Below, piece after piece: positions 1-64,000 of a stretch of DNA of 64,000 nt. The position numbers and the translations under genes are program-made. Source of the DNA: Cheiracanthium punctorium (Eukaryota > Arthropoda > Arachnida > Araneae > Cheiracanthiidae). The DNA lies in assembly GCA_038373885.1 (NCBI GenBank), contig JAWZYV010012350.1, positions 124,001 to 188,000 on the forward strand, given 5' to 3'. The notes beneath the pieces are model-generated. The model was not told where the DNA came from and did no database searches. It saw only the letters and a list, made by a program, of their open reading frames with translations. The stretch's first letter is position 1, and each line of letters opens with the position of its first letter.

Positions 1-846
1 AACCGTTTAGTTGGAAATATTTCTTTAATAAATACCTTCTATATTTTTGTTTTTCTAAGTATCCAGCAAATAGATTTCTCTCTCTCTCTCTTTTTTTTTA
101 AATAAATAAATCAACCATGAAATCCGCATTGAACCTTAAGCTACTTGGTATGTGCAGTGGAAGGGGATCTGCGTTTAATTTATAATTAATGGTGAAATTT
201 TCTTAACATAGAATTGCCATGAAACTCTTGATACATTTCTTAATTTGAAAAGAATTTATATTTTCCTTTGCATTATTTTTTTCGGTTTACTCAATATCTT
301 TTTCCTAAACGTTTTCTCTTCTTTTAGTAGGATCAGTCATTTCTTGTTTTTTGGTAATATCGGATATATAGGCTGGTAAGCTCGAAAAAATGCACGGGAT
401 AGCATTCGGTTCTAATTTATAATGTTTTCTTTTTACAGTTAAAAGTGTCCCATCTGATTTTAAAATAGCATCGTCTTTAAAAGATTTTCATCTCGGAAAT
501 GCTCAATACAAACATACATATTTTTTCCTGGGGACCAATTTTTTCTTGGTATATTTTTAGTCCATTCGGCCCTCTTTTCTTCGTTTTTTGGGAAAAGTGA
601 AAACATTTACATTTTCTCCTCTTTTGTAATTAGCTTTACTTACAGCCTGGGACGCAGCAAACGGAAGCATAGTGATTGCTAGAACAAAAGAACAGAAATC
701 AACAAAACTAACGCAAAATACGGCAATTTTATATTTTTATGTACTCTATAGCTTAATAACTATGTCGTATTAAGAATAGAGATTGCTGATTTACCATTAG
801 TATCCAAAAAAGGCACAAAACATCTTAGTTTCTTCTACTTTTCCGT
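1..846. other. AT-rich sequence, no gene seen
   Basis: I see no coding region, RNA gene or transposon end here. There is a short CT-rich run near 78-92 followed by a T run. It ends at the edge of the satellite-related block. Confidence 0.5.
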
Positions 847-972
847 ATGATTCTAATGCTTTTAACGGAGAAAAGTCCATCCTCTCTTGTGACGTCACAA
901 CACCTCCACGCGTTCAGTACCCAGGCTCGCCTTGTAATTGTCTACTCTCCCCCTCCCTTCCCGGGGGCTCCG

Positions 973-1365
973 CTCGCAGAGGGGCCCGCGTTAGCATATT
1001 TTCAAATGTATGTATCGAAAAATGTAACGAATTCGCTTGCTCAATTTGACGTCACTAAGCTGTTAATTTGCGTTTTGCGAATGCGTTATTGTTATTTTTC
1101 GTTTTTTCCTGCTCTTTCGTCTACTATTACAATTTGCTTCAACTTGTACTAATGTTTTTTTTTCGGTCTCGCAGAGGGGCCCGCGTTAGCATATTTTCAA
1201 ATGTATGTATCGATGAATGTAACGAATTCGCTTGCTCAATTTGACGTCACTAAGCTGTTAATTTGCGTTTTGCGAATGCGTTATTGTTATTTTTCGTTTT
1301 TTCCTGCTCTTTCGTCTACTATTACAATTTGCTTCAACTTGTACTAATGTTTTTTTTTGGGGGGT
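973..1365. repeat. Two tandem copies of a ~195-bp repeat
   Basis: Copy 1 (973-1167) and copy 2 (1168-1365) are nearly identical. Each starts with the same ~30-bp head as the adjoining satellite (CTCGCAGAGGGGCCCGCG and the following TTAGCATATTTT) and ends with a T run after ACTAATG, matching the satellite's ACTGATG plus T run. Between these shared ends the long unit holds about 150 bp of AT-rich sequence with a TGACGTCA-like stretch. The short satellite unit has a GC-rich core there instead. Head and tail homology suggests the two repeat types share an origin. Confidence 0.85.
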
Positions 1366-2520
1366 CTCGCAGAGAGGCCCGCGTTAGCATATTTTCGAGG
1401 GGGCCCTTTTGAGGCGGTGGCCGGACCCACTGATGTTTTTTTTTGGGTCTCGCAGAGGGGCCGCGTTAGCATATTTTCGAGGGGGCCGGACCCACTGATG
1501 TTTTTTTTGGGGTCTCGCAGAGGGGCCCGCGTTAGCATATTTTCGAGGGGGGCCTTTTGAGGCGGTGGCCGGACCCACTGATATTTTTTTTGGGTCTCGC
1601 AGAGGGGCCGCGTTAGCATATTTTCGAGGGGACCCTTTTGAGGCGGTGGCCGGACCCACTGATGTTTTTTTTGGGTCTCGCAGAGGGGCCGCGTTAGCAT
1701 ATTTTCGAGGGGGGCCGGACCCACTGATGTTTTTTTGGGTCTCGCAGAGGGGCCCGCGTTAGCATATTTTCGAGGGGACCCTTTTGAGGCGGTGGCCGGA
1801 CCCACTGATGTTTTTTTTGGGTCTCGCAGAGGGGCCGCGTTAGCATATTTTCGAGGGGGCCCTTTTGAGGCTGTGGCCGGACCCACTGATGTTTTTTTTG
1901 GGTCTCGCAGAGGGGCCGCGTTAGCATATTTTCGAGGGGGCCGGACCCACTGATGTTTTTTTTTTTGGATCTCGCAGAGGGGCCCGCGCTAGCATATTTT
2001 CGAGGGGGCCCTTTTGAGGCGGTGGCCGGACCCACTGATGTTTTTTTTGGGTTTCGCAGAGGGGCCGCGTTAGCATATTTTCGAGGGGGCCCTTTTGAGG
2101 CTGTGGCCGGACCCACTGATGTTTTTTTTTGGATCTCGCAGAGGGGCCCACGCTAGCATATTTCGAGGGGGCCGGACCCACTGATGTTTTTTTTGGGGTC
2201 TCGCAGAGGGGCCGCGTTAGCATATTTTCGAGGGGGCCCTTTTGAGGCGGTGGCCGGACCCACTGATGTTTTTTTTTGGATCTCGCAGAGGGGCCCGCGC
2301 TAGCATATTTTCGAGGGGGACGGACCCACTGATGTTTTTTTTGGGGTGTCGCAGAGGGGCCCGCGTTAGCATATTTTCGAGGGGGGCCTTTTGAGGCGGC
2401 CGGACCCACTGATGTTTTTTTTTGGGTCTCGCAGAGGGGCCGCGTTAGCATATTTTCGAGGGGGCCCTTTTGAGGCGGTGGCCGGACCCGCTGATGTTTT
2501 TTTTGGGGTTTCGCAGAGTG
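1366..2520. repeat. GC-rich satellite array, 15 units, long/short units in an S-L-L pattern
   Basis: Units begin at 1366, 1449, 1514, 1596, 1677, 1741, 1823, 1904, 1971, 2053, 2135, 2200, 2282, 2348 and 2428, and a decayed partial unit starts at 2510. Long units are 80-83 bp. Short units are 64-67 bp and lack the CTTTTGAGGCGGTGGCC segment. The order is L S LL S LL S LL S L S LL. This is a higher-order repeat of about 228 bp with one slip. Long open frames on both strands here are a by-product of the stop-poor GC-rich repeat and are not genes. Confidence 0.93.
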
Positions 2521-2733
2521 GCTCGCGCGCCCTCCGAGAAAAATGTTTTTACACTACATAAATGGGGCTTTTACCAATATTTAGCAGGCTTTATACTTGA
2601 TAAAATGAATACTCACTATTTGCGCCCCCCTCCGAAAGAGTTTCTGGTTCCGCCTTGGAGAACATATGTAAATCTCACGTCATAAACTTGAAAATCGTCT
2701 GGATTTTTTATCACATGTTGGTCTGGAAAATCG

Positions 2734-2765
<32 letters not shown>

Positions 2766-3135
2766 GAATCTGAGTGGCAATGCTGATAATTAAACGCGGT
2801 GCATTTGAAGTATAGAATTTTCATTTAGTGTTAATTGCATGAAGATTGAAGTTTGGTGTTCTTTGATTCTGAGTCGAATAAGTTTGTGTTGGATTCTCCT
2901 TGTGTTTTTGATTCCGTTTTACGGAACCTTTATCGTAAGTTAGTGAGCGTCTCGGGGAATTTCTTCGTTAGTCGTATGGATGTGTGGAATGTAGAATGGG
3001 GGGTAAAGTGAGGTAAGTGCTTCTTTAATTGTACTTTTTCTAATGTTTTGTTGTGGATTTGACTGTTTTATATAGTGTCATTTACTTAGAATTTGTGTTT
3101 CTTTGTAAAATTTTAGTGGTATATACTTATTCGTC
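2521..3135. other. No gene seen; 26-nt poly-T tract
   Basis: A T run occupies 2734-2759. The rest is unremarkable AT-rich sequence with no recognisable coding or transposon signal. Confidence 0.5.
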
Positions 3136-3286
3136 ACAAGACGGCGATAGCCGTTGGAGCTTGGCGGTCGCCAGGGAGGCTTGGCGCCATGGCTGGAGCT
3201 TGGCGCCAAGGTCTGTAGCGCTCGCACTTGGCGATCGCCAAGCTCCAGCGGCTATCGCCGTGTTTACATGAGGGGCACCGTCTTGT
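3136..3286. repeat. Foldback (inverted-repeat) element rich in TTGGCG motifs
   Basis: The left arm from 3143 (CGGCGATAGCCGTTGGAGC, continuing to about 3175) pairs with the right arm ending at 3260. The stem is about 32 bp with two mismatches. Short outer ends ACAAGACGG (3136-3144) and its complement (3278-3286) flank it asymmetrically. The loop carries several GGCGCC sites and copies of CTTGGCG. It looks like a small non-autonomous DNA element. No target duplication is clear. Confidence 0.7.
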
Positions 3287-3711
3287 ATGATTTTACCGGA
3301 CTGTGAAACACGAGTCAGACAAATGACCAGTACATCGAGGAGACTCCCCAAAGGGATGCTTTATAGAGGTTTCGCTGTTGAAACTACGCATTGCAATATC
3401 ACGCGAAATTCCTGTAAGCAAATGAATAAAACAAAACAGTATTTGAAACTTTACTGCATTGTTGTGAACAATACCAAAGTAAGTCATCTGACTGTTTCAA
3501 ACCTACAATGGAGACATAGTTGTGAATGAGAAAAATTTGCAACAATAAAAAACGCAAATCATTTCTGTTAAGCAATCGAAACTGATGCTTGGATTCCCAA
3601 CGTTACTTTTTATAACTGTTCAATTTTTTTGGTACAAAATGTTTTTTGAACCGTTGTTTTTAATGCTCATTTCAATTTTTGCAATTTTATTTTTGAGTTG
3701 CTTCTTCGCAG
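3287..3711. other. No gene supported
   Basis: Short open frames only. A pyrimidine-rich stretch ending in TTCTTCGCAG (3702-3711) resembles a 3' splice acceptor and precedes the candidate exon that follows. Confidence 0.4.
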
Positions 3712-4060
3712 CTGTTTTGTCACAAGGCGGGGTAAAAGTGCACCCGTTATTTTGTCACCCATTGCACCAGTTGGCCTGGCACCCATTGCATCTGTTCAGG
3801 GTCCCACTGTCTCACAGAATGAACTGGACTCTGATATTGACGAGTTTACGGATGCTAATTCCTAGCTGGGTTCGTACACTACGACTTCTGAACCTGGTTC
3901 GTACGTTACGGCCCCTGAACTTCCATCTTCCTTTTCTTCGACAGAATCCGATTACTCTTCTCAGTATCCAGATGATCTGATGGAGAGTTTCTTGGACGAC
4001 TGCTTTCTCAGCACGACCTTTATGTGTTTTGAGGATCTATATTGGATCCCCGGTGCATAG
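3712..4060 (+). pseudogene. Candidate terminal exon, Ser/Pro/acid-rich, with one internal stop
   Basis: Reading in one frame from an acceptor-like AG (3710-3711), the sequence is open for 50 codons. It meets a single TAG (3863-3865) and stays open to a final TAG (4058-4060). Composition is protein-like: a basic start, then repeated Pro/Val/Ala-Pro-Ile segments, then an acidic Ser/Asp/Glu-rich stretch ending in an aromatic and acidic tail. I recognise no family. Codon use looks more gene-like than the surrounding AT-rich DNA. It could be a decayed host exon, a retroelement gag or env tail, or chance. The internal TAG argues against an active gene. Confidence 0.28.
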
Positions 4061-4280
4061 GAATGGCGTCGTATTCCGCAGTCCCCCGAATTTCCAACAA
4101 AGCTGCGAAAAAAAAAAAAAGAAATTTAAAAAGCGTCTGGTTTCCCCTTTTCTCTTGCTTTTAATTTAATATGTAAAATAGTAGCTTTCTTTTTATTTTT
4201 TTTTAAATTTAATTCCATTCAATTTCTAAATTAAAATTTCCCTCATTAAATATTTCCTTTAAATTTAACATTCCTATTTG

Positions 4281-4640
4281 CTTTTTATGCGGTTTTTGGC
4301 CTCTGGACAATTAAAAACCGAAAAAAATATCTGCTTTTTATGCGGTTTTTGGCTCTGGACAATTAAAAACCAAAAATATATCTGCTTTTTATGCGGTTTT
4401 TTGGCTCTGGACAATTAAAAACCGAAAACGTATCTGCTTTTTATCCGGTTTTTGGCTCTGGACAATTAAAAACCGAAAACGCATCTGCTTTTTATGCGGT
4501 TTTTGGCTCTGGACAATTAAAAACCGAAAATATATCTGCTTTTTATGCGGTTTTTGGCTCTGGACAATTAAAAACCGAAAATATGCCTGCTTTTTTTGGC
4601 CTCAGGACAATTAAAAACCGAACCACTGTTAATAGAAGTA
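4281..4640. repeat. 51-53 bp minisatellite, seven units
   Basis: Units start at 4281, 4334, 4385, 4437, 4488, 4539 and 4590 with the core CTTTTTATGCGGTTTTTGGC followed by CTCTGGACAATTAAAAACC. The last unit is shortened. One more isolated unit (4704-4745) follows a hairpin. Confidence 0.9.
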
Positions 4641-4703
4641 ATTGCAACTGACTTAGAGCCATTCTATGGTGAAATGTTCAGTTACTTCTATTAACAGTCT
4701 GCC
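4624..4703. repeat. Hairpin splitting the minisatellite
   Basis: ACTGTTAATAGAAGTAA near 4625 pairs with its complement ending near 4703, separated by about 45 nt. It sits between the tandem array and its last isolated unit, as if an inverted-repeat insertion had split the array. Confidence 0.65.
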
Positions 4704-4745
4704 TGCTTTTTATATGGTTTTTGGCCTCTGGACAATTAAAAACCA

Positions 4746-6300
4746 ATTATTTTTCCTATCCGATGTGGCACCACCTTGTCGCGGTGGATAGGCTTTTGAA
4801 CTAAGAGTGCCACAAAAGTAAAATGATTTGAAAGTACCTTTTATTTTATTGAATTTGGCAGTGAAAATTACAATTCATACCTATTGAACAACATACTTGG
4901 TTTCACCTGAAATTCACACAAGAGTGAAAATTGTTATAAGACAATATTATTTAGAATATAAAAATTTATAATTGCAGGGGGGGGGGGAATTATAAATTAC
5001 CAAATATTTGCAGTAAATATGGTTTTAAAAATTTATTATTTTGATCCCTTTCAGGTATAAGAATCTTTTTCATAATTCTTACAAACTTTTAATATATTCC
5101 TTAAAAACTCACGATTTCTCTATCAATAAAAAAATAATTAAAAAAGAGTGTCTAAAAGTCCTTTTAAGCATTGGGGAAAATAGCTTACAAAAAAGCATTG
5201 AAATACTAGTTTGGTTTTTAATCTTCTTTTTTTTTTTCTGATAAATGAATATTTTTATTTCCAAGTTTCTTCTCTAATGTGATAATAAATTAATGCGACC
5301 ACGTGTAAATATTCTTCAGAGTTAGCAATTTTAAAAAATGAAGAAAGGAATGGTACTATAAAAGATAATTTTCTAAAACCATAGGTTAATGCATTAAAAG
5401 AACTCACAAGTTAATGTATAGACGCAATATTCACATAAGTTAAGAGACTCGTTTAACCCAATTCTTTGATTAGGAGCTTTAATAAAACTCTGTGTCAGTA
5501 CAGCAATTTTTTGCAAAGCTGTTTTTCATCGTTACTCAAAATTCGAAATATTAAAACCTGTCTGTGTATAGGTTGGTATTTCCGCAGATAGGGATCAGTG
5601 CACCTTTTGTATCATTCGAAATGTGTGTCCTTTCTATTTTTAATATATGTGTGCTTCTAACAAAGTATTTTTACTGTAGGTTCATATTAACACCAACTAT
5701 CTTGCTGTTTAATTTCATAATTGTATATGTACCATAAATTTGGCAAGACAGAACTGAGCATCTTTGAATTTTCAGTCCTTGGTTCAAAATGTAAGGACAG
5801 AATATTCAAAGATGATCTGTTTAAAAAAAAGAAAAGAAAGAAAGATAAATCATGCCAAAAGCTTCGATTATAAAAAAACTTTCCAAAACATGAATATTTT
5901 TGCTCCAAATTTGACAATGTATTTTTCTTAAATCTTGCGGGATTTGAGATAAGATAATGCTGTATATCACTATAGATGCAATTTCATGAGACTCTGCAAA
6001 AGACCTTTAAATTCTCCCCTCCTATCGTTTAACTGAAGAATATAATAATTTTATACTCATTGTTTCGTTCTAGAAATGTATTAGTGTCTCTCAAATGCCA
6101 GAGATTGTAATGTATTGAAATTCTTTTGAGTGTTCCTGTCGAAGAACTATTGATAATATAAACACTGTTTACAATGGAGAGTACTATTTGGAGAGCCTTA
6201 TGTATGCCAATTTTGTTTTCTTTCAAAAAACCGAATATCTCTAAAATACGTTTTCAAGAATGACTGCCCTTGGAGTGCAATGCATTGGATTTTTTTCTCC
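4746..6300. other. AT-rich, no gene; one diverged ~170-bp family unit
   Basis: A short hairpin CCTATCC...GGATAGG lies at 4755-4792. Positions about 6080-6200 (GTAATGTATTGAAATTCTT, then GAGTGTTCCTGT) resemble the ~170-bp repeat family found at 47455-48919 and 56942-57790. Otherwise only short chance open frames are present. Confidence 0.5.
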
Positions 6301-6356
6301 TAGAGCTAAAATACACTAATAGAGCTAAAATACACTAAAAGAGCTAAAATACACTG
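6301..6356. repeat. Three copies of an 18-19 bp tandem repeat
   Basis: AGAGCTAAAATACACTAA occurs three times in direct succession. Confidence 0.9.
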
Positions 6357-6562
6357 TTTTCAATAGGATATAAGGTTCTGCACATTGTAAAACATAAATT
6401 TCGCACAAATCGATGTCCATTTACGGCAGTTAGAACACTGGACGGATGGACAACAGAACGGACAAACAAACCGAAATCATTAGCACCTCTCAAACTTGTT
6501 GGTAAGTTAAAAATATAAATATTTTTCTTATAATACAATAAAACGGTGAGCTTGAATACTGT

Positions 6563-6892
6563 GATATACAAAAGTACTGTCGTCGTGAAGATCGCAGTTA
6601 TCAGTGCACCCGAGAAGCCCATGAAGGAATACGGAAGAGAGACGACCCTGTGGAACGGAGGCTGTGGGATATTCAAAATCCTCATTTGAAAATCTTGCAG
6701 ATTTCTTCAGTCAAAGGTGGCAGTAATGGACTCTTCGTACTGGGATACGTAAATGGTTCTCCGTGCCACATGGTGATTGATACTGGAGCAAATGTAGCCA
6801 TTATAAGAACAGATCTGGCCAAGAAATTAAATTTGAAGACATCTGGACTCCGCCCTCGTTGACCCTCCAGACTGTGACAGGTGACAAGATTA
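6563..6892 (+). pseudogene. Gypsy-A retropepsin, N-terminal part
   Basis: The translated frame at 6650-6862 contains the aspartic-protease active-site motif IDTGAN (6778-6795), followed by a hydrophobic strand and a Lys/Leu-rich segment typical of retroviral-type proteases that process Gag-Pol. The frame extends upstream to about 6563 without a stop. It breaks after 6862 and is cut at TA 6891-6892 by a transposon. The protease continues at about 9785. Retropepsins act as homodimers in the particle. This copy cannot be functional because it is interrupted. Confidence 0.85.
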
Positions 6893-9784
6893 GGGATGGA
6901 CGCAGGACGAGAAGCAGGGCGGTCTCGTCTCGTCTCGCAAACACTTTGCCTCGTCTCGCGTCTTGCAGGGAATTCCCTGCCTCGTCTCGTGCGAGACGTC
7001 TCGCGAGTCTCGCAAAATTAAGGACAGCGATTTTGTTACCCCATTTTTAGTGACATTAATACTATTTTTATTGAAAATTAATATTAATAATAACAATTAG
7101 TTACATGTTACCATATTAGTACGTATATTAGTAACCATATTAGCTCATATGTGCATTTGAAGTGATAAAAATTGAGATTTAATCCGTATGTATAATGTGA
7201 CATGGCACCGAAATAATATTTGCTTTTATTTATTTATTTCCGGAACTGCGTAAATGTAATAATATGTGTTGTTGATGGATGGGGGTTTCATTTGCTTTTG
7301 AAATTATAAAAAGCTTTGAATTTTATTAGAAATGATGCAGAACTCGGGACATGTTGCTCAAATAAAATTTTAATCTAACTAACATTGTGTGGAATAGTGA
7401 ATTCATAAAAGTTTCAATTGGGGACGGGATAATTATAGTGAAGCCTGCTTATCCGTCCTCTCGTTTTAGTGTATCAGATCTGGGTTTCATATTTAATCGG
7501 GAACCCGGATTTAACCCGTTCATTTACACTAGGAAAAAGAAGAGACAACAGAGAAGACTTGTGACCAGGGTTGTTTCTCAACATGGATCTTTGAATGTTC
7601 CGCTGAGTCCAGCGTTGTATTTGCGCAATTGCTCCAGTAGATCATTCATTTGCGTTCGCATAGCTTGGCTTATGATGGTGAAAGAAGCATTCTTAATAAC
7701 TGATGAGACATTGTATTTATAAATATTAATTTATTGAAATATCCATAAGATTTAATTAAAGATAAATTTGATAAAGATACGTATTCACTCATTTTGAGGA
7801 AATGTAGTCAATATTACAAGTAAACAAAAGATCACAATTATTAAGTACACGATTAGAGCATAAAATATGAAAGTAAGCATACTTGCATCAACTATTTTTA
7901 AAAATGTAATAATTATAGCCAGACATTCTAAATAGGTTTGAAATTTTTTCCATAAAAAAATAGTATACTTGAATAATTTATTCATAATTCTGGATTAGTA
8001 AATGTATATTAGACATTAAAACTCACTTGCAATTTAAACGTCATTTTTCAGCTATCTAAATATTTACAAAAAAACAACAATTATCAGAACTATGAAACCG
8101 AATATATGTGTTGACATCAGTGATTAGTTGGAGGGGGGGAGGCCAATTAAAAGAATAATCTAAAAAAAAAAGTTTAACAAGATGATTGAATTCCATTGAT
8201 TTTTATTTGCAAACAACGATTACTCTGCGCAAATTAATATTTGAATGGTTTCTTTATGTAAAAAAGAAAATCATTTTGTAACTATTGTATATAAATTTAT
8301 ACATTAAGGGTTTTTTGAAGTGAAAAAATCTTTAAGCGCGTTGGGTACTTTTGGGATGGATAAAAAGCATTGAATGGACATGACCGTCATGCTGAGATAC
8401 ATGTGGAGAAAAAGTGAATTGTGATGTTAATGCTGCCATCATACGTAAGAAATTTCACTTACTTTTAAACTGCGTCTTTTTTGCTTTCGCAGTATGGTAC
8501 TACGCTTGGTATTCGGCGAAAATGTCCACGGATTCGGAAAATTCCGGAGAAGTCGATAAGCTGACTTAAATCTCGAAATTACCATTATTTTAGAAGATAT
8601 TTATAAAAAACGGAAACAATAAACATAATTTCGTGTAAACCTCTAACTGCATATTCATAGCAGTTAGGGCACAGACAGGCAATTAAACCCAAACCAAACA
8701 CAATTTAACGTCAACTTTGTAAGAAAAGGTTAAAAATGGATTAACAAAGCAATTTTATGCTTTAATACTGCAGTCTACGTCATTTTTGTAAAAATATTCG
8801 TATGCCATTCTTCAATAATATCTTCTGCCGGAGATTGTCGCAGACTTTAAACCTTCGAAAAAGCGAAAAAAATTATTGCATTTTTCAAAAATTTCAATTT
8901 TTCTAAATTGTATGCTTAAAACCACATGAAAATATTCCTATTAGAACGCGAGTAGTTGCAACAAGAAATTTGGATGCAATGGAATTTAAAAGGGGGATTT
9001 AAAACTTTAAGCGCGTTTTCCTCAAAACTGCATTTTTGCAACTTGCGCGCATGATTGCAGAAAACTTTATGCAGGTATTATCTTGTGTTGGGTAAGTACG
9101 TGGTATTAATGTCTATAACGTACACCTGTTTTTGTACTTATAAAAATGTTTTTTCAAAATAATAAATGTTATGAAAAGAAGAGATTTTTTTATTTTCTTT
9201 TTTACTGAACCCTAAAAAAGAAAATAAAAAATCTCTTCTTGTGAATTAAAAATATATATTTAGGTTAGGTTCAGCTTTAAATATTTTAACTATACATTAA
9301 TATTTCGTTCTGTAAGTTTGCGCGCGGTAGCTCAGTGTCAAATTTTGAAATAGAAAAAAAAAAGCTATAAATATCTATGTCATAAATAAATTTCCTATTT
9401 TCTGATAAATATGGTAGTGCATATATCCATTTATGAACACTTAAAGAATCACACATAAAATTTTTAAGCAGATTGATCAATAAATAAAGATGTAGCAAAA
9501 CTATGAAAATAAGTCAAAATGAAGCTCTTTCAGTTACTCAAAGGTTGCAACTCCTCTCTTAAATGTCTCTTAAATGTAGCTATAAAATTCTCTTTTTATG
9601 TCTCTTTCTGTAGTTCAATTATCACAATAAAATGAAAATTTTTAGTAGAAAAGTAATTTGTATCGTGTATTTATGCGAGATGAGAAATTCTCGCGAGAAA
9701 TCTCGCGCGAGACAAGACTCTGTCTCGTCTCGCAAAAAATTGCCTGTCTCGTCTCGCCAGACGAGACGAGAACGCGAGACAATG
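6893..9784. mobile_element. TA-flanked insertion with GGGATGGACGC end, interrupts Gypsy-A protease
   Basis: It starts after TA at 6891-6892 with GGGATGGACGC. About 120 bp of CTCGTCTCGC-rich sequence follows, and a CGAGA-rich block in the opposite sense lies at about 9675-9780, giving long imperfect inverted ends. The last ~20 bp expected at the right end are missing, so that boundary is approximate. The same family gives the intact 140-bp MITE at 46692-46831. The interior has no convincing transposase. A short minus-strand open stretch at about 7605-7730 looks mildly protein-like but is unassigned. Positions 7050-9650 are otherwise AT-rich. Confidence 0.6.
9176..9240. repeat. Near-perfect 27-bp hairpin
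   Basis: Left arm 9176-9203 and right arm 9214-9240 are complementary apart from one extra T. The loop is ACTGAACCCT. The arms begin AAGAAGAGA and end TTTTCTTTTTT. No flanking duplication is obvious. Confidence 0.9.
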
Positions 9785-10356
9785 CCGGATACGACCATGT
9801 GGATCGCCAATATTACGGATTCTTTCATTCTCGGACCGGACTTTCTAAAATCACACAAATTTAGCTTGGACTTTAAGAATAATGAGCTTCGTTCAGACTC
9901 TGAAGAAATAGCTGCGTTCGACATTAAAAATGAAGCCGTTTTACCTGTTCAGCAAATAATAGCCCAGACTGATATCACTCTACCTCCGATTCTATAATTT
10001 CTGGAACAGTAAAAGAACTTGATAAATTCCGATTTGGATTGATTGAACGCCCAAACAATACTGATTCTGTCAGAGGAGTACTTGTGGGTGCAACACTTGT
10101 GGACTTTCGAGAACTAACATTCCAGTGAGAGTTACCTGCATTAATAAGAATACCAACCTAATGACAGCTAAATCATCTGAGTGTCTGACGAAGGAACTAC
10201 AAGACCCAATTTAACATCGGAACAGAAAAGCGCTACGGAGAAAGTAATAGCGGAATTTGAAGACCTCTTCTCTCGTACTTCGGGTGACTTTGGTCGTACG
10301 AGATTAACGCAATATAGAATAGATGTAGGCAGCCATTTTCCCATCAAGCAACACCC
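9785..10356 (+). pseudogene. Gypsy-A protease C-terminus and start of reverse transcriptase
   Basis: The frame at 9785-9997 continues the protease: an IANI segment, then FILGPDFL, the hydrophobic-Gly motif of the retropepsin C-terminal half, then a Lys/Asn-rich strand. Several stops and frame changes follow. From 10181 a frame resembles the linker and reverse-transcriptase entry of Gypsy Pol (LFSRTSGDFGRT, then IDVGSHFPIKQHP). It ends near 10356, where homology stops abruptly at the next insertion. About 15 protease residues expected at the join with the left fragment are missing. Confidence 0.75.
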
Positions 10357-12290
10357 TAGTCCCTTTTTTCCCTATTTAAATAAGGTAGAAAAGTACAGGT
10401 TTAGGATCAAATTTTTGAAACCGAGTTTTTTTCTAAATTTCCAAATTTTGAAGTCCTTGATTAGAAAAATTAGGTTTGGCGGTCCGTTTTTCTGTGAGCC
10501 TTCCATTACTTTAATTTATAAGCAGATTACCGCGTGGTCCGAATTCAGAATATTCGATTCTGGCTACTGTTTCTTTTCCAGTATAAAGAAGTTACGCCCG
10601 ATTTTTTTTTTCAGCCACAACTCTGTATTAAATTAATCAATCAGTTTGGGAAAAAACCCTTAATGAGTCAATTTAATGGGATAGAGTTTCAGAGTACAAA
10701 TTTTGACTTCCTGCTGCTGTTAGGTTTTTGGGATATTGTGATAGCAGATACACAGTCAACTCCTAAAAAAGGAGATTTTCTGATTCAGGACACCTCAAAA
10801 CGTGTAAATTTAGGTAAAACAAAACTTTGAAAGCAAATTTTCAAAACAATCGGGAAAGAACACAAAGGTTTCTTAAAAGGTAATTGGAAAAGAATACTAA
10901 GAATTCTCTTAAGAAAGGGCGAATTTTATTTTATACTTAGTCAGTAAACGAAATAATTGCTGACATATTGATTTCTTATTCATCAAGGTTGTTGTTTATT
11001 TTTATTAAGGTTGTTTGGTTACTATATCATGCATTAAAATTGTTTTTACGGATAAGTTATGATATAACTAATCAAAATTTTTCATAATCACTGGTCATCA
11101 GTTAAGATTTAGTCTCCTGTTCGCGAAAAATTAATAATAATAATGTCTATTTTGAGGCTATTTAAACTTCTCAACTACCTTCTACAAAAGCATTTTTTTT
11201 AAGAAGACTAAAGAAATTTTGATTGAGACGGTGAGGGTAGAAGCTGCTTTATTTTAACTGACGCAGGTCCGAAGATTTTTTTTTCTCCCCATTATCGGTG
11301 ATCAGCAGCTCAGGAAGCACTATTCTAGAGCATAAAAAGGTTTGCAGGGAGTAGTCACGTAACCTAAGGTCTGCCTTCAGTTTCAGGTCGGTCGCCATTG
11401 CAAGCCGACGCGACAGACAGACTAAACATGTGATATAAGACTCAATATCTACATTTGTTCAGTTCAGTCAAAACAATGCAGCGAAACGCTTCTTGAAGCG
11501 TCTCTTTACTGAATCTTCAAGCAAAATTTATTTGTTGAACTAAAAACTCATTCAAATGATGATTTGAATTCAAACATACATAAGATTCGTAAATATTAGG
11601 TTGTAACGAAAGTTTTCCGCCACTCCAAGTATTGCCTGCACAAGCAGTTCGCGTTGGTGTCTTTGCCAATATTTTCTAAAACGATTTTTGTTATTTGAAA
11701 GAAAAGACTTGTTTTAGAGCACTGTGTTGTGAAATCTGTAAAACAATATCGTTATGATTAAGTATAAGGGGTCTGAAATGGAACTATCACGCTACCAGAT
11801 TGATCCACCATTTACTCTCATTTCTGTCGCAAAAAGTCAGCTACAGAATGACACTGAATCATGTGTACAGCTTAAGGTACTACTGTTGTATCATGTGACA
11901 CTGTGAAGATTTGGTACCGAAAGTTTAAAAACTAGGACTAGGATATTAAAGAAGCAGAGCGCTCTGGCCAGCCTACTGATGCTGATGAGGCCCGCATACC
12001 AGAATTTGTGGAAGAAGATAAAATATTCATCCACTCGAGAGCTAACTGAAAGAGTCAGACCTTAGTGCCGTGTCCATTAGTCGCGCTAAGCAACGCATAA
12101 ACTTGGCACATAAGGTCAATAGCTGCGTACCGCGTGAACTGACTCAAGCAAAGCTGGCGGAAAACTTTCGTTACAACCTGATATTTAAAGTTTTACCACT
12201 TATTTTTCTCATTTCGCCCCCCCCCTCTCTCTCTCAAAAAAAAAAAAAAAAAGGATGTGGTCGCATACGTCGCACACGCTTTTTGGTCGG
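10357..12290. other. Insertion/replacement block inside Gypsy-A reverse transcriptase
   Basis: This 1.9-kb stretch replaces the central fingers and palm part of the Gypsy-A reverse transcriptase. It contains the mariner remnant (11599-12178), a CT run with an A tract near 12220-12255, and otherwise AT-rich DNA. No ends were identified for the part at 10357-11598, so it may hold more than one event plus a deletion. Confidence 0.6.
11599..12178 (+). mobile_element. Internally deleted mariner element
   Basis: Two perfect 23-bp terminal inverted repeats (starting GGTTGTAACGAAAG) sit at 11599-11621 and 12156-12178. TA precedes the left one. The matching right position reads TG. Between them, translated fragments in shifting frames match the N-terminal DNA-binding half of a mariner transposase: a TVKIWYRKF-like helix-turn-helix segment, an RSGQPTDADE-like linker, a RELTERV-like second helix-turn-helix, and a VPRELTQAKLA-like segment leading directly into the right repeat. 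The catalytic DD34D half is absent, so the 3' half was deleted. Stops and frameshifts show decay. Confidence 0.9.
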
Positions 12291-13240
12291 CCCTGGTTGG
12301 CTACTGGACAAGGATTATGGGAGTTCAAAGTTATGCCTTTTGAACTCTGCAACGCACCAGCTACATTCGAGCGTCTAATGGAGACAGTATTGAGAGGACT
12401 TCCTACGAAGCATGTCTCGCGTATTTGGATGATATCATCGTCGTCGAGAAGACTTTCGAAGAACATCTAGAGAACATCCGAAAGGTGGTGCAGAAATTAA
12501 AAGAGGCAAACTTGAAACTTTGTCCATCTATGTGCAGTCTGTTTCGTCGGGAAGTACGTTATCTTGGGCACATAATATCCGCCCACAGAGTCCGAACCGA
12601 TACCGAAAAGGCGTCCGCAGTCAAGAACTGAAGTCGTCCTGAGAATGCCCATGAGTTGCGAAGTTTTCTCGGACTGTTTACTTACTATCGAAAATTCGTG
12701 AAGAGTTTTTCTCAAATTGCAAGACCACTTCACAAATTTACCGAGACTGGAAAAAAATTTCAATGGACTGAAGAATGTGAGGATGCATTCAATGAACTGA
12801 AGACAGCTTCAACATATGCGCTGATTCTCGCGTTTCCTCATCCTGATAAGCCATTTATCTGGACACAGACGCAAGTAAGGAGAGTGTTGGAGCCGTTTTG
12901 TCCCAAGAGATAGATGACCAAGAACACATAATTGCTTACTGGAGAAAATGCCTTTCGAAGGCAGAACCTAACTATTGTGCTACGAGAAAGGAACTTCTTG
13001 CTATCGTTAAGGCCGTGAAGCATTTCCATCATTACCTGTACGGCCGAAAGTTCCTGCTCCGAATGGATCATGCCTCTTTAACCTGGCTTCTAAATTTCAA
13101 GAATCCGGTGGGCCATATAGCCAGGTGGATACAGAGATTGCTAGAATATGACATAGAAATACGTCATCGGAAAGGATCATCTCATGGAAACGCAAATACT
13201 TTGTCGAGAAGACCCTGCATAGAAAGTTGTTAATATTGCT
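12291..13240 (+). pseudogene. Gypsy-A reverse transcriptase (palm/thumb) and RNase H
   Basis: The frame from 12300 enters in the palm (KVMPFELCNAPATFERLM). The YLDD catalytic box is present at about 12420-12435 but a frameshift lies just before it. The thumb follows (12425-12631), then a stop near 12630, then a connection domain with the RSFLGL...YYRKFV segment (12656-12850). Near 12857 an indel shifts the frame across the LDTDAS motif of RNase H. The correct bases are still there in the alternative frame. RNase H continues at 12898-13233 (YWRKCLSK, TRKELLAIV, RMDHASLTWL), ending with an A-Leu-Ser-Arg-like terminus. At least three disabling changes. Confidence 0.92.
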
Positions 13241-13731
13241 CCAGGGCAGAGAAAAATTATCATCTGAAACTTCCCGTTGTACGCCAAGTTACATCCTCTG
13301 TACCATCTCAGGATCCTGGAGTGACGTAAATCTTCGGGCGCACCAATTAGCAGATAGCGACATTAAACCTATTGTGCAATTTTTGGAAAAATCCAGCGCT
13401 AAGCCCAGCTGGCAAGAAATGTCGTCATATAGTCTGGTAACGAAACAATACTGGGCTTTGTGGGATTCGCTTCGCCTGAGAAACAGAGTCCTGTTCGTAA
13501 ATGGGAGTCGGACGACGGCAAGATGCTCCGATGGCAGTTAGTACTCCCTCGTTCGAGGATTCCGAAGGTTCTAGAAGAATTGCATAAAGGCTTAACTGGG
13601 GGCCATTTTGGCATTATGAAGACTCTGCAGAAAGTTCGCGAGCGCTTCTACTGGGCTAGGGCTCGTGCCGACGTTGAAAAGTGGTGTCAAGCTTGTGACG
13701 CCTGTGCTGTCCGTAAAAGCCGAAGAAACGT
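13241..13731 (+). pseudogene. Gypsy-A integrase N-terminal zinc-binding domain
   Basis: After a linker region (13227-13541) a frame at 13460-13731 contains the HHCC zinc-binding signature, HKGLTGGHFG then CQACDAC, typical of retroviral-type integrases. It is followed by a basic segment. Homology stops at 13731, exactly where an inserted element begins. The integrase catalytic core resumes 17.5 kb downstream at 31289. Confidence 0.9.
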
Positions 13732-14220
13732 CCCAGCAAACACACTACTGCCCGCAAAATGCCGGCCGGGTACCCGTCGTGCTGGCAAAGTGCCGTCTAC
13801 CAGGAGCAAGGTAGATTGCCATCGACTGGAAGTCATTGGAGTGCCAGTGTCTGAAAAGTGCATATTCGTCAGTACATAACTGGTAACGGCGAACTGCCAT
13901 GTGCCTATGACATGCACAGAAAAGTTAACGGCGTGGTACTGCTTAAAATGTACCGGACCAGCACTATTTGGCAGTAATGGGCCTGTATTTATTTCGTAGT
14001 GTTAGCATAAAATTTCGTTATTTTAATTAAATAATATTTTTTCACATTCATACTCGGTAGAAGTGTTAGGGGATACAAGTTCCGGGCACCCAAAGGCAAG
14101 GGTCATTGCTAAGATTCTTCTTTCTTTCTTTCTTTTTTTTTTTTTTTTTTTGAGGGAGGGGTGTAAGGGGAGAAGTTCATATGCTATAAAAAGGTTTACT
14201 ACAGCGACAGTGAAACCCGC

Positions 14221-14257
14221 ACTATGTACAGAATTGGGGTACAATTCTGTACATAGT
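14221..14257. repeat. Perfect 16-bp palindromic hairpin
   Basis: ACTATGTACAGAATTG at 14221-14236 pairs perfectly with 14242-14257, with a 5-nt loop. Flanks are partly complementary too (CCCGC against CCCC). Confidence 0.92.
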
Positions 14258-15147
14258 GGGGTGAAGTACGAGGTGAATTTTATTCTTAAAATTTTTATAA
14301 TTTATATTAATTTTTTACAATTTTGCTAAACTTTTCCTGAAAAACATATTTGCAGACTTTTTCTACGTTGAGCTCCTGTAGTTATTTTGTTAGAAATTAA
14401 GCAATGAGACAGTATTTTCATGTAATAGTCAAAAATAGAATGTACGCAATGGGGTTCATTTAGGAATTATATTTACTTTATTCTATATTTCGATTCCCCT
14501 TACGGGCCTCATAAGAAAGACCTCCATCCGCCTCTCTCTCTGCCGAGGAATCCTAAACGATCTCGAAAGAAGGCAGCAAAAATCGAACTGTTATCTTTTT
14601 ATTTGACAGTAAATTCTTATGAAACGCGAAGTTAAATATTAGTGGTTTGGTGGGGAGGGTCTGTCGCCAAGCTATTTACTGCTTCAGTGATATTTTGAAA
14701 ATTGGCGAATTACATTTTGGAATCTCAAGGTTTTAAAGTTTTTAGCGGTTTCATGCATTTACATCTTTCCAAAGTGTTTAATTGGTATTTTTAAACTGTT
14801 CCAGACTAACAAGATCTCATCGTTAGGAATAGTTACTTTAATAACACTATTTCAACGGTGAGATTTTTGTTAGTTCACATTTGCATGCCTTGGATTTGGA
14901 TTTAACTGGGATAATGCCCTGGATTAATTAGAAACATAACAGGTAAAATTTTACTTACACTGTTTTTAATATACAAAATCTCATTGCATATTATAGTGTA
15001 TAAAAGTATTTTCCTTCAAGAAATTTGAGTCATGTAGGTACAACAGGTATATAGAAATGTCTTTTCAGAATAGCTAACATCAAAAAAATCATTTGATCAA
15101 AACAAAATGTACAATAAAGCAAAATGTTACTCTAAAGTTATGTGTAA

Positions 15148-15249
<102 letters not shown>

Positions 15250-16042
15250 CAACTTTATTTATTATATCCAATATGATTTTGACTAATATATACATACATA
15301 TATCAACCGTAAAGTATTATAACTCATTTATAAAATCTCTTTAATTATGAGATATTGAAATTAAACTGTTTATAAATGATTTTATGTAGGTTTTGACATG
15401 TGTTATATCCTCTCATAAAAAAAAATATCTTTTGAAAATGAAAATTTGTAAGAAAATTGCAGTTTGTGAAAACTGCACACAATTCACTAATGTTGGACGA
15501 ACATAATTTGCAAATGATGTACTAATGGATTTTGCTGTTGTTTTTAATTTTTCATGTATCTAGTTTTTTTTATCTTAAAATGTTACCCTTAAGCAATGTC
15601 TTTTTTTTGTTTTTTGAATGGGTTGATGAATAAGCCCCCCTACCCCGGATCCGCCACTGGCTCATATTTTAATTATGGCAGCGTTACTGTAAATAGGCAC
15701 TAATCTGGTACCGTGCCATTATATTGTAGTCACTGTTAAGGTACCAGGCAAGTGCCTTTATTTTTAATAATAGCCGGCACCCGGCCGTTTCATTTTGGGC
15801 ATTATAAACTTCATGGGCCAGTGCCTTTATTGTGAGTAACGGCCGGCACATGCAGTATGCCAGCAGAGTGCCGTTGCCTTCCAGGGCATCTGGCAAGGTA
15901 CTTCTCGGGCGACCACTTTTGGTACGATTCAGTTACTTTTTCAGTGCCGGGCCAGTGCTGGACGTAAAGGCAGAAAGGCACTGGCAAGGTACTCCGCCAG
16001 CAGGTATGTGTTTGCTGGGGTAGCTGTGGAGACTACATCGCT

Positions 16043-16047
16043 ATAAT
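16043..16047. other. Gypsy-B target-site duplication, left copy (ATAAT)
   Basis: ATAAT immediately before the left LTR matches ATAAT immediately after the right LTR (31284-31288). Removing Gypsy-B rejoins the Gypsy-A integrase frame at a Tyr-Asn-Val-Gly-Ala-Pro-Phe segment. Confidence 0.85.
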
Positions 16048-16048
16048 A

Positions 16049-16290
16049 TGGGGAAAAGGCTACGACCATATTAACAAACAAGGTACTTTATTAAACAACA
16101 ATTACACACGGACAATTAATTACAAACACTTAGATAGACTGAGCGACGGAGACGTCTTCTCTCGTCGGCTGCAGTTAACGTCTCTCTCGATTACGCAGTA
16201 GGAAAGGAACATCTTATGCTTGCTAGGCGACTGCCGCGCCACACATAATGTAACGGCGTTAGCTAAGGAGTTTGCATTGAACTTCCTACA
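16049..16290 (-). repeat. Gypsy-B 3' LTR
   Basis: 242 bp, starting TGGGGAAAAGG and ending TTCCTACA on the plus strand, so TG...CA on both strands. Every base I compared matches the copy at 31042-31283. Confidence 0.95.
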
Positions 16291-16652
16291 TTCGGCCATC
16301 ATGACCGCTAAGGCGACCTCGCCTGAAGTTACAGAATAGTTGATTTTTATTTATTTTTTTTAAACAAATCAATAGCTTATCACTACAACAACAAAACAAT
16401 CACTAGCTTATGTATTTAGAAAAAAGGAGCTTAACAATGAGCAGTACAGTTATACATTACCACAGGAAGAATAATATAATGCAAAACTTGAATACTGGAA
16501 TAATGCTGCAATTAAGAAGTGCTAAAATAAAGAAAAGAAAATGAATTATAATAATTAAATTTTAAAGTCATTCGAAGGGTAAAGGAAAAAAAAGGTTTCT
16601 CAATATAGTCTTAAGTCCTTCGGTGAAGAAGAAAAAAAATATTGAACACAGT
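16291..16652 (-). other. Gypsy-B 3' untranslated stretch
   Basis: This lies between the integrase stop and the 3' LTR. I could not identify a clear polypurine tract next to the LTR: the adjoining bases on the element strand read GGTCATGATGGCCGAA. Confidence 0.5.
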
Positions 16653-17844
16653 TCAAGTTATGTGTTCGACAGTGCTGGTCCAAGGTTTCATGAACTCTGC
16701 GCAGGTGGAGGTTTTGGATGGACCGTCGAAGAAAGCACATTTTTCGACATTATATGTGTCATTGTTTTTCACTTTTGTGACTTTATAGGGTCCAAGGAAT
16801 TTTCGCTTCAGTTTTAATCCAGGACCAAATTGGGTTCGTTTGATTGCAACTAGATCATGCAACTGGAATTGTGGAGCTTGCCTGCGTCGAAGGTTGTACG
16901 TTCGGCGATTTTCTTCTTGAACCTTGGTGATCTGTTGTTTAGCATCTTTACGAAGGTCGTCGCGGTGTTGTTCAAATGCAGCTTTTACCTCGTCGTTGAT
17001 GAGTTCGAGAATTTTTAAGTCGTGTTCAGATTTCATTTTTGTGCCAAAAAGGAGTTCAAATGGAGTGGTGTTTATACTCCTTTGGAATGTCGAGTTTATG
17101 ATTTGCTGTAAGGCGGGTACATGGGAATACCATTTTTCTGGATTGTCAATAGACAATTTGGAAAGAACAGCTATAATGGTAGTATTCTGGCGTTCAACCT
17201 GGCCATTAGATCTCGGTAGGCCTGCTGTGATGGAGATATGAACGATGTTTTGTTTGGAACAGTATTCTTCAAAAGCGGTTGAGGTGAAAGCTGGTCCTCT
17301 GTCCGATATGATACGCGATGGATTTCCGAAGACCGATCTTTGATTTTCTAACCGATTGATTACTTCTGCGGCGTCCGTTGATTTAGTTGGATAGAGCCAT
17401 GTAAATTTTGTAAAGGCATCTATTACCACAAAAATATGTTTATAACGCTTGGAAGTGGTGGCAAGAGGTCCTAAATGGTCGACATGGTAGGTATGTAGAG
17501 GTGTATCGTCCTTGTCAATCGGGTGTAGCAGTCCGTCTTGCTTTCCGCGTTTACGGTTGTTGAGAATACATGTAACACAATTTTGGATGCACTGTTTAAT
17601 TTTGTCTTTTAAGTGTGGAATGAAATAGTCCTTGTTCAGGATCTCTTCTGTGCGAACAACAGCGAAATGACCACGTTCATGTGCTGCTTTGATGATGTTG
17701 GCTTGCATGCTCTCGGGAACTACCAGGAGGTCTTTGCCATTCACTGTTTTATACAGAAGATCATTTTTCACGATGTAGTTGTCATGAGCTGCGGTTTGAA
17801 GAAGCGTTTTTATCGCTGTGATCTGTTCATCCGTCTGCTGTGCT
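16653..17844 (-). CDS. Gypsy-B Pol, integrase part (downstream of the TTAA insertion)
   Basis: This integrates the retrotransposon cDNA into the host chromosome. From the internal Met at 17771 it runs 372 residues, and 24 further codons upstream connect it to the TTAA site. Zinc domain: H31 and H35 (HERGH), C65 and C68 (CVTC). Catalytic triad: D98 (HVDHL), D157 (ISDRG) and E193 (QVERQ), with exactly 35 residues between the second and third. A C-terminal module has FLGPYKV at 325-331, the GPY/F-like segment of Ty3/Gypsy integrases. There are no internal stops. It is the direct in-frame continuation of the 27569-30756 region: without the insert, the Lys codon across TTAA is restored and the polyprotein would be about 1459 residues. 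As it stands it is separated from its start by 9.7 kb. Confidence 0.95.
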
Positions 17845-17848
17845 TTAA
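17845..17848. other. TTAA target duplication, left copy
   Basis: TTAA at the left border of the foldback element, matched at 27569-27572. It lies within the Gypsy-B coding frame. Confidence 0.92.
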
Positions 17849-19169
17849 GGCCCCTCCTCAGACAGAAATTTTTCTGAGTCGCGTTTTGAGGGACAATTTC
17901 CTACCCCCCTCACAAAAGCTCCTATCGCGAAATGCGATAGCTCGCCTGTCCGTTACTGATGGGAAATTTATGACCCGTTGGCGGGGTTGGGAGATTTTGA
18001 CCTGTGACCTCCATCTACATGCCCCCGCTGCCTGAGCAAAATTTATTTTCACTTGAGTGTATTCGTTCGAACAGATTTAAATTGCAGAATACTCAATGAT
18101 AAATTACAAGTACTATAATAAAAAATTTATTTAATTTGCAAAGGAGACTGCAATTTGTAAAGTGTTGTTATAAAAATTAACCTTTTAAAAGAAAATATCG
18201 AAGCACGAATATGAGAAATTTTACATCGTAATTATTCTACTATATAGTTACGCTGAACCCTGACTGGCTGACTCAATTTGTAAAGATTCCAGGCAAACCA
18301 CTTCGATGTAAATATTTTACCTTCATTACTCCAAAAAGATTAAAAACCGGAAAAAGCCTAATAACACCCACACCATTCATACGATCCGCTTGAAATTTTT
18401 CATAACTATGTATAAAAATATAAAAAACAATCTCTGTTACTTTGAAAATCTGAAAACCCACCGGTTCCCTCATTTTTTAAGAGATTTTTTGCCATTTTCA
18501 GCTCCATTTTATTTCAGATTCAAAAAAGCGAATAATTTGACTGAAAAAATTAGACTTTCAAAGTGTAAAAAAATTGTCATATTCACGTCACGGTAATCTA
18601 TCTGCCTTTGAAGGGAAAATTGTGATTCATTCCTTTAAAATTGTTTTTCTAGATTACATAGTTTATTTATTTATTTTTTCACAAATAAATCGTCTGCATG
18701 GATATGAGAATGACAAAACGAAATCTTTTGAATGCCATAAGTTTCCGCGCGTTTCCAGAAGAGGATGAAATTCGATTTGGGTGTATAATAAAAATTGAAT
18801 AGGAAGTTATTTATTTTAGGTAGACGAAGACTAAATGTATTCAGTGTAGACATTTTCGTCGAATGTTTTTTCAAGCGCCCGTTGTATTTGCCTCCACAAC
18901 GGGCTTTGATTTCTAGTTTGGTTAATATGATGAAAAAGTGACATAAAATAATACATTTTTTTAAACTTTCCTTATATACATAATTGCTTAAATCTGGGCG
19001 TTGAAAAATACTTTCATTAAAAGTACGCAGTTGCGACAAATTAAAATATGCATAATAGTTTACACGATTGATTGTGTAAAATATTTTCGTGTATAATACA
19101 AATTTACCTACTTCCTAGTCCTTGACTTTGTTTTCTGATCTTTAATATATATATATATATAAACTTTTA

Positions 19170-19900
19170 AAAATGGCAATTTGGGGAGAAATAGGAATTT
19201 TTTTGCCTCGAAAACACAATTTTTGCGAATTTTCAAAACCGATATCAGAGAGTACGGAAAGTTTTTTCTTGGGTTGGCTAATAACCGTGTTCTTTTTTTT
19301 TTTCTTTTTGAAAAGAAGACTAACTTATGGCATGCTGGTGCCTACGGGAATTTCGGCCAAAATAGGCTACCCCCCCCCCCCACAGAAAAAAAATTGGGGG
19401 GGGGGGAGGGGATTTTTGAAATCTGTATCAGCCGAATGCTGGAAAGTTGTTCCTGGGTTAGTAAGTAACTGCTCAACCCCCTCCCCTCCTAAAAATAAAA
19501 AAACGGACAATATCTTCAGATGGCACTGGCTCATTTAAAATCGGGTATTTTAGCGAAAGAATTTCCAAAAATAAAATTTACCGGATTTTGGAAATCTTTA
19601 ATAGTTCTGCGGTAAAAACGCTTCTTAATTTTAGAGTGTATCATATAAAGAAGTTTCCGCGCTCGTCTGATATCGATTTCAAAATTCGGAAAAATTGTGT
19701 TATGGGGAAGAAAATGTCTATTTTGGCCCTAATTCCCAAATTTAAAGGCGTTGGCGCCACCGGAAGACATTGTCGAACTTCGAAAAAAATTACAGGTTAT
19801 TATCCAACCCAAGTGACAACTTTTCTGATATCGGCTGATACCGATTTCGAAATTTTGCAAACTGTATGTTTTCTGGAAAAAAATATATCCAGAACAGATA
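19170..19900. repeat. Degenerate sub-repeats in both orientations inside the left arm
   Basis: A ~100-bp motif recurs: a segment like GGTTATTANCCAACCCAAG, then a CTGATATCG / CCGATTTCGAAA-like core, then a TTGTGTTTTC-like end. It appears in one sense at about 19640-19730 and 19795-19890, and in the opposite sense at about 19180-19290 and 19410-19470. The right arm carries the mirror set (about 25050-25800). Confidence 0.6.
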
Positions 19901-20439
19901 GAATCCAGAATATATATGTACACTACTGGTCAAAAGTATTGAAAGTTTCAGAATCTAACCATCTTTTCAAGAATGATACCACAAAAAATGGACAAAAAAC
20001 TTGTTAGATTTATATCTTTTTAAGAATTTTTGAATTATAATTAGCGGTACGGAATTTTCGCAAATAAAAACAGAAAATTCGCAGGAAAAAATATGAAGGT
20101 TTGAAATTTTAATAAAATTCGCATAAACTACTTACAAAACATTTAATGTGCTGATACTTGCAGCCCTAGATGGGCAAAATAATTGAACTATCTGGAAATA
20201 AACTCCATTTGATTTCATGTGCAAAAAAGTTCATACAAAGTTTTTTCAGATGTGTTTTATCATTGTGTTCAGATCTAAATTCCCTGATTGTTGTTCAAGA
20301 GTTATTTTCAACATTTCTAATTTGTTCCACAAATGGGGAGCAAATGGTTAACTTGAACCAGGCGAAATACACGAAAGATGAGAGATAAAATGACATAGTC
20401 AATTAATATCGTTTTGATATGGCAATAATGAAACAAAAA

Positions 20440-20545
20440 GTTAGGGGGTTCAGGGGGGGGGGGTCTTCCCCTGACGAGGCTCGAACAGCCGAGTTTCCTA
20501 TCTATCTATCTATCTATCTATCTATATATATATATATATATATAA
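20440..20545. repeat. G run and (TATC)n/(TA)n microsatellite beside a GTTCGAGCC-like box
   Basis: A G run (20450-20463), then CCTGACGAGGCTCGAACAGC, then (CTAT)n and (TA)n. The complementary sequence GCTGTTCGAGCCTCGTC on the minus strand resembles a pol III B box. The same block occurs at 23700-23765 and, inverted, at 24370-24480. Confidence 0.7.
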
Positions 20546-20603
20546 AACTAATAAGTAAAACACAATATGTACTGCAAATAAGATATACCTCGCATTACAT
20601 ATA

Positions 20604-20765
20604 CACAGTGGAACCTCCTAAAGTGACCACAAGTCTATACTGACTACTTTTGTAAATTTTCCCTTTCTAATCACCGCACATTGCAACCTTTGTAAATTGA
20701 CCACTTTATAAGATGATCAATTTTGTTGATTCCGAGGGTGGTCACATAAGGCAAGTTCCACTGTG
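20604..20765. mobile_element. TA-flanked MITE (CACAGTGGAAC ends), left-arm copy
   Basis: CACAGTGGAACCTCCT at the left and its imperfect complement at the right (GTTCCACTGTG). TA precedes it. 162 bp. Inner sequence TAAAGTGACCAC / GTGGTCACAT is also complementary. Type and TA target suggest Tc1/mariner/pogo-type MITE. It lacks about 17 bp present in the partner copy. Confidence 0.8.
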
Positions 20766-20791
20766 TGTATATATGTATATATATATATATA

Positions 20792-21233
20792 CAGTGGCGC
20801 ACCCAGAATTTTGGTTTAGTGGGGGCTGGGGTTACAAATACTTCTGAACTCTGTTATAGTGACCCCGATTATCGTTATAACTCTTAACATCAAAGTATTC
20901 ATCACCACTTGCCCATAAAACACAAGACCACTATCAACGTAACTCGTTATAGAGTCATAAATAATTATCCAATCTTTTCATTGATGTTGTACTCAAGTTT
21001 AACTTTATTTTATACACTAACTAGAAGTATTTATTTAAAAACCAACATCCCCCCGCTTAAATTAATACCCCCACAAAAAAAACAGGAATAATTTGAAGAC
21101 AATTTTTTAAAATAAAATATTTTAATTCATAAGTGAGAATTTTCAATTTTTAAAGCTTTTCGCATCTAACTCTCCAGGTTTAGGCAGGGGGGGGGGCTTC
21201 AGCCCCCATAGCCCCCTCCGTGGGTGCGCCTTA
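20792..21233. mobile_element. hAT-type MITE (CAGTGGCGCACCCA end), right end altered
   Basis: It starts CAGTGGCGCACCCAG and ends near CCGTGGGTGCGCC, the same family as the intact copy at 26930-27345. The right tip runs straight into TTAAGGCTC instead of the expected ...TATG, so the end is truncated or replaced. The target duplication cannot be checked in the TA-rich flank. Confidence 0.75.
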
Positions 21234-21247
21234 AGGCTCTTAAGGCT

Positions 21248-21277
21248 CTGAGGAAGAGCCTTAAGGCTCTTCCTCAG
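21248..21277. repeat. Perfect 30-bp palindrome centred on TTAA
   Basis: 13-bp arms (CTGAGGAAGAGCC and its complement) around TTAA (21261-21264). The right half plus the next bases (GGCTCTTCCTCAGACAG) closely matches the outer tip of the foldback element (GGCCCCTCCTCAGACAG). The palindrome is therefore two element tips joined head to head across one TTAA. A further TTAAGGCTCT lies just to the left. Confidence 0.92.
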
Positions 21278-23609
21278 ACAGATCGAAAGAAGTTTCCTTT
21301 CCATGTTAAGCAATGGGAATTTTATTACTTCGGTTTTCAAGTAATATCTCGGCACTAAATTAATATTTTTAAATTTTTCTTTCATTGTTGTTTTCTTGAA
21401 AGACTTCTCACCTTTTCCATCTTTCAGATTTTAGAAATATTGCTTTGATGTATTTTTTATTTAATATTAAACACAATCATCTATCTACAAAGACACGAAT
21501 TCTGACAGTCAACTGCGATTTTCTCAGACCAGACTAACTTTTTTGAAATTTGGTAAAGATAGAAAAATTGCAGTGCACTTTGCCTTTTCAAATACATAAG
21601 TATTTTTTATCTAATCCATAAATTTGATTTTTAGCGATTTATTTACACATTTTTGATGAAAAATTTTCAGATGTTTTCCACCCCCACTTGCCCACCTGTT
21701 GCGTTACCACCCGCAGAGATGAAAAGGGGAGAAGGAGGAACTTGATTTACGACTCCTCGCAGAAAAACTCTCTGTTTAAAGGCTTGGTTTGTATTGAAAA
21801 GGAATAGATTTGTTTCGGATGGATGATGTAAATGGAGGGACAATTTACATTGCACAGTACAATTTCCACTTATATAATATTTAAAAAGTTTAAATGCACA
21901 AACTTTTTTAGGTGAAGCAGCTTCAACCTAAAATTGTAGGAAAGTTTATTTCTCTTTTGTAATTCCATATATATCGAAGTTTCCTTCTGATGTTCGGTAA
22001 TCAACTAAAGCACTATTCATTACGCTCATTACCTATATATATACATATATATATATTTTACTTGTATATAATTTTTCACACAGCTATATAAAATGCTAAA
22101 GAAAAGGACCTTTAGTATATAAGTAAAGGTTAAAAAGAAATATAAGTAAATAGTATTATCCAGTAAGTAAAAACATATTGGACTAATTTATATGTGTGTG
22201 TGTGTATCTATGCACGCGCAATCGAATAGGCAAACTCACATCATCTAATCCGAAAGTCACTAGTGACCAGAGTGTTTGACAAATTTTAATCGAACTTGAC
22301 TATTAATCATCCGCATCTTTTTTTTTTTTTTTTTTTCCCCTGTAATTCCAACTTCCAACAATGTCCGCCTTCTTTTCATACTACCCTCTGATTGCAGTTC
22401 TACATCTTACGTTTTCGGGTCCCAGATGTATTTTTATACTTATCCGTTACAAAAGCTTCATTAGTAATCAGTCAAATATATTGGCGCCTTTCTTTTCCTT
22501 TCTTATTGCATGTTTAAACTTTAGTACGTGAATGCGTCTTAGTGATCCAGAAGAGGTTTTGGAAGACACAATTATTTTATTTCCCCGTGAGACTTGTGCG
22601 CCAAAAATTCGCAACATGCGTCCTCTAGGAGTGGAATTCGAGGCAATTGCCCCTCCTCCCCTCTCGGTGGGTCGGGTCAGGGTCAGCTGGATGGGACCCC
22701 TTTTTCGTATATTGTCCCAGGACCACAGTATAGCTTTTTGAATAACTCAAAATGAATCCCGATTTAAATATGATGACTGATCAAAAATGAAGGAAAAACA
22801 TTGTTTACGCATCGAAATTTTGAAGTACGGACGCAGCTATAGCGGGCATTATTTATTCTGTTGGCTAAAAGGGAGGAAAAAACAGAATATATTTAAAGAA
22901 TTTGTTCATATTAACCATTTTTAAAAAATTCTCTGTGGTATTAATACATCCAAAAACATACTACTCACAAAAATATTTCTAAGCCGATTTGAAATTTCTC
23001 AATCAAATGAAGTGTTTAACTAACTCAAAAGTATTAGAATTTGCTTTTAGGATCATATTTAAAATTTTCTGTGCATTTAAACTTCTTCAATGTTATATCA
23101 GTGTAAATTTTACTCCGTGCTGGGCAATGCAAATTGTGCTCATTGATATTTAATTAATTTAATTGGGAGGATACAAAACTGAAACGCCCGACACGTGAAG
23201 ATGCCTCTGATTACAGGATCTTGGCTCACAAGCTGATGAGCTGATTTCAGTGCAATTTATTTTGTTTGAAAGCTGATTTCACGAGTGTTTCTTAGTTACA
23301 TTGGACGATATTGATTTCAACATATTGAGGCTTATTTTTTAAAAATATAAATGCTTATTTGCACTTGTTTTCTAGGTGTGGTTGATTACATTCTTAATAA
23401 CTAAAGCAGCCTTTTATTAATGAATATGTCATTTTATCTCTCACCCCCTTTATTGAATTGTCCCAAAAAAGCGACATAATTTTACATATATTTAAATACT
23501 ATTAGTTCGCAACAACTTTAATCCATTGTTACAATATTTCGTAAGGTGTAGATATGCATCCCATGTATTTTTCTATAAATAGGTTACAATCATAAAAATT
23601 TCAACATAG

Positions 23610-23830
23610 GGTTACCAGGCGAAAAGCACGAAAGGTGAGAGATAAAATGACATAGTTAATTAATATCGTTTTAATATGGCAATAATGAAACTAAAAAATT
23701 AGGGGGGGTCATAGGGGTCCCCCTGACGAGGCTCGAACAGCCGAGTTTATATATATATATATAACTAACAAGTAAAACACAAAACATACTACAAATAAGA
23801 CATATCTCGCATAAGAATATAACAGCTATT
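23610..23830 (+). repeat. Third, partial copy of the inner arm block, direct to the left arm
   Basis: It matches 20360-20600 in the same orientation: GAGATAAAATGACATAGT, the ATATCGTTTT...ATATGGCAATAATGAAAC stretch, then CCTGACGAGGCTCGAACAGC and the TA run. It is more diverged than the two arms are from each other. Confidence 0.85.
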
Positions 23831-24111
23831 AGCAAGAATTAGAAACCAGATTTTGAAGCCAAATAAAGTGCAAGAATTATTGTGATAATATAATGGAACG
23901 GAAATTATAACCACTGTCACCATCGTCAGGGGCCACAAACAGTGGATTATAATTTACAGCAAACCAAATAGTAGGGTTTCGGTTGTGTGGCATATCAGAA
24001 GAGATATTAACTCCACACATCTGGGCCCTACCCTACTATATAAAGGAAAGAAGAAATCAAAAATATAACAAAAATTAGAAATATAATTTTACATACCAGA
24101 CCTTTAGCACA

Positions 24112-24138
<27 letters not shown>

Positions 24139-24143
<5 letters not shown>

Positions 24144-24317
24144 TGGAACTTGCCTTATGTGACCACCCTCGGAATCAACAAAATTGATCATCTTATAAAG
24201 TGGTCAACTTACAAAGGTTGCAATGTGTGGTGATTAGAAAGGGAAAATTTACAAAAGTGGTCAGTATAGACTTGTGGTCTCTTTACGAAGGTGGTCACTT
24301 TAGGAGGTTCCACTGTG
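24139..24317. mobile_element. TA-flanked MITE (CACAGTGGAAC ends), right-arm copy
   Basis: 179 bp, TA on both sides, ends CACAGTGGAACTTG and GGTTCCACTGTG. This is the fuller version of the copy at 20604-20765. Confidence 0.85.
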
Positions 24318-26929
24318 TATATGTAATGCGAGGTATATCTTATTTGCAGTACATATTGTGTTTTACTTATTAGTTATATATATATATATAATATATATAT
24401 AGATAGATAGATAGATATAGATAGATAGATAGGAAACTCGGCTGTTTGAGCCTCGTCAGGGGAAGACCCCCCCCCCGAACCATCTAATTTTTTGTTTCAT
24501 TATTGCCATATCAAAACGATATTAATTGACTATGTCATTTTATTTCTCATCTTTCGTGTATTTCGCCTGGTTCAAGTTAACCATTTGCTCCCCATTTGTG
24601 GAACAAATTAGAAATGTTGAAAATAACTCTTGAACAACAATCAGGGAATTTAGATCTGAACACAATGATAAAACACATCTGAAAAAACTCTGTATGAACT
24701 TTTTTGCACATGAAATCAAATGCAACAAATGGAGTTTATTTCCAGATAGTTCAATTATTTTGCACATCTGGGGCTGCAAGTATCAGCACATTAAATGTTT
24801 TGTAAGTAATTTATGCGAATTTTATTAAAATTTCAAACCTTCATATTTTTTCCTGCGAATTTTCTGTTTTTATTTGCGAAAATTCCGTACCGCTAATTAT
24901 AATTCAAAAATTCTTAAAAAGATATAAATCTAACAAGTTTTTTGTCCATTTTTTGTGGTATTATTCTTGAAAAGATGGTTAGATTCTGAAACTTTCAATA
25001 CTTTTGACCAGTAGTGTACATATATAGTCTGGATTCTATCTGTTCTGGATATATTTTTTTCCAGAAAACACACAGTCTGCAAAATTTCGAAATCGGTATC
25101 AGCCGAGGTCAGAAAAGTTGTCACTTGGGTTGGATAATAACCCTGTAATTTATTTCGAAGTTCGACAATGTCTTCCGGTGGCGCCAACGCCTTTAAATTT
25201 GGGAATTAGGGCCAAAATAAACATTTTCTTCCCGATAACACAATTTTTCCGAATTTTGAAATCGATATCAGACGAGCGCGGAAACTTCTTTATATGATAC
25301 ACTCTAAAAATAAGAAGCATTTTTACCGCAGAACTATTAAAGATTTCCAAAATCCGGTAAATTTTATTTTTGGAAATGCTTTCGCTAAAATACCCGATTT
25401 TAAATGAGCCAGTGCCATCTGAAGATATTGTCCGTTTTTTTATTTTTAGGAGGGGAGGGGGTTGAGCAGTTACTTACTAACCCAGGAACAACTTTCCAGC
25501 ATTCGGCTGATACAGATTTCAAAAATCCGGTGAGCGGAAAAAACGCCACTTTTAATAGTTTTATGATGTAACATAGTCGTTATATGCTAATCGATGAGGA
25601 AAGGAGCGTAGCCAGAATTTTTTTTCGGGGAGGGGGGGTTGTATGAGATATAATTTTGTATTGATAAACTTAATTTCTTTAAAAAAAAAAAAAAAAGAAC
25701 ACGCTTATTAGCCAACCCAAGAAAAAACTATCCGTACTCTGCTGATATCGATTTTGAAAATTCGCAAAAATTGTGTTTTCGAGGGAAAAAATTCCTATTT
25801 CGCCCCAAATTGCCACTTTTTAAAGTTATTATATATATATTAAAGATCAGAAAATAAAGTCAAGGACTAGGAAGTAGGTAAATTTGTATTATACACGAAA
25901 ATATTTTACACAATCAATCGTGTAAACTATTATGCATATTTTAATTTGTCGCAACTGCATACTTTTAATGAAAGTGTTTTTCAACGCCCAGATTTAAGCA
26001 ATTATGTATATAAGGAAGTTTTAAAAAAATGTATTATTTTTATGTCACTTTTTCATCATATTAACCAAACTAGAAATCAAAGCCCGTTGTGGAGGCAAAT
26101 ACAACGGGCGCTTGAAAAAACATTCGACGAAAATGTCTACACTGAATACATTTAGTCTTCGTCTACCTAAAATAAATAACTTCCTATTCAATTTTTATTA
26201 TACACCCAAATCGAATTTCATCCTCTTCTGGAAACGCGCGGAAACTTATGGCATTCAAAAGATTTCGTTTTGTGTTCACAGTCATTCTCATATCCATGCA
26301 GACGATTTATTTGTGAAAAAATAAATAAATAAACTATGTAATCTAGAAAAACAATTTTAAAGGAATGAATCACAATTTTCCCTTCAAAGGCAGATAGATA
26401 ACCGTGACGTGAATATGACAATTTTTTTACACTTTGAAAGTCTAATTTTTCCACTCAAATTATTCGCTTTTTTGAATCTCTGAAATAAAATGGAGCTGAA
26501 AATGGCAAAAAATCTCATAAAAAAATTAGGGAACCGGTAGGTTTTCAGATTTTCAAAGTAACAGAGATTGTTTTTATATTTTTATACATAGTTATGAAAA
26601 ATTTCAAGCGGATCGTATGAATGGTGTGGGTGTTATTAGGCTTTTTCTGGTTTTTAATCTTTTTGGAGTAATGGAGGTAAAATATTTACATCGAAGTGGT
26701 TTGCCTGGAATCTTTACAAATTGAGTCAGCCAGTTAGGGTTCAGCGTAACTATATAGTAGAATAATTACGATGTAAAATTTCTCATATTCGCGCTTCGAT
26801 ATTTTCTTTTAAAATGTTAATTTTTATAACAACACTTTACAAATTGCAGTCTCCTTTGCAAATTAAATAAAATTTTTATTATACTTGTAATTTATCATTG
26901 AGTATCCTGCAATTTAAATCTGTTCGAAC

Positions 26930-27345
26930 CAGTGGCGCACCCAGGATTTTAGTTTAGGGGGGGGGGAATGGGCTACATAATATTGCTGAACTCAGTCATA
27001 GTGATCTCTGTTAGTTACAACTCTCTTATAACGTCAAAATATTCGGTATTACTTGACTGTTCCATAGAACATAAGCAATGTAACTCATTATAGAGTCATA
27101 AATAATTATCTGATCTTTTGAGCAACGTTGTAACCGTGTGTAAGAGTGTTTCAACTAACTGTGAGCATTTATTTAAAAACTTTATTGGTTAGAAATAATT
27201 TGAGGACAGTTAAAAAAAGAAAGAAAGAACTAAAAAAAATTATTTCATTAGCGACAGTTTTCATTTTTTAACGCTTTTCACTTCTAACTTTCTACCTTAA
27301 GGGGGGGCTTCAGCCCCCATAGCCCCCTCCGTGGTTGCGCCTATG
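26930..27345. mobile_element. hAT-type MITE with exact 8-bp duplication GTTCGAAC
   Basis: It starts CAGTGGCGCACCCAGG and ends CCGTGGTTGCGCCTATG. GTTCGAAC flanks it at 26922-26929 and 27346-27353. The same site in the left arm (18065-18072) is empty. An 8-bp duplication and a CA-G start are hAT hallmarks. There is no coding capacity. Confidence 0.93.
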
Positions 27346-27568
27346 GTTCGAACGAATACACTCAACTGAAAATAAATTCTGCTCAGGCAGCGGGGGCATG
27401 TAGACGGAGGTCACAGGTCAAAATCTCCCAACCCGCCAACGGGTCATAAATTTCCCATCAGTAACGGACACGCGAGCTATCGCATTTCGCGATAGGAGCT
27501 TTTGTGAGGGGGGTAGGAAATTGTTCCTCAAAACACGACTCAGAAAAATTTCTGTCTGAGGAGGGGCC

Positions 27569-27572
27569 TTAA
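27569..27572. other. TTAA target duplication, right copy
   Basis: Partner of 17845-17848. It falls on Leu-Lys codons of Gypsy-B Pol between RNase H and integrase. Confidence 0.92.
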
Positions 27573-30500
27573 GGAACTGAATATGAACACTGTTCTGAAT
27601 GGTCATGCAACAGGGATTACGACTAAGTGCGTCGACATGAGCCATTTTTGAGCCGTTGCGATGTTCTATAGTAAAGTTAAAGTCCTGAAGGTATAAGGCC
27701 CATCTAGCGATACGAGTGTTGAGATCTTTTTTATTTAAGGTTTTGACGAAGGCATCACAGTCCGTGATAATTTTGAAGTGAGTACCTAAAACGTAAATCC
27801 GAAACTTCTTTAGGGCTTCAACAACGGCAAGGACTTCCAGCTCAAAACTTGTATACTTTCGTTCACTATCAGAGGTCTTTTTGGACATATAAAATACAGG
27901 ATGAAAAGAGTTATCTTGCATGGATTTTTGCATTAGGACTGCCCCCAAGCCATCTATTGACGCGTCAGAGTGAATTTCAGTGGGAGAGTTCTGATTAAAA
28001 ATACTTAAAACAGGTTGTTGTGAAAGTAAATATTTTAATTTTTCAAATGCGGCTTTTTGTTCAGCCTGGAATTGAAAGGGGGTGTCCTTACGCAAAAGGT
28101 CGCTAAGAGGTTTTGCTATGGCAGAATATGAAGGAATAAATTTTCTGAAATATCCGGTGAGACCTAAAAATCGGCGTACATCTTTAATATTTTTCAAATC
28201 CGGATAATTTAGGACAGCTTTAGTTTTCGAGGGGGAAGGAGACAGTTTACCGCTTTCTACTACATGGCCTAAAAATTCTATTTTAGTGTGTAAAAACTGG
28301 CATTTGCGGAAATTTATGTCTAATCCATAATCACGGGCTACATCAAGGACAATTTTTAAGCGTTCGAGAGCCTCAGACTCACTAGTAGCTGGGATGACAA
28401 CATCATCCATGTACGGGAGTACAATGCCCTTAGCAATAAGTTCACGAAAAACGACGTTTATATAACGCATAAAGGTAGATGGACATGTACTAAGGCCAAA
28501 CGGCATAAATCGGAAGAGATATTGGCCTTTGTGTGTCACAAAACTAGTATAAGGACGGCTTTTTTCGTTTACGGGAACGTGGAAAAATGCATTTCGTAAA
28601 TCGAGTGTAGAAAATATTGTGGCATTTTGAAGACTATCTAAAATGTCTTCGATCAACGGAAGGGGAAAGTGATCTTTGACTATTTTGCGATTTAATCGTC
28701 TGTAATCTATGCATACTCTAGGTTTTCCGTCTTTTTTTGTTACAACTAGCACTTGGCTTGCGTAGGGAGATGAACATGGCTCAATAATTCCATTTTTGAC
28801 CCATTCGTCAATTTGTGCATCTACTATATCACGCTCAGCAAATGGCAAACGTCGGGGTGCGTGGAAAATTGGCTCGTCGTCAGTGAGCACGATGTCAAGT
28901 TCAACGTTAGCAGTTTTCGTTTTATTGGGTGCATAAGCCAACAACAGCTTCTCAACGCCAGCGCGTGTTTGACTGGTGACATTCGGGCCGATGTCAAAGA
29001 TGGGAGAATCGTCAGAAATTGACATAATAGAATTTTGAGGTTCTACAGGATCAGATGCCGTTGGAAGTTTTGAAAATATTACGCCTGCAGGGGAAATGGT
29101 TAAATTTGTTTGCTGTATTATGTCACACCCGATTATGAGGTCATAATTTGTGCAAGCATTCGGCACTACAGAAATAGTAACCGGAAAAATTTGGTCGTCA
29201 ATAGTAACATCACAGTCAAAAGTACCAATGACATTTGTTCGCGAAAAACCGAAACCCGTCAATACTTTAGTGTTATTCAATAATGGTGGAGAACCTATTT
29301 GTACCCATGCAGAATGTCGAAGCAACGTCAAATTGCTACCTGTGTCCACTAATCCGGGGAATTTATTGTCAAAAATAAGAACTTCCTTACACATGTTTAC
29401 AGAAGGAAATTCACGTACGGTATTTACTTTTGCTGGTGAAGTAGAACTATCGTTTCGCATAGCTCGGATACATTCAGTCGACTTGTGACCAAAAAGATTG
29501 CATGCTAGGCACTTCGGGCCTCGAGAGCGGTTAGGACACCATTTAGACTTGTGTCCGACGTCATTGCAGTTAAAACAACGTTGCAGGGTGTTAGCTGTGT
29601 CAGAAACATTAAATTTTGAGGGTTTTCGTTGTTGGTTTGGTTGTTCTGTACCGCGGTTTGAGCTGTCAGGTGAGTGACGAAAATTCGACGAATTTGATCT
29701 ATTAGCTCGCATGTTATTAACAAAAGTTTCGTAAGTTCTTAATTTTGTCTTAAATTCGGAAAATGATGTTGTCCCATAAAGGATAATTTTGTCTGAGCGG
29801 GAACCTTCAATACCGTTTATGACGTACTGAATAACAGAACACTCGTCAATAGCGCAATCGCATCTATTTGCCAATTCGCGCATGGAATTAAAATATTGAG
29901 TAAATGTTTCGTTAGGGCGCATTTTTCTTTTTTCAAGCTGCCGATGAATTTCTATTGACGTGACTGTGTCTGAAAACTCGTTAATTAACGCAGATTTAAA
30001 CGTATCGTATGCATTTAGATTTCTTTGCGACGACAGAAATGACTTCGCGGAACCGGTAATCAATCTTTTTGCAAACACTAATTTTTGTTGATCACTTATG
30101 CAAGGGAATAATTGGAAATTTTCCTCCAAGTCTATAAAAAAACTTTTAATTGAATACAAATCATCTCCTGAAAACTTTCTACTATTTGCAGATATATCTC
30201 TTAAAAGATACCAGAATTGATTAGTCATATCTGAAACTGCGCTGGGGCCTAGAATGGGCAACTGTGCATTACTCGGTTGGGTAAGGTAAACAGAGCTTGG
30301 GTTTTGCATCGCAGGAACACTGTTTATATCAGAGGCACCATTAGGGGAAAATTGACCTACATTCGTGCTACTCGCTTCTGCCGATGTGTTAATAAGTGGA
30401 TGGTCATGTTCTAAATCAGAGAGATAACTGGTGTCGAGAGAATTTTGAAAGTCTTGCAAATTTGTTAGGGCATTAAAAATGCTGTTGCAAATATCTTTTT

Positions 30501-30756
30501 CGTTTGCATTTGATTCCAAATGTAATAAATTTGCCACTGAGATAAACTCATTTAAGGAGAAATCTTTTAATATCTGTTCTTTATGTTTTTCTAGATCTAA
30601 TTCGATTGGGAAGGAAGAGAAATTACGTATTTTGGTACGGGAAGAACGATCAAATTCTTTAAAACCAAGTATGGTGTTTAATGCTTTAACAGTTTGAGTT
30701 TTGCCAAATTTCAATGAGTTTGCTATTAAATGTATGTCTCCTAGTTTTAACGACAT
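27569..30756 (-). CDS. Gypsy-B Gag-Pol: Gag, protease, reverse transcriptase, RNase H
   Basis: A single open frame from ATG 30754-30756, so Gag and Pol are fused. Residues ~190-350 are a retrotransposon Gag capsid-like region. Two CCHC zinc knuckles lie at C394-C407 (CFNCNDVGHKSKWC) and C416-C429 (CLACNLFGHKSTEC). Protease active site is D471-T-G-S, with IIG at 541-543. Reverse transcriptase spans about 640-830 with YMDD at 782-785. RNase H has D931 (HSDAS), acidic residues near 972-974 and D999, ending near HVDALSR. At Lys1063 the frame enters the TTAA element and reads about 50 foreign codons to a stop at 27418, so the present product would lack integrase. No frameshift or stop precedes that point. 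It makes virus-like particles and cDNA in the cytoplasm in active relatives. Confidence 0.96.
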
Positions 30757-31041
30757 TTTGAAAAAGAATACAGTTTCTGAATGTAAATAAAAACTAGAGA
30801 AATTCTGCAGAATTGTTTAAAAGGAAAATAACGATCTAAATTAAAAGAAAAATCTAGCCTACTTGAAATGGGGAGCAGTCCAGCAGTTAATCCACACCTC
30901 AAACCATGTATTTAAATTCGTCAAACTGCGTTCGTCCATATGAGAGCTTCTGAAGCTTATCGTCTTTTAGGGAATACACTGGCTTGTTGATGTCTAGAGG
31001 AATTCTCTGGAGTGTGAGAGGACGGTCGAGCCCCCAAAATA
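30757..31041 (-). promoter_or_regulatory. Gypsy-B 5' leader with tRNA-Pro-type primer-binding site
   Basis: On the element strand, 5 nt after the LTR, TGGGGGCTCGACCG (about 31036 down to 31023) matches the 3' end of tRNA-Pro (known primer-binding site TGGGGGCTCG in tRNA-Pro-primed retroelements) with one mismatch in the first 14. The rest is a non-coding leader up to the ATG. Confidence 0.75.
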
Positions 31042-31283
31042 TGGGGAAAAGGCTACGACCATATTAACAAACAAGGTACTTTATTAAACAACAATTACAC
31101 ACGGACAATTAATTACAAACACTTAGATAGACTGAGCGACGGAGACGTCTTCTCTCGTCGGCTGCAGTTAACGTCTCTCTCGATTACGCAGTAGGAAAGG
31201 AACATCTTATGCTTGCTAGGCGACTGCCGCGCCACACATAATGTAACGGCGTTAGCTAAGGAGTTTGCATTGAACTTCCTACA
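31042..31283 (-). repeat. Gypsy-B 5' LTR
   Basis: Identical to 16049-16290 as far as I can compare. Followed by the ATAAT duplication at 31284-31288, where Gypsy-A integrase resumes. Confidence 0.95.
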
Positions 31284-31288
31284 ATAAT

Positions 31289-32144
31289 GTCGGAGCGCCT
31301 TTTGACAGAATTGCTCCCGACATCTCGGGACTTCTTCCGCAAACAGCAGGTGGCAACAAGTACATCTCAGTTGTCATTGAGTACTTCTCTAAATCACCCG
31401 AAGCGTATCCTATTCCGGATCAGGAAGCTACGACCGTAGCAGAGGTATTGGTGCAAGAATGGATTTCCAGGTATGGAACCCCTTTGCAACTTCATTCCGA
31501 CTAAGGAACGAACGTTACCTCTGCAGTTTTTAAAGGACTATGTCAATTTCTCGAAAGTGACAAAACCCAGACTTCGCCTTTACATCCAGAATCCGACGGC
31601 ATGGGGGAGAGGTTTAATCGCACTATTTTGAACAACCTCTCGTTCCTGGTATCTAGGAATCAAGAGGACTGGGACAAGAAACTCACTGGCCCTCTTTCTG
31701 CTGGGCTATAGGAGTGCCGTCCATGAGACTACCGGCTTCACGCCTTCCCAAATGCTATTCGGAAGAGATCTTCCCGCCAATTTAGTGTTTGGTCGCCCTC
31801 CAGATACGCCTTCATCGCCAGAGGATTATATGTAAAATCTCCAGGCACGGTTTGAAGACGTGCATCATTTTGCTCGAGAGCGGATCAACCTGAACACTAA
31901 GAGGATGAAGACTCGTTTTGACACAAAGGCTGCGGGACACGCGTTCAACGTAGGTGACAAAGTTTGGCTATGGAATCCTACTCGACGGAAAAGCCTGTCT
32001 CCCAAGCTGAAATCGCCGTGGAACGGTCCTTACACAGTCCTAAACAGACTGAACGATGTCATCGTAAAGATTCGTAAGTCACCTAACTCGAAACCGAGAG
32101 TTGTTCATTACGATCGGCTAGCCATTTACCGCGGTTGTAATTAA
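31289..32144 (+). pseudogene. Gypsy-A integrase catalytic core and C-terminus
   Basis: The frame resumes at a VGAPFDRIAPDISG segment (first catalytic Asp). It continues through KYISVVIEYFSKSPEAYP to LHSD followed by a stop where Gln/Arg is usual (near 31503), then HPESDGMGERFNRT with the catalytic Glu. A frameshift near 31690 and another stop near 31835 follow. From 31860 an open frame of 94 codons carries the C-terminal module: VGDKVWLWNP, then SPWNGPYTVL, the GPY/F motif. It ends at TAA 32142-32144. Inactive. Confidence 0.93.
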
Positions 32145-32361
32145 TTATTTGAATATCAGACAATAATCACTATGGCGTAATTCCTTCTTTCTTTCATCTC
32201 TCATTTCTTGATGTTTATTCTTCTCTTCCTCTTTCATCAACTCTCTTTTACTCAGTACTTATGCCATGTTTAGTGTACATATTTGTAATATATTGGTTTT
32301 TATTAATGTGTATTTGCTTATTACGTTTATTACTTATTAGTGTAGTTGTTTATTATGTTTA
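32145..32361 (+). other. Gypsy-A 3' non-coding stretch before the Helitron array
   Basis: AT-rich. The sequence TTATTAGTGTAGTTGTTTATTATG at its end has a loose echo at 44560-44575 just beyond the array, consistent with insertion into this non-coding region. Confidence 0.5.
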
Positions 32362-32726
32362 CTAGCTGCGTACCCGTTCTCCGCACGGTAGGGAACGAAA
32401 CTTTTTCTTACATGTATAGTTCGAATTGATTCCAGAGATTTGGAATCTAAAAATAAGCAAAATGATTTGACTCTTCTCGTAAAGTTACTCATTCGTTAAG
32501 TTAGTATAAGTACTGACCTGTGACCCTTGTTAATATTATGACGCAAAAAACTATGTCGGTGTTATTCACGATCAGAAAAGAAAAGCGTGACGATTTTCAG
32601 TGAAAATTCCTAATTTTCAATTCTCATTTGTCTCATTTCTGCATCATACTCTTTTTTAGATTTAAGTTATACAATTAATACCTTAGATACTACATGAAGT
32701 GGAGAACCGCTTTATTTTATAATTAA

Positions 32727-33002
32727 CCCATTTATGCCTAGTGTCCTTTTTTTGGGACGGCATTTTCGCTATTAGTCGAAAACGTTATTTATTTTTCCTA
32801 GCCTTTATTCATGAGTATTGAGCCTCCACTCTACAAAATATTTTAACATGACCAAGTAGGATGTTCATACTTCGATTTTTATGCATAATGATTTTAAAAG
32901 AAATCATCCCTTGTTCAAGAAGTTGACATCAGAAATTTATCTATTATTTCTGTTATCAGTAAAAATCGAAGAAAGTCGCAAAAATATCCAGGCACAAATG
33001 GG
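32727..33002. mobile_element. TTAA-flanked MITE (CCCATTTATGCC ends), piggyBac-like
   Basis: TTAA at 32723-32726 and 33003-33006. Ends CCCATTTATGCCTAG and the complement of CCCATTTGTGCCTGG. 276 bp, no coding capacity. CCC...GGG ends with TTAA duplication are typical of piggyBac MITEs. Confidence 0.9.
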
Positions 33003-33533
33003 TTAAATAGTTGTGTACCAGCTCTTTGCAAGGCAAGAGAAGAACATTTTCCTAAAATGTGATCATAACTACTTGTGACAAAACAGAATCTCCAAGAAAA
33101 AAGAAAGTTCTGTTACAGTCTTTTCTGTTGAAACTACCGCGTGATATATTAACGCGACGTAGAATTACTTAATGTTTTGTTAGCTGTGATGTAATACGGC
33201 TGTTAAAAAATGAATAGACGACATTGTTTCACAAAATGTTTATTAATGCGGTATATTGTGGTTTGATCAATATTGCCTTATCATATTTACTTACTATTAA
33301 TGATACTATATTTTACTGATACCAATACAATATACCGTCGTTTTGCAGCCGTTAATGCTTAATTTAAAGAAACGGTTTAGATATTTGCCACGAATGTAGG
33401 CTTTTACTCTTTGGTGATTCTTTGCAATTTACGCATTAGCATAAACTCTAATCATTTCAGTTTATGTTTGCCACTAAATCAGCTCTCCATAAATTTTTAC
33501 GCATAGTTCTTCTCAGATTGGTGTATTTAGCAC

Positions 33534-33722
33534 CAGGGCCCTATTATCGCATGGACAAATCGGGACTTTACCCAGGGGCCTCCGGCTCGAAACTGCCCCC
33601 AATTTCAAATGTTGTTCTGTTTTTATAAAAAAAAATATGAAAAATAAAACAAATTTTATAGACGGGGGGGGGGGCAATTTCAACAATTCCCGGGGCCCCC
33701 TGTTGGTCATAATCAGCCCCTG
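33534..33722. mobile_element. 189-bp hAT-type MITE, copy 1
   Basis: Ends CAGGGCCCTATTAT and ATAATCAGCCCCTG are inverted repeats. Flanks TTTAGCAC (33526-33533) and TTTAACAC (33723-33730) differ at one base. Same family as 49309-49501. Confidence 0.92.
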
Positions 33723-34678
33723 TTTAACACCGCAATATATTTCCTACTATTCGAAAACGTGACCCGTTTAAAATCTCAGTCTCAAATTGAAAATAATACT
33801 GGATAATTCACTTGTGAAAAAACAGCATTCAATTATTTTTCTGGCAACGTAAAGTAAAATATAGAATTATTTCACATGCGCGGCGTATGTTTTGCTTGTG
33901 AGTCCGTTATTCTGATTGAGTTTCGAAGGGGTTTTAAACTCGTGACGTCAAAGTGGCGCACATTTCACATGTGAAAACTCGGTTATTTTTAAATAATTTT
34001 ATTTATTTTTTTTCAACTGGCAATTTTAATCATTGTTACTGTCTCCAAGACAACCAAACCGCAAGATATCATACGGAAATTTTTAAGCTGCGCTCCGATT
34101 GAAATGAAAATCCTTCTTTACTTAAAAATTCGTAAAAAATCTCCTAAGTTATATTTTCCTCTGGTTTCTCTTTTAAAAGAGGGCGAAATGTATGCTCCGT
34201 CATTTGACAAAATATAAAAAAGTTATGACGGATAGAATTCAAGATGCAGCAATTTTAAAAATATTTTACGATAGTCAGCGTCAAATTTAATTTTATTTGA
34301 AAAATTCTCAAAAATCTGCAAATTATGTTACACAATCCGAACAAACAATTTTTAAAAGAAAATTTTCTCCTCTATCCGATGATGTAAATTTCGTTTTCTT
34401 GCGAGTGTAATTATCGGCGTTATTACGTATTAAGCGAGAAAAATCGCTAAAAATCGGACAAAACATAAAATGAAACATTTTCTAATTCGAATTTCGAAAA
34501 AATCACTCCGAGGCGTGTTAGGATCTGTCCTAGTGAAGCCGTATGCAAAATTCGGTAATTCTGCGACCCACCGTCTCGGCGCAATGCGATTGAGAGACGC
34601 TCGCAAGAAGATGGGTGGTCACAAACTTGCCTACCTACATAGCTACATACAATGTTTACTCTCGAATTTTATTATTTA

Positions 34679-37558
34679 CTAGCTGCGTACCCGTTCTCCG
34701 CACGGTGGGAAAAGCATATTTACCTTAAACATATATAATTCGAATTAAACCCAGTAATTCGGAATCTCAAAACGGGAAAAATTACTTGAATCGTGACTAA
34801 AAGTTGACGTCATGAGTGCAAATTTTAGACGATTGCAACATGACACAAAAACTACGTCAATGTGACTGGCGATCAAAAAAGAAAGAACTTTATGGTATGC
34901 AGACAAAACTTTTCTCTTTCGAAAAATGCCCGATTTCTACATCATATAATTCTCTTTGTGAGGTTTAATTTATAGCATTAATATATAGTATATACCACAT
35001 AAATAACATTACATGATGTTGACAATATTTTTATCTTGCATTTTTCACAGCGTGGACAATGCATTAGGGCAGTTATGTTACACACGACTTTATTAAATTT
35101 TACCTAAATTAAAAAACCTACATGATACACAATGGATGCATCATTTACGTTTAAAAGCCAAAAATGTACCCTGCTCCGTTGAAAATCATGTCGCTTTTGT
35201 AAACGAAAACGTTCGGGATGTAACTTCTGAAAAAAACTTGTTACCCTTATTGAACCTTAATGCAGTATCACACTTGTTACATAAAAGTGACGTTTATCTC
35301 ACTGTCAATTCGCCCTAATTAAATAACTAATTTCATTTTTCATTTTTTACAGATTACAGTTGACCCCTTTATAACATGGGATAATCTGCCAGCAAAACAG
35401 CAAAACTGACGTAAAAAATGACATCCACACTAGAAGGAAATAAAATTAAAAATATGTAGAATTGCATAAAAACTTCGATTATTTTTAAGGTGCAAGTCTG
35501 TTACAGTTCTATTTGTTTCACAATTGATGCGTTTTCACTTTTTCGATTCTTAAAAGCTGTAGAAATGAGTGGTTTCACATAATTGTAAAATTTAACAATT
35601 TAAGTGGCAACAATGGATTCCGTTGCTACGGAAACTATAGCAATGTTAAAAATAGAACATGAAATGGGTTATTCATGTTTACTTTGCTAGAACTGCCATA
35701 TTGGCGAAATTAACACCGCCAGTCGATGGCAAATAGCTCAAACCACAAATTAAACTTGACACTAAAGGCAATACTCTGTTTGGCGGAATTAAAAAAATAT
35801 ATATATCTATGCATACGCTAGTGACATCGGCTCATCTCAATTGTGGAATGGAATTAATAATATGTACAGAGTTGCACTACATTTGAATATTTTTCGCCAA
35901 CTTTGCTAAGAAATGTACTAAAGTAGGAATCAACAAACATTTCAATTCGTAAAACAAAAAATATATTAGACAGTATTAATTACGCCTTTCTAACAGCTTC
36001 TAGTAAAAGAAAATTCCGTAGCTCTGCTTTAACAAATAAGAATCAATTATTTGTTACACAGTACTTCGATCGCCAAATGCCAACATACACCATTTTGCGA
36101 GATTTTTTTGTTTTCAGGGAATCATTCGAAGCATTGATTTAACAGCAATCAAAATGGGAAATAGTTATCTATCATTTATATGGTTCTATCGCCAAAATTT
36201 AATGCAAGCATATTATTGATGAGCAGCAGTTATTTAAATATATAGCGGGTTTTAATCACCGTTAACTACCATGTACAAAATGCGAGAATTTCAATTTTCT
36301 GAAATTGGCGGAATTCCTCTAACTTAAATCAGTTTAATTAATTTGGTGAAAATTCTATAGATCGTCTAAAATCGCCTTAATAACTGCATTATTTCTGTAT
36401 GGAAAATCGAAGTATAGCGCCGTAAAATTTATACTTGTTATTAAAAATACTATTTCGTTACGCTCTCAGTAATTTGCGCCAAGCCCAAAACTGTACAAAT
36501 CGGTAGAACCTACTACTTTCTCAAAATCGCCAAATGAGCCATTTTTTTTTTTTTTGGCCAAACTAAAAAATATATATATTAGTCTAGGAAATTTCTCAAT
36601 CCCTTATTCTTTTACACATAAAAAACATTGAATTCCAGTTCTGATTCAACATGAACGCAATATTTTAATTAAAAAATAACTTTGTAAATAATCTAAACAG
36701 AAAAAACTCATTATTCTTTTATTTTTACTGCAGGAGTCTAAATAATTTAATAAAATAGCCAAACATGGCAACCTCGATGCTTATTTCTCACTTTTTTGAC
36801 TACAGGGTTACAATCACGGAATTGCGGAGAGCAAAAATTAGCGTTTTTGATGGGGTTTTTTATCAATATCTCCTAAACTAATTCGAATTTCGAAATTTAA
36901 ATTAGCGGAGGTTCTTTCTCGAAATTTTCCGAATTCGTGGATACCTCGTTCGAAACTCAACTCCCAGCCGTTTAGGAAGAGATGATGCTACACACACACA
37001 CACACACACAGATAGACGCGCACAGATTTTAATAGTATAGACTAGAATCCACTTTCTCAAAATCGCCATATAAGCCATTTTTTTCGCCAAATTATAAGGT
37101 TATACACTTTAGTCTCTGAAATTTACAAATCCTTTTTCTTTTGCGTATAAAAAATATTGAATTCCTGCTCTGATTTCCCACGCAGACGATATTTTAATTA
37201 AAAAATAACCTAGCAAATATACGAAACAGAAAAAAAGTATTATTCCTTTATTTTTAATGCAAGAGTATAAATCATTTAATAAATTCGCCAAACATGGCAA
37301 CCTCGATGCTTATTTCTCACATTTTCACTACAGGGGTTACAATCGCGGAGATGCGGAGAGCAAAAATTAGTGTTTTTGACGGGGTTTTTTATCAATCTCC
37401 TAAACTAATTCGAATTTCGAAATTTAAATTAGCGGAAGACCTTCCTCGTAATTTTTCGAATAAGTGGACACCTCGATCGAAACTCAACTCCCAGCGGTTT
37501 CGGAGGAGATGATGCTACACACATACAGACAGACGCGCACAGATTTTAATAGTATAGA
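34679..37558 (-). mobile_element. Helitron-like unit 2
   Basis: CTAG 3' terminus at 34679 with hairpin, and TCTATACTATTAAAATC 5' terminus at 37558 on the minus strand. Its 5' ~510 bp are tandemly duplicated (about 36530-37037 and 37040-37558), giving an internal second 5' end with (CA)n and the same AGACGCGCACAGATTTTAAT tail. Non-autonomous. Confidence 0.8.
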
Positions 37559-40500
37559 CTAGCTGCGTGCCCGTTCTTCGCACGGTAGGAAACGAATATT
37601 TTACTAAAATCTAATCGTAACTATCTATGCAAAAGCAAAATGTCAAAAAGTTCAAGTAGTCCTTTTGTTGAAACTACCGTGGAATATATTACGCAACGTA
37701 GGATTATGGTTTAGTTAGTTATAAGACGATTGTTGAAAAATAATTAATATAACACTTTTAATTTCACGAAATAGCTATTAACGTGGTATACTGTTCTTCA
37801 ATCCATATTATCCAAACAAATCTACTATTACTACCAAAGATAAAAATGAGAATACTATCTATTACTTATATTAATATTATCTATCTTCGTTTCTCAGTCT
37901 TTAATGCTCAATTTAAAGAAACAGATTAGATATTTTAAACCAATGATGCCTTTCTACTTTTTGGTGATTCCGTGAAATTTATGCGTTGCCATTAAAACAG
38001 ATCTTCATATATTTTTAAGCATAATTCTTGTCTGATTGGCGTATTTAGCACAGCAAAATATTTCATCTCGCAGTGGGTGAAAACATCCAAGCTGTACCAA
38101 TTTAAATATTATTTAAATCCACCATGGTTCAGACTCGTGAAAACATCAAACTGTGTAATCTCGAGGAACTATTTGGAATCGCTCAAATTGCGAATAGGGC
38201 GTTAAACTGTGTTGCAGAGTTTACGCATTTCAGACAACTTTTAATTTATGACGTCACGTTCTGACCAGGGTAATCGAATTTAGTCATTTCGCGCAGTAGT
38301 TTTCAAACGGAGTAATATTGAAACATACGACGTTGAAAAACTCTCGCTTGCAACAGAACTTTATTAAAGTTAATTTGAGAGATATTGGGGTTATTCCTAG
38401 CTAATCGGTATTTCAAATATTTTCCGTATCCATATTGCTAATGATGTAACTTTTGTGCAAGAGCTTGTTAAGTTGCTAAAATTTAACCAAAAAAAGTATA
38501 TCTAATATAGATAATATACCGCCAAAAGTCGTCCAAACTTGGCGACATTTTGCACGATTTTTGGGAATACATACAACGACCGTCTTCAAACCAATAGCGA
38601 ATACTATGCATTGTGTTAATTAGTATTTTGCATCTTGTGGCGACATTTGAATTTCCCACGATTTTAAAAAATGCAAGTTTCCTTTCGTTATTATAGTAGC
38701 TGAAAAATCACAGAGCTCAAAAATCGCTAAGGGTTACACGCGCATTAAACAAAATACTTGAATTTTTATAATAGTAAATTTTTGCGTCAAAGCCTTTTAA
38801 TGTTATTGGATTTCTAACTCATTTTTAAACTCAAGATGTGAAAATGACATCATTCTCAGTTGCGATATCTAACATGAATTAGTGAAAGAAGAAAAAGAAA
38901 AAAAATACACGTTATTTTATTTTCTACAGCATCTGATAATCTGGATGGAAGTTTATTATTTCGCTCCTGGTATACTTTTTTACCAAAACTTGTTAACCTC
39001 ATTAGGATATTTAATGCATTTTTTCATTCGTGACATCAAAATGACGTCAGTCTTAGTTGAATTATTGAAAGTACTAAATAAATAAATCTAGCTTTGCTAA
39101 CTACGCTCACGAATGTGCTGAAATCGGACATTTGGGTAGCTTTCTACCCTGAAAATTGCGAAAAATCCTAAAAAATTAGGGAACGGGTGGATTTCCAGAA
39201 TTTTAAAGCAGCCTTCGGACTATTCTATGTCGTTCTACATGTATGTGCAAAATTTCAAGTCGATCAGTCGAACAGTGCTGGAGGAGTTCCCGGACGAACA
39301 AACAAACAAACTTTCACATTTATATAATAGATTGCATTGCATGAAAACTTTGATTATTTTTAAAGAAGCGCAGATATGTTAATGTTCTAATTTTTTCATA
39401 TTTAATGCGTTTTCATTTTTCGAGTTTTAAGAGATGTAGATGTTAATGATTTCACTTATTTTTATATTTAACAACTTAAGTGGCAACAATGGATTCCGTT
39501 ACTACGGAAACTGTAGCAATCTTAAAAATAGAACATGAAATGAATTATTCATGTTTACTTTGCTAGAACTGCCATATTGGCGTAATTAACGCCACAAATT
39601 AATGGTAAATAGCTAAAAGGAATCACAAATTAAACTTAACAACAAAATTCAAAAATTTACCAGCAATCCTTACAACACCTACATTTTTTACCGGGCTGAA
39701 AAACCATTCTTATTCACCTCCAAAAGCATTCGTATTTTTAAAGAATTCCAATTTTATTACACCTTGTTTGGTGGGATTAAAAAAAATATCCAAGCATACG
39801 CTCATAATATCGACTCATTCCAATCGTGGAATGTAATTAGCAGCACAAACGCGAGAACATACTCTATTAAACACAGCGTTACACTATATTTGAATATTTA
39901 TTGCCAGCTTTGCTAAGAAAGGTAAAGTAGAAATCAACATACATTTTAATTTGTAAAGCAAGAAATTTATCAGACAGTATTAGTTATATGCATTCTAACA
40001 GTTACCAGAAAAAGAAATTTCCGTAGCACTGCTTTAACGAATAAGAATCAATGATTTTTTACACATTCGATCTCCAAAGTGGCAACATACACCATTTTGC
40101 GAGATTTTTTTCAAGGAATCATTCGAAGCATTGAAATAACCGCAACCAAAATGGGAAACAGTAATCTATCACTCATATGGTTTGATCGCCAAAGTACAAC
40201 AGGCATCTACTTGAAAAGGAGCAGTATTTTAAATTATTAACTATGAGTTAATGTGTTTCATTCATCGTTAACTATGATGTACAAAACGCGAGAATTTCAC
40301 TGACCTTAAATTTGGCGGAATTTCCCCTCACTTTAATCAATTTACTAAATTTGGTGAAAATTCTCAAGTTAGATCGTTTAAATTCGCCGTAATAACTGCA
40401 TTATTTCTGCACTAATAACTGCTAAATTTAAAAAAAAAATTAAAGCTAAACTCTAATAAAACCTACACTTGTTTTTAAAAATACTATTTCGGTACGCTCT

Positions 40501-41071
40501 CAGTAATTTGCGCCAAGCTTAAAATTGTGCAAATCGGTAGAACCTACTACTTTCTCAAAATCGCCAAATCAGCCATTTTTTTTTTTTCGACAAACTAAAA
40601 AATATACATATAGTCTCGGAAATCTCCCAATCCCTTATTCTTTTAAACATAAAAAAAACATTTAATTCCTGCTCTGATTTCACACGCACGCAATACTTTA
40701 ATTAAGAAATAACTTTGTAAATAATCTAAACAGAAAAAAATCATTATTCTTTTATTTTTACTGCAGGAGTCTAAATAATTTAATAAAATAGCCAAACATG
40801 GCAACCTCGATGCTTATTTCTCACTTTTTTGACTACAGGGGTTACAATCACGGAATTACGGAGAGCAAAATTAGCGTTTTTGACGGGGTTTTTTATCAAT
40901 ATCTTCTAAACTAATTCGAATTTCAAAATTTAAATTAGCGGAAGACCTTTCTCGGAATTTTTCGAATCCGTGGACACCTCGATCGAAATTCAACTCCCAG
41001 CGGTTTCGGAGGAGATGATGCTACACACAGACAGACAGACAGACGCGCACAGATTTTAATAGTATAGTAGA
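37559..41071 (-). mobile_element. Helitron-like unit 3 (composite of two Helitron parts)
   Basis: It joins unit 2 with no spacer: minus-strand CTAG directly followed by TCTATAC. Part X (37559-39331) ends with TCTATTATATAAATGTG, a second Helitron-like 5' end. Part Y (39332-41071) matches unit 2 from about 35460 onward. The longest open frame is under 80 codons, so it is non-coding. Confidence 0.85.
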
Positions 41072-44000
41072 CTAGCTGCGTGCCCGTTCTTCGCACGGTA
41101 GGAATCGAATATTTTACTAAAATATAATTGTAACTATCTATGCGAAAACAAAATGTAAAAAAGTTCAAGTAGTCCTTTTATTGAAACTACCGCGGGATAT
41201 ATTACGCAACGTAGGATTATGGTTTAGTTAGTTGTAGTACGATCGTTGAAAAATAATGATATAAATTTCACGAAATAGTTATTAACGGGGTATACTGAGC
41301 TTTAATCCATATTACCCAAACAAATCTGCTATCACTACCGGAAAAAAAATGAGAATACTATGTATTACTATCTTCGTTTCTCCGTCTTTAATATTTAATT
41401 GAAAGAAACAGATTAGGTATTTTAAATCGACGATGCCTTTCTACTTTTTGGTGGTTCTGTGGAATTTATGCATTGCCATTAAAACAGATCTCCATATATT
41501 ATTAAGCATACTTCTTGTCTGATTGGCGTATTTAGCACAGCAAAATATTTCATCTCGCGGTGGTGGAAAACATCCAAGCTGTACCAATTTAAGTAGTATT
41601 AAAATCCACCATAGTTAAGGCTCGTGAAAACATCAAACTGTGTAATCTCGAGGAACTATTTGGAATCGTTCAAATTGCGAATAGGGCGTTATTTTGTGTT
41701 GCAGAGTTTAAGAATTTCAGACAACTTTTAATCTATGCGGTCACGTTCTGACCAGGGTAGTCCAATTTAGTTGTTTCGAGCAGTAGTTTTCAAACGGAGT
41801 AATATTGAAAGATACGACGTTGAAAAACTCTCGCTTGCAACAGAACTTTATTAAAGTTAATTTGAGAGATATTGGGGTTATTCCTAGTTAATCGGTATTG
41901 CAAATATTTTCCGGAGCCATTATGCTAATGATGTAACTTTTGTGCAAGAGTTTGTTAAGTTGCTAAAATTTAACCAAAAAAAGTATATCTAATATAGATA
42001 ATATACCGCCAAAAGTCGTCCAAACTTGGAGACATTTTGCACGATTTTTGGGAATACATACAACGACCGTCTTCAAACCAATAGCGAATACTATTCATTG
42101 TGTTAATTAGTATTTTGCATCTTGTGGCGACATTTGAATTTTACACGATTTTAAAAAATGCAAGTTTCCTTTCGTTATTTTAGTAGCTGAAAAATCACAG
42201 AGCTCTAGCACGCGCATTAAACAAAATACTTGAATTTTTATAATAGTAAATTTTTGCGTCAAAGCCTTTTAATGTTATTGGATTTCTAACTCATTTTTAA
42301 ACTCAAGATGTGAAAATGACATCATTCTCAGTTGCGATATCTAACATGAATTAGTGAAAGAAGAAAAAGAAAAAAAAACACACGTTATTTTATTTTCTAC
42401 AGCATCTGATAATCTGGATGGAAGTTTATTATTTCGCTCGTGGTGTACTTTTTTACCAAAACTTGTTAACCTCATTAGGATATTTAATGCATTTTTTCAT
42501 TCGTGACATCAAAATGACGTCAGTCTTAGTTGAATTATTGAAAGTACTAAATAAATAAATCTAGCTTTGTTAACTACGCTCACGAATGTGCTGAAATCGG
42601 ACATTTGGGTAGCTTTCTACCCTGAAAATTGCGAAAAATCCTAAAAAATTAGGGAACGGGTGGATTTCCAGAATTTTAAAGCAGCCTTCGGACTATTCTA
42701 TGTCGTTCTACATGTATGTGCAAAATTTCAAGTCGATCAGTCGAACAGTGCTGGAGGAGTTCCCGGACGAACAAACAAACAAACTTTCACATTTATATAA
42801 TAGATTGCATTGCATGAAAACTTTGATTATTTTTAAAGAAGCGCAGATACGTTAATGTTCTAATTTTTTCATATTTAATGCGTTTTCATTTTTCGAGTTT
42901 TAAGAGATGTAGATATTAATGATTTCACTTATTTTTATATTTAACAACTTAAGTGGCAACAATGGATTCCGTTACTACGGAAACTGTAGCAATCTTAAAA
43001 ATAGAACATGAAATGAATTATTCATGTTTACTTTGCTAGAACTGCCATATTGGCGTAATTAACGCCACAAATTAATGGTAAATAGCTAAAAGGAACCACA
43101 AATTAAACTTAACAACAAAATTCAAAAATTTACCAGCAATCCTTACAACACCAACAATTTTTACCGGGCTGAAAAACCATTCTTATTCACCTCCAAAAGC
43201 ATTCGTATTTTTAAAGAATTCCAATTTTATTACACCTTGCTTGGTGGGATTAAAAAAAATATCCAAGCATTCGCTCATAATATCGACTCATTCCAATCGT
43301 GGAATGTAATTAGCAGCACAAACGCGAGAACATACTCTATTAAACACAGCGTTACACTATATTTGAATATTTATCGCCAGCTTTGCTAAGAAAGGTAAAG
43401 TAGAAATCAACATACATTTTAATTTGTAAAGCAAGAAATTTATCAGACAGTATTAGTTATATGCCATTCTAACAGTTACCAGAAAAGAAATTTCCGTAGC
43501 ACTGCTTTAACGAATAAGAATCAATGATTTTTTACACATTCGATCGCCAAAGTGCCAACATACACCATTTTGCGAGATTTTTTTCAAGGAATCATTCGAA
43601 GCATTGAAATAACGGCAACCAAAATGGGAAACAGTAATCTATCACTCATATGGTTTGATCGCCAAAGTACAACAGGCATCTACTTGAAAAGGAGCAGTAT
43701 TTTAAATTATTAACTATGAGTTAATGTGTTTCATTCATCGTTAACTATGATGTACAAAATGCGAGAATTTTACTGACCTTAAATTTGGCGGAATTTCCCC
43801 CCACTTTAATCAATTTACTAAATTTGGTGAAAATTCTCAAGTTAGATCGTTTAAATTCGCCGTAATAACTGCATTATTTCTGCCCTAATAACTGCTAAAT
43901 TAAAAAAAAATTAAAGCTAAACTCTAATAAAACCTACACTTGTTTTTAAAAATACTATTTCGGTACGCTCTCAGTAATTTGCGCCAAGCTTAAAATTGTG

Positions 44001-44535
44001 CAAATCGGTAGAACCTACTACTTTCTCAAAATCGCCAAATCAGCCATTTTTTTTTTCGACAAACTAAAAAATATACATATAGTCTCGGAAATCTCCCAAT
44101 CCCTTATTCTTTTAAACATAAAAAAAACATTGAATTCCTGCTCTGATTTCTCACGCACGCAATACTTTAATTAAAAAAATAACTTTGTAAATAATCTAAA
44201 CAGAAAAATATCATTATTCTTTTATTTTTACTGCAGGAGTCTAAATAATTTAATAAAATAGCCAAACATGGCAACCTCGATGCTTATTTCTCACTTTTTT
44301 GACTACAGGGGTTACAATCGCGGAATTACGGAGAGCAAAAATTAGCGTTTTTGACGGGGTTTTTTTTCAATATCTCCTAAACTAATTCGAATTTGAAAAT
44401 TTAAATTAGCGGAAGACCTTTCTCGGAATTTTTCGAATCCATGGACACCTCGATCGAAATTCAACTCCCAGCGGTTTCGGAGGAGATGATGCTACACACA
44501 GACAGACAGACGCGCACAGATTTTAATAGTATAGA
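41072..44535 (-). mobile_element. Helitron-like unit 4, near-identical tandem copy of unit 3
   Basis: X part 41072-42804 and Y part 42805-44535 repeat unit 3 in the same order with only scattered substitutions and small indels. It ends with AGTATAGA next to an (AGATA)n run (44535-44560). Confidence 0.88.
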
Positions 44536-44695
44536 AGATAAGATAAGATAAGATAAGATTATTTATTTATTAGTGTATACTTGCTTAAATTCTTTTGGTA
44601 AGATCTGTTGTTGAAGGTGGTATTGTAACTATTTTTGCGACCTCCTAACTGGGGATTGTACTGCCCGGAACGTGCAGTCCTTGTGAAGGGGGTTA
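44536..44695 (+). promoter_or_regulatory. Gypsy-A polypurine tract region
   Basis: AGATAAGATAAGATAAG microsatellite, then non-coding sequence, then GAAGGGGG (44685-44692) three bases before the LTR start. Such a purine tract primes plus-strand DNA synthesis in LTR retroelements. Confidence 0.75.
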
Positions 44696-46200
44696 TGTTA
44701 CGAATTTCCGGGCAACCCGCTGTTCTGGGGTTTAAAATAGTTTAAAACTCGTATTCTACGCGTCAAATAGTAAGTTTTGCTTTTTGTTGCATCAAAATCA
44801 GTCAACTAGAACACGAGATACGGAGTTTTGGGTTTTCCTTTGGTTTGTATAGCATTTTCTGGAAATCTCGGGAAATATTGGTCCTAGGCCTTCGATAACT
44901 TCACTTTTAGGGCCTAATTTTTGGCGCCAAATTTGGCGGTATTTCGTCAAAAGATGCCAAGCTTGGCGACATTTTGGTCATTTGGCGCGATTTTCCCAAT
45001 GGGGATTGTAAAGTTAGTTTTTCTGCATTAACATGCATAATAGCTTAATATTCTATAATGCATTCATAATCGAGTCTGTTCAAGTGCTTTCCACGGATGG
45101 TCCTCTCTGGAACCTTTTACGGTGTTCGTCGTATCGTAACCTAGAAAAGCAGCTGGTTGCCCAGTTCACAGTCAGTCTTGCTTCTGCTTACGCCAAGAGC
45201 AGATGTCCGTGGAAGCTTAAGGCTTTGTGTTGACGCTATAAAAACGGTGTTTTCGCTTGTTTATGAAGCTTTGTTTTTAAGTGCTGTGTATAAATTCTTC
45301 ATTTCTGAGTCTTGAAGGACTATTCAGAGAAATCCCTTGTATATTTCCACTAAATTTTTGCCTTTGGATGTGTTTTGTTGTATGTGAGAAATACAGCATT
45401 TGTGAAAGCTTCTGTACTAAGCGGACTGTTGAAAGCACATTACTGCCTGATTGTGCTTGTGAATTTTGAACAGTTGATTGTTTGACGAAATTCTATAAGC
45501 AATAAAGTTTGTTTTCCATCCCGACAAGTGGACTCTTTACTGGAACTTTTGACACCAACTGGACTTTAGAACGACGAACAGGGGTGGCGCCAGCGGGGTC
45601 ATCGGGGGGGGAATGCACCCCCCGTCGGGGATCACTGGCCCCCCTGTCGGGGAGTGTCGTCGGGGATTTTTTTAGAGAATTTGTTGGTTTAGAAAAACGA
45701 AGGAAGTTTTGCAACCAGATAAAAAATTCCATTCAAAGTGTCTTATCCGACCGTAGAGGTTCCGTTCACTTCCATTCTCATTCTGCTTGGAATTATACGA
45801 TATTCATAAACTGAATATTGATTATCTGCAGCTCGGAGTATGTTTCTCGGGATTCGAAGGAACCAGCGAACAAGATCCACATTTCTAGGGTAAGCAGGGT
45901 TGCCCGATCTGCTGACGATTGCCTTCGTAACGACCTTTTTAACTACGTGAAAATCACTGGGCTTTCCTATTAACCAAGAACAGATAATTAATGACCATCT
46001 CATCATAATAATTTTTAATATACGAAACCAAAGTAGGAAATTTATCTCTTACTCGAATACTTTTTTGAGAAGCTGTGCAAGTACTGAAACGTAAAATTGG
46101 GGGGGGGGTTGGCCCCCCTGTCGGGGAAGATGTCCCTCCCGCCGGGGAAAGTCTGGTGCCATCACTGACGACGAACCCAGGAATTAGCAGAGTATTCTGC
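44696..46200 (+). repeat. Gypsy-A 3' LTR, interrupted by a hAT element
   Basis: Starts TGTTACGAATTTCCGG. Contains a palindromic block GGCGCCAAATTTGGCGG (44933-44949), a TATA box TATAAAAA (45238-45245) and a polyadenylation signal AATAAA (45501-45506). A hAT element sits at 45579-46167. The right end was not found, so the limit is approximate. A diverged partial relative is at 51961-52590. Confidence 0.75.
45579..46167. mobile_element. 589-bp hAT-type element in the Gypsy-A LTR
   Basis: Ends CAGGGGTGGCGCCAG and complement CAGTGATGGCACCAG. Exact 8-bp duplication ACGACGAA at 45571-45578 and 46168-46175. G- and C-rich near both ends, no coding capacity. Confidence 0.93.
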
Positions 46201-46691
46201 TATATACATCTCGTAAAAATAGCAGAAATTCAGAAGACCTCGAAACGTGTAAATACAGCAAAATCTCAAAGTCGAATTTTTTCATGATTTCAATACTTTC
46301 CTTACACGGTTCATGTTCGGAAAGTAAAAAAGAGGGAGAGGCAGAAAAAAAAGAAAGAAAATCTAAAACCCTCTCATATTTTAAGTACTCACTAAAGTGC
46401 TACAAAAAGCGTATCATAATCCATATGTGTCGTCTTCATTTCTCTTCCTTCTTCCATTAAGGAAAGGGTATCCATGAGTGTGCCGAATTTGTCTTTCTTG
46501 TTCTATAAAAACTTCTTCAGAATTAAAATCGACTTCCAAAATTGTTTTACAACCTTCGTCTTGCGAATTCCAACTAAACCTCACTTTACACTAATATAGA
46601 TGCCTTTAGACGCTCATTAATATTCCCATAAAACATAAGCAGAGGGATCTGGCAATTTTTCGCCAAATATAGAAGGTATCGCCAAACTCTA
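46176..46691. other. LTR remainder and unassigned DNA
   Basis: It starts with the rest of the Gypsy-A LTR. A GTTCGGAAAGTAAAAAAG motif (46317-46334) recurs at 57863-57878 as the tail of the ~170-bp repeat family. No gene seen. Confidence 0.45.
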
Positions 46692-46831
46692 GGGATGGAT
46701 GAGAGATGACTTTTTACGAGACGAAAAAAAAAAATGTAACATTACAATATACGGATTTTGCGAGACGAGACAAAGCTTTTTGGCTGTTTTGCGAGAAGCG
46801 AGGCACTTGTTTTTCGTCTCGCGTCCATCCC
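46692..46831. mobile_element. 140-bp TA-flanked MITE (GGGATGGA ends)
   Basis: GGGATGGATGAGAG at the left and the complement of GGGATGGACGCGAG at the right, TA at 46690-46691 and 46832-46833. The interior has GCGAGACGAGAC blocks. Same family as the 6893-9784 insertion. Confidence 0.88.
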
Positions 46832-47657
46832 TATCAAACTGGGTTTAGTTTTGGTGACTAATTTTTTTTTTTTGTGTGTGTGTGTGTGTGTGTCAAACTT
46901 GGCAATCAATCGCCAAAAATGGCAATCCTTGGCGATTTTTAAGATTTTACTACCCCCTCTTCCCGGTATCTGGCAGCCTTTGAAAAGTGAAATGCAGTTT
47001 CTTGAGTAAACGAAAATCGTTGTCTGAAATTAATAGAACTGAAGTGCTTAAAAAAACCCGCAAAAACATTTATTAACTTGTATATTATATTAAGTATAGT
47101 TTTTAGTATTTGTAAATTTTAGTATCTGGTGTAGTATTTAGTATTTTCTTTGGTGCTACATTAAAGGTACACGAAAAAAAAAAAAAAATCTGATGTGTCC
47201 AACACATGACTTCCTTGCACGTCCATTAGATCAAAAATATTTTCGACGGACTTCCTCTAAATTTATTTGTTTGAAAGAGATAAAATATCAATAATAGTAA
47301 GGTTTAGCGATTTCTAGCCAAATATTTCGATATCGCCAAGCTGAGTTCAATTCGAAAGATTTCCTTCTGACACTTTATTTGGCGATATTTCACCAAAAGC
47401 CGACAAACTTGAGATAGTCAGCGAGATTTTGGGGATAGCCAAAGTAGTCATTGACCACAGACTTTCAATGAATTGAATGCATCTATACACCTCAATGTAT
47501 TCAAAGTCATTTGGCTCACCATGTAAATAAATTCTCAGTCGATTGCTGTCAAAAAAGATATTGAAAACAGTTAGGTATTACAATAGTTCTAAATATAAAG
47601 TTAAAAAATCTACGGGTTAAAGTTTTAGAGTTATACAAAATAGGAAATAATTTTTGG
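46832..47657. other. No gene; simple repeats and diverged ~170-bp units
   Basis: (TG)n at 46874-46893, an A run near 47176-47188, scattered GGCGAT motifs, and one diverged unit of the ~170-bp family at about 47455-47640. Confidence 0.5.
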
Positions 47658-47915
47658 CGCCAAATTTGGCGATATTTCGGCGAAACTCGTCAATGTCGAC
47701 GACATTTGGCGAGATTTTAAGCATGAACCAAACAATGACAGATTATCGCCAAATTTGGCGATATTTCGCCAAAACTCGCCAAGAACGATGACAAATGGCG
47801 ATACTTTGGGCATGGACCAAATGACTGACTATCGCCAAATTTGGCGATATTTCGCCAAAACTCGCCAAGGTCGAGGACAGACGGCGAGATTTTGGGCATG
47901 TACCAAACAATGACT
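47658..47915. repeat. Three tandem 86-89 bp units with a CGCCAAATTTGGCG palindrome
   Basis: The 14-bp palindrome CGCCAAATTTGGCG begins at 47658, 47747 and 47833, each followed by ATATTTCGCC-like sequence and GGCGAGATTTT. Repeating open frames on the minus strand are products of this repeat. Confidence 0.9.
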
Positions 47916-47934
47916 GTCTACAGTTGTATTATAT

Positions 47935-48400
47935 TGAAGATGTCCATAGACATTAAGGTACTGAAATTCTTTTCGGTGGTCCTGTAAATAAACTCTCCAG
48001 TAGATTGGAACATAAATCGGGATGCACAACTAGATGTTACAACATTCTTATATATGAAATTTCATAATAGTTTTTGAGATTTGAGAGTTAAATATGCACA
48101 CACATACGCCAAAAGTCGCCAAGCTTTGCGACTTTTGGCATAGTTCTTGAGGGAGGCACGTGACCGTGGTCGGACCATTACCTAACTTATGTGGTAGGAC
48201 GGTATTGTGCTTGAAATAGATGAATGCCCCTAAAATTGCTATTGACCGTAATGTATTGGAAATCTTTTGAGTGTTCCTGTAGCAGAACTATAAATGAAAA
48301 AGACACTTTTATTAATGGAGAAATTCATTTTCTAACTCTTTACAGCATATATCACTTCTGAGTCGTTTGAAATAGCCCAATACCTCTAAAAAACGCTTTG
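47935..48400. repeat. Diverged units of the ~170-bp family
   Basis: GGTCCTGTAAATAAACT with GCACAACTAGATGTTACAAC (47970-48045), and GTAATGTATTGGAAATCTTTTG (48250-48271), align with the perfect tandem units that follow. Confidence 0.75.
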
Positions 48401-48919
48401 ATGAATTTCGGCCCATAGAGCGTAATGTATTTCGAATCTTTTGGGCGGTCCTGTAGATAAACTATTCAGTCGAATGGAACCGAAGGGGGAGGTGCACAAC
48501 TAGATGTTACAACAATCCTGAATATAAAGTTTCAACATTCAACGCCTAACAGTTTTTCAGATATGCGAGTTTAATGAATTTCGGCCCATTGAGTGTAATG
48601 TATTTCGAATGTTTTGGGCAGTCCTGTAGATAAACTATCCAGTCGAATGGAACCAAAAGGGGAGGTGCACAACTAGATGTTACAACTATCCAAAATATGA
48701 AGTTTCGACATTTTACGCCTAATAGCTTTTGAGTTAGGCGAGTTTAATGAATTTCGGCCCATAGAGCGTAATGTATTTCGAATCTTTTGGGCGGTCCTGT
48801 ACATAAACTATCCATTCGATTGCCACCAAAAGGGGAGGTGCACAACTAGATCATAGAACAATCCTAAATATCAAATCTCAACATTCTACGACCAATAGTT
48901 TTTGAGATATGCGAGTTAC
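48401..48919. repeat. Three tandem 173-bp units
   Basis: Units begin ATGAATTTCGGCCCAT at 48401, 48574 and 48747, spacing exactly 173 bp. Shared landmarks are GCGGTCCTGTAGATAAACT and GGGGAGGTGCACAACTAGAT. Confidence 0.95.
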
Positions 48920-49165
48920 ATACATACGTACGTACGTACGTACAGACGGCATGGAAAAACTGGCCACAGTAGACTCGCCACTGGTCAAAATGAGTTGCAG
49001 ACGCGTTAATATGATCGTGCATGCTAGCCTACGATGAGATGCATCGAAAAATTTTTTTAAATTAAATTTAGAGGTAGTCAAAATCGGTTTTTATGTCGAA
49101 ATTTGGCCCCCAAAATTTTTCGGGATCACATTACTTCCTTATACTACGTACAAGGAAGTAAAAAA
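48920..49165. repeat. Tail of the 173-bp array with terminal hairpin
   Basis: (TACG)n, then about 200 bp, then TTACTTCCTT (49132-49141) and its complement (49153-49162) around an 11-nt loop, then an A-rich end. It resembles a transposon or retroposon terminus. Class not assigned. Confidence 0.55.
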
Positions 49166-49308
49166 GGGTAAACATAAAAGTGTGCATACACTTGAACACT
49201 TTTGTATGTTTTAAGTGTAGTGCACATAAAAGATACACGTAAAAGTGTTTTTCCACTTCTACCAGCTGACACTGTTGAACTGAAAACAAGGATAACTGCA
49301 ACCATCGG

Positions 49309-49501
49309 CAGACCCTTATTCTCGCATGGGCAAATCGGGACTTTGCCCAGGGCCCCCGGCTCGAAAGGGGCCCCCAAAATCAAATGTTGTTCTGAAATTT
49401 TCTTTTTTACATCAAAATTTTATGAAAAATAAAACAAATTTCATAGATGGGCCCCAAATTCGCCAATGCCCGGGGCCCCTGTTGGTCATAATCAGGCTCT
49501 G
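49309..49501. mobile_element. 193-bp hAT-type MITE, copy 2
   Basis: Exact duplication ACCATCGG at 49301-49308 and 49502-49509. The body matches 33534-33722 (CATGGGCAAATCGGGACTTT, GTTGGTCATAATCAG). Confidence 0.95.
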
Positions 49502-50074
49502 ACCATCGGAACTGCAACATCAGACATGCTGAAAAAGCGTGGGATGAATTCTGCTTCTGAATGGATGTCGTTCGACCTTCGTGTTTCTGTTGGTGTTCTC
49601 ACTAACGTCTGTTATCTTCTGCAGTTTTTGTAAATATAGCCCTTCAATATTCGGATATTCATGGGCAATCACCCTATATTTTAAAAGGGGGTATTTCTCA
49701 TAATACAGCAGACTCTGGATTAACCGGGATCGGATTATCCGGTACGGTCCTAAATTATTATGTTGATGATGCATGGGAATTAGTACAAAGCACTACGGGG
49801 TTAAAAAAAAAAATCATGGAGGGCAATTTTATGGAATGAAGAAAATGAAATTCCTACTGATGACGACGATGCTACTAAACGGAAGAAAAATCTCCAAAGA
49901 AAGGTTTTGCGAAGATTTGCGAATGTTACTCTGCTAACTGCAGTGCAACAATGGATTAAAGAGATGAGGAACAGAGCTGGCTACCGTGCTTGGGCGGATT
50001 ACTTTTCGGGGGTTTCTAACGCGTATACACGTTACATCTGGAGAAAACTTGCCAAAATTCTACAGCGTTAGATA

Positions 50075-50160
50075 GTCTGTCGCGCGGTAGGCCAAAACCC
50101 AGGACCTGCACATTTCAGCCATCTACTATGTTCAGTGTCTTATCCACTCGGCTATAGTCG
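50075..50160 (-). repeat. tRNA-like fragment (possible SINE head)
   Basis: On the minus strand TAGCCGAGTGGATAAGAC (A-box-like, 50137-50154) is followed about 40 nt later by AGGTCCTGGGTTT, a weak B-box-like sequence. The fold is not a clean cloverleaf, so it is not called as a tRNA gene. Confidence 0.4.
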
Positions 50161-50170
50161 TTTCTGGCAA

Positions 50171-50355
50171 GAAAGACAGGCTGCGGTGATGACATTTGGT
50201 CACACCCCTTTTGCCCTCGCAGAGTCATGTGACTCAGGAGGTGTGGCCATTTTGGTTCGAGATAGTCACAGTAAGGTGGCCACACCCCTTAAATCACGTG
50301 ACTCTTCGAGGGCAAAAGGGGTGTGACCAAATGTCAGCACCGCAGCCTGTCTTTC
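50171..50355. repeat. 185-bp foldback repeat
   Basis: GAAAGACAGGCTGCGGTG, continuing to about 50225, pairs with the complementary arm ending at 50355. An inner stem GGTGTGGCCA/TGGCCACACC adds a second hairpin. Almost the whole segment can fold on itself. No clear target duplication. Confidence 0.85.
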
Positions 50356-50839
50356 CCATCAGCCGCGGCCATAGTGGGATGACGTGATGAAGGAACTCGT
50401 GTAACTCACCGAAACTTGAATCATGGTGTCGCATCAGTATATAAGGCGTTACTTAATTACTTAGAGCAAGAAGATGAAAACCTGCTGCAAAAATGATGCC
50501 GAGAAATGTATGTAGTAAAATTCGTCAAAGAGAAAATGAAAAACGAAAAAATATTTCTATCATTTCATTTTTCACAAAACAGTGATGGAATTTTTTTTTC
50601 TTTTTTTTGGGGGGGTAATGTACTAATTGTACATCTAAATAACATTGAAATTTATATTCATTCTTATTCTGTTGTATTAATTAAATTATTAATGCCGTTT
50701 TGTGTACAAAAATTTTACATTTTCTATAATTTTTTTTCAAACGTTTTTCGCAAAATTTGAATAAATTCGGTTATACGGGATAGTCCCTCCCCCGGGAATA
50801 GGCATTTCCCGACCATCCCGGTTAATCGAAAGTCAATAG

Positions 50840-51710
50840 TTACAAAATATTAATTGAAGTGGCCGGATAAAATTTTTCCGAAAATCATAGCCCACTGCTA
50901 GGGAGAAAAAAAACATCTTGTTTCGCCAACTAGTATTATTAAACTATTATTATAGAATTTAATTACTTGATTGAACTTTACAAACAAACAAACAAAAACA
51001 TTGGGTACTTCTTGAGTTTTACCATATTTTTAAAGTTAAAATAAATTTCAGATTAATATTTTATGATTTTTTTCTCAAGATTAATATTTTATGACTCATC
51101 AGTATTGGCTTTGTTTTTGGATAATTTTGCCACATGCTGAAAATCAATCGTTACCTTGATCTTATGCCAAAATAAGTGCACCGAAAAACATCATACAAAC
51201 TAGCCTCGTGCTGCGTGCGTTATATTTATATGTATTATCTAAAGAATCATTCTTCCAAACTACTGTTAGGAAATATTAAGCTATTATTATTCTTTCTAAA
51301 CGGGAGATTTTTTTAGGGGGGGGGGGGGAGACAGTCTAACATAAGTGGCTGCGACGGTAAAACAAAGCCGAAGTTTTTATTTTAACCCTTTAATGCGCAG
51401 TGTTCCCGCTCTGGGAACACAAAACTCTTAACGTTTTGTTGCCAGTCACGAAGAATAGATTTGATTTCTATAAAAATAGTTGCGGGGTGACATAGCTCAA
51501 CGAGAATCCTTTACTTTTTAGCACGTCATTTCCCGTAAAAAAAAATTGTCACGATTATTTTTAAACAGCACTGACAGCTTCTGAAAAATGGAAGAATGCG
51601 AGAACATCTGGATAGATTGCCCAATGCTGAAAAAAGGGCAGCCGTTGCCATCGCTCGACTTAGCTACCAGCAAGATGGCGGACGATCGAAACGTCCATCG
51701 CGTGCCACAA
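50840..51710. other. No gene; TTAACCC-type element start, G run
   Basis: G run at 51318-51330. TTAACCCTTTAATGCGCAGTG at 51384-51404 resembles the start of the TTAA-flanked MITE family at 32727, but no matching right end is seen. 51590-51710 has short Arg/Lys-rich frames of unknown origin. Confidence 0.45.
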
Positions 51711-51780
51711 ATCTAGAGACCCTTTTTTCACGCAGCTGGCTGTGAGCACAGCCAGCTGCGTGAAAAAAGGGTCTCTAGAT
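51711..51780. repeat. Perfect 70-bp palindrome (34-bp arms, 2-nt centre)
   Basis: Left arm 51711-51744 starts ATCTAGAGACCC and ends GCTGGCTGTG. The centre is AG. The right arm 51747-51780 is its exact complement. No mismatch. Confidence 0.97.
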
Positions 51781-51960
51781 ATGTGTGAAAAAAAAATTGT
51801 TGCTACCTAACCCCAATTGGTTTTTCTTATAAATCTAGAATATATTTTTATTCACAAAGCGGTGGCTCTGACAATTAACCTAACCCATACAGCGGTGCGA
51901 AACAATTTTTTAAAGGTTTATTTTAGACAGGTGAATTCAAGATGTCGGTTTGTTAAATAG

Positions 51961-52590
51961 TGTTACGAATTTTGGGGGAGATCCGCTCTTCTGGGGGTTA
52001 AATTAGGATAAAAATCGTATTCTACTCTTCAAATAATAAAATCTGCATTTTGTTGCATGAAAATCGGTGAAGTAGAACGCTAGAGTTTTGGTTGTCCCTG
52101 CGTATTGTTTAACATAGGGTTTTCTCGAATTCTCGAAAAATGTTGGTGTTATCGCTTAACTGACCTCTTTGGAGGACTTAGTTTTGTCGCCAAATTTGGC
52201 GATATTTGGTCGAAAACTCGCAAGACTTGACAACATGCGGTCCGATTTTAATAAAGAAGCCTGTAATGTTTGTTTTCCAGCATTGGCATTACGCATTAGC
52301 AATATTATTACGTCAGCAACGCATGCGACCTGTAGGAAATGTTCCCGAAGACGGAATAATTGCGGTATTATAAGCAACGCTTTCTCCTTGGTTTTGAGAA
52401 GCTTATTTTTGAATGTTTGTGAATTCCTTGTTGTTGTATCCTGAGAAACTTCTGAGACTTCCTCGAGAATTTAAACTAAATTTCAGCCTGTGGAACTATT
52501 TTATTTTGTTGTGAAACGCAGAGTTCGAGAAAGCTTCTGTGTTAAACTAACTGTTATAAAACGTGTTATTGCTTGTCGATTTCAGATATG
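51961..52590 (+). repeat. Partial Gypsy LTR related to the Gypsy-A LTR
   Basis: Starts TGTTACGAATTTTGGG and follows the Gypsy-A LTR in order: a CCGCT(C/G)TTCTGGGG block, a CGTATTCTAC segment, CAAATTTGGCGATATTT palindromic block (52190-52206), and a GAAAGCTTCTGTGTTAA segment. Similarity fades near 52590. Diverged by many substitutions, so older or from another subfamily. No internal region adjoins it. Confidence 0.8.
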
Positions 52591-55385
52591 ATATGATTTC
52601 AGATGTACTATGGGAATTTCCTGCATCATTTTCTTTACTAATTCAGACCCAAAAGTATTCATAGCCTTACTTAATACTTGGTTAGTAGGCCGGTGTTGCA
52701 CAGTTGTATTATAGTTTGCAAGGCATAACTTGAAAAAAAAAAAAAAAAAAAAAATCATCAACTGATGTCTGCTAGTCTTGACCCATTTCAAGAGCAGGAA
52801 TGATTTTTTACTTTCTTTCCTTTCTTATTTTTCTCTTCTTCCGAATGGTAATTTGTTCCCAGTTGTTCATTTTCAATTTTAACGTTCCTGCCTGTGTGTA
52901 CAGTAGATTATTATTATTTTTTTTGCATCTAAAGAAAGGTTGATCATTTGTACAACCCTGAATGATCGTCCAGCTAAATATATTTTTGAATTCATTTTAT
53001 AAAGTTCTTAATTGGTTGTACCTTTTAAAAACAGTTTTCTGTTGAGCGTTCTTGTTAGTAAAACAATTGATACCCCAGGAAAAAATGCTGACCAGGTTCT
53101 CTGTTGAGAGCATTGGTCCTCTATCTCAAAAACCCATTTACAGTTTTACACAATTATTACAGGAATATTGCAACAACACAGACTTTACTAGGTCAATTAA
53201 TATGCGTAGTAGTTATCTCGTATCGTACCATAAAATTAAAAATATGCATGTGATTGTGGATTACAAAATATTTTATTAGGACAAGCGCACAAATTTAAAA
53301 AATATCAAATACCTTATGTAAGTAGTAATAATTACCACAACCAAAAAAAAAAAAAAAAAAAAAAAAAACGCTTGAGAGAATTTACAATAGGGAATACACT
53401 GTAACTCACATGAGACAATGAGGGTACGCGATCAGCAAGGTTGCAATTTCTAAAAAGTAGGTTGAGCAATTACTTAAACAAATATTTCTTTTATAGTGAC
53501 TTCATAACCGAGCGTTGCCATTGTTCAAACAACCTTAAAGAGCTTTGGGGCGGAATTTGCATATTCTTGGAGCTCATTTGAGGGAGGTTTTACAGAACTT
53601 GCTGTTTCAAATTTACTTTCACACACACACACACCAAAAAAAGGGGGGGGGGACTAACTGCCGCGAGTTTTTGGAATACTATTTAGTAGGGTCGACCGGT
53701 GTTCTAACCTCGTTTATATTTTTTATTTGTATTCTGTACGAAAAGGAATATTCATTATTTGGTGAAGTTTCCATAATTTCATTCAGGGGAAGCCGCAGGC
53801 AACAACTACTTGAAAATAAATGTTATGAAAAAGAACAGATAGCAAGTTTCGCCAGAAGTGAAAATGACGTCTGCTGAATTGATGAAAATCGCGTTACTTT
53901 TGGAAATGAGGACATTAAAAGTGTTTAATGAAATAGTATCTGCGGCCGTTGTTTATTCAGGTGGGACCATTTCGAGAAGAAAAATATCTCTGATAATAAT
54001 GTGATGAAATACCATTTTGCTGTGCAAAACTGCAGAAATATTCTCTAACAAAGTTTTCTTCTACATGAAACATTAAAATTTCAGAGTGATTCTCGGCAAA
54101 TTGACCAAAAAATTACATAATTTTTAAAAATGTGAGTTGTTTAGTGGTTATTATAACTTAATATCTAACATCAAATATATATTATGTTCTCATTGATGAT
54201 TGTCTATAAATTTGTTTGAATGTTAAATAATGTATCATCCACTTAACGTTCCAACAGATTCGATAATAAGTAGCATGCTGGGTTGTCACATTTTATTTTA
54301 TCCCTTTGTAGCATTAATTTTAGTTCTAGTTGTTCATCAAAGTGAAATTTAGTTCTAGTTCTTCATTAATAAAAAGTGTACAGTTACTGCGACAGTGCAC
54401 TAACTCAAAACAATTTTAATACCCTATGAAAACAGCTATAACTGCTATCAGAAATACGCTTGAATGAATTTAAAAGAGAGAATAAATGATAACTTACGTC
54501 AGATAATGAAAATATCTGAAAGTGCCATGAATATTTTAAAAAAAAATTGCAATTTTTCGAAAAATAGGTTAAGCAATTACTTAGAATTACAAGAAAAGTG
54601 TGAAGCATTTTTAGTTAAAGTACTATAATTTAGTACTTTAACCTTTATGTATGTATAAATGAAATGGAATCTTGTAATTAAATTTTTACCCACTTCCATG
54701 CATGCAATTAACTTAAAATTTTGTAGACATGTAAAACATCGATGGCAATACAAATTGAAAATGGTGTACCTATCATTTATACTTCTTTTAAGGAGCACAC
54801 AACATAATTCCAATACATTGCGCTCTACGAGTAGTTTTTTAAGTGTATTTTAAAATCGCACGAACGAAGCAAACTTGATGTATATTGTTAAGGATTACAA
54901 AACATGGCCTCCTATCGAAAACAGTGTATGTAGCGTTTATAGTTTTTTTTTATAGGAGCATCCAAAGAATTCCAATGCATTACGGTGTAAAGCAGTTTAG
55001 AATAGTCTATTTCAAGCACAGTACAATAAGTAACGTTTGTATACAGTTTATTCTTCAGTTAAAAGATGAAAATAATATTTAAAGTTCTTTTACAGGGTCT
55101 CGCAAAAGTACGTTACGTAGATATACATATTTTTTAAAATTATCTCCAAAATCATACCAAATTTAAAGAAAATACGCCACCAGGCTTCGAGAAAAAAAAA
55201 AAGACCAATTATGTTTGAAAATGCTAAGAATCTAACTTTACTTCTTAATTTTTAATTCTTCTAAAAATATAATAATATATTATAGTATAAAAGAAACTAT
55301 AGAAACACGCTTTTAAAGCCATAAAAAACTAAATAGTAAAAAATAATCTTTAAATGTAAAGATTTTGTTCAACAGCAATATGATG
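52591..55385. other. No gene; A tracts and a diverged ~120-bp duplication
   Basis: A tracts at 52734-52754 and 53343-53368. 53369-53485 and 54458-54585 are diverged direct copies (shared CGCTTGA(G/A)(A/T)GAATTTA, and GCAATT..TA(G)AAAA.TAGGTT(G/A)AGCAATTACTTA). A (CA)n plus G run is at 53622-53653. Open frames up to 110 codons here span simple repeats and look non-coding. Confidence 0.5.
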
Positions 55386-56395
55386 CAGGGTTGGACGGTA
55401 TTTACCGTCTGATGGTATTTACCGGTTTTTACTACGGTTTTTACCGTCTTTGGAAAAACATGTTTTTACCAGGGTTTTTGCAACCTTTGAGAAAAACTTA
55501 TTAGTTTGACTATTTTTTGTCACTTTTTTGAAGATTTATCTCTCTGCCATTGGCTGAGAGGTTCTGCTCTCGAAACTGTATGGTGGGAGGTGCTAGGTTC
55601 ATATCCCGGTCTTGCCTGTTGATCTAGCTGTTCGGAGTTTTCCGTGTTTTTTTTTCAGAAACCGCGCATAAATACTAGCTAGGATCCCTTAGAAATAGGA
55701 AGGTATTCCCCTATAGGACTAGGACCCTAGTGCAGTCAATCGGCCTTAATTCACAAGCAAACAATGAAGATTTATCTGCTATTTTTTCATTTTCTCAGGG
55801 ATAAAAGTTCAGGACATTTAATATCACTATTTCCATTTCCATATAACAATATTCACCTAATTCAGTGTCTGATTTGGTAAGTAAAAGAATGCTATACGAA
55901 AATAGTTCATTTTAAGGAATATAATAAACACAGAAAACTTTCATCCATGTTTTCATCTTACAAGAATTCAAATTTATAGATAATGTACATTTATCATTAT
56001 CAAACTTATTAAAACTATTATAACGAGAAGGCACATTACCACATTTATTACAATTATGTAATGCAGGCTAGTTTAATAATTTTTACTTAAAGGAAAATTG
56101 TAAATATATTTTTATTATACTTATCTTAATCATTTTAATGAAAACCAAATGCTTACAAATATTATTTATTACATAATGTAGTTTGCACAATCCCATAATG
56201 TAGTTTGCATCATCAGGATGTCCTGGTGATGATATATCCACATGAATTACATGAAAATACAGTTTTATAAATAGCATTAATATACAGTTCATGACTCAGG
56301 GAGTTTATTATATCATTAGGTTTTTACCCCTTTTCCCCAGGTTTTTACCGGTAAAAACCTAGTTTTTGCCATGCCCTGGTAAAAAGCCAATCCTG
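55386..56395. mobile_element. 1.0-kb hAT-type element with exact 8-bp duplication
   Basis: ATATGATG at 55378-55385 and 56396-56403. Ends CAGGGTTGGACGG and complement of CAGGATTGGC. Repeated GGTTTTTACC motifs near both ends, including a perfect 22-bp palindrome at 56339-56360. No transposase. Confidence 0.94.
55545..55770 (+). repeat. tRNA-derived SINE inside the hAT element
   Basis: TGGCTGAGAGG (A-box-like, 55551-55561) and GGTTCATATCCC (B-box-like, 55596-55607) are 45 nt apart, as in tRNA genes. A non-tRNA body follows. These boxes would drive RNA polymerase III transcription. Confidence 0.7.
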
Positions 56396-56941
56396 ATATG
56401 ATGCCCCCCCCCTTTCGGTAAAATGTAACATTTTTAATTAAGGTTTAAATAAGAATAAAGTGATTGAGAAAAGAATCTCCTTTTGTGGTGGAAAAATCGA
56501 GGGTGCTTTTCACTTACATTTTCATGTTCACAATCTTTACGAATAACTCGAAATAAAATAAAATAAAATAAACTGGGGTGACTTGACGACTTTACGAACA
56601 CTTGATATTTACCAAGTGTTTAAATAAATTTCATTCAACTCAATCGAATCTAGTGTTCAGGCACTAGTGCACTTAAAAAATGCTTTGAGTGTATAGGCCG
56701 CAATGAATAAGTGTACTTTTTGTAACCCTGTACAAAACTGCGTTAGAACCCCTTAGAAAGTCCTCCTACCAAGGCACTCCCTCCTTGGCAGATCGCCCAA
56801 GTGTAGCGTTGCCATAATCACACACACAACAACAACAACAAAACTGCCGGACGTACACTCGCTAAAATTTATGCAATATGTAAGAAAGTGACCTGTAATA
56901 TGCGTACCTAATTTGATGTCAATCGAATGCACCTTTTAGAC
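56396..56941. other. No gene; (AAAAT)n and (CAA)n runs
   Basis: (AAAAT)n at 56553-56570 and (ACA)n near 56825-56841. Otherwise unassigned. Confidence 0.5.
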
Positions 56942-57685
56942 GCTAGCTCATTTTAAATGATTTGCCTCCTTAGGCCGTAATATACAAGAATTACTTTTTC
57001 CAAGTCTGTGGATAAACTACCAACTCTACACACACCAAAATCTATGCAGATCATGAGACCGTGACCTATAAAATACATACCCAATTTGAGCTCAATTGAA
57101 AATGCACCCAGACGCCAACGCACTTTCAAGAATTTCCGTCCATAGACCATAATGTAAAAGAACACCCATTTGTTGCCGGTCAAAAAAATATAAGTCCTAT
57201 ACACAGCAAAGTCTATTCAGGTTGTGATTTATAATATTCATTCCCAAATGGAAGTTCTTCTAATGCATCATTTAGACGCTAGCTCATTTTAAATTATTTG
57301 CGTCTATAGGCCGTGATGAATGAGAATTATTTTTTGCAATCCCGTGAACAAACTATCAACTTTACACGCACCAAAATCTATACAGATCATGTGACCGTGA
57401 CCTATAATATACATACCCAATTTGTGCTCAATCGAATGAACCGTTTAGACGCTAACGCACTTTCAAGAATTTCCGGCTATTGGCCATAATGTAAAAGAAA
57501 TCTTTTTCGTATCCCTGTAAAAACTCTATAAATCCTATACATACCAAAATCAATACCAGTCTTGCGACCGTGGTCTATAACATATATACCAAATTTTAGT
57601 TCAATCGAATACACCGTTTAAAAGCTAGCGCACTTTCAAGAATTTCCATAGGCCATAATGTAAAAGAAATATTTTTCGTAGCGCC

Positions 57686-57718
<33 letters not shown>

Positions 57719-57790
57719 TTTGTCATATACACACTAAAATCAACATATATACTAAATTTGAGCTATATCGAATTCACCATTTAGGAGCTA
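56942..57790. repeat. Five ~170-bp units of two alternating types
   Basis: Units begin near 56942, 57112, 57281, 57449 and 57620. Type 1 has GCTAGCTCATTTTAAAT, type 2 has GCACTTTCAAGAATTTCC, in the order 1-2-1-2-2. All share CCATAATGTA/CCGTAATATA and AAACTAT..A landmarks with the 173-bp units at 48401. A 27-nt A tract interrupts the last (about 57690-57716). Confidence 0.8.
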
Positions 57791-59226
57791 TCGTGTTCAC
57801 TCATATACACTGAAACACACACACAGACAAACATACATCTCTTAAAAATGGCACTGGTACATGTTCGGAAAGTAAAAATTCAGACAACTGATAATCAAGT
57901 GCCTCACGCATTTTCTAACATTAACGGTTTTTTTTCTTTTTTTCAATTACCTTTATTCTTATTTTTAAGCTTAATTCAAAATGTGAAAATTTTACCATAT
58001 TGTGGGACATCATACTATTGTTGAACAAAATCTTAACATTTAAAGATTACTTTTTAGTTCATATTCCTTCAAAGGCGTGCGTGTTTCTTTAGTTTTTTTT
58101 ATTTTTTTTATTTTTTATTATAAATTATTTTTTCTTCTCATTGTGCTGTTGATACATTTTTTTATAGTTAAGGGAAAAAACTATATTTGCAATTGACCGT
58201 TATTACGATAATTTAAGATTTTGCCGTCAACTCAGTCGTTTTTGTGCCAGCTTCAAAATTTTACTTCGAGCCCTCATACTGCTATTTTTTTTCTCTTTCG
58301 ATAGTTCCGATAGTGATTTTTGATCCGTAATTATCAAAAGAGATAGCATATTTTTATTCCTGTAGCTGCATAATTACATAGAGCCGAGTATATGTAGGGA
58401 TACCAATTATTAATACACGGAATTTTCAACGCAATAATGAAAAATGCAAATAATTCAGTACTGCAATGAAAATTTGCATTTGCGTTATTCATACCTATAA
58501 TTTCTTTATCAATACGCACTTAAACTTTTACTTCTATTCCTGAAACGTGGGATTTTTACACCTGACTGAATTTTACACTTTGTTTATGCATTTAAAACTA
58601 GCACGCTTTGTTTGCAGCCAATGTTCCAATTCATTGATTTTTACTTTTTATTTCTCTAATTGTTACGGTTGAGATGATAATTCACTAACACCAATGCAGT
58701 GTCAAAAAGAGTATAACTGGGGTAAGTTTTAAAGATTCGGAATGGGCTTTTAACGGTGATTCATTGGTGTGCCCAGCGTTGCTTTCCGGCATACAACAAT
58801 TACCAGATTACCCGGCCTTTAGCCCTTTAGTCAGATGCATCACTTATACAAGAAATTGACATAGGAAAATTCAAATAATAGAAATCCACAAAGTTCGTCG
58901 AATATTTTATCATAAATCTAAAAAAATGGTACAAAATTATAATTATTTTATAATAAAAAAACTTTTTTTAAATCGAAATGCTGAAATAAGATATGCTCAC
59001 TTCCAAAAGTTAAGCACAAAGCGTTAAAAAGCGAAAAAATGGACAAGTACAGCTTTGAATGACACGAAATGCTGCAAGTCAGTAGCTCCGTGTTTATTCA
59101 CGAAACAAAACAAAGAATTACATACAGAGATTAAAAAAAGTATATTAAATTTTCATAAATTAAAAGATGACGTCATATTAGCACAAAAATGATGTTTAAA
59201 TGCAAATCAAACAGCAAAAGCCGACA
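57791..59226. other. No gene seen
   Basis: Begins with the GTTCGGAAAGTAAAAA tail (57863-57878) of the preceding repeat family. Then AT-rich sequence with T runs. Confidence 0.5.
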
Positions 59227-59416
59227 TTAATAGGGTGTGTGAGCACCCCTCACCTTCATACAAAGTGAACAGCGTGTGATAATGCTTGTTGCGAGGTGAT
59301 CAACCACCGCAGAGTCCTGTAATCGCCATTATTCCTGTAGGGCAGTTTCTAAATCTTTAAAAGTGGATGGAAGTGGGAAGCGTCTACATACAGCACGGCC
59401 GAGGGCATCCAGTAGG
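59227..59416 (-). pseudogene. Tc1-like transposase, C-terminal fragment
   Basis: Minus-strand frame: LDALGRAVCRR (the WDxLGR-like motif near the end of the Tc1 catalytic domain), then a FKDLETALQE helix, a stop where Glu is usual, a WRLQDS segment, and a terminal RGAHTPY followed by TAA (59227-59229). Upstream homology stops at about 59416. N-terminal helix-turn-helix domains and the first catalytic Asp residues are absent. Inactive remnant. Confidence 0.85.
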
Positions 59417-60779
59417 AAAACATTTAAGTTAGATAAAAACTAAAATGTCTTCCTACTGGTTCAAAAAAAAAATCATGTGATTTCACCCAAGCGCCCTCTA
59501 CCTTAAAACTTTCTCAACCCTGTAGACATTGCGTCATCTAGCATGTCTTGGCCTGTTAGAGAGAGTTGCCACTAACCGTAAATAGTACATCCTGCCAGCA
59601 AACCTACCGGTTATTGAATCAACACAGATTTGCACACGTCACTATCACGTGTCTTCTGTGCATGTCACTTCCTTATCTCTTATCTGATCTCGTGATACCT
59701 GATAAGAGAAAACCAGTTCTTCAGTTGCCGTCAAATTTTTAGAGTTTGTAGGTTGGATAGGTAAACTCTCTTGCAATGGACCCTTGTCCATTGTACAGCG
59801 GACCTAAGATGTAGTTTTGACCGCATGCAACTACAGCGTTGTCCGGTAGTTTTCAGATATTAATTGCTTATATTTTTTTCTGATGTATGTGAGTAAAAAT
59901 TTTAATAAGTTTAACTTATTAGCAGGTTTTAATTAATAATTTCAGTGTATGACTTTAATAAATAAAAGTTTTAGTTTATGAATTTATTAAAAGGATGTCT
60001 GTGTAAAAATTAAGTATAAAAAATGAGTGCCTTTCATCGCAAGTAAAGAACCTTAACCCTATTTTTAATATTAGAATAATCATAATATATTTAGTACAAG
60101 TATTGCGTTTGTTCAATAGATATCCTATACGAAATTCCAATGCATTTGTCAAAATTAGATCATGTTTTTCAGTAGTAAATACCTATTTTATAAATGAATA
60201 CAATGCATTTAATTTATAACTGCACTGTTCATTAAAACTTAACAAAAATAATTTGCTTTAATGCTTATCGTTCTATAGCATAATGGTCTTTGCTAATTGT
60301 TTCACAGAAATTAATTTAATGATTCATTATTTTCCTAAACAATGTAAAATGCATTAATCGTTGTAGCTTAACTTTGATATTTTAAAATCTTTTATTTTAA
60401 TTATATATTCTATTAAATGCCGATCAGATACATGTTTACCTTAAGGATAGGTTTGTATTTTCTGAAATATTGAAATGGATTTAGATTAAGATAACCATAA
60501 TTTGAACGTAGAATTCAGAACATGTTCCCAATTCTGTACTACGGCGTGCATACTCTCCTAACAAACTCCATGGTTTTACCGTATCGTCCATAGATATAGG
60601 AATAACTAGATCACGCATCCGTATGCTAGTAAGAGGTTTTTCTTGTTGTCAAATATCTTCGGTGGCATCACCCATGATAGTGGCAGAAAGCAGTGTCTTG
60701 ATCATGGTTTATGGTTATTTTCGCCACTAGTCTAGCATCTTATTTATTTATTTATTTTTAATTAACTTTAAACATCATC
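59417..60779. other. Region upstream of the THAP gene; promoter not pinpointed
   Basis: No other gene. 59640-59720 has a CACGTG E-box and several TTATCT/GATAAG (GATA-type) sites, which may be chance. A TATTTATTTATTTATTT run lies near 60750. No transcription start can be fixed from sequence alone. Confidence 0.4.
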
Positions 60780-60850
60780 ATGCGCAAGTCGTGCTGTGCG
60801 TATAATTGCACCAACAGGTTTAGGAAAGGATCTGGAATATCCTTTCACAG
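60780..60850 (+). CDS. THAP-domain protein, exon 1
   Basis: ATG at 60780 opens a frame encoding the start of a THAP zinc finger (MRKSCCAYNCTNRF, then GISFH). It provides the first two zinc-binding cysteines, and the Phe-His that precede the conserved Arg-Phe-Pro. THAP domains are C2CH DNA-binding modules of P-element transposases and host transcription regulators. The exon ends CACAG in phase with exon 2 (AG plus G makes Arg), but the intron begins ATAATA, not GT. Staying in the exon would give an immediate stop (CAC AGA TAA). So the splice is required but has a non-canonical or mutated donor. Confidence 0.75.
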
Positions 60851-61049
60851 ATAATAAATGCTTGAAATTAGTGGTATTGAAAATCAAATATCAATTGATG
60901 TTCAAAAACAGTAGTATTTTTAAATTTCCTATTTACCTATGCTTTTCGTTCACTTTGTGAAGTAATTGAAGGAGATATTGCACATCCTTCTTGAATTAAA
61001 GTAGACATTGCTTAATTCATGTTTCTATATAAATATAATCGTAAAACAT

Positions 61050-61058
61050 TTGACCGTA

Positions 61059-61104
<46 letters not shown>

Positions 61105-61105
61105 T
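61050..61105. repeat. (TA)n microsatellite in intron 1 of the THAP gene
   Basis: About 45 bp of uninterrupted TA starting near 61060. Confidence 0.93.
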
Positions 61106-61827
61106 TATTTTTAAATTGTATACTTGGCACTTAAACTATATAAAAAATGAGATAAATAAAGCATCGTAATTTACTTTTTACGAATAATTATTAATCATAT
61201 TTTACAGGAAATGATTAATTTTTCTATCATTTTTCAAAAATAACTCTTGAATTGGGGATATTGAATTTATCTTATTTATTCTAACTAGATTTTCCACATT
61301 TGAGCATTTTTAACGACTTTTAAAATTACTAGTTTTAATATTAAATTCATATTTTTTTTTAGTTCAACGTGATTGTTTGTTTAAGTCTTTATTTATGTTT
61401 CTTTATACTTTTGTTTAAGTAAGCTTTATTAAGTTAGTGTTTTATGGTAAGTATTTTAACTTTTTTTAAAAAAAAATAAGCATATCAGCTCTGTAGTGTT
61501 GTATCATTCCACAGTTTAATTAAAAAAAAAAAAAAAAAAACCTGGCTGGGGACGCAATTTTTAACATTAACTGAAATTCTATTAAATCAGTTTAATTGAA
61601 TGTAGGTTTAAGTTTACACATCCCTGTCTGAACAAACAATAGTATACTATAAAATGTATTTTTATGCCAAGCAAAGTTATCATGGGAGGATTATTTCTGA
61701 TGCTTTTTGTGCAATGTTGTGCACAAAAAGTGCACATGCTTTGTGCAATGCTTCGATGCTGCAAACTGTCATTTTACTTAATTTTTCTAGATGACTTTCT
61801 GATTTTAATAACTTTCTGATTGTTTAG

Positions 61828-62023
61828 GTTTCCACTATCTAATAAAGAATTGACAAATAAATGGATTTCTGCTGTAAAAAGAGATAATTTTGTTCCTAAT
61901 ATACATGCATTTATTTGTTCAGAACACTTCAGTGCTGAATGTTTTGAATCAAATCGTAATCGGAAGTTGCTAAAAGATGATGTAGTTCCAACTATCTTTA
62001 ATTTTCCAAAGCATTTGAAAAAG
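61828..62023 (+). CDS. THAP-domain protein, exon 2
   Basis: Completes the THAP domain: FPLSNKELTNKWISAV with the conserved Trp, then FICSEHFSAECF, giving the Cys and His of the C2CH zinc site (CSEHF), and DDVVPTIFNFP, equivalent to the AVPTIF motif that closes THAP domains. Acceptor TTGTTTAG at 61820-61827. Donor AAG|GTAAGT at 62023/62024 is consensus. It ends on a codon boundary. Acts presumably as a sequence-specific DNA-binding protein in the nucleus. It could be a host gene or a domesticated or decayed P-type element fragment. No transposase catalytic region is near it. Confidence 0.88.
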
Positions 62024-62209
62024 GTAAGTTCTAAACGAGGTACTTATTAGGGAGGGATAATGGGAATGGGATATTGTCCCCACCCCACCCCCTCTCAAAA
62101 GAAAAGAAAGAAAAAAAACAGCAAAAGCTTTTAAAAAGTTTTTATTGTACACAGTAATTAATATAATGCTTTTATATGTATATTTCATGCCTTAGAAATT
62201 GATAATATA

Positions 62210-62423
62210 CACCCTCCAAAAAAAGTATTCGAGCAAGAGATTAAATTTCCTACGTTGGTTTTGTATATTAAAAATTATTTATCATAGAATATGAATTAGC
62301 CTATGTATAAATATGAATTTCCGTAATTCTGTCAAGTTGTGCGTTTTTCAAAAACTCAATTTTATTCGCAAATCTAAAATATAGGAAATTTCTCTCTTGC
62401 ACGAATACTTTTTTTGGAGGGTG
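62210..62423. mobile_element. 214-bp TA-flanked MITE in intron 2
   Basis: TA at 62208-62209 and 62424-62425. Terminal inverted repeats of about 30 bp starting CACCCTCCAAAAAAAGTATT with one mismatch. Tc1/mariner-type. Non-coding. Confidence 0.95.
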
Positions 62424-62799
62424 TACTTAACTTCAGAATGCATATTGTTGTAAAAACGAAAATAAAGATAATCGTTATTTTTTTTTAATTGCCTTTGAAT
62501 TTTTTTCTTCCTTTCCATATTTTGTTTCCACATACATAAAATAAGACTCACAGTACATCTATTTTGATATATAGCTGTAATTAATATTTAAATTTAAAAA
62601 ATCCAATTATTAAATTTTGTTAAATTGACATTCATGTGTTAAATTCAATTATAATTATGTATTGACAGATTTGGCAGAATTGTTTTAATGATATGTTTGT
62701 ATTTTAATTACTTCTTCAGGCTTGATTGGAGTTGAACTAGGTTTATAATCAGACATTTTATATTTATTTGACAATCTTCGAATCTAACATTAGATAATT

Positions 62800-62826
62800 G
62801 TTAGATAAAGACTCTTTATCTAACAA
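62800..62826. repeat. Short perfect hairpin in intron 2
   Basis: GTTAGATAAAG and its complement around a 3-nt loop. Confidence 0.85.
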
Positions 62827-63379
62827 GTAAACTAGTAAAATTAATAAAAAACGTGTTACTATGTGCTACATTTTATTGTGTTCTTTCTTTGTTAACATGA
62901 TTCTTTCAGAATATATTTCATTTTATAAAGAAAAAACATTCATTTCAAATCTTATACTAGTTATGCATTTTACTGTGTACATACTGTTACATATTTTCAT
63001 GGTTAAGTAAATAATGAATGCCATCTTAAATTTAAAGAAACATTAAACAACTGCTAAACCATTAACAAATTTTAGTAAACTGTTTCTAAATGTAGGTATT
63101 TTAGAAAAGTAGTGACTAGGCCAACCCCTGCTTACACAAGTTCAATGAAATATATATATTTTTTAAATTCTGTATCCTGTTTCTTTAAATATTCATTTTA
63201 AAAAAACAAGATACATAAACAATTTTATTTCATAGAAGTAGATTAACTTGATATTTAAAATAAAGTGATTTCAATCAGTAATATTTTTAAAAATCAATTG
63301 ATTTAAATTAATGCAACTCTGTTATATACATTAAAATATTCTTTTACAGAGAAAGTTTTTTTTTATTATTTACTTTTAG

Positions 63380-63475
63380 GAACAAAAACCAAGACCTCCA
63401 CCTAAACCACGAAATTTACATTATAACATATTAGAATATAACATTATAACTTTTTGGAAATCGGTTTCTTTTTAA
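63380..63475 (+). CDS. THAP-domain protein, exon 3 (terminal)
   Basis: Acceptor TTTACTTTTAG (63369-63379) is good. The frame continues exactly from exon 2 and gives a Pro/Lys/Arg-rich stretch (EQKPRPPPKPR), likely a basic linker or nuclear-localisation segment, then a short hydrophobic tail to TAA at 63473-63475. The predicted protein is 120 residues, i.e. little more than a THAP domain. That is short compared with most THAP proteins. Exon use beyond this point, or an alternative longer last exon outside the window, is possible. Confidence 0.65.
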   Translation, partial: EQKPRPPPKPRNLHYNILEYNIITFWKSVSF

Positions 63476-64000
63476 GATATAAAGGACGTGTAAAAAACAC
63501 GTTTTGGACTCCCACTTCAAAAGGGATAAAATTTCCTAAGTATAGCTTTTTTGCTTTAAAAAAAAAAAAAAAAAAAAAAAAGTAGAAGAAGGCGTATTTG
63601 AATCTCAAGAACGTTAGAAATACATTTACGAGGGAAAGAAAGATCCAAACTCAATCACCAAACTATGCCACAATATTATGATTTTCTTAAAATGTAACAC
63701 GAAGCACAATCCCCCCCCCCTTGATATGAACGTAGTTTTCTCTTACGAGATCTATGACACCTCGGTCTTTTACAGTAGTACTTCCAATACACAATTGATA
63801 CTTTATTTCAATTCACATCTTTGTACAGAAAAAGTTTTTGTTTTCCTTGTGTGCAAAAATAAATATTTAATCGATTATTTTAATGTGTTACATTTTTAGA
63901 CTATCTAACAGCAAAAATAAACTAAAAATAGCTAGCAAAATATCATAAAATGTTTTTTCGCTGAATTTGGTTCTGAATGCGTATTCTCAATGCTTGAACG
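63476..64000. other. No gene; poly-A and poly-C tracts
   Basis: A tract at 63559-63581 and C run at 63710-63720. No polyadenylation signal can be tied with confidence to the THAP gene. Confidence 0.5.

Follow-up and report, generated by a model that had tools for sequence, protein, structure and literature searches.

Our analysis concerns an insert at positions 17849-27568 of a 64,000-nucleotide stretch of the Cheiracanthium punctorium genome (the window), which interrupts the Pol frame of a Ty3-type LTR retrotransposon. The insert consists of two blocks, E1 and E2, in the order TTAA-E1-TTAA-E2-TTAA; the two unlike ends of the transposon family to which they are assigned are called A and B. 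The features of the locus, in window coordinates, are as follows.

16045-31283, minus strand: interrupted Ty3-type LTR retrotransposon
16045-16290 and 31038-31283: LTR-like repeats, identical across 246 bp
16653-17900: integrase ORF of the Ty3-type retrotransposon
17845-17848, no strand: left border TTAA of E1
17849-21260, plus strand: E1, 3412 bp, A end left, older subfamily state (segment type 1 and no MITE), without its B half
17849-17865, plus strand: A tip of E1, GGCCCCTCCTCAGACAG (156 exact TTAA-bearing copies in the assembly)
17849-20791, plus strand: A half of E1, the left arm of the preliminary description
20792-21230, plus strand: second copy of the hAT-like MITE, in the innermost part of E1, sharing about 69% identity with the MITE of E2
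21231-21260, plus strand: scar-like inner end of E1, TTAAGGCTC twice and the final 12-14 bp of a B tip (21247-21260)
21261-21264, no strand: inner TTAA, E1/E2 boundary, midpoint of a perfect 32-bp palindrome (21247-21278)
21265-27568, minus strand: E2, full-length copy, 6304 bp, A end right
21265-21281, plus strand: B tip of E2, GGCTCTTCCTCAGACAG (165 exact TTAA-bearing copies in the assembly)
24113-27568, minus strand: A half of E2, the right arm of the preliminary description
26930-27345, minus strand: hAT-like MITE in E2, with 8-bp GTTCGAAC at both sides
27418-30816: gag-pol ORF of the Ty3-type retrotransposon
27552-27568, minus strand: A tip of E2
27569-27572, no strand: right border TTAA of E2

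The preliminary description saw in this insert a single giant foldback element, and the structural observations behind that proposal are borne out. The arms are real and align end to end (17849-20791 with 24113-27568, about 2.9 and 3.5 kb), their terminal 17 bp are identical at 17 of 17 positions, TTAA is present on both outer sides, and the interrupted Pol frame does resume: 90-nt flanks from either side, joined by script into an empty site reconstructed from the window's own flanks, are open in one frame. The full alignment of the arms has 2813 identities in 2931 aligned positions, including a swapped segment in which the two are not homologous (19318-19409 versus 25529-25674), and in the three blocks outside this segment and the MITE the arms diverge by 2.06%. 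The right arm is the longer because of a 424-base insertion, made up of the MITE and one 8-bp GTTCGAAC; we take this MITE to be hAT-like from its 8-bp duplication and its CAGTGGCGCACC end. Since the arms differ by 2.06% and the LTRs not at all over their 246 bp, the arms had diverged before they arrived at the locus.

The interior of the insert holds further ends of the family. A tip scan of the window, allowing up to three mismatches and with 0.01 chance matches expected, found three tips. The third, at 21265-21281 with two mismatches in 17, had been overlooked in the preliminary description, as had the 14 bp of reversed tip at 21247-21260 and the TTAA that sits between the two; the whole assembly contains a single instance of this abutted tip-TTAA-tip junction. 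The inner end of E1 is abnormal because its B tip is shorter than in every copy aligned there: E1 retains only 14 bp, and at least 15 bp together with the sequence behind are found in 18 of 18 copies. We read the stretch from 21231 to 21260 as a deletion scar, and given this abnormal end a separate insertion of E1 is presumptive.

A search of the 2.53-Gb spider assembly places the two blocks in a larger family, whose A end begins GGCCCCTCC and whose B end begins GGCTCTTCC. In a protein search bearing on the host, the best named matches among those listed were from Trichonephila clavipes, at 79%. TTAA followed by the A tip gave 156 exact matches and TTAA followed by the B tip 165, and a reversed-pattern control gave none; an exact scan of viral contigs for the tips also gave none. 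The family is thus a repeated TTAA transposon whose A and B ends are each present in more than 150 exact copies in one spider assembly, and to this extent the earlier proposal of a repeated TTAA family without a found coding region stands. Its proposed foldback build does not. When the stretch at each of 20 fetched A-tip loci was read, 18 paired the A tip with the different B tip, with TTAA at both sides, and none held a second A tip. Pairing the first 100 of 156 listed A tips with 100 of 165 listed B tips matched 78 of these A tips to an exact B tip that converges on them from no more than 15 kb away, with a median A-to-B length of 6.34 kb for the 78 pairs among the matches listed; for 21 of the 100 an exact B tip was missing from the right side, and the sole A-A convergent pair among them was the present locus. 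The usual family member is about 6.3 kb long. E2 and the 18 two-ended copies have TTAA beside each tip, in part by construction, as the tip patterns contained it, and the two ends of the other copies examined have only short tips in common. A literature search, which was not by sequence, found no published description of this family.

The two blocks also differ in the state of two subfamily markers across 24 A-tip copies (the 20 fetched by place and four chosen for a length of 8.5-8.7 kb). The MITE at its place in E2 is present in 17 of the 24 copies and absent from seven, as it is from E1; segment type 1 is found in E1 and six copies and type 2 in E2 and 17, one being unreadable. E1 and E2 are separated by a distance of 2.06%, compared with 0.52% between E2 and the copy L012; E2 is closer to 15 of 17 other copies than to E1, and E1 is closer to 10 of the 17 than to E2. 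In a tree E1 groups with the MITE-less copies and E2 with the MITE-bearing ones; by raw distance, however, the copies nearest to E1 are MITE-bearing ones on short branches, which counts against the two-copy explanation given below.

The family is apparently non-autonomous. Six-frame translation of the left arm and loop gave no Pfam domain, a stop-to-stop frame of at least 140 aa is lacking in 12 of 18 copies, and no family transposase gene was found in the 24 A-tip copies or at three B tips for which no A tip was listed. Those three are L034, where the last 1.4 kb match E2 and nothing matches from there to the contig end; L035, where the last 1.2 kb match E2; and the locus L036/L037, an old copy that aligns piecewise and in order at 61-75% identity, in which six frames of L036 gave no Pfam match. 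Two long frames in L011 were rejected as candidates, as they are part of a nested element; one has a match to the hAT dimerisation domain PF05699, and the other lies below every family cut-off. The long frames of L031 and L032 resemble, by eye, a Ty3 polyprotein. Long frames are also present in L010, L016, L020 and L035.

Judged by its ends, the spider family is a candidate member of Kolobok and would fit piggyBac less well. Kolobok elements, including the non-autonomous Xenopus T2-MITE, are described as sharing TTAA duplications and 5'-RR...YY-3' termini (PMC9587614, PMC6004289), the latter rule being stated in PMC9587614, and the spider termini are GG...CC at both ends, in agreement with it. 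The same sources give full-length Xenopus Kolobok copies as about 7-14 kb, with listed 16-bp ends that differ between left and right (PMC9587614, PMC6004289). In contrast to Kolobok, no transposase was found in the spider copies examined, and membership is suggested by ends and TTAA. With piggyBac it has in common TTAA duplications and short terminal repeats (PMC2872659); the terminal motif CC[C/T]T given there (PMC2872659) is absent, however, as the spider tips start GGCC or GGCT, a transposase was not found in the copies examined, and Pfam scans of window pieces gave no match to the piggyBac transposase (DDE_Tnp_1_7). The foldback elements Tetris and Galileo (PMC4079207) resemble the present locus alone, in that inverted arms of great length enclose a non-coding middle; the other spider copies examined lack long terminal inverted repeats, and each arm here is half of a separate copy. 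KolobokP multimers and the coral CMITE-IN are TTAA family members that likewise abut or insert at each other's TTAA (PMC9587614, PMC2872659). In KolobokP, nevertheless, the units stand in tandem and the terminal direct repeats are long (PMC9587614, PMC2872659), whereas the spider pair is tail to tail and seen once, and self-comparison of the window showed no direct repeat linking both ends of E2.

We conclude that the locus very probably holds two tail-to-tail copies of one asymmetric, apparently non-autonomous TTAA transposon at abutting TTAA sites in a young Ty3-type retrotransposon, with E2 complete and E1 without a B half. E1 and E2 each contribute a homologous A half, and these halves, in opposite orientation, make up the long inverted arms, which are not foldback terminal repeats; their arrangement is due to chance and represents no new kind of element. 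A true foldback family, mobile as single units with terminal inverted repeats of about 3 kb, would account for the arms, identical tips and outer TTAAs of this one locus, but the absence of a second A tip at the 20 fetched loci, the lone A-A pair among the first 100 listed A tips and the differing markers of the two arms together argue against such a family for the copies seen, and we regard it as extremely improbable. Nor is it at all likely that the assembler fused two separate copies: the junction has repeats on either side and a single occurrence, yet the sequence on both outer sides comes from a single retrotransposon, whose LTR-like repeats are identical and whose frame stays open over the insertion site. 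The flanks are therefore adjacent in the genome, so that only the interior could be mis-joined.

Other histories would bring the same two copies together differently. The composite may have been built elsewhere and then carried into Pol as one A-to-A unit. The target is contacted by the outer TTAAs only, and across these the frame is open, a pattern equally in keeping with one insertion or two; the divergence of the arms predates their arrival, though either history requires this. The junction has no second copy in the assembly, although cut-and-paste movement need not leave one, and no further A-A pair was found among the first 100 of 156 listed A tips; we consider this origin unlikely. Break repair at the B end of E2, with template switching onto the A half of another copy, would explain why the inner end of E1 combines direct and inverted tip pieces (TTAAGGCTC twice, then the reversed tip). 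Alone, it leaves unexplained both the perfect outer A tip of E1 placed exactly at TTAA and the resumption of the retrotransposon frame, and we find it distinctly unlikely. For the two tail-to-tail copies we instead propose that E1 and E2 were each inserted by a transposase supplied in trans, which would recognise the tips and duplicate TTAA; that one copy used the TTAA adjoining the other; and that the B half of E1 was lost by deletion, the break being repaired with filler copied from tip sequence.

If transcribed, the inverted repeat of nearly 3 kb could physically form a long double-stranded RNA at this one locus; this potential is not a property of the family. There is a slim chance that the tail-to-tail pair is mobile, a transposase accepting two A tips having moved the 9.7-kb composite into Pol as a unit; if true, this would show the birth of a foldback-like element from two ordinary copies. 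In repeat-rich genomes, a pair of elements from one family, oppositely oriented at adjoining target sites, mimics a single giant foldback element; searching the whole genome for tips separates the true foldback element from its two-copy mimic.

This locus brings together, by chance, members of a repeated family of TTAA transposons, itself of known kind. The preliminary description took 17849-27568 for a single 9.7-kb foldback element; its observations of arms, tips, TTAA borders and reading frame stand, while the foldback reading does not. Self-comparison of the window and alignment pair the long inverted arms in collinear blocks (2.06% divergence over three aligned blocks), and the 17-bp tips at the outer ends (A tips) are identical, with TTAA directly outside each. 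A third, previously unnoticed tip (the B tip) lies inside the insert; 14 bp of it, reversed, stand directly ahead of the inner TTAA, around which a perfect palindrome extends for 32 bp. The order of parts is TTAA-E1-TTAA-E2-TTAA:

17849-21260, plus strand: E1, an A half without a B half
17849-20791: left arm, the A half of E1
21265-27568, minus strand: E2, 6304 bp, A end on the right
21265-21281: B tip GGCTCTTCCTCAGACAG, preceded by TTAA
24113-27568: right arm, the A half of E2
26930-27345: MITE in the right arm, with 8-bp GTTCGAAC on both sides

The right arm is the longer because of the MITE; the left arm, where the MITE is absent, carries a single GTTCGAAC. Within E2, sequence from its A half also recurs in diverged form (23614-23812), 82% identical inverted to 24412-24571 and 75% identical directly to 20357-20595 of E1.

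The insert interrupts a minus-strand pol gene, that of a Ty3-type LTR retrotransposon, and the frame of this gene is open through the flanks once these are joined without the insert, as had been claimed; the nearest named proteins, among the matches listed in a protein search, are from the spider Trichonephila clavipes (79% identity). The retrotransposon's LTR-like repeats are identical across 246 bp, for which P would be ~0.006 (246/246 sites, equal rates assumed) had the arms acquired their 2.06% divergence here; the arms therefore most likely diverged before reaching the present locus. Elsewhere, the window contains a second Ty3-type polyprotein in pieces (12850-13879, plus strand; its RNase H domain and its integrase zinc-binding domain lie in different frames), 102 bp matching their own reverse complement at 98-100% (15147-15248), long direct duplications at 35461-44538 (37051-41071 against 40549-44538 at 94%, further copies at 81-87%), and a tandem array at 1343-2528 of ~81-bp units, also readable as 146, 228 or 457 bp, whose 200-aa frames have no Pfam match.

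Exact patterns including TTAA, counted across the 2.53-Gb host assembly as earlier proposed, recovered 156 A tips and 165 B tips, with no matches for either reversed-pattern control. Among 20 A-tip loci fetched at ~10 kb each, 18 pair a single A tip with a single convergent B tip, which is exact at 17 loci and has two mismatches at L013, and none has a second A tip within the stretch read; at L016 an exact B tip lies ~10.5 kb off, and half of the L023 sequence is N. When the matches listed (100/156 A tips, 100/165 B tips) were paired, 78 of the 100 A tips had a convergent, exact B tip no more than 15 kb away, implying lengths of 3.6-10.5 kb (median 6.34 kb); another has its partner at 19.5 kb (G000:C8885:30095-49655, its nearest exact convergent B tip), and 21, E1 included, lack an exact B tip on the side where one is expected. 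The usual member is therefore asymmetric and ~6.3 kb long, its inverted tips being short; E2 represents it at full length. The sole convergent A-A pair among the 100 listed A tips is the present locus.

The two arms are not copies of one another. Of 24 fetched copies (four, L029-L032, selected by length), 17 carry the MITE at GTTCGAAC and seven lack it; a marker segment is of type 1, the E1 version, in six, all MITE-less, and of type 2, the E2 version, in 17, L023 being unreadable there. E1 is MITE-less and type 1, E2 MITE-bearing and type 2, and L014 combines type 2 with absence of the MITE, an intermediate state; the MITE-less, type-1 state appears to be the older. In a tree of E1, E2 and 17 other copies (L010, L022 and L023 were dropped for an incomplete block; L029-L032 were retrieved afterwards), E1 falls with the MITE-less L017, L011 and L014 (support 0.94, 0.88, 0.92) and E2 with L025 and L012 (0.91, 0.78). 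E2 differs by 0.52% from L012 against 2.06% from E1; 15/17 copies are closer to E2 than E1 is, and 10/17 closer to E1 than E2 is. By raw distance E1's nearest copies are MITE-bearing, on short branches, which counts against its MITE-less grouping, so its placement rests on tree and markers together.

A degenerate pattern for tips abutted across TTAA (A-A, A-B or B-B; exact matches) occurs at one place in the whole assembly, the present locus, and the tail-to-tail arrangement is a one-off, by chance. It is best read as two insertions by a TTAA-specific transposase that would have acted in trans, with the later one landing in the TTAA that borders the earlier copy. E1 may then have lost its B half in place: its inner end, made up of a copy of the MITE, TTAAGGCTC twice and 14 bp of tip, looks like a deletion repaired with filler, whereas in the 18 other copies compared there the tip is preserved for 15 bp or more together with what lies behind it. 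It is considered unlikely that a composite of two copies moved in as one A-A unit, and about as unlikely that E1 was added by break repair. Two insertions would be an event of known kind, because in the available text on coral CMITEs a new element formed when one TTAA element entered the TTAA of another sequence (PMC2872659), and KolobokP likewise joins units of a TTAA family, though in tandem multimers (PMC9587614).

The TTAA and GG...CC termini fit the Kolobok rule 5'-RR...YY-3', as worded in part of PMC9587614; they do not fit the CC[C/T]T motif listed for piggyBac in part of PMC2872659. Kolobok membership is likely, not proven, because Pfam profiles found no transposase in the left arm or the loop (all six frames), in L036, or in two L011 frames belonging to a nested element. 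Stop-to-stop frames of at least 140 aa are lacking in 12 of 18 copies and present in six. The nested element (L011:3267-6702, ends read by eye) is hAT-like; of its two frames, 443 and 274 aa long, the latter matches PF05699. L036 and L037 (C681:305000-314900), fetched around B tips, cover an old copy whose B tip is exact and whose pieces are collinear with E2 at 61-75% identity, which points to a long residence of the family.
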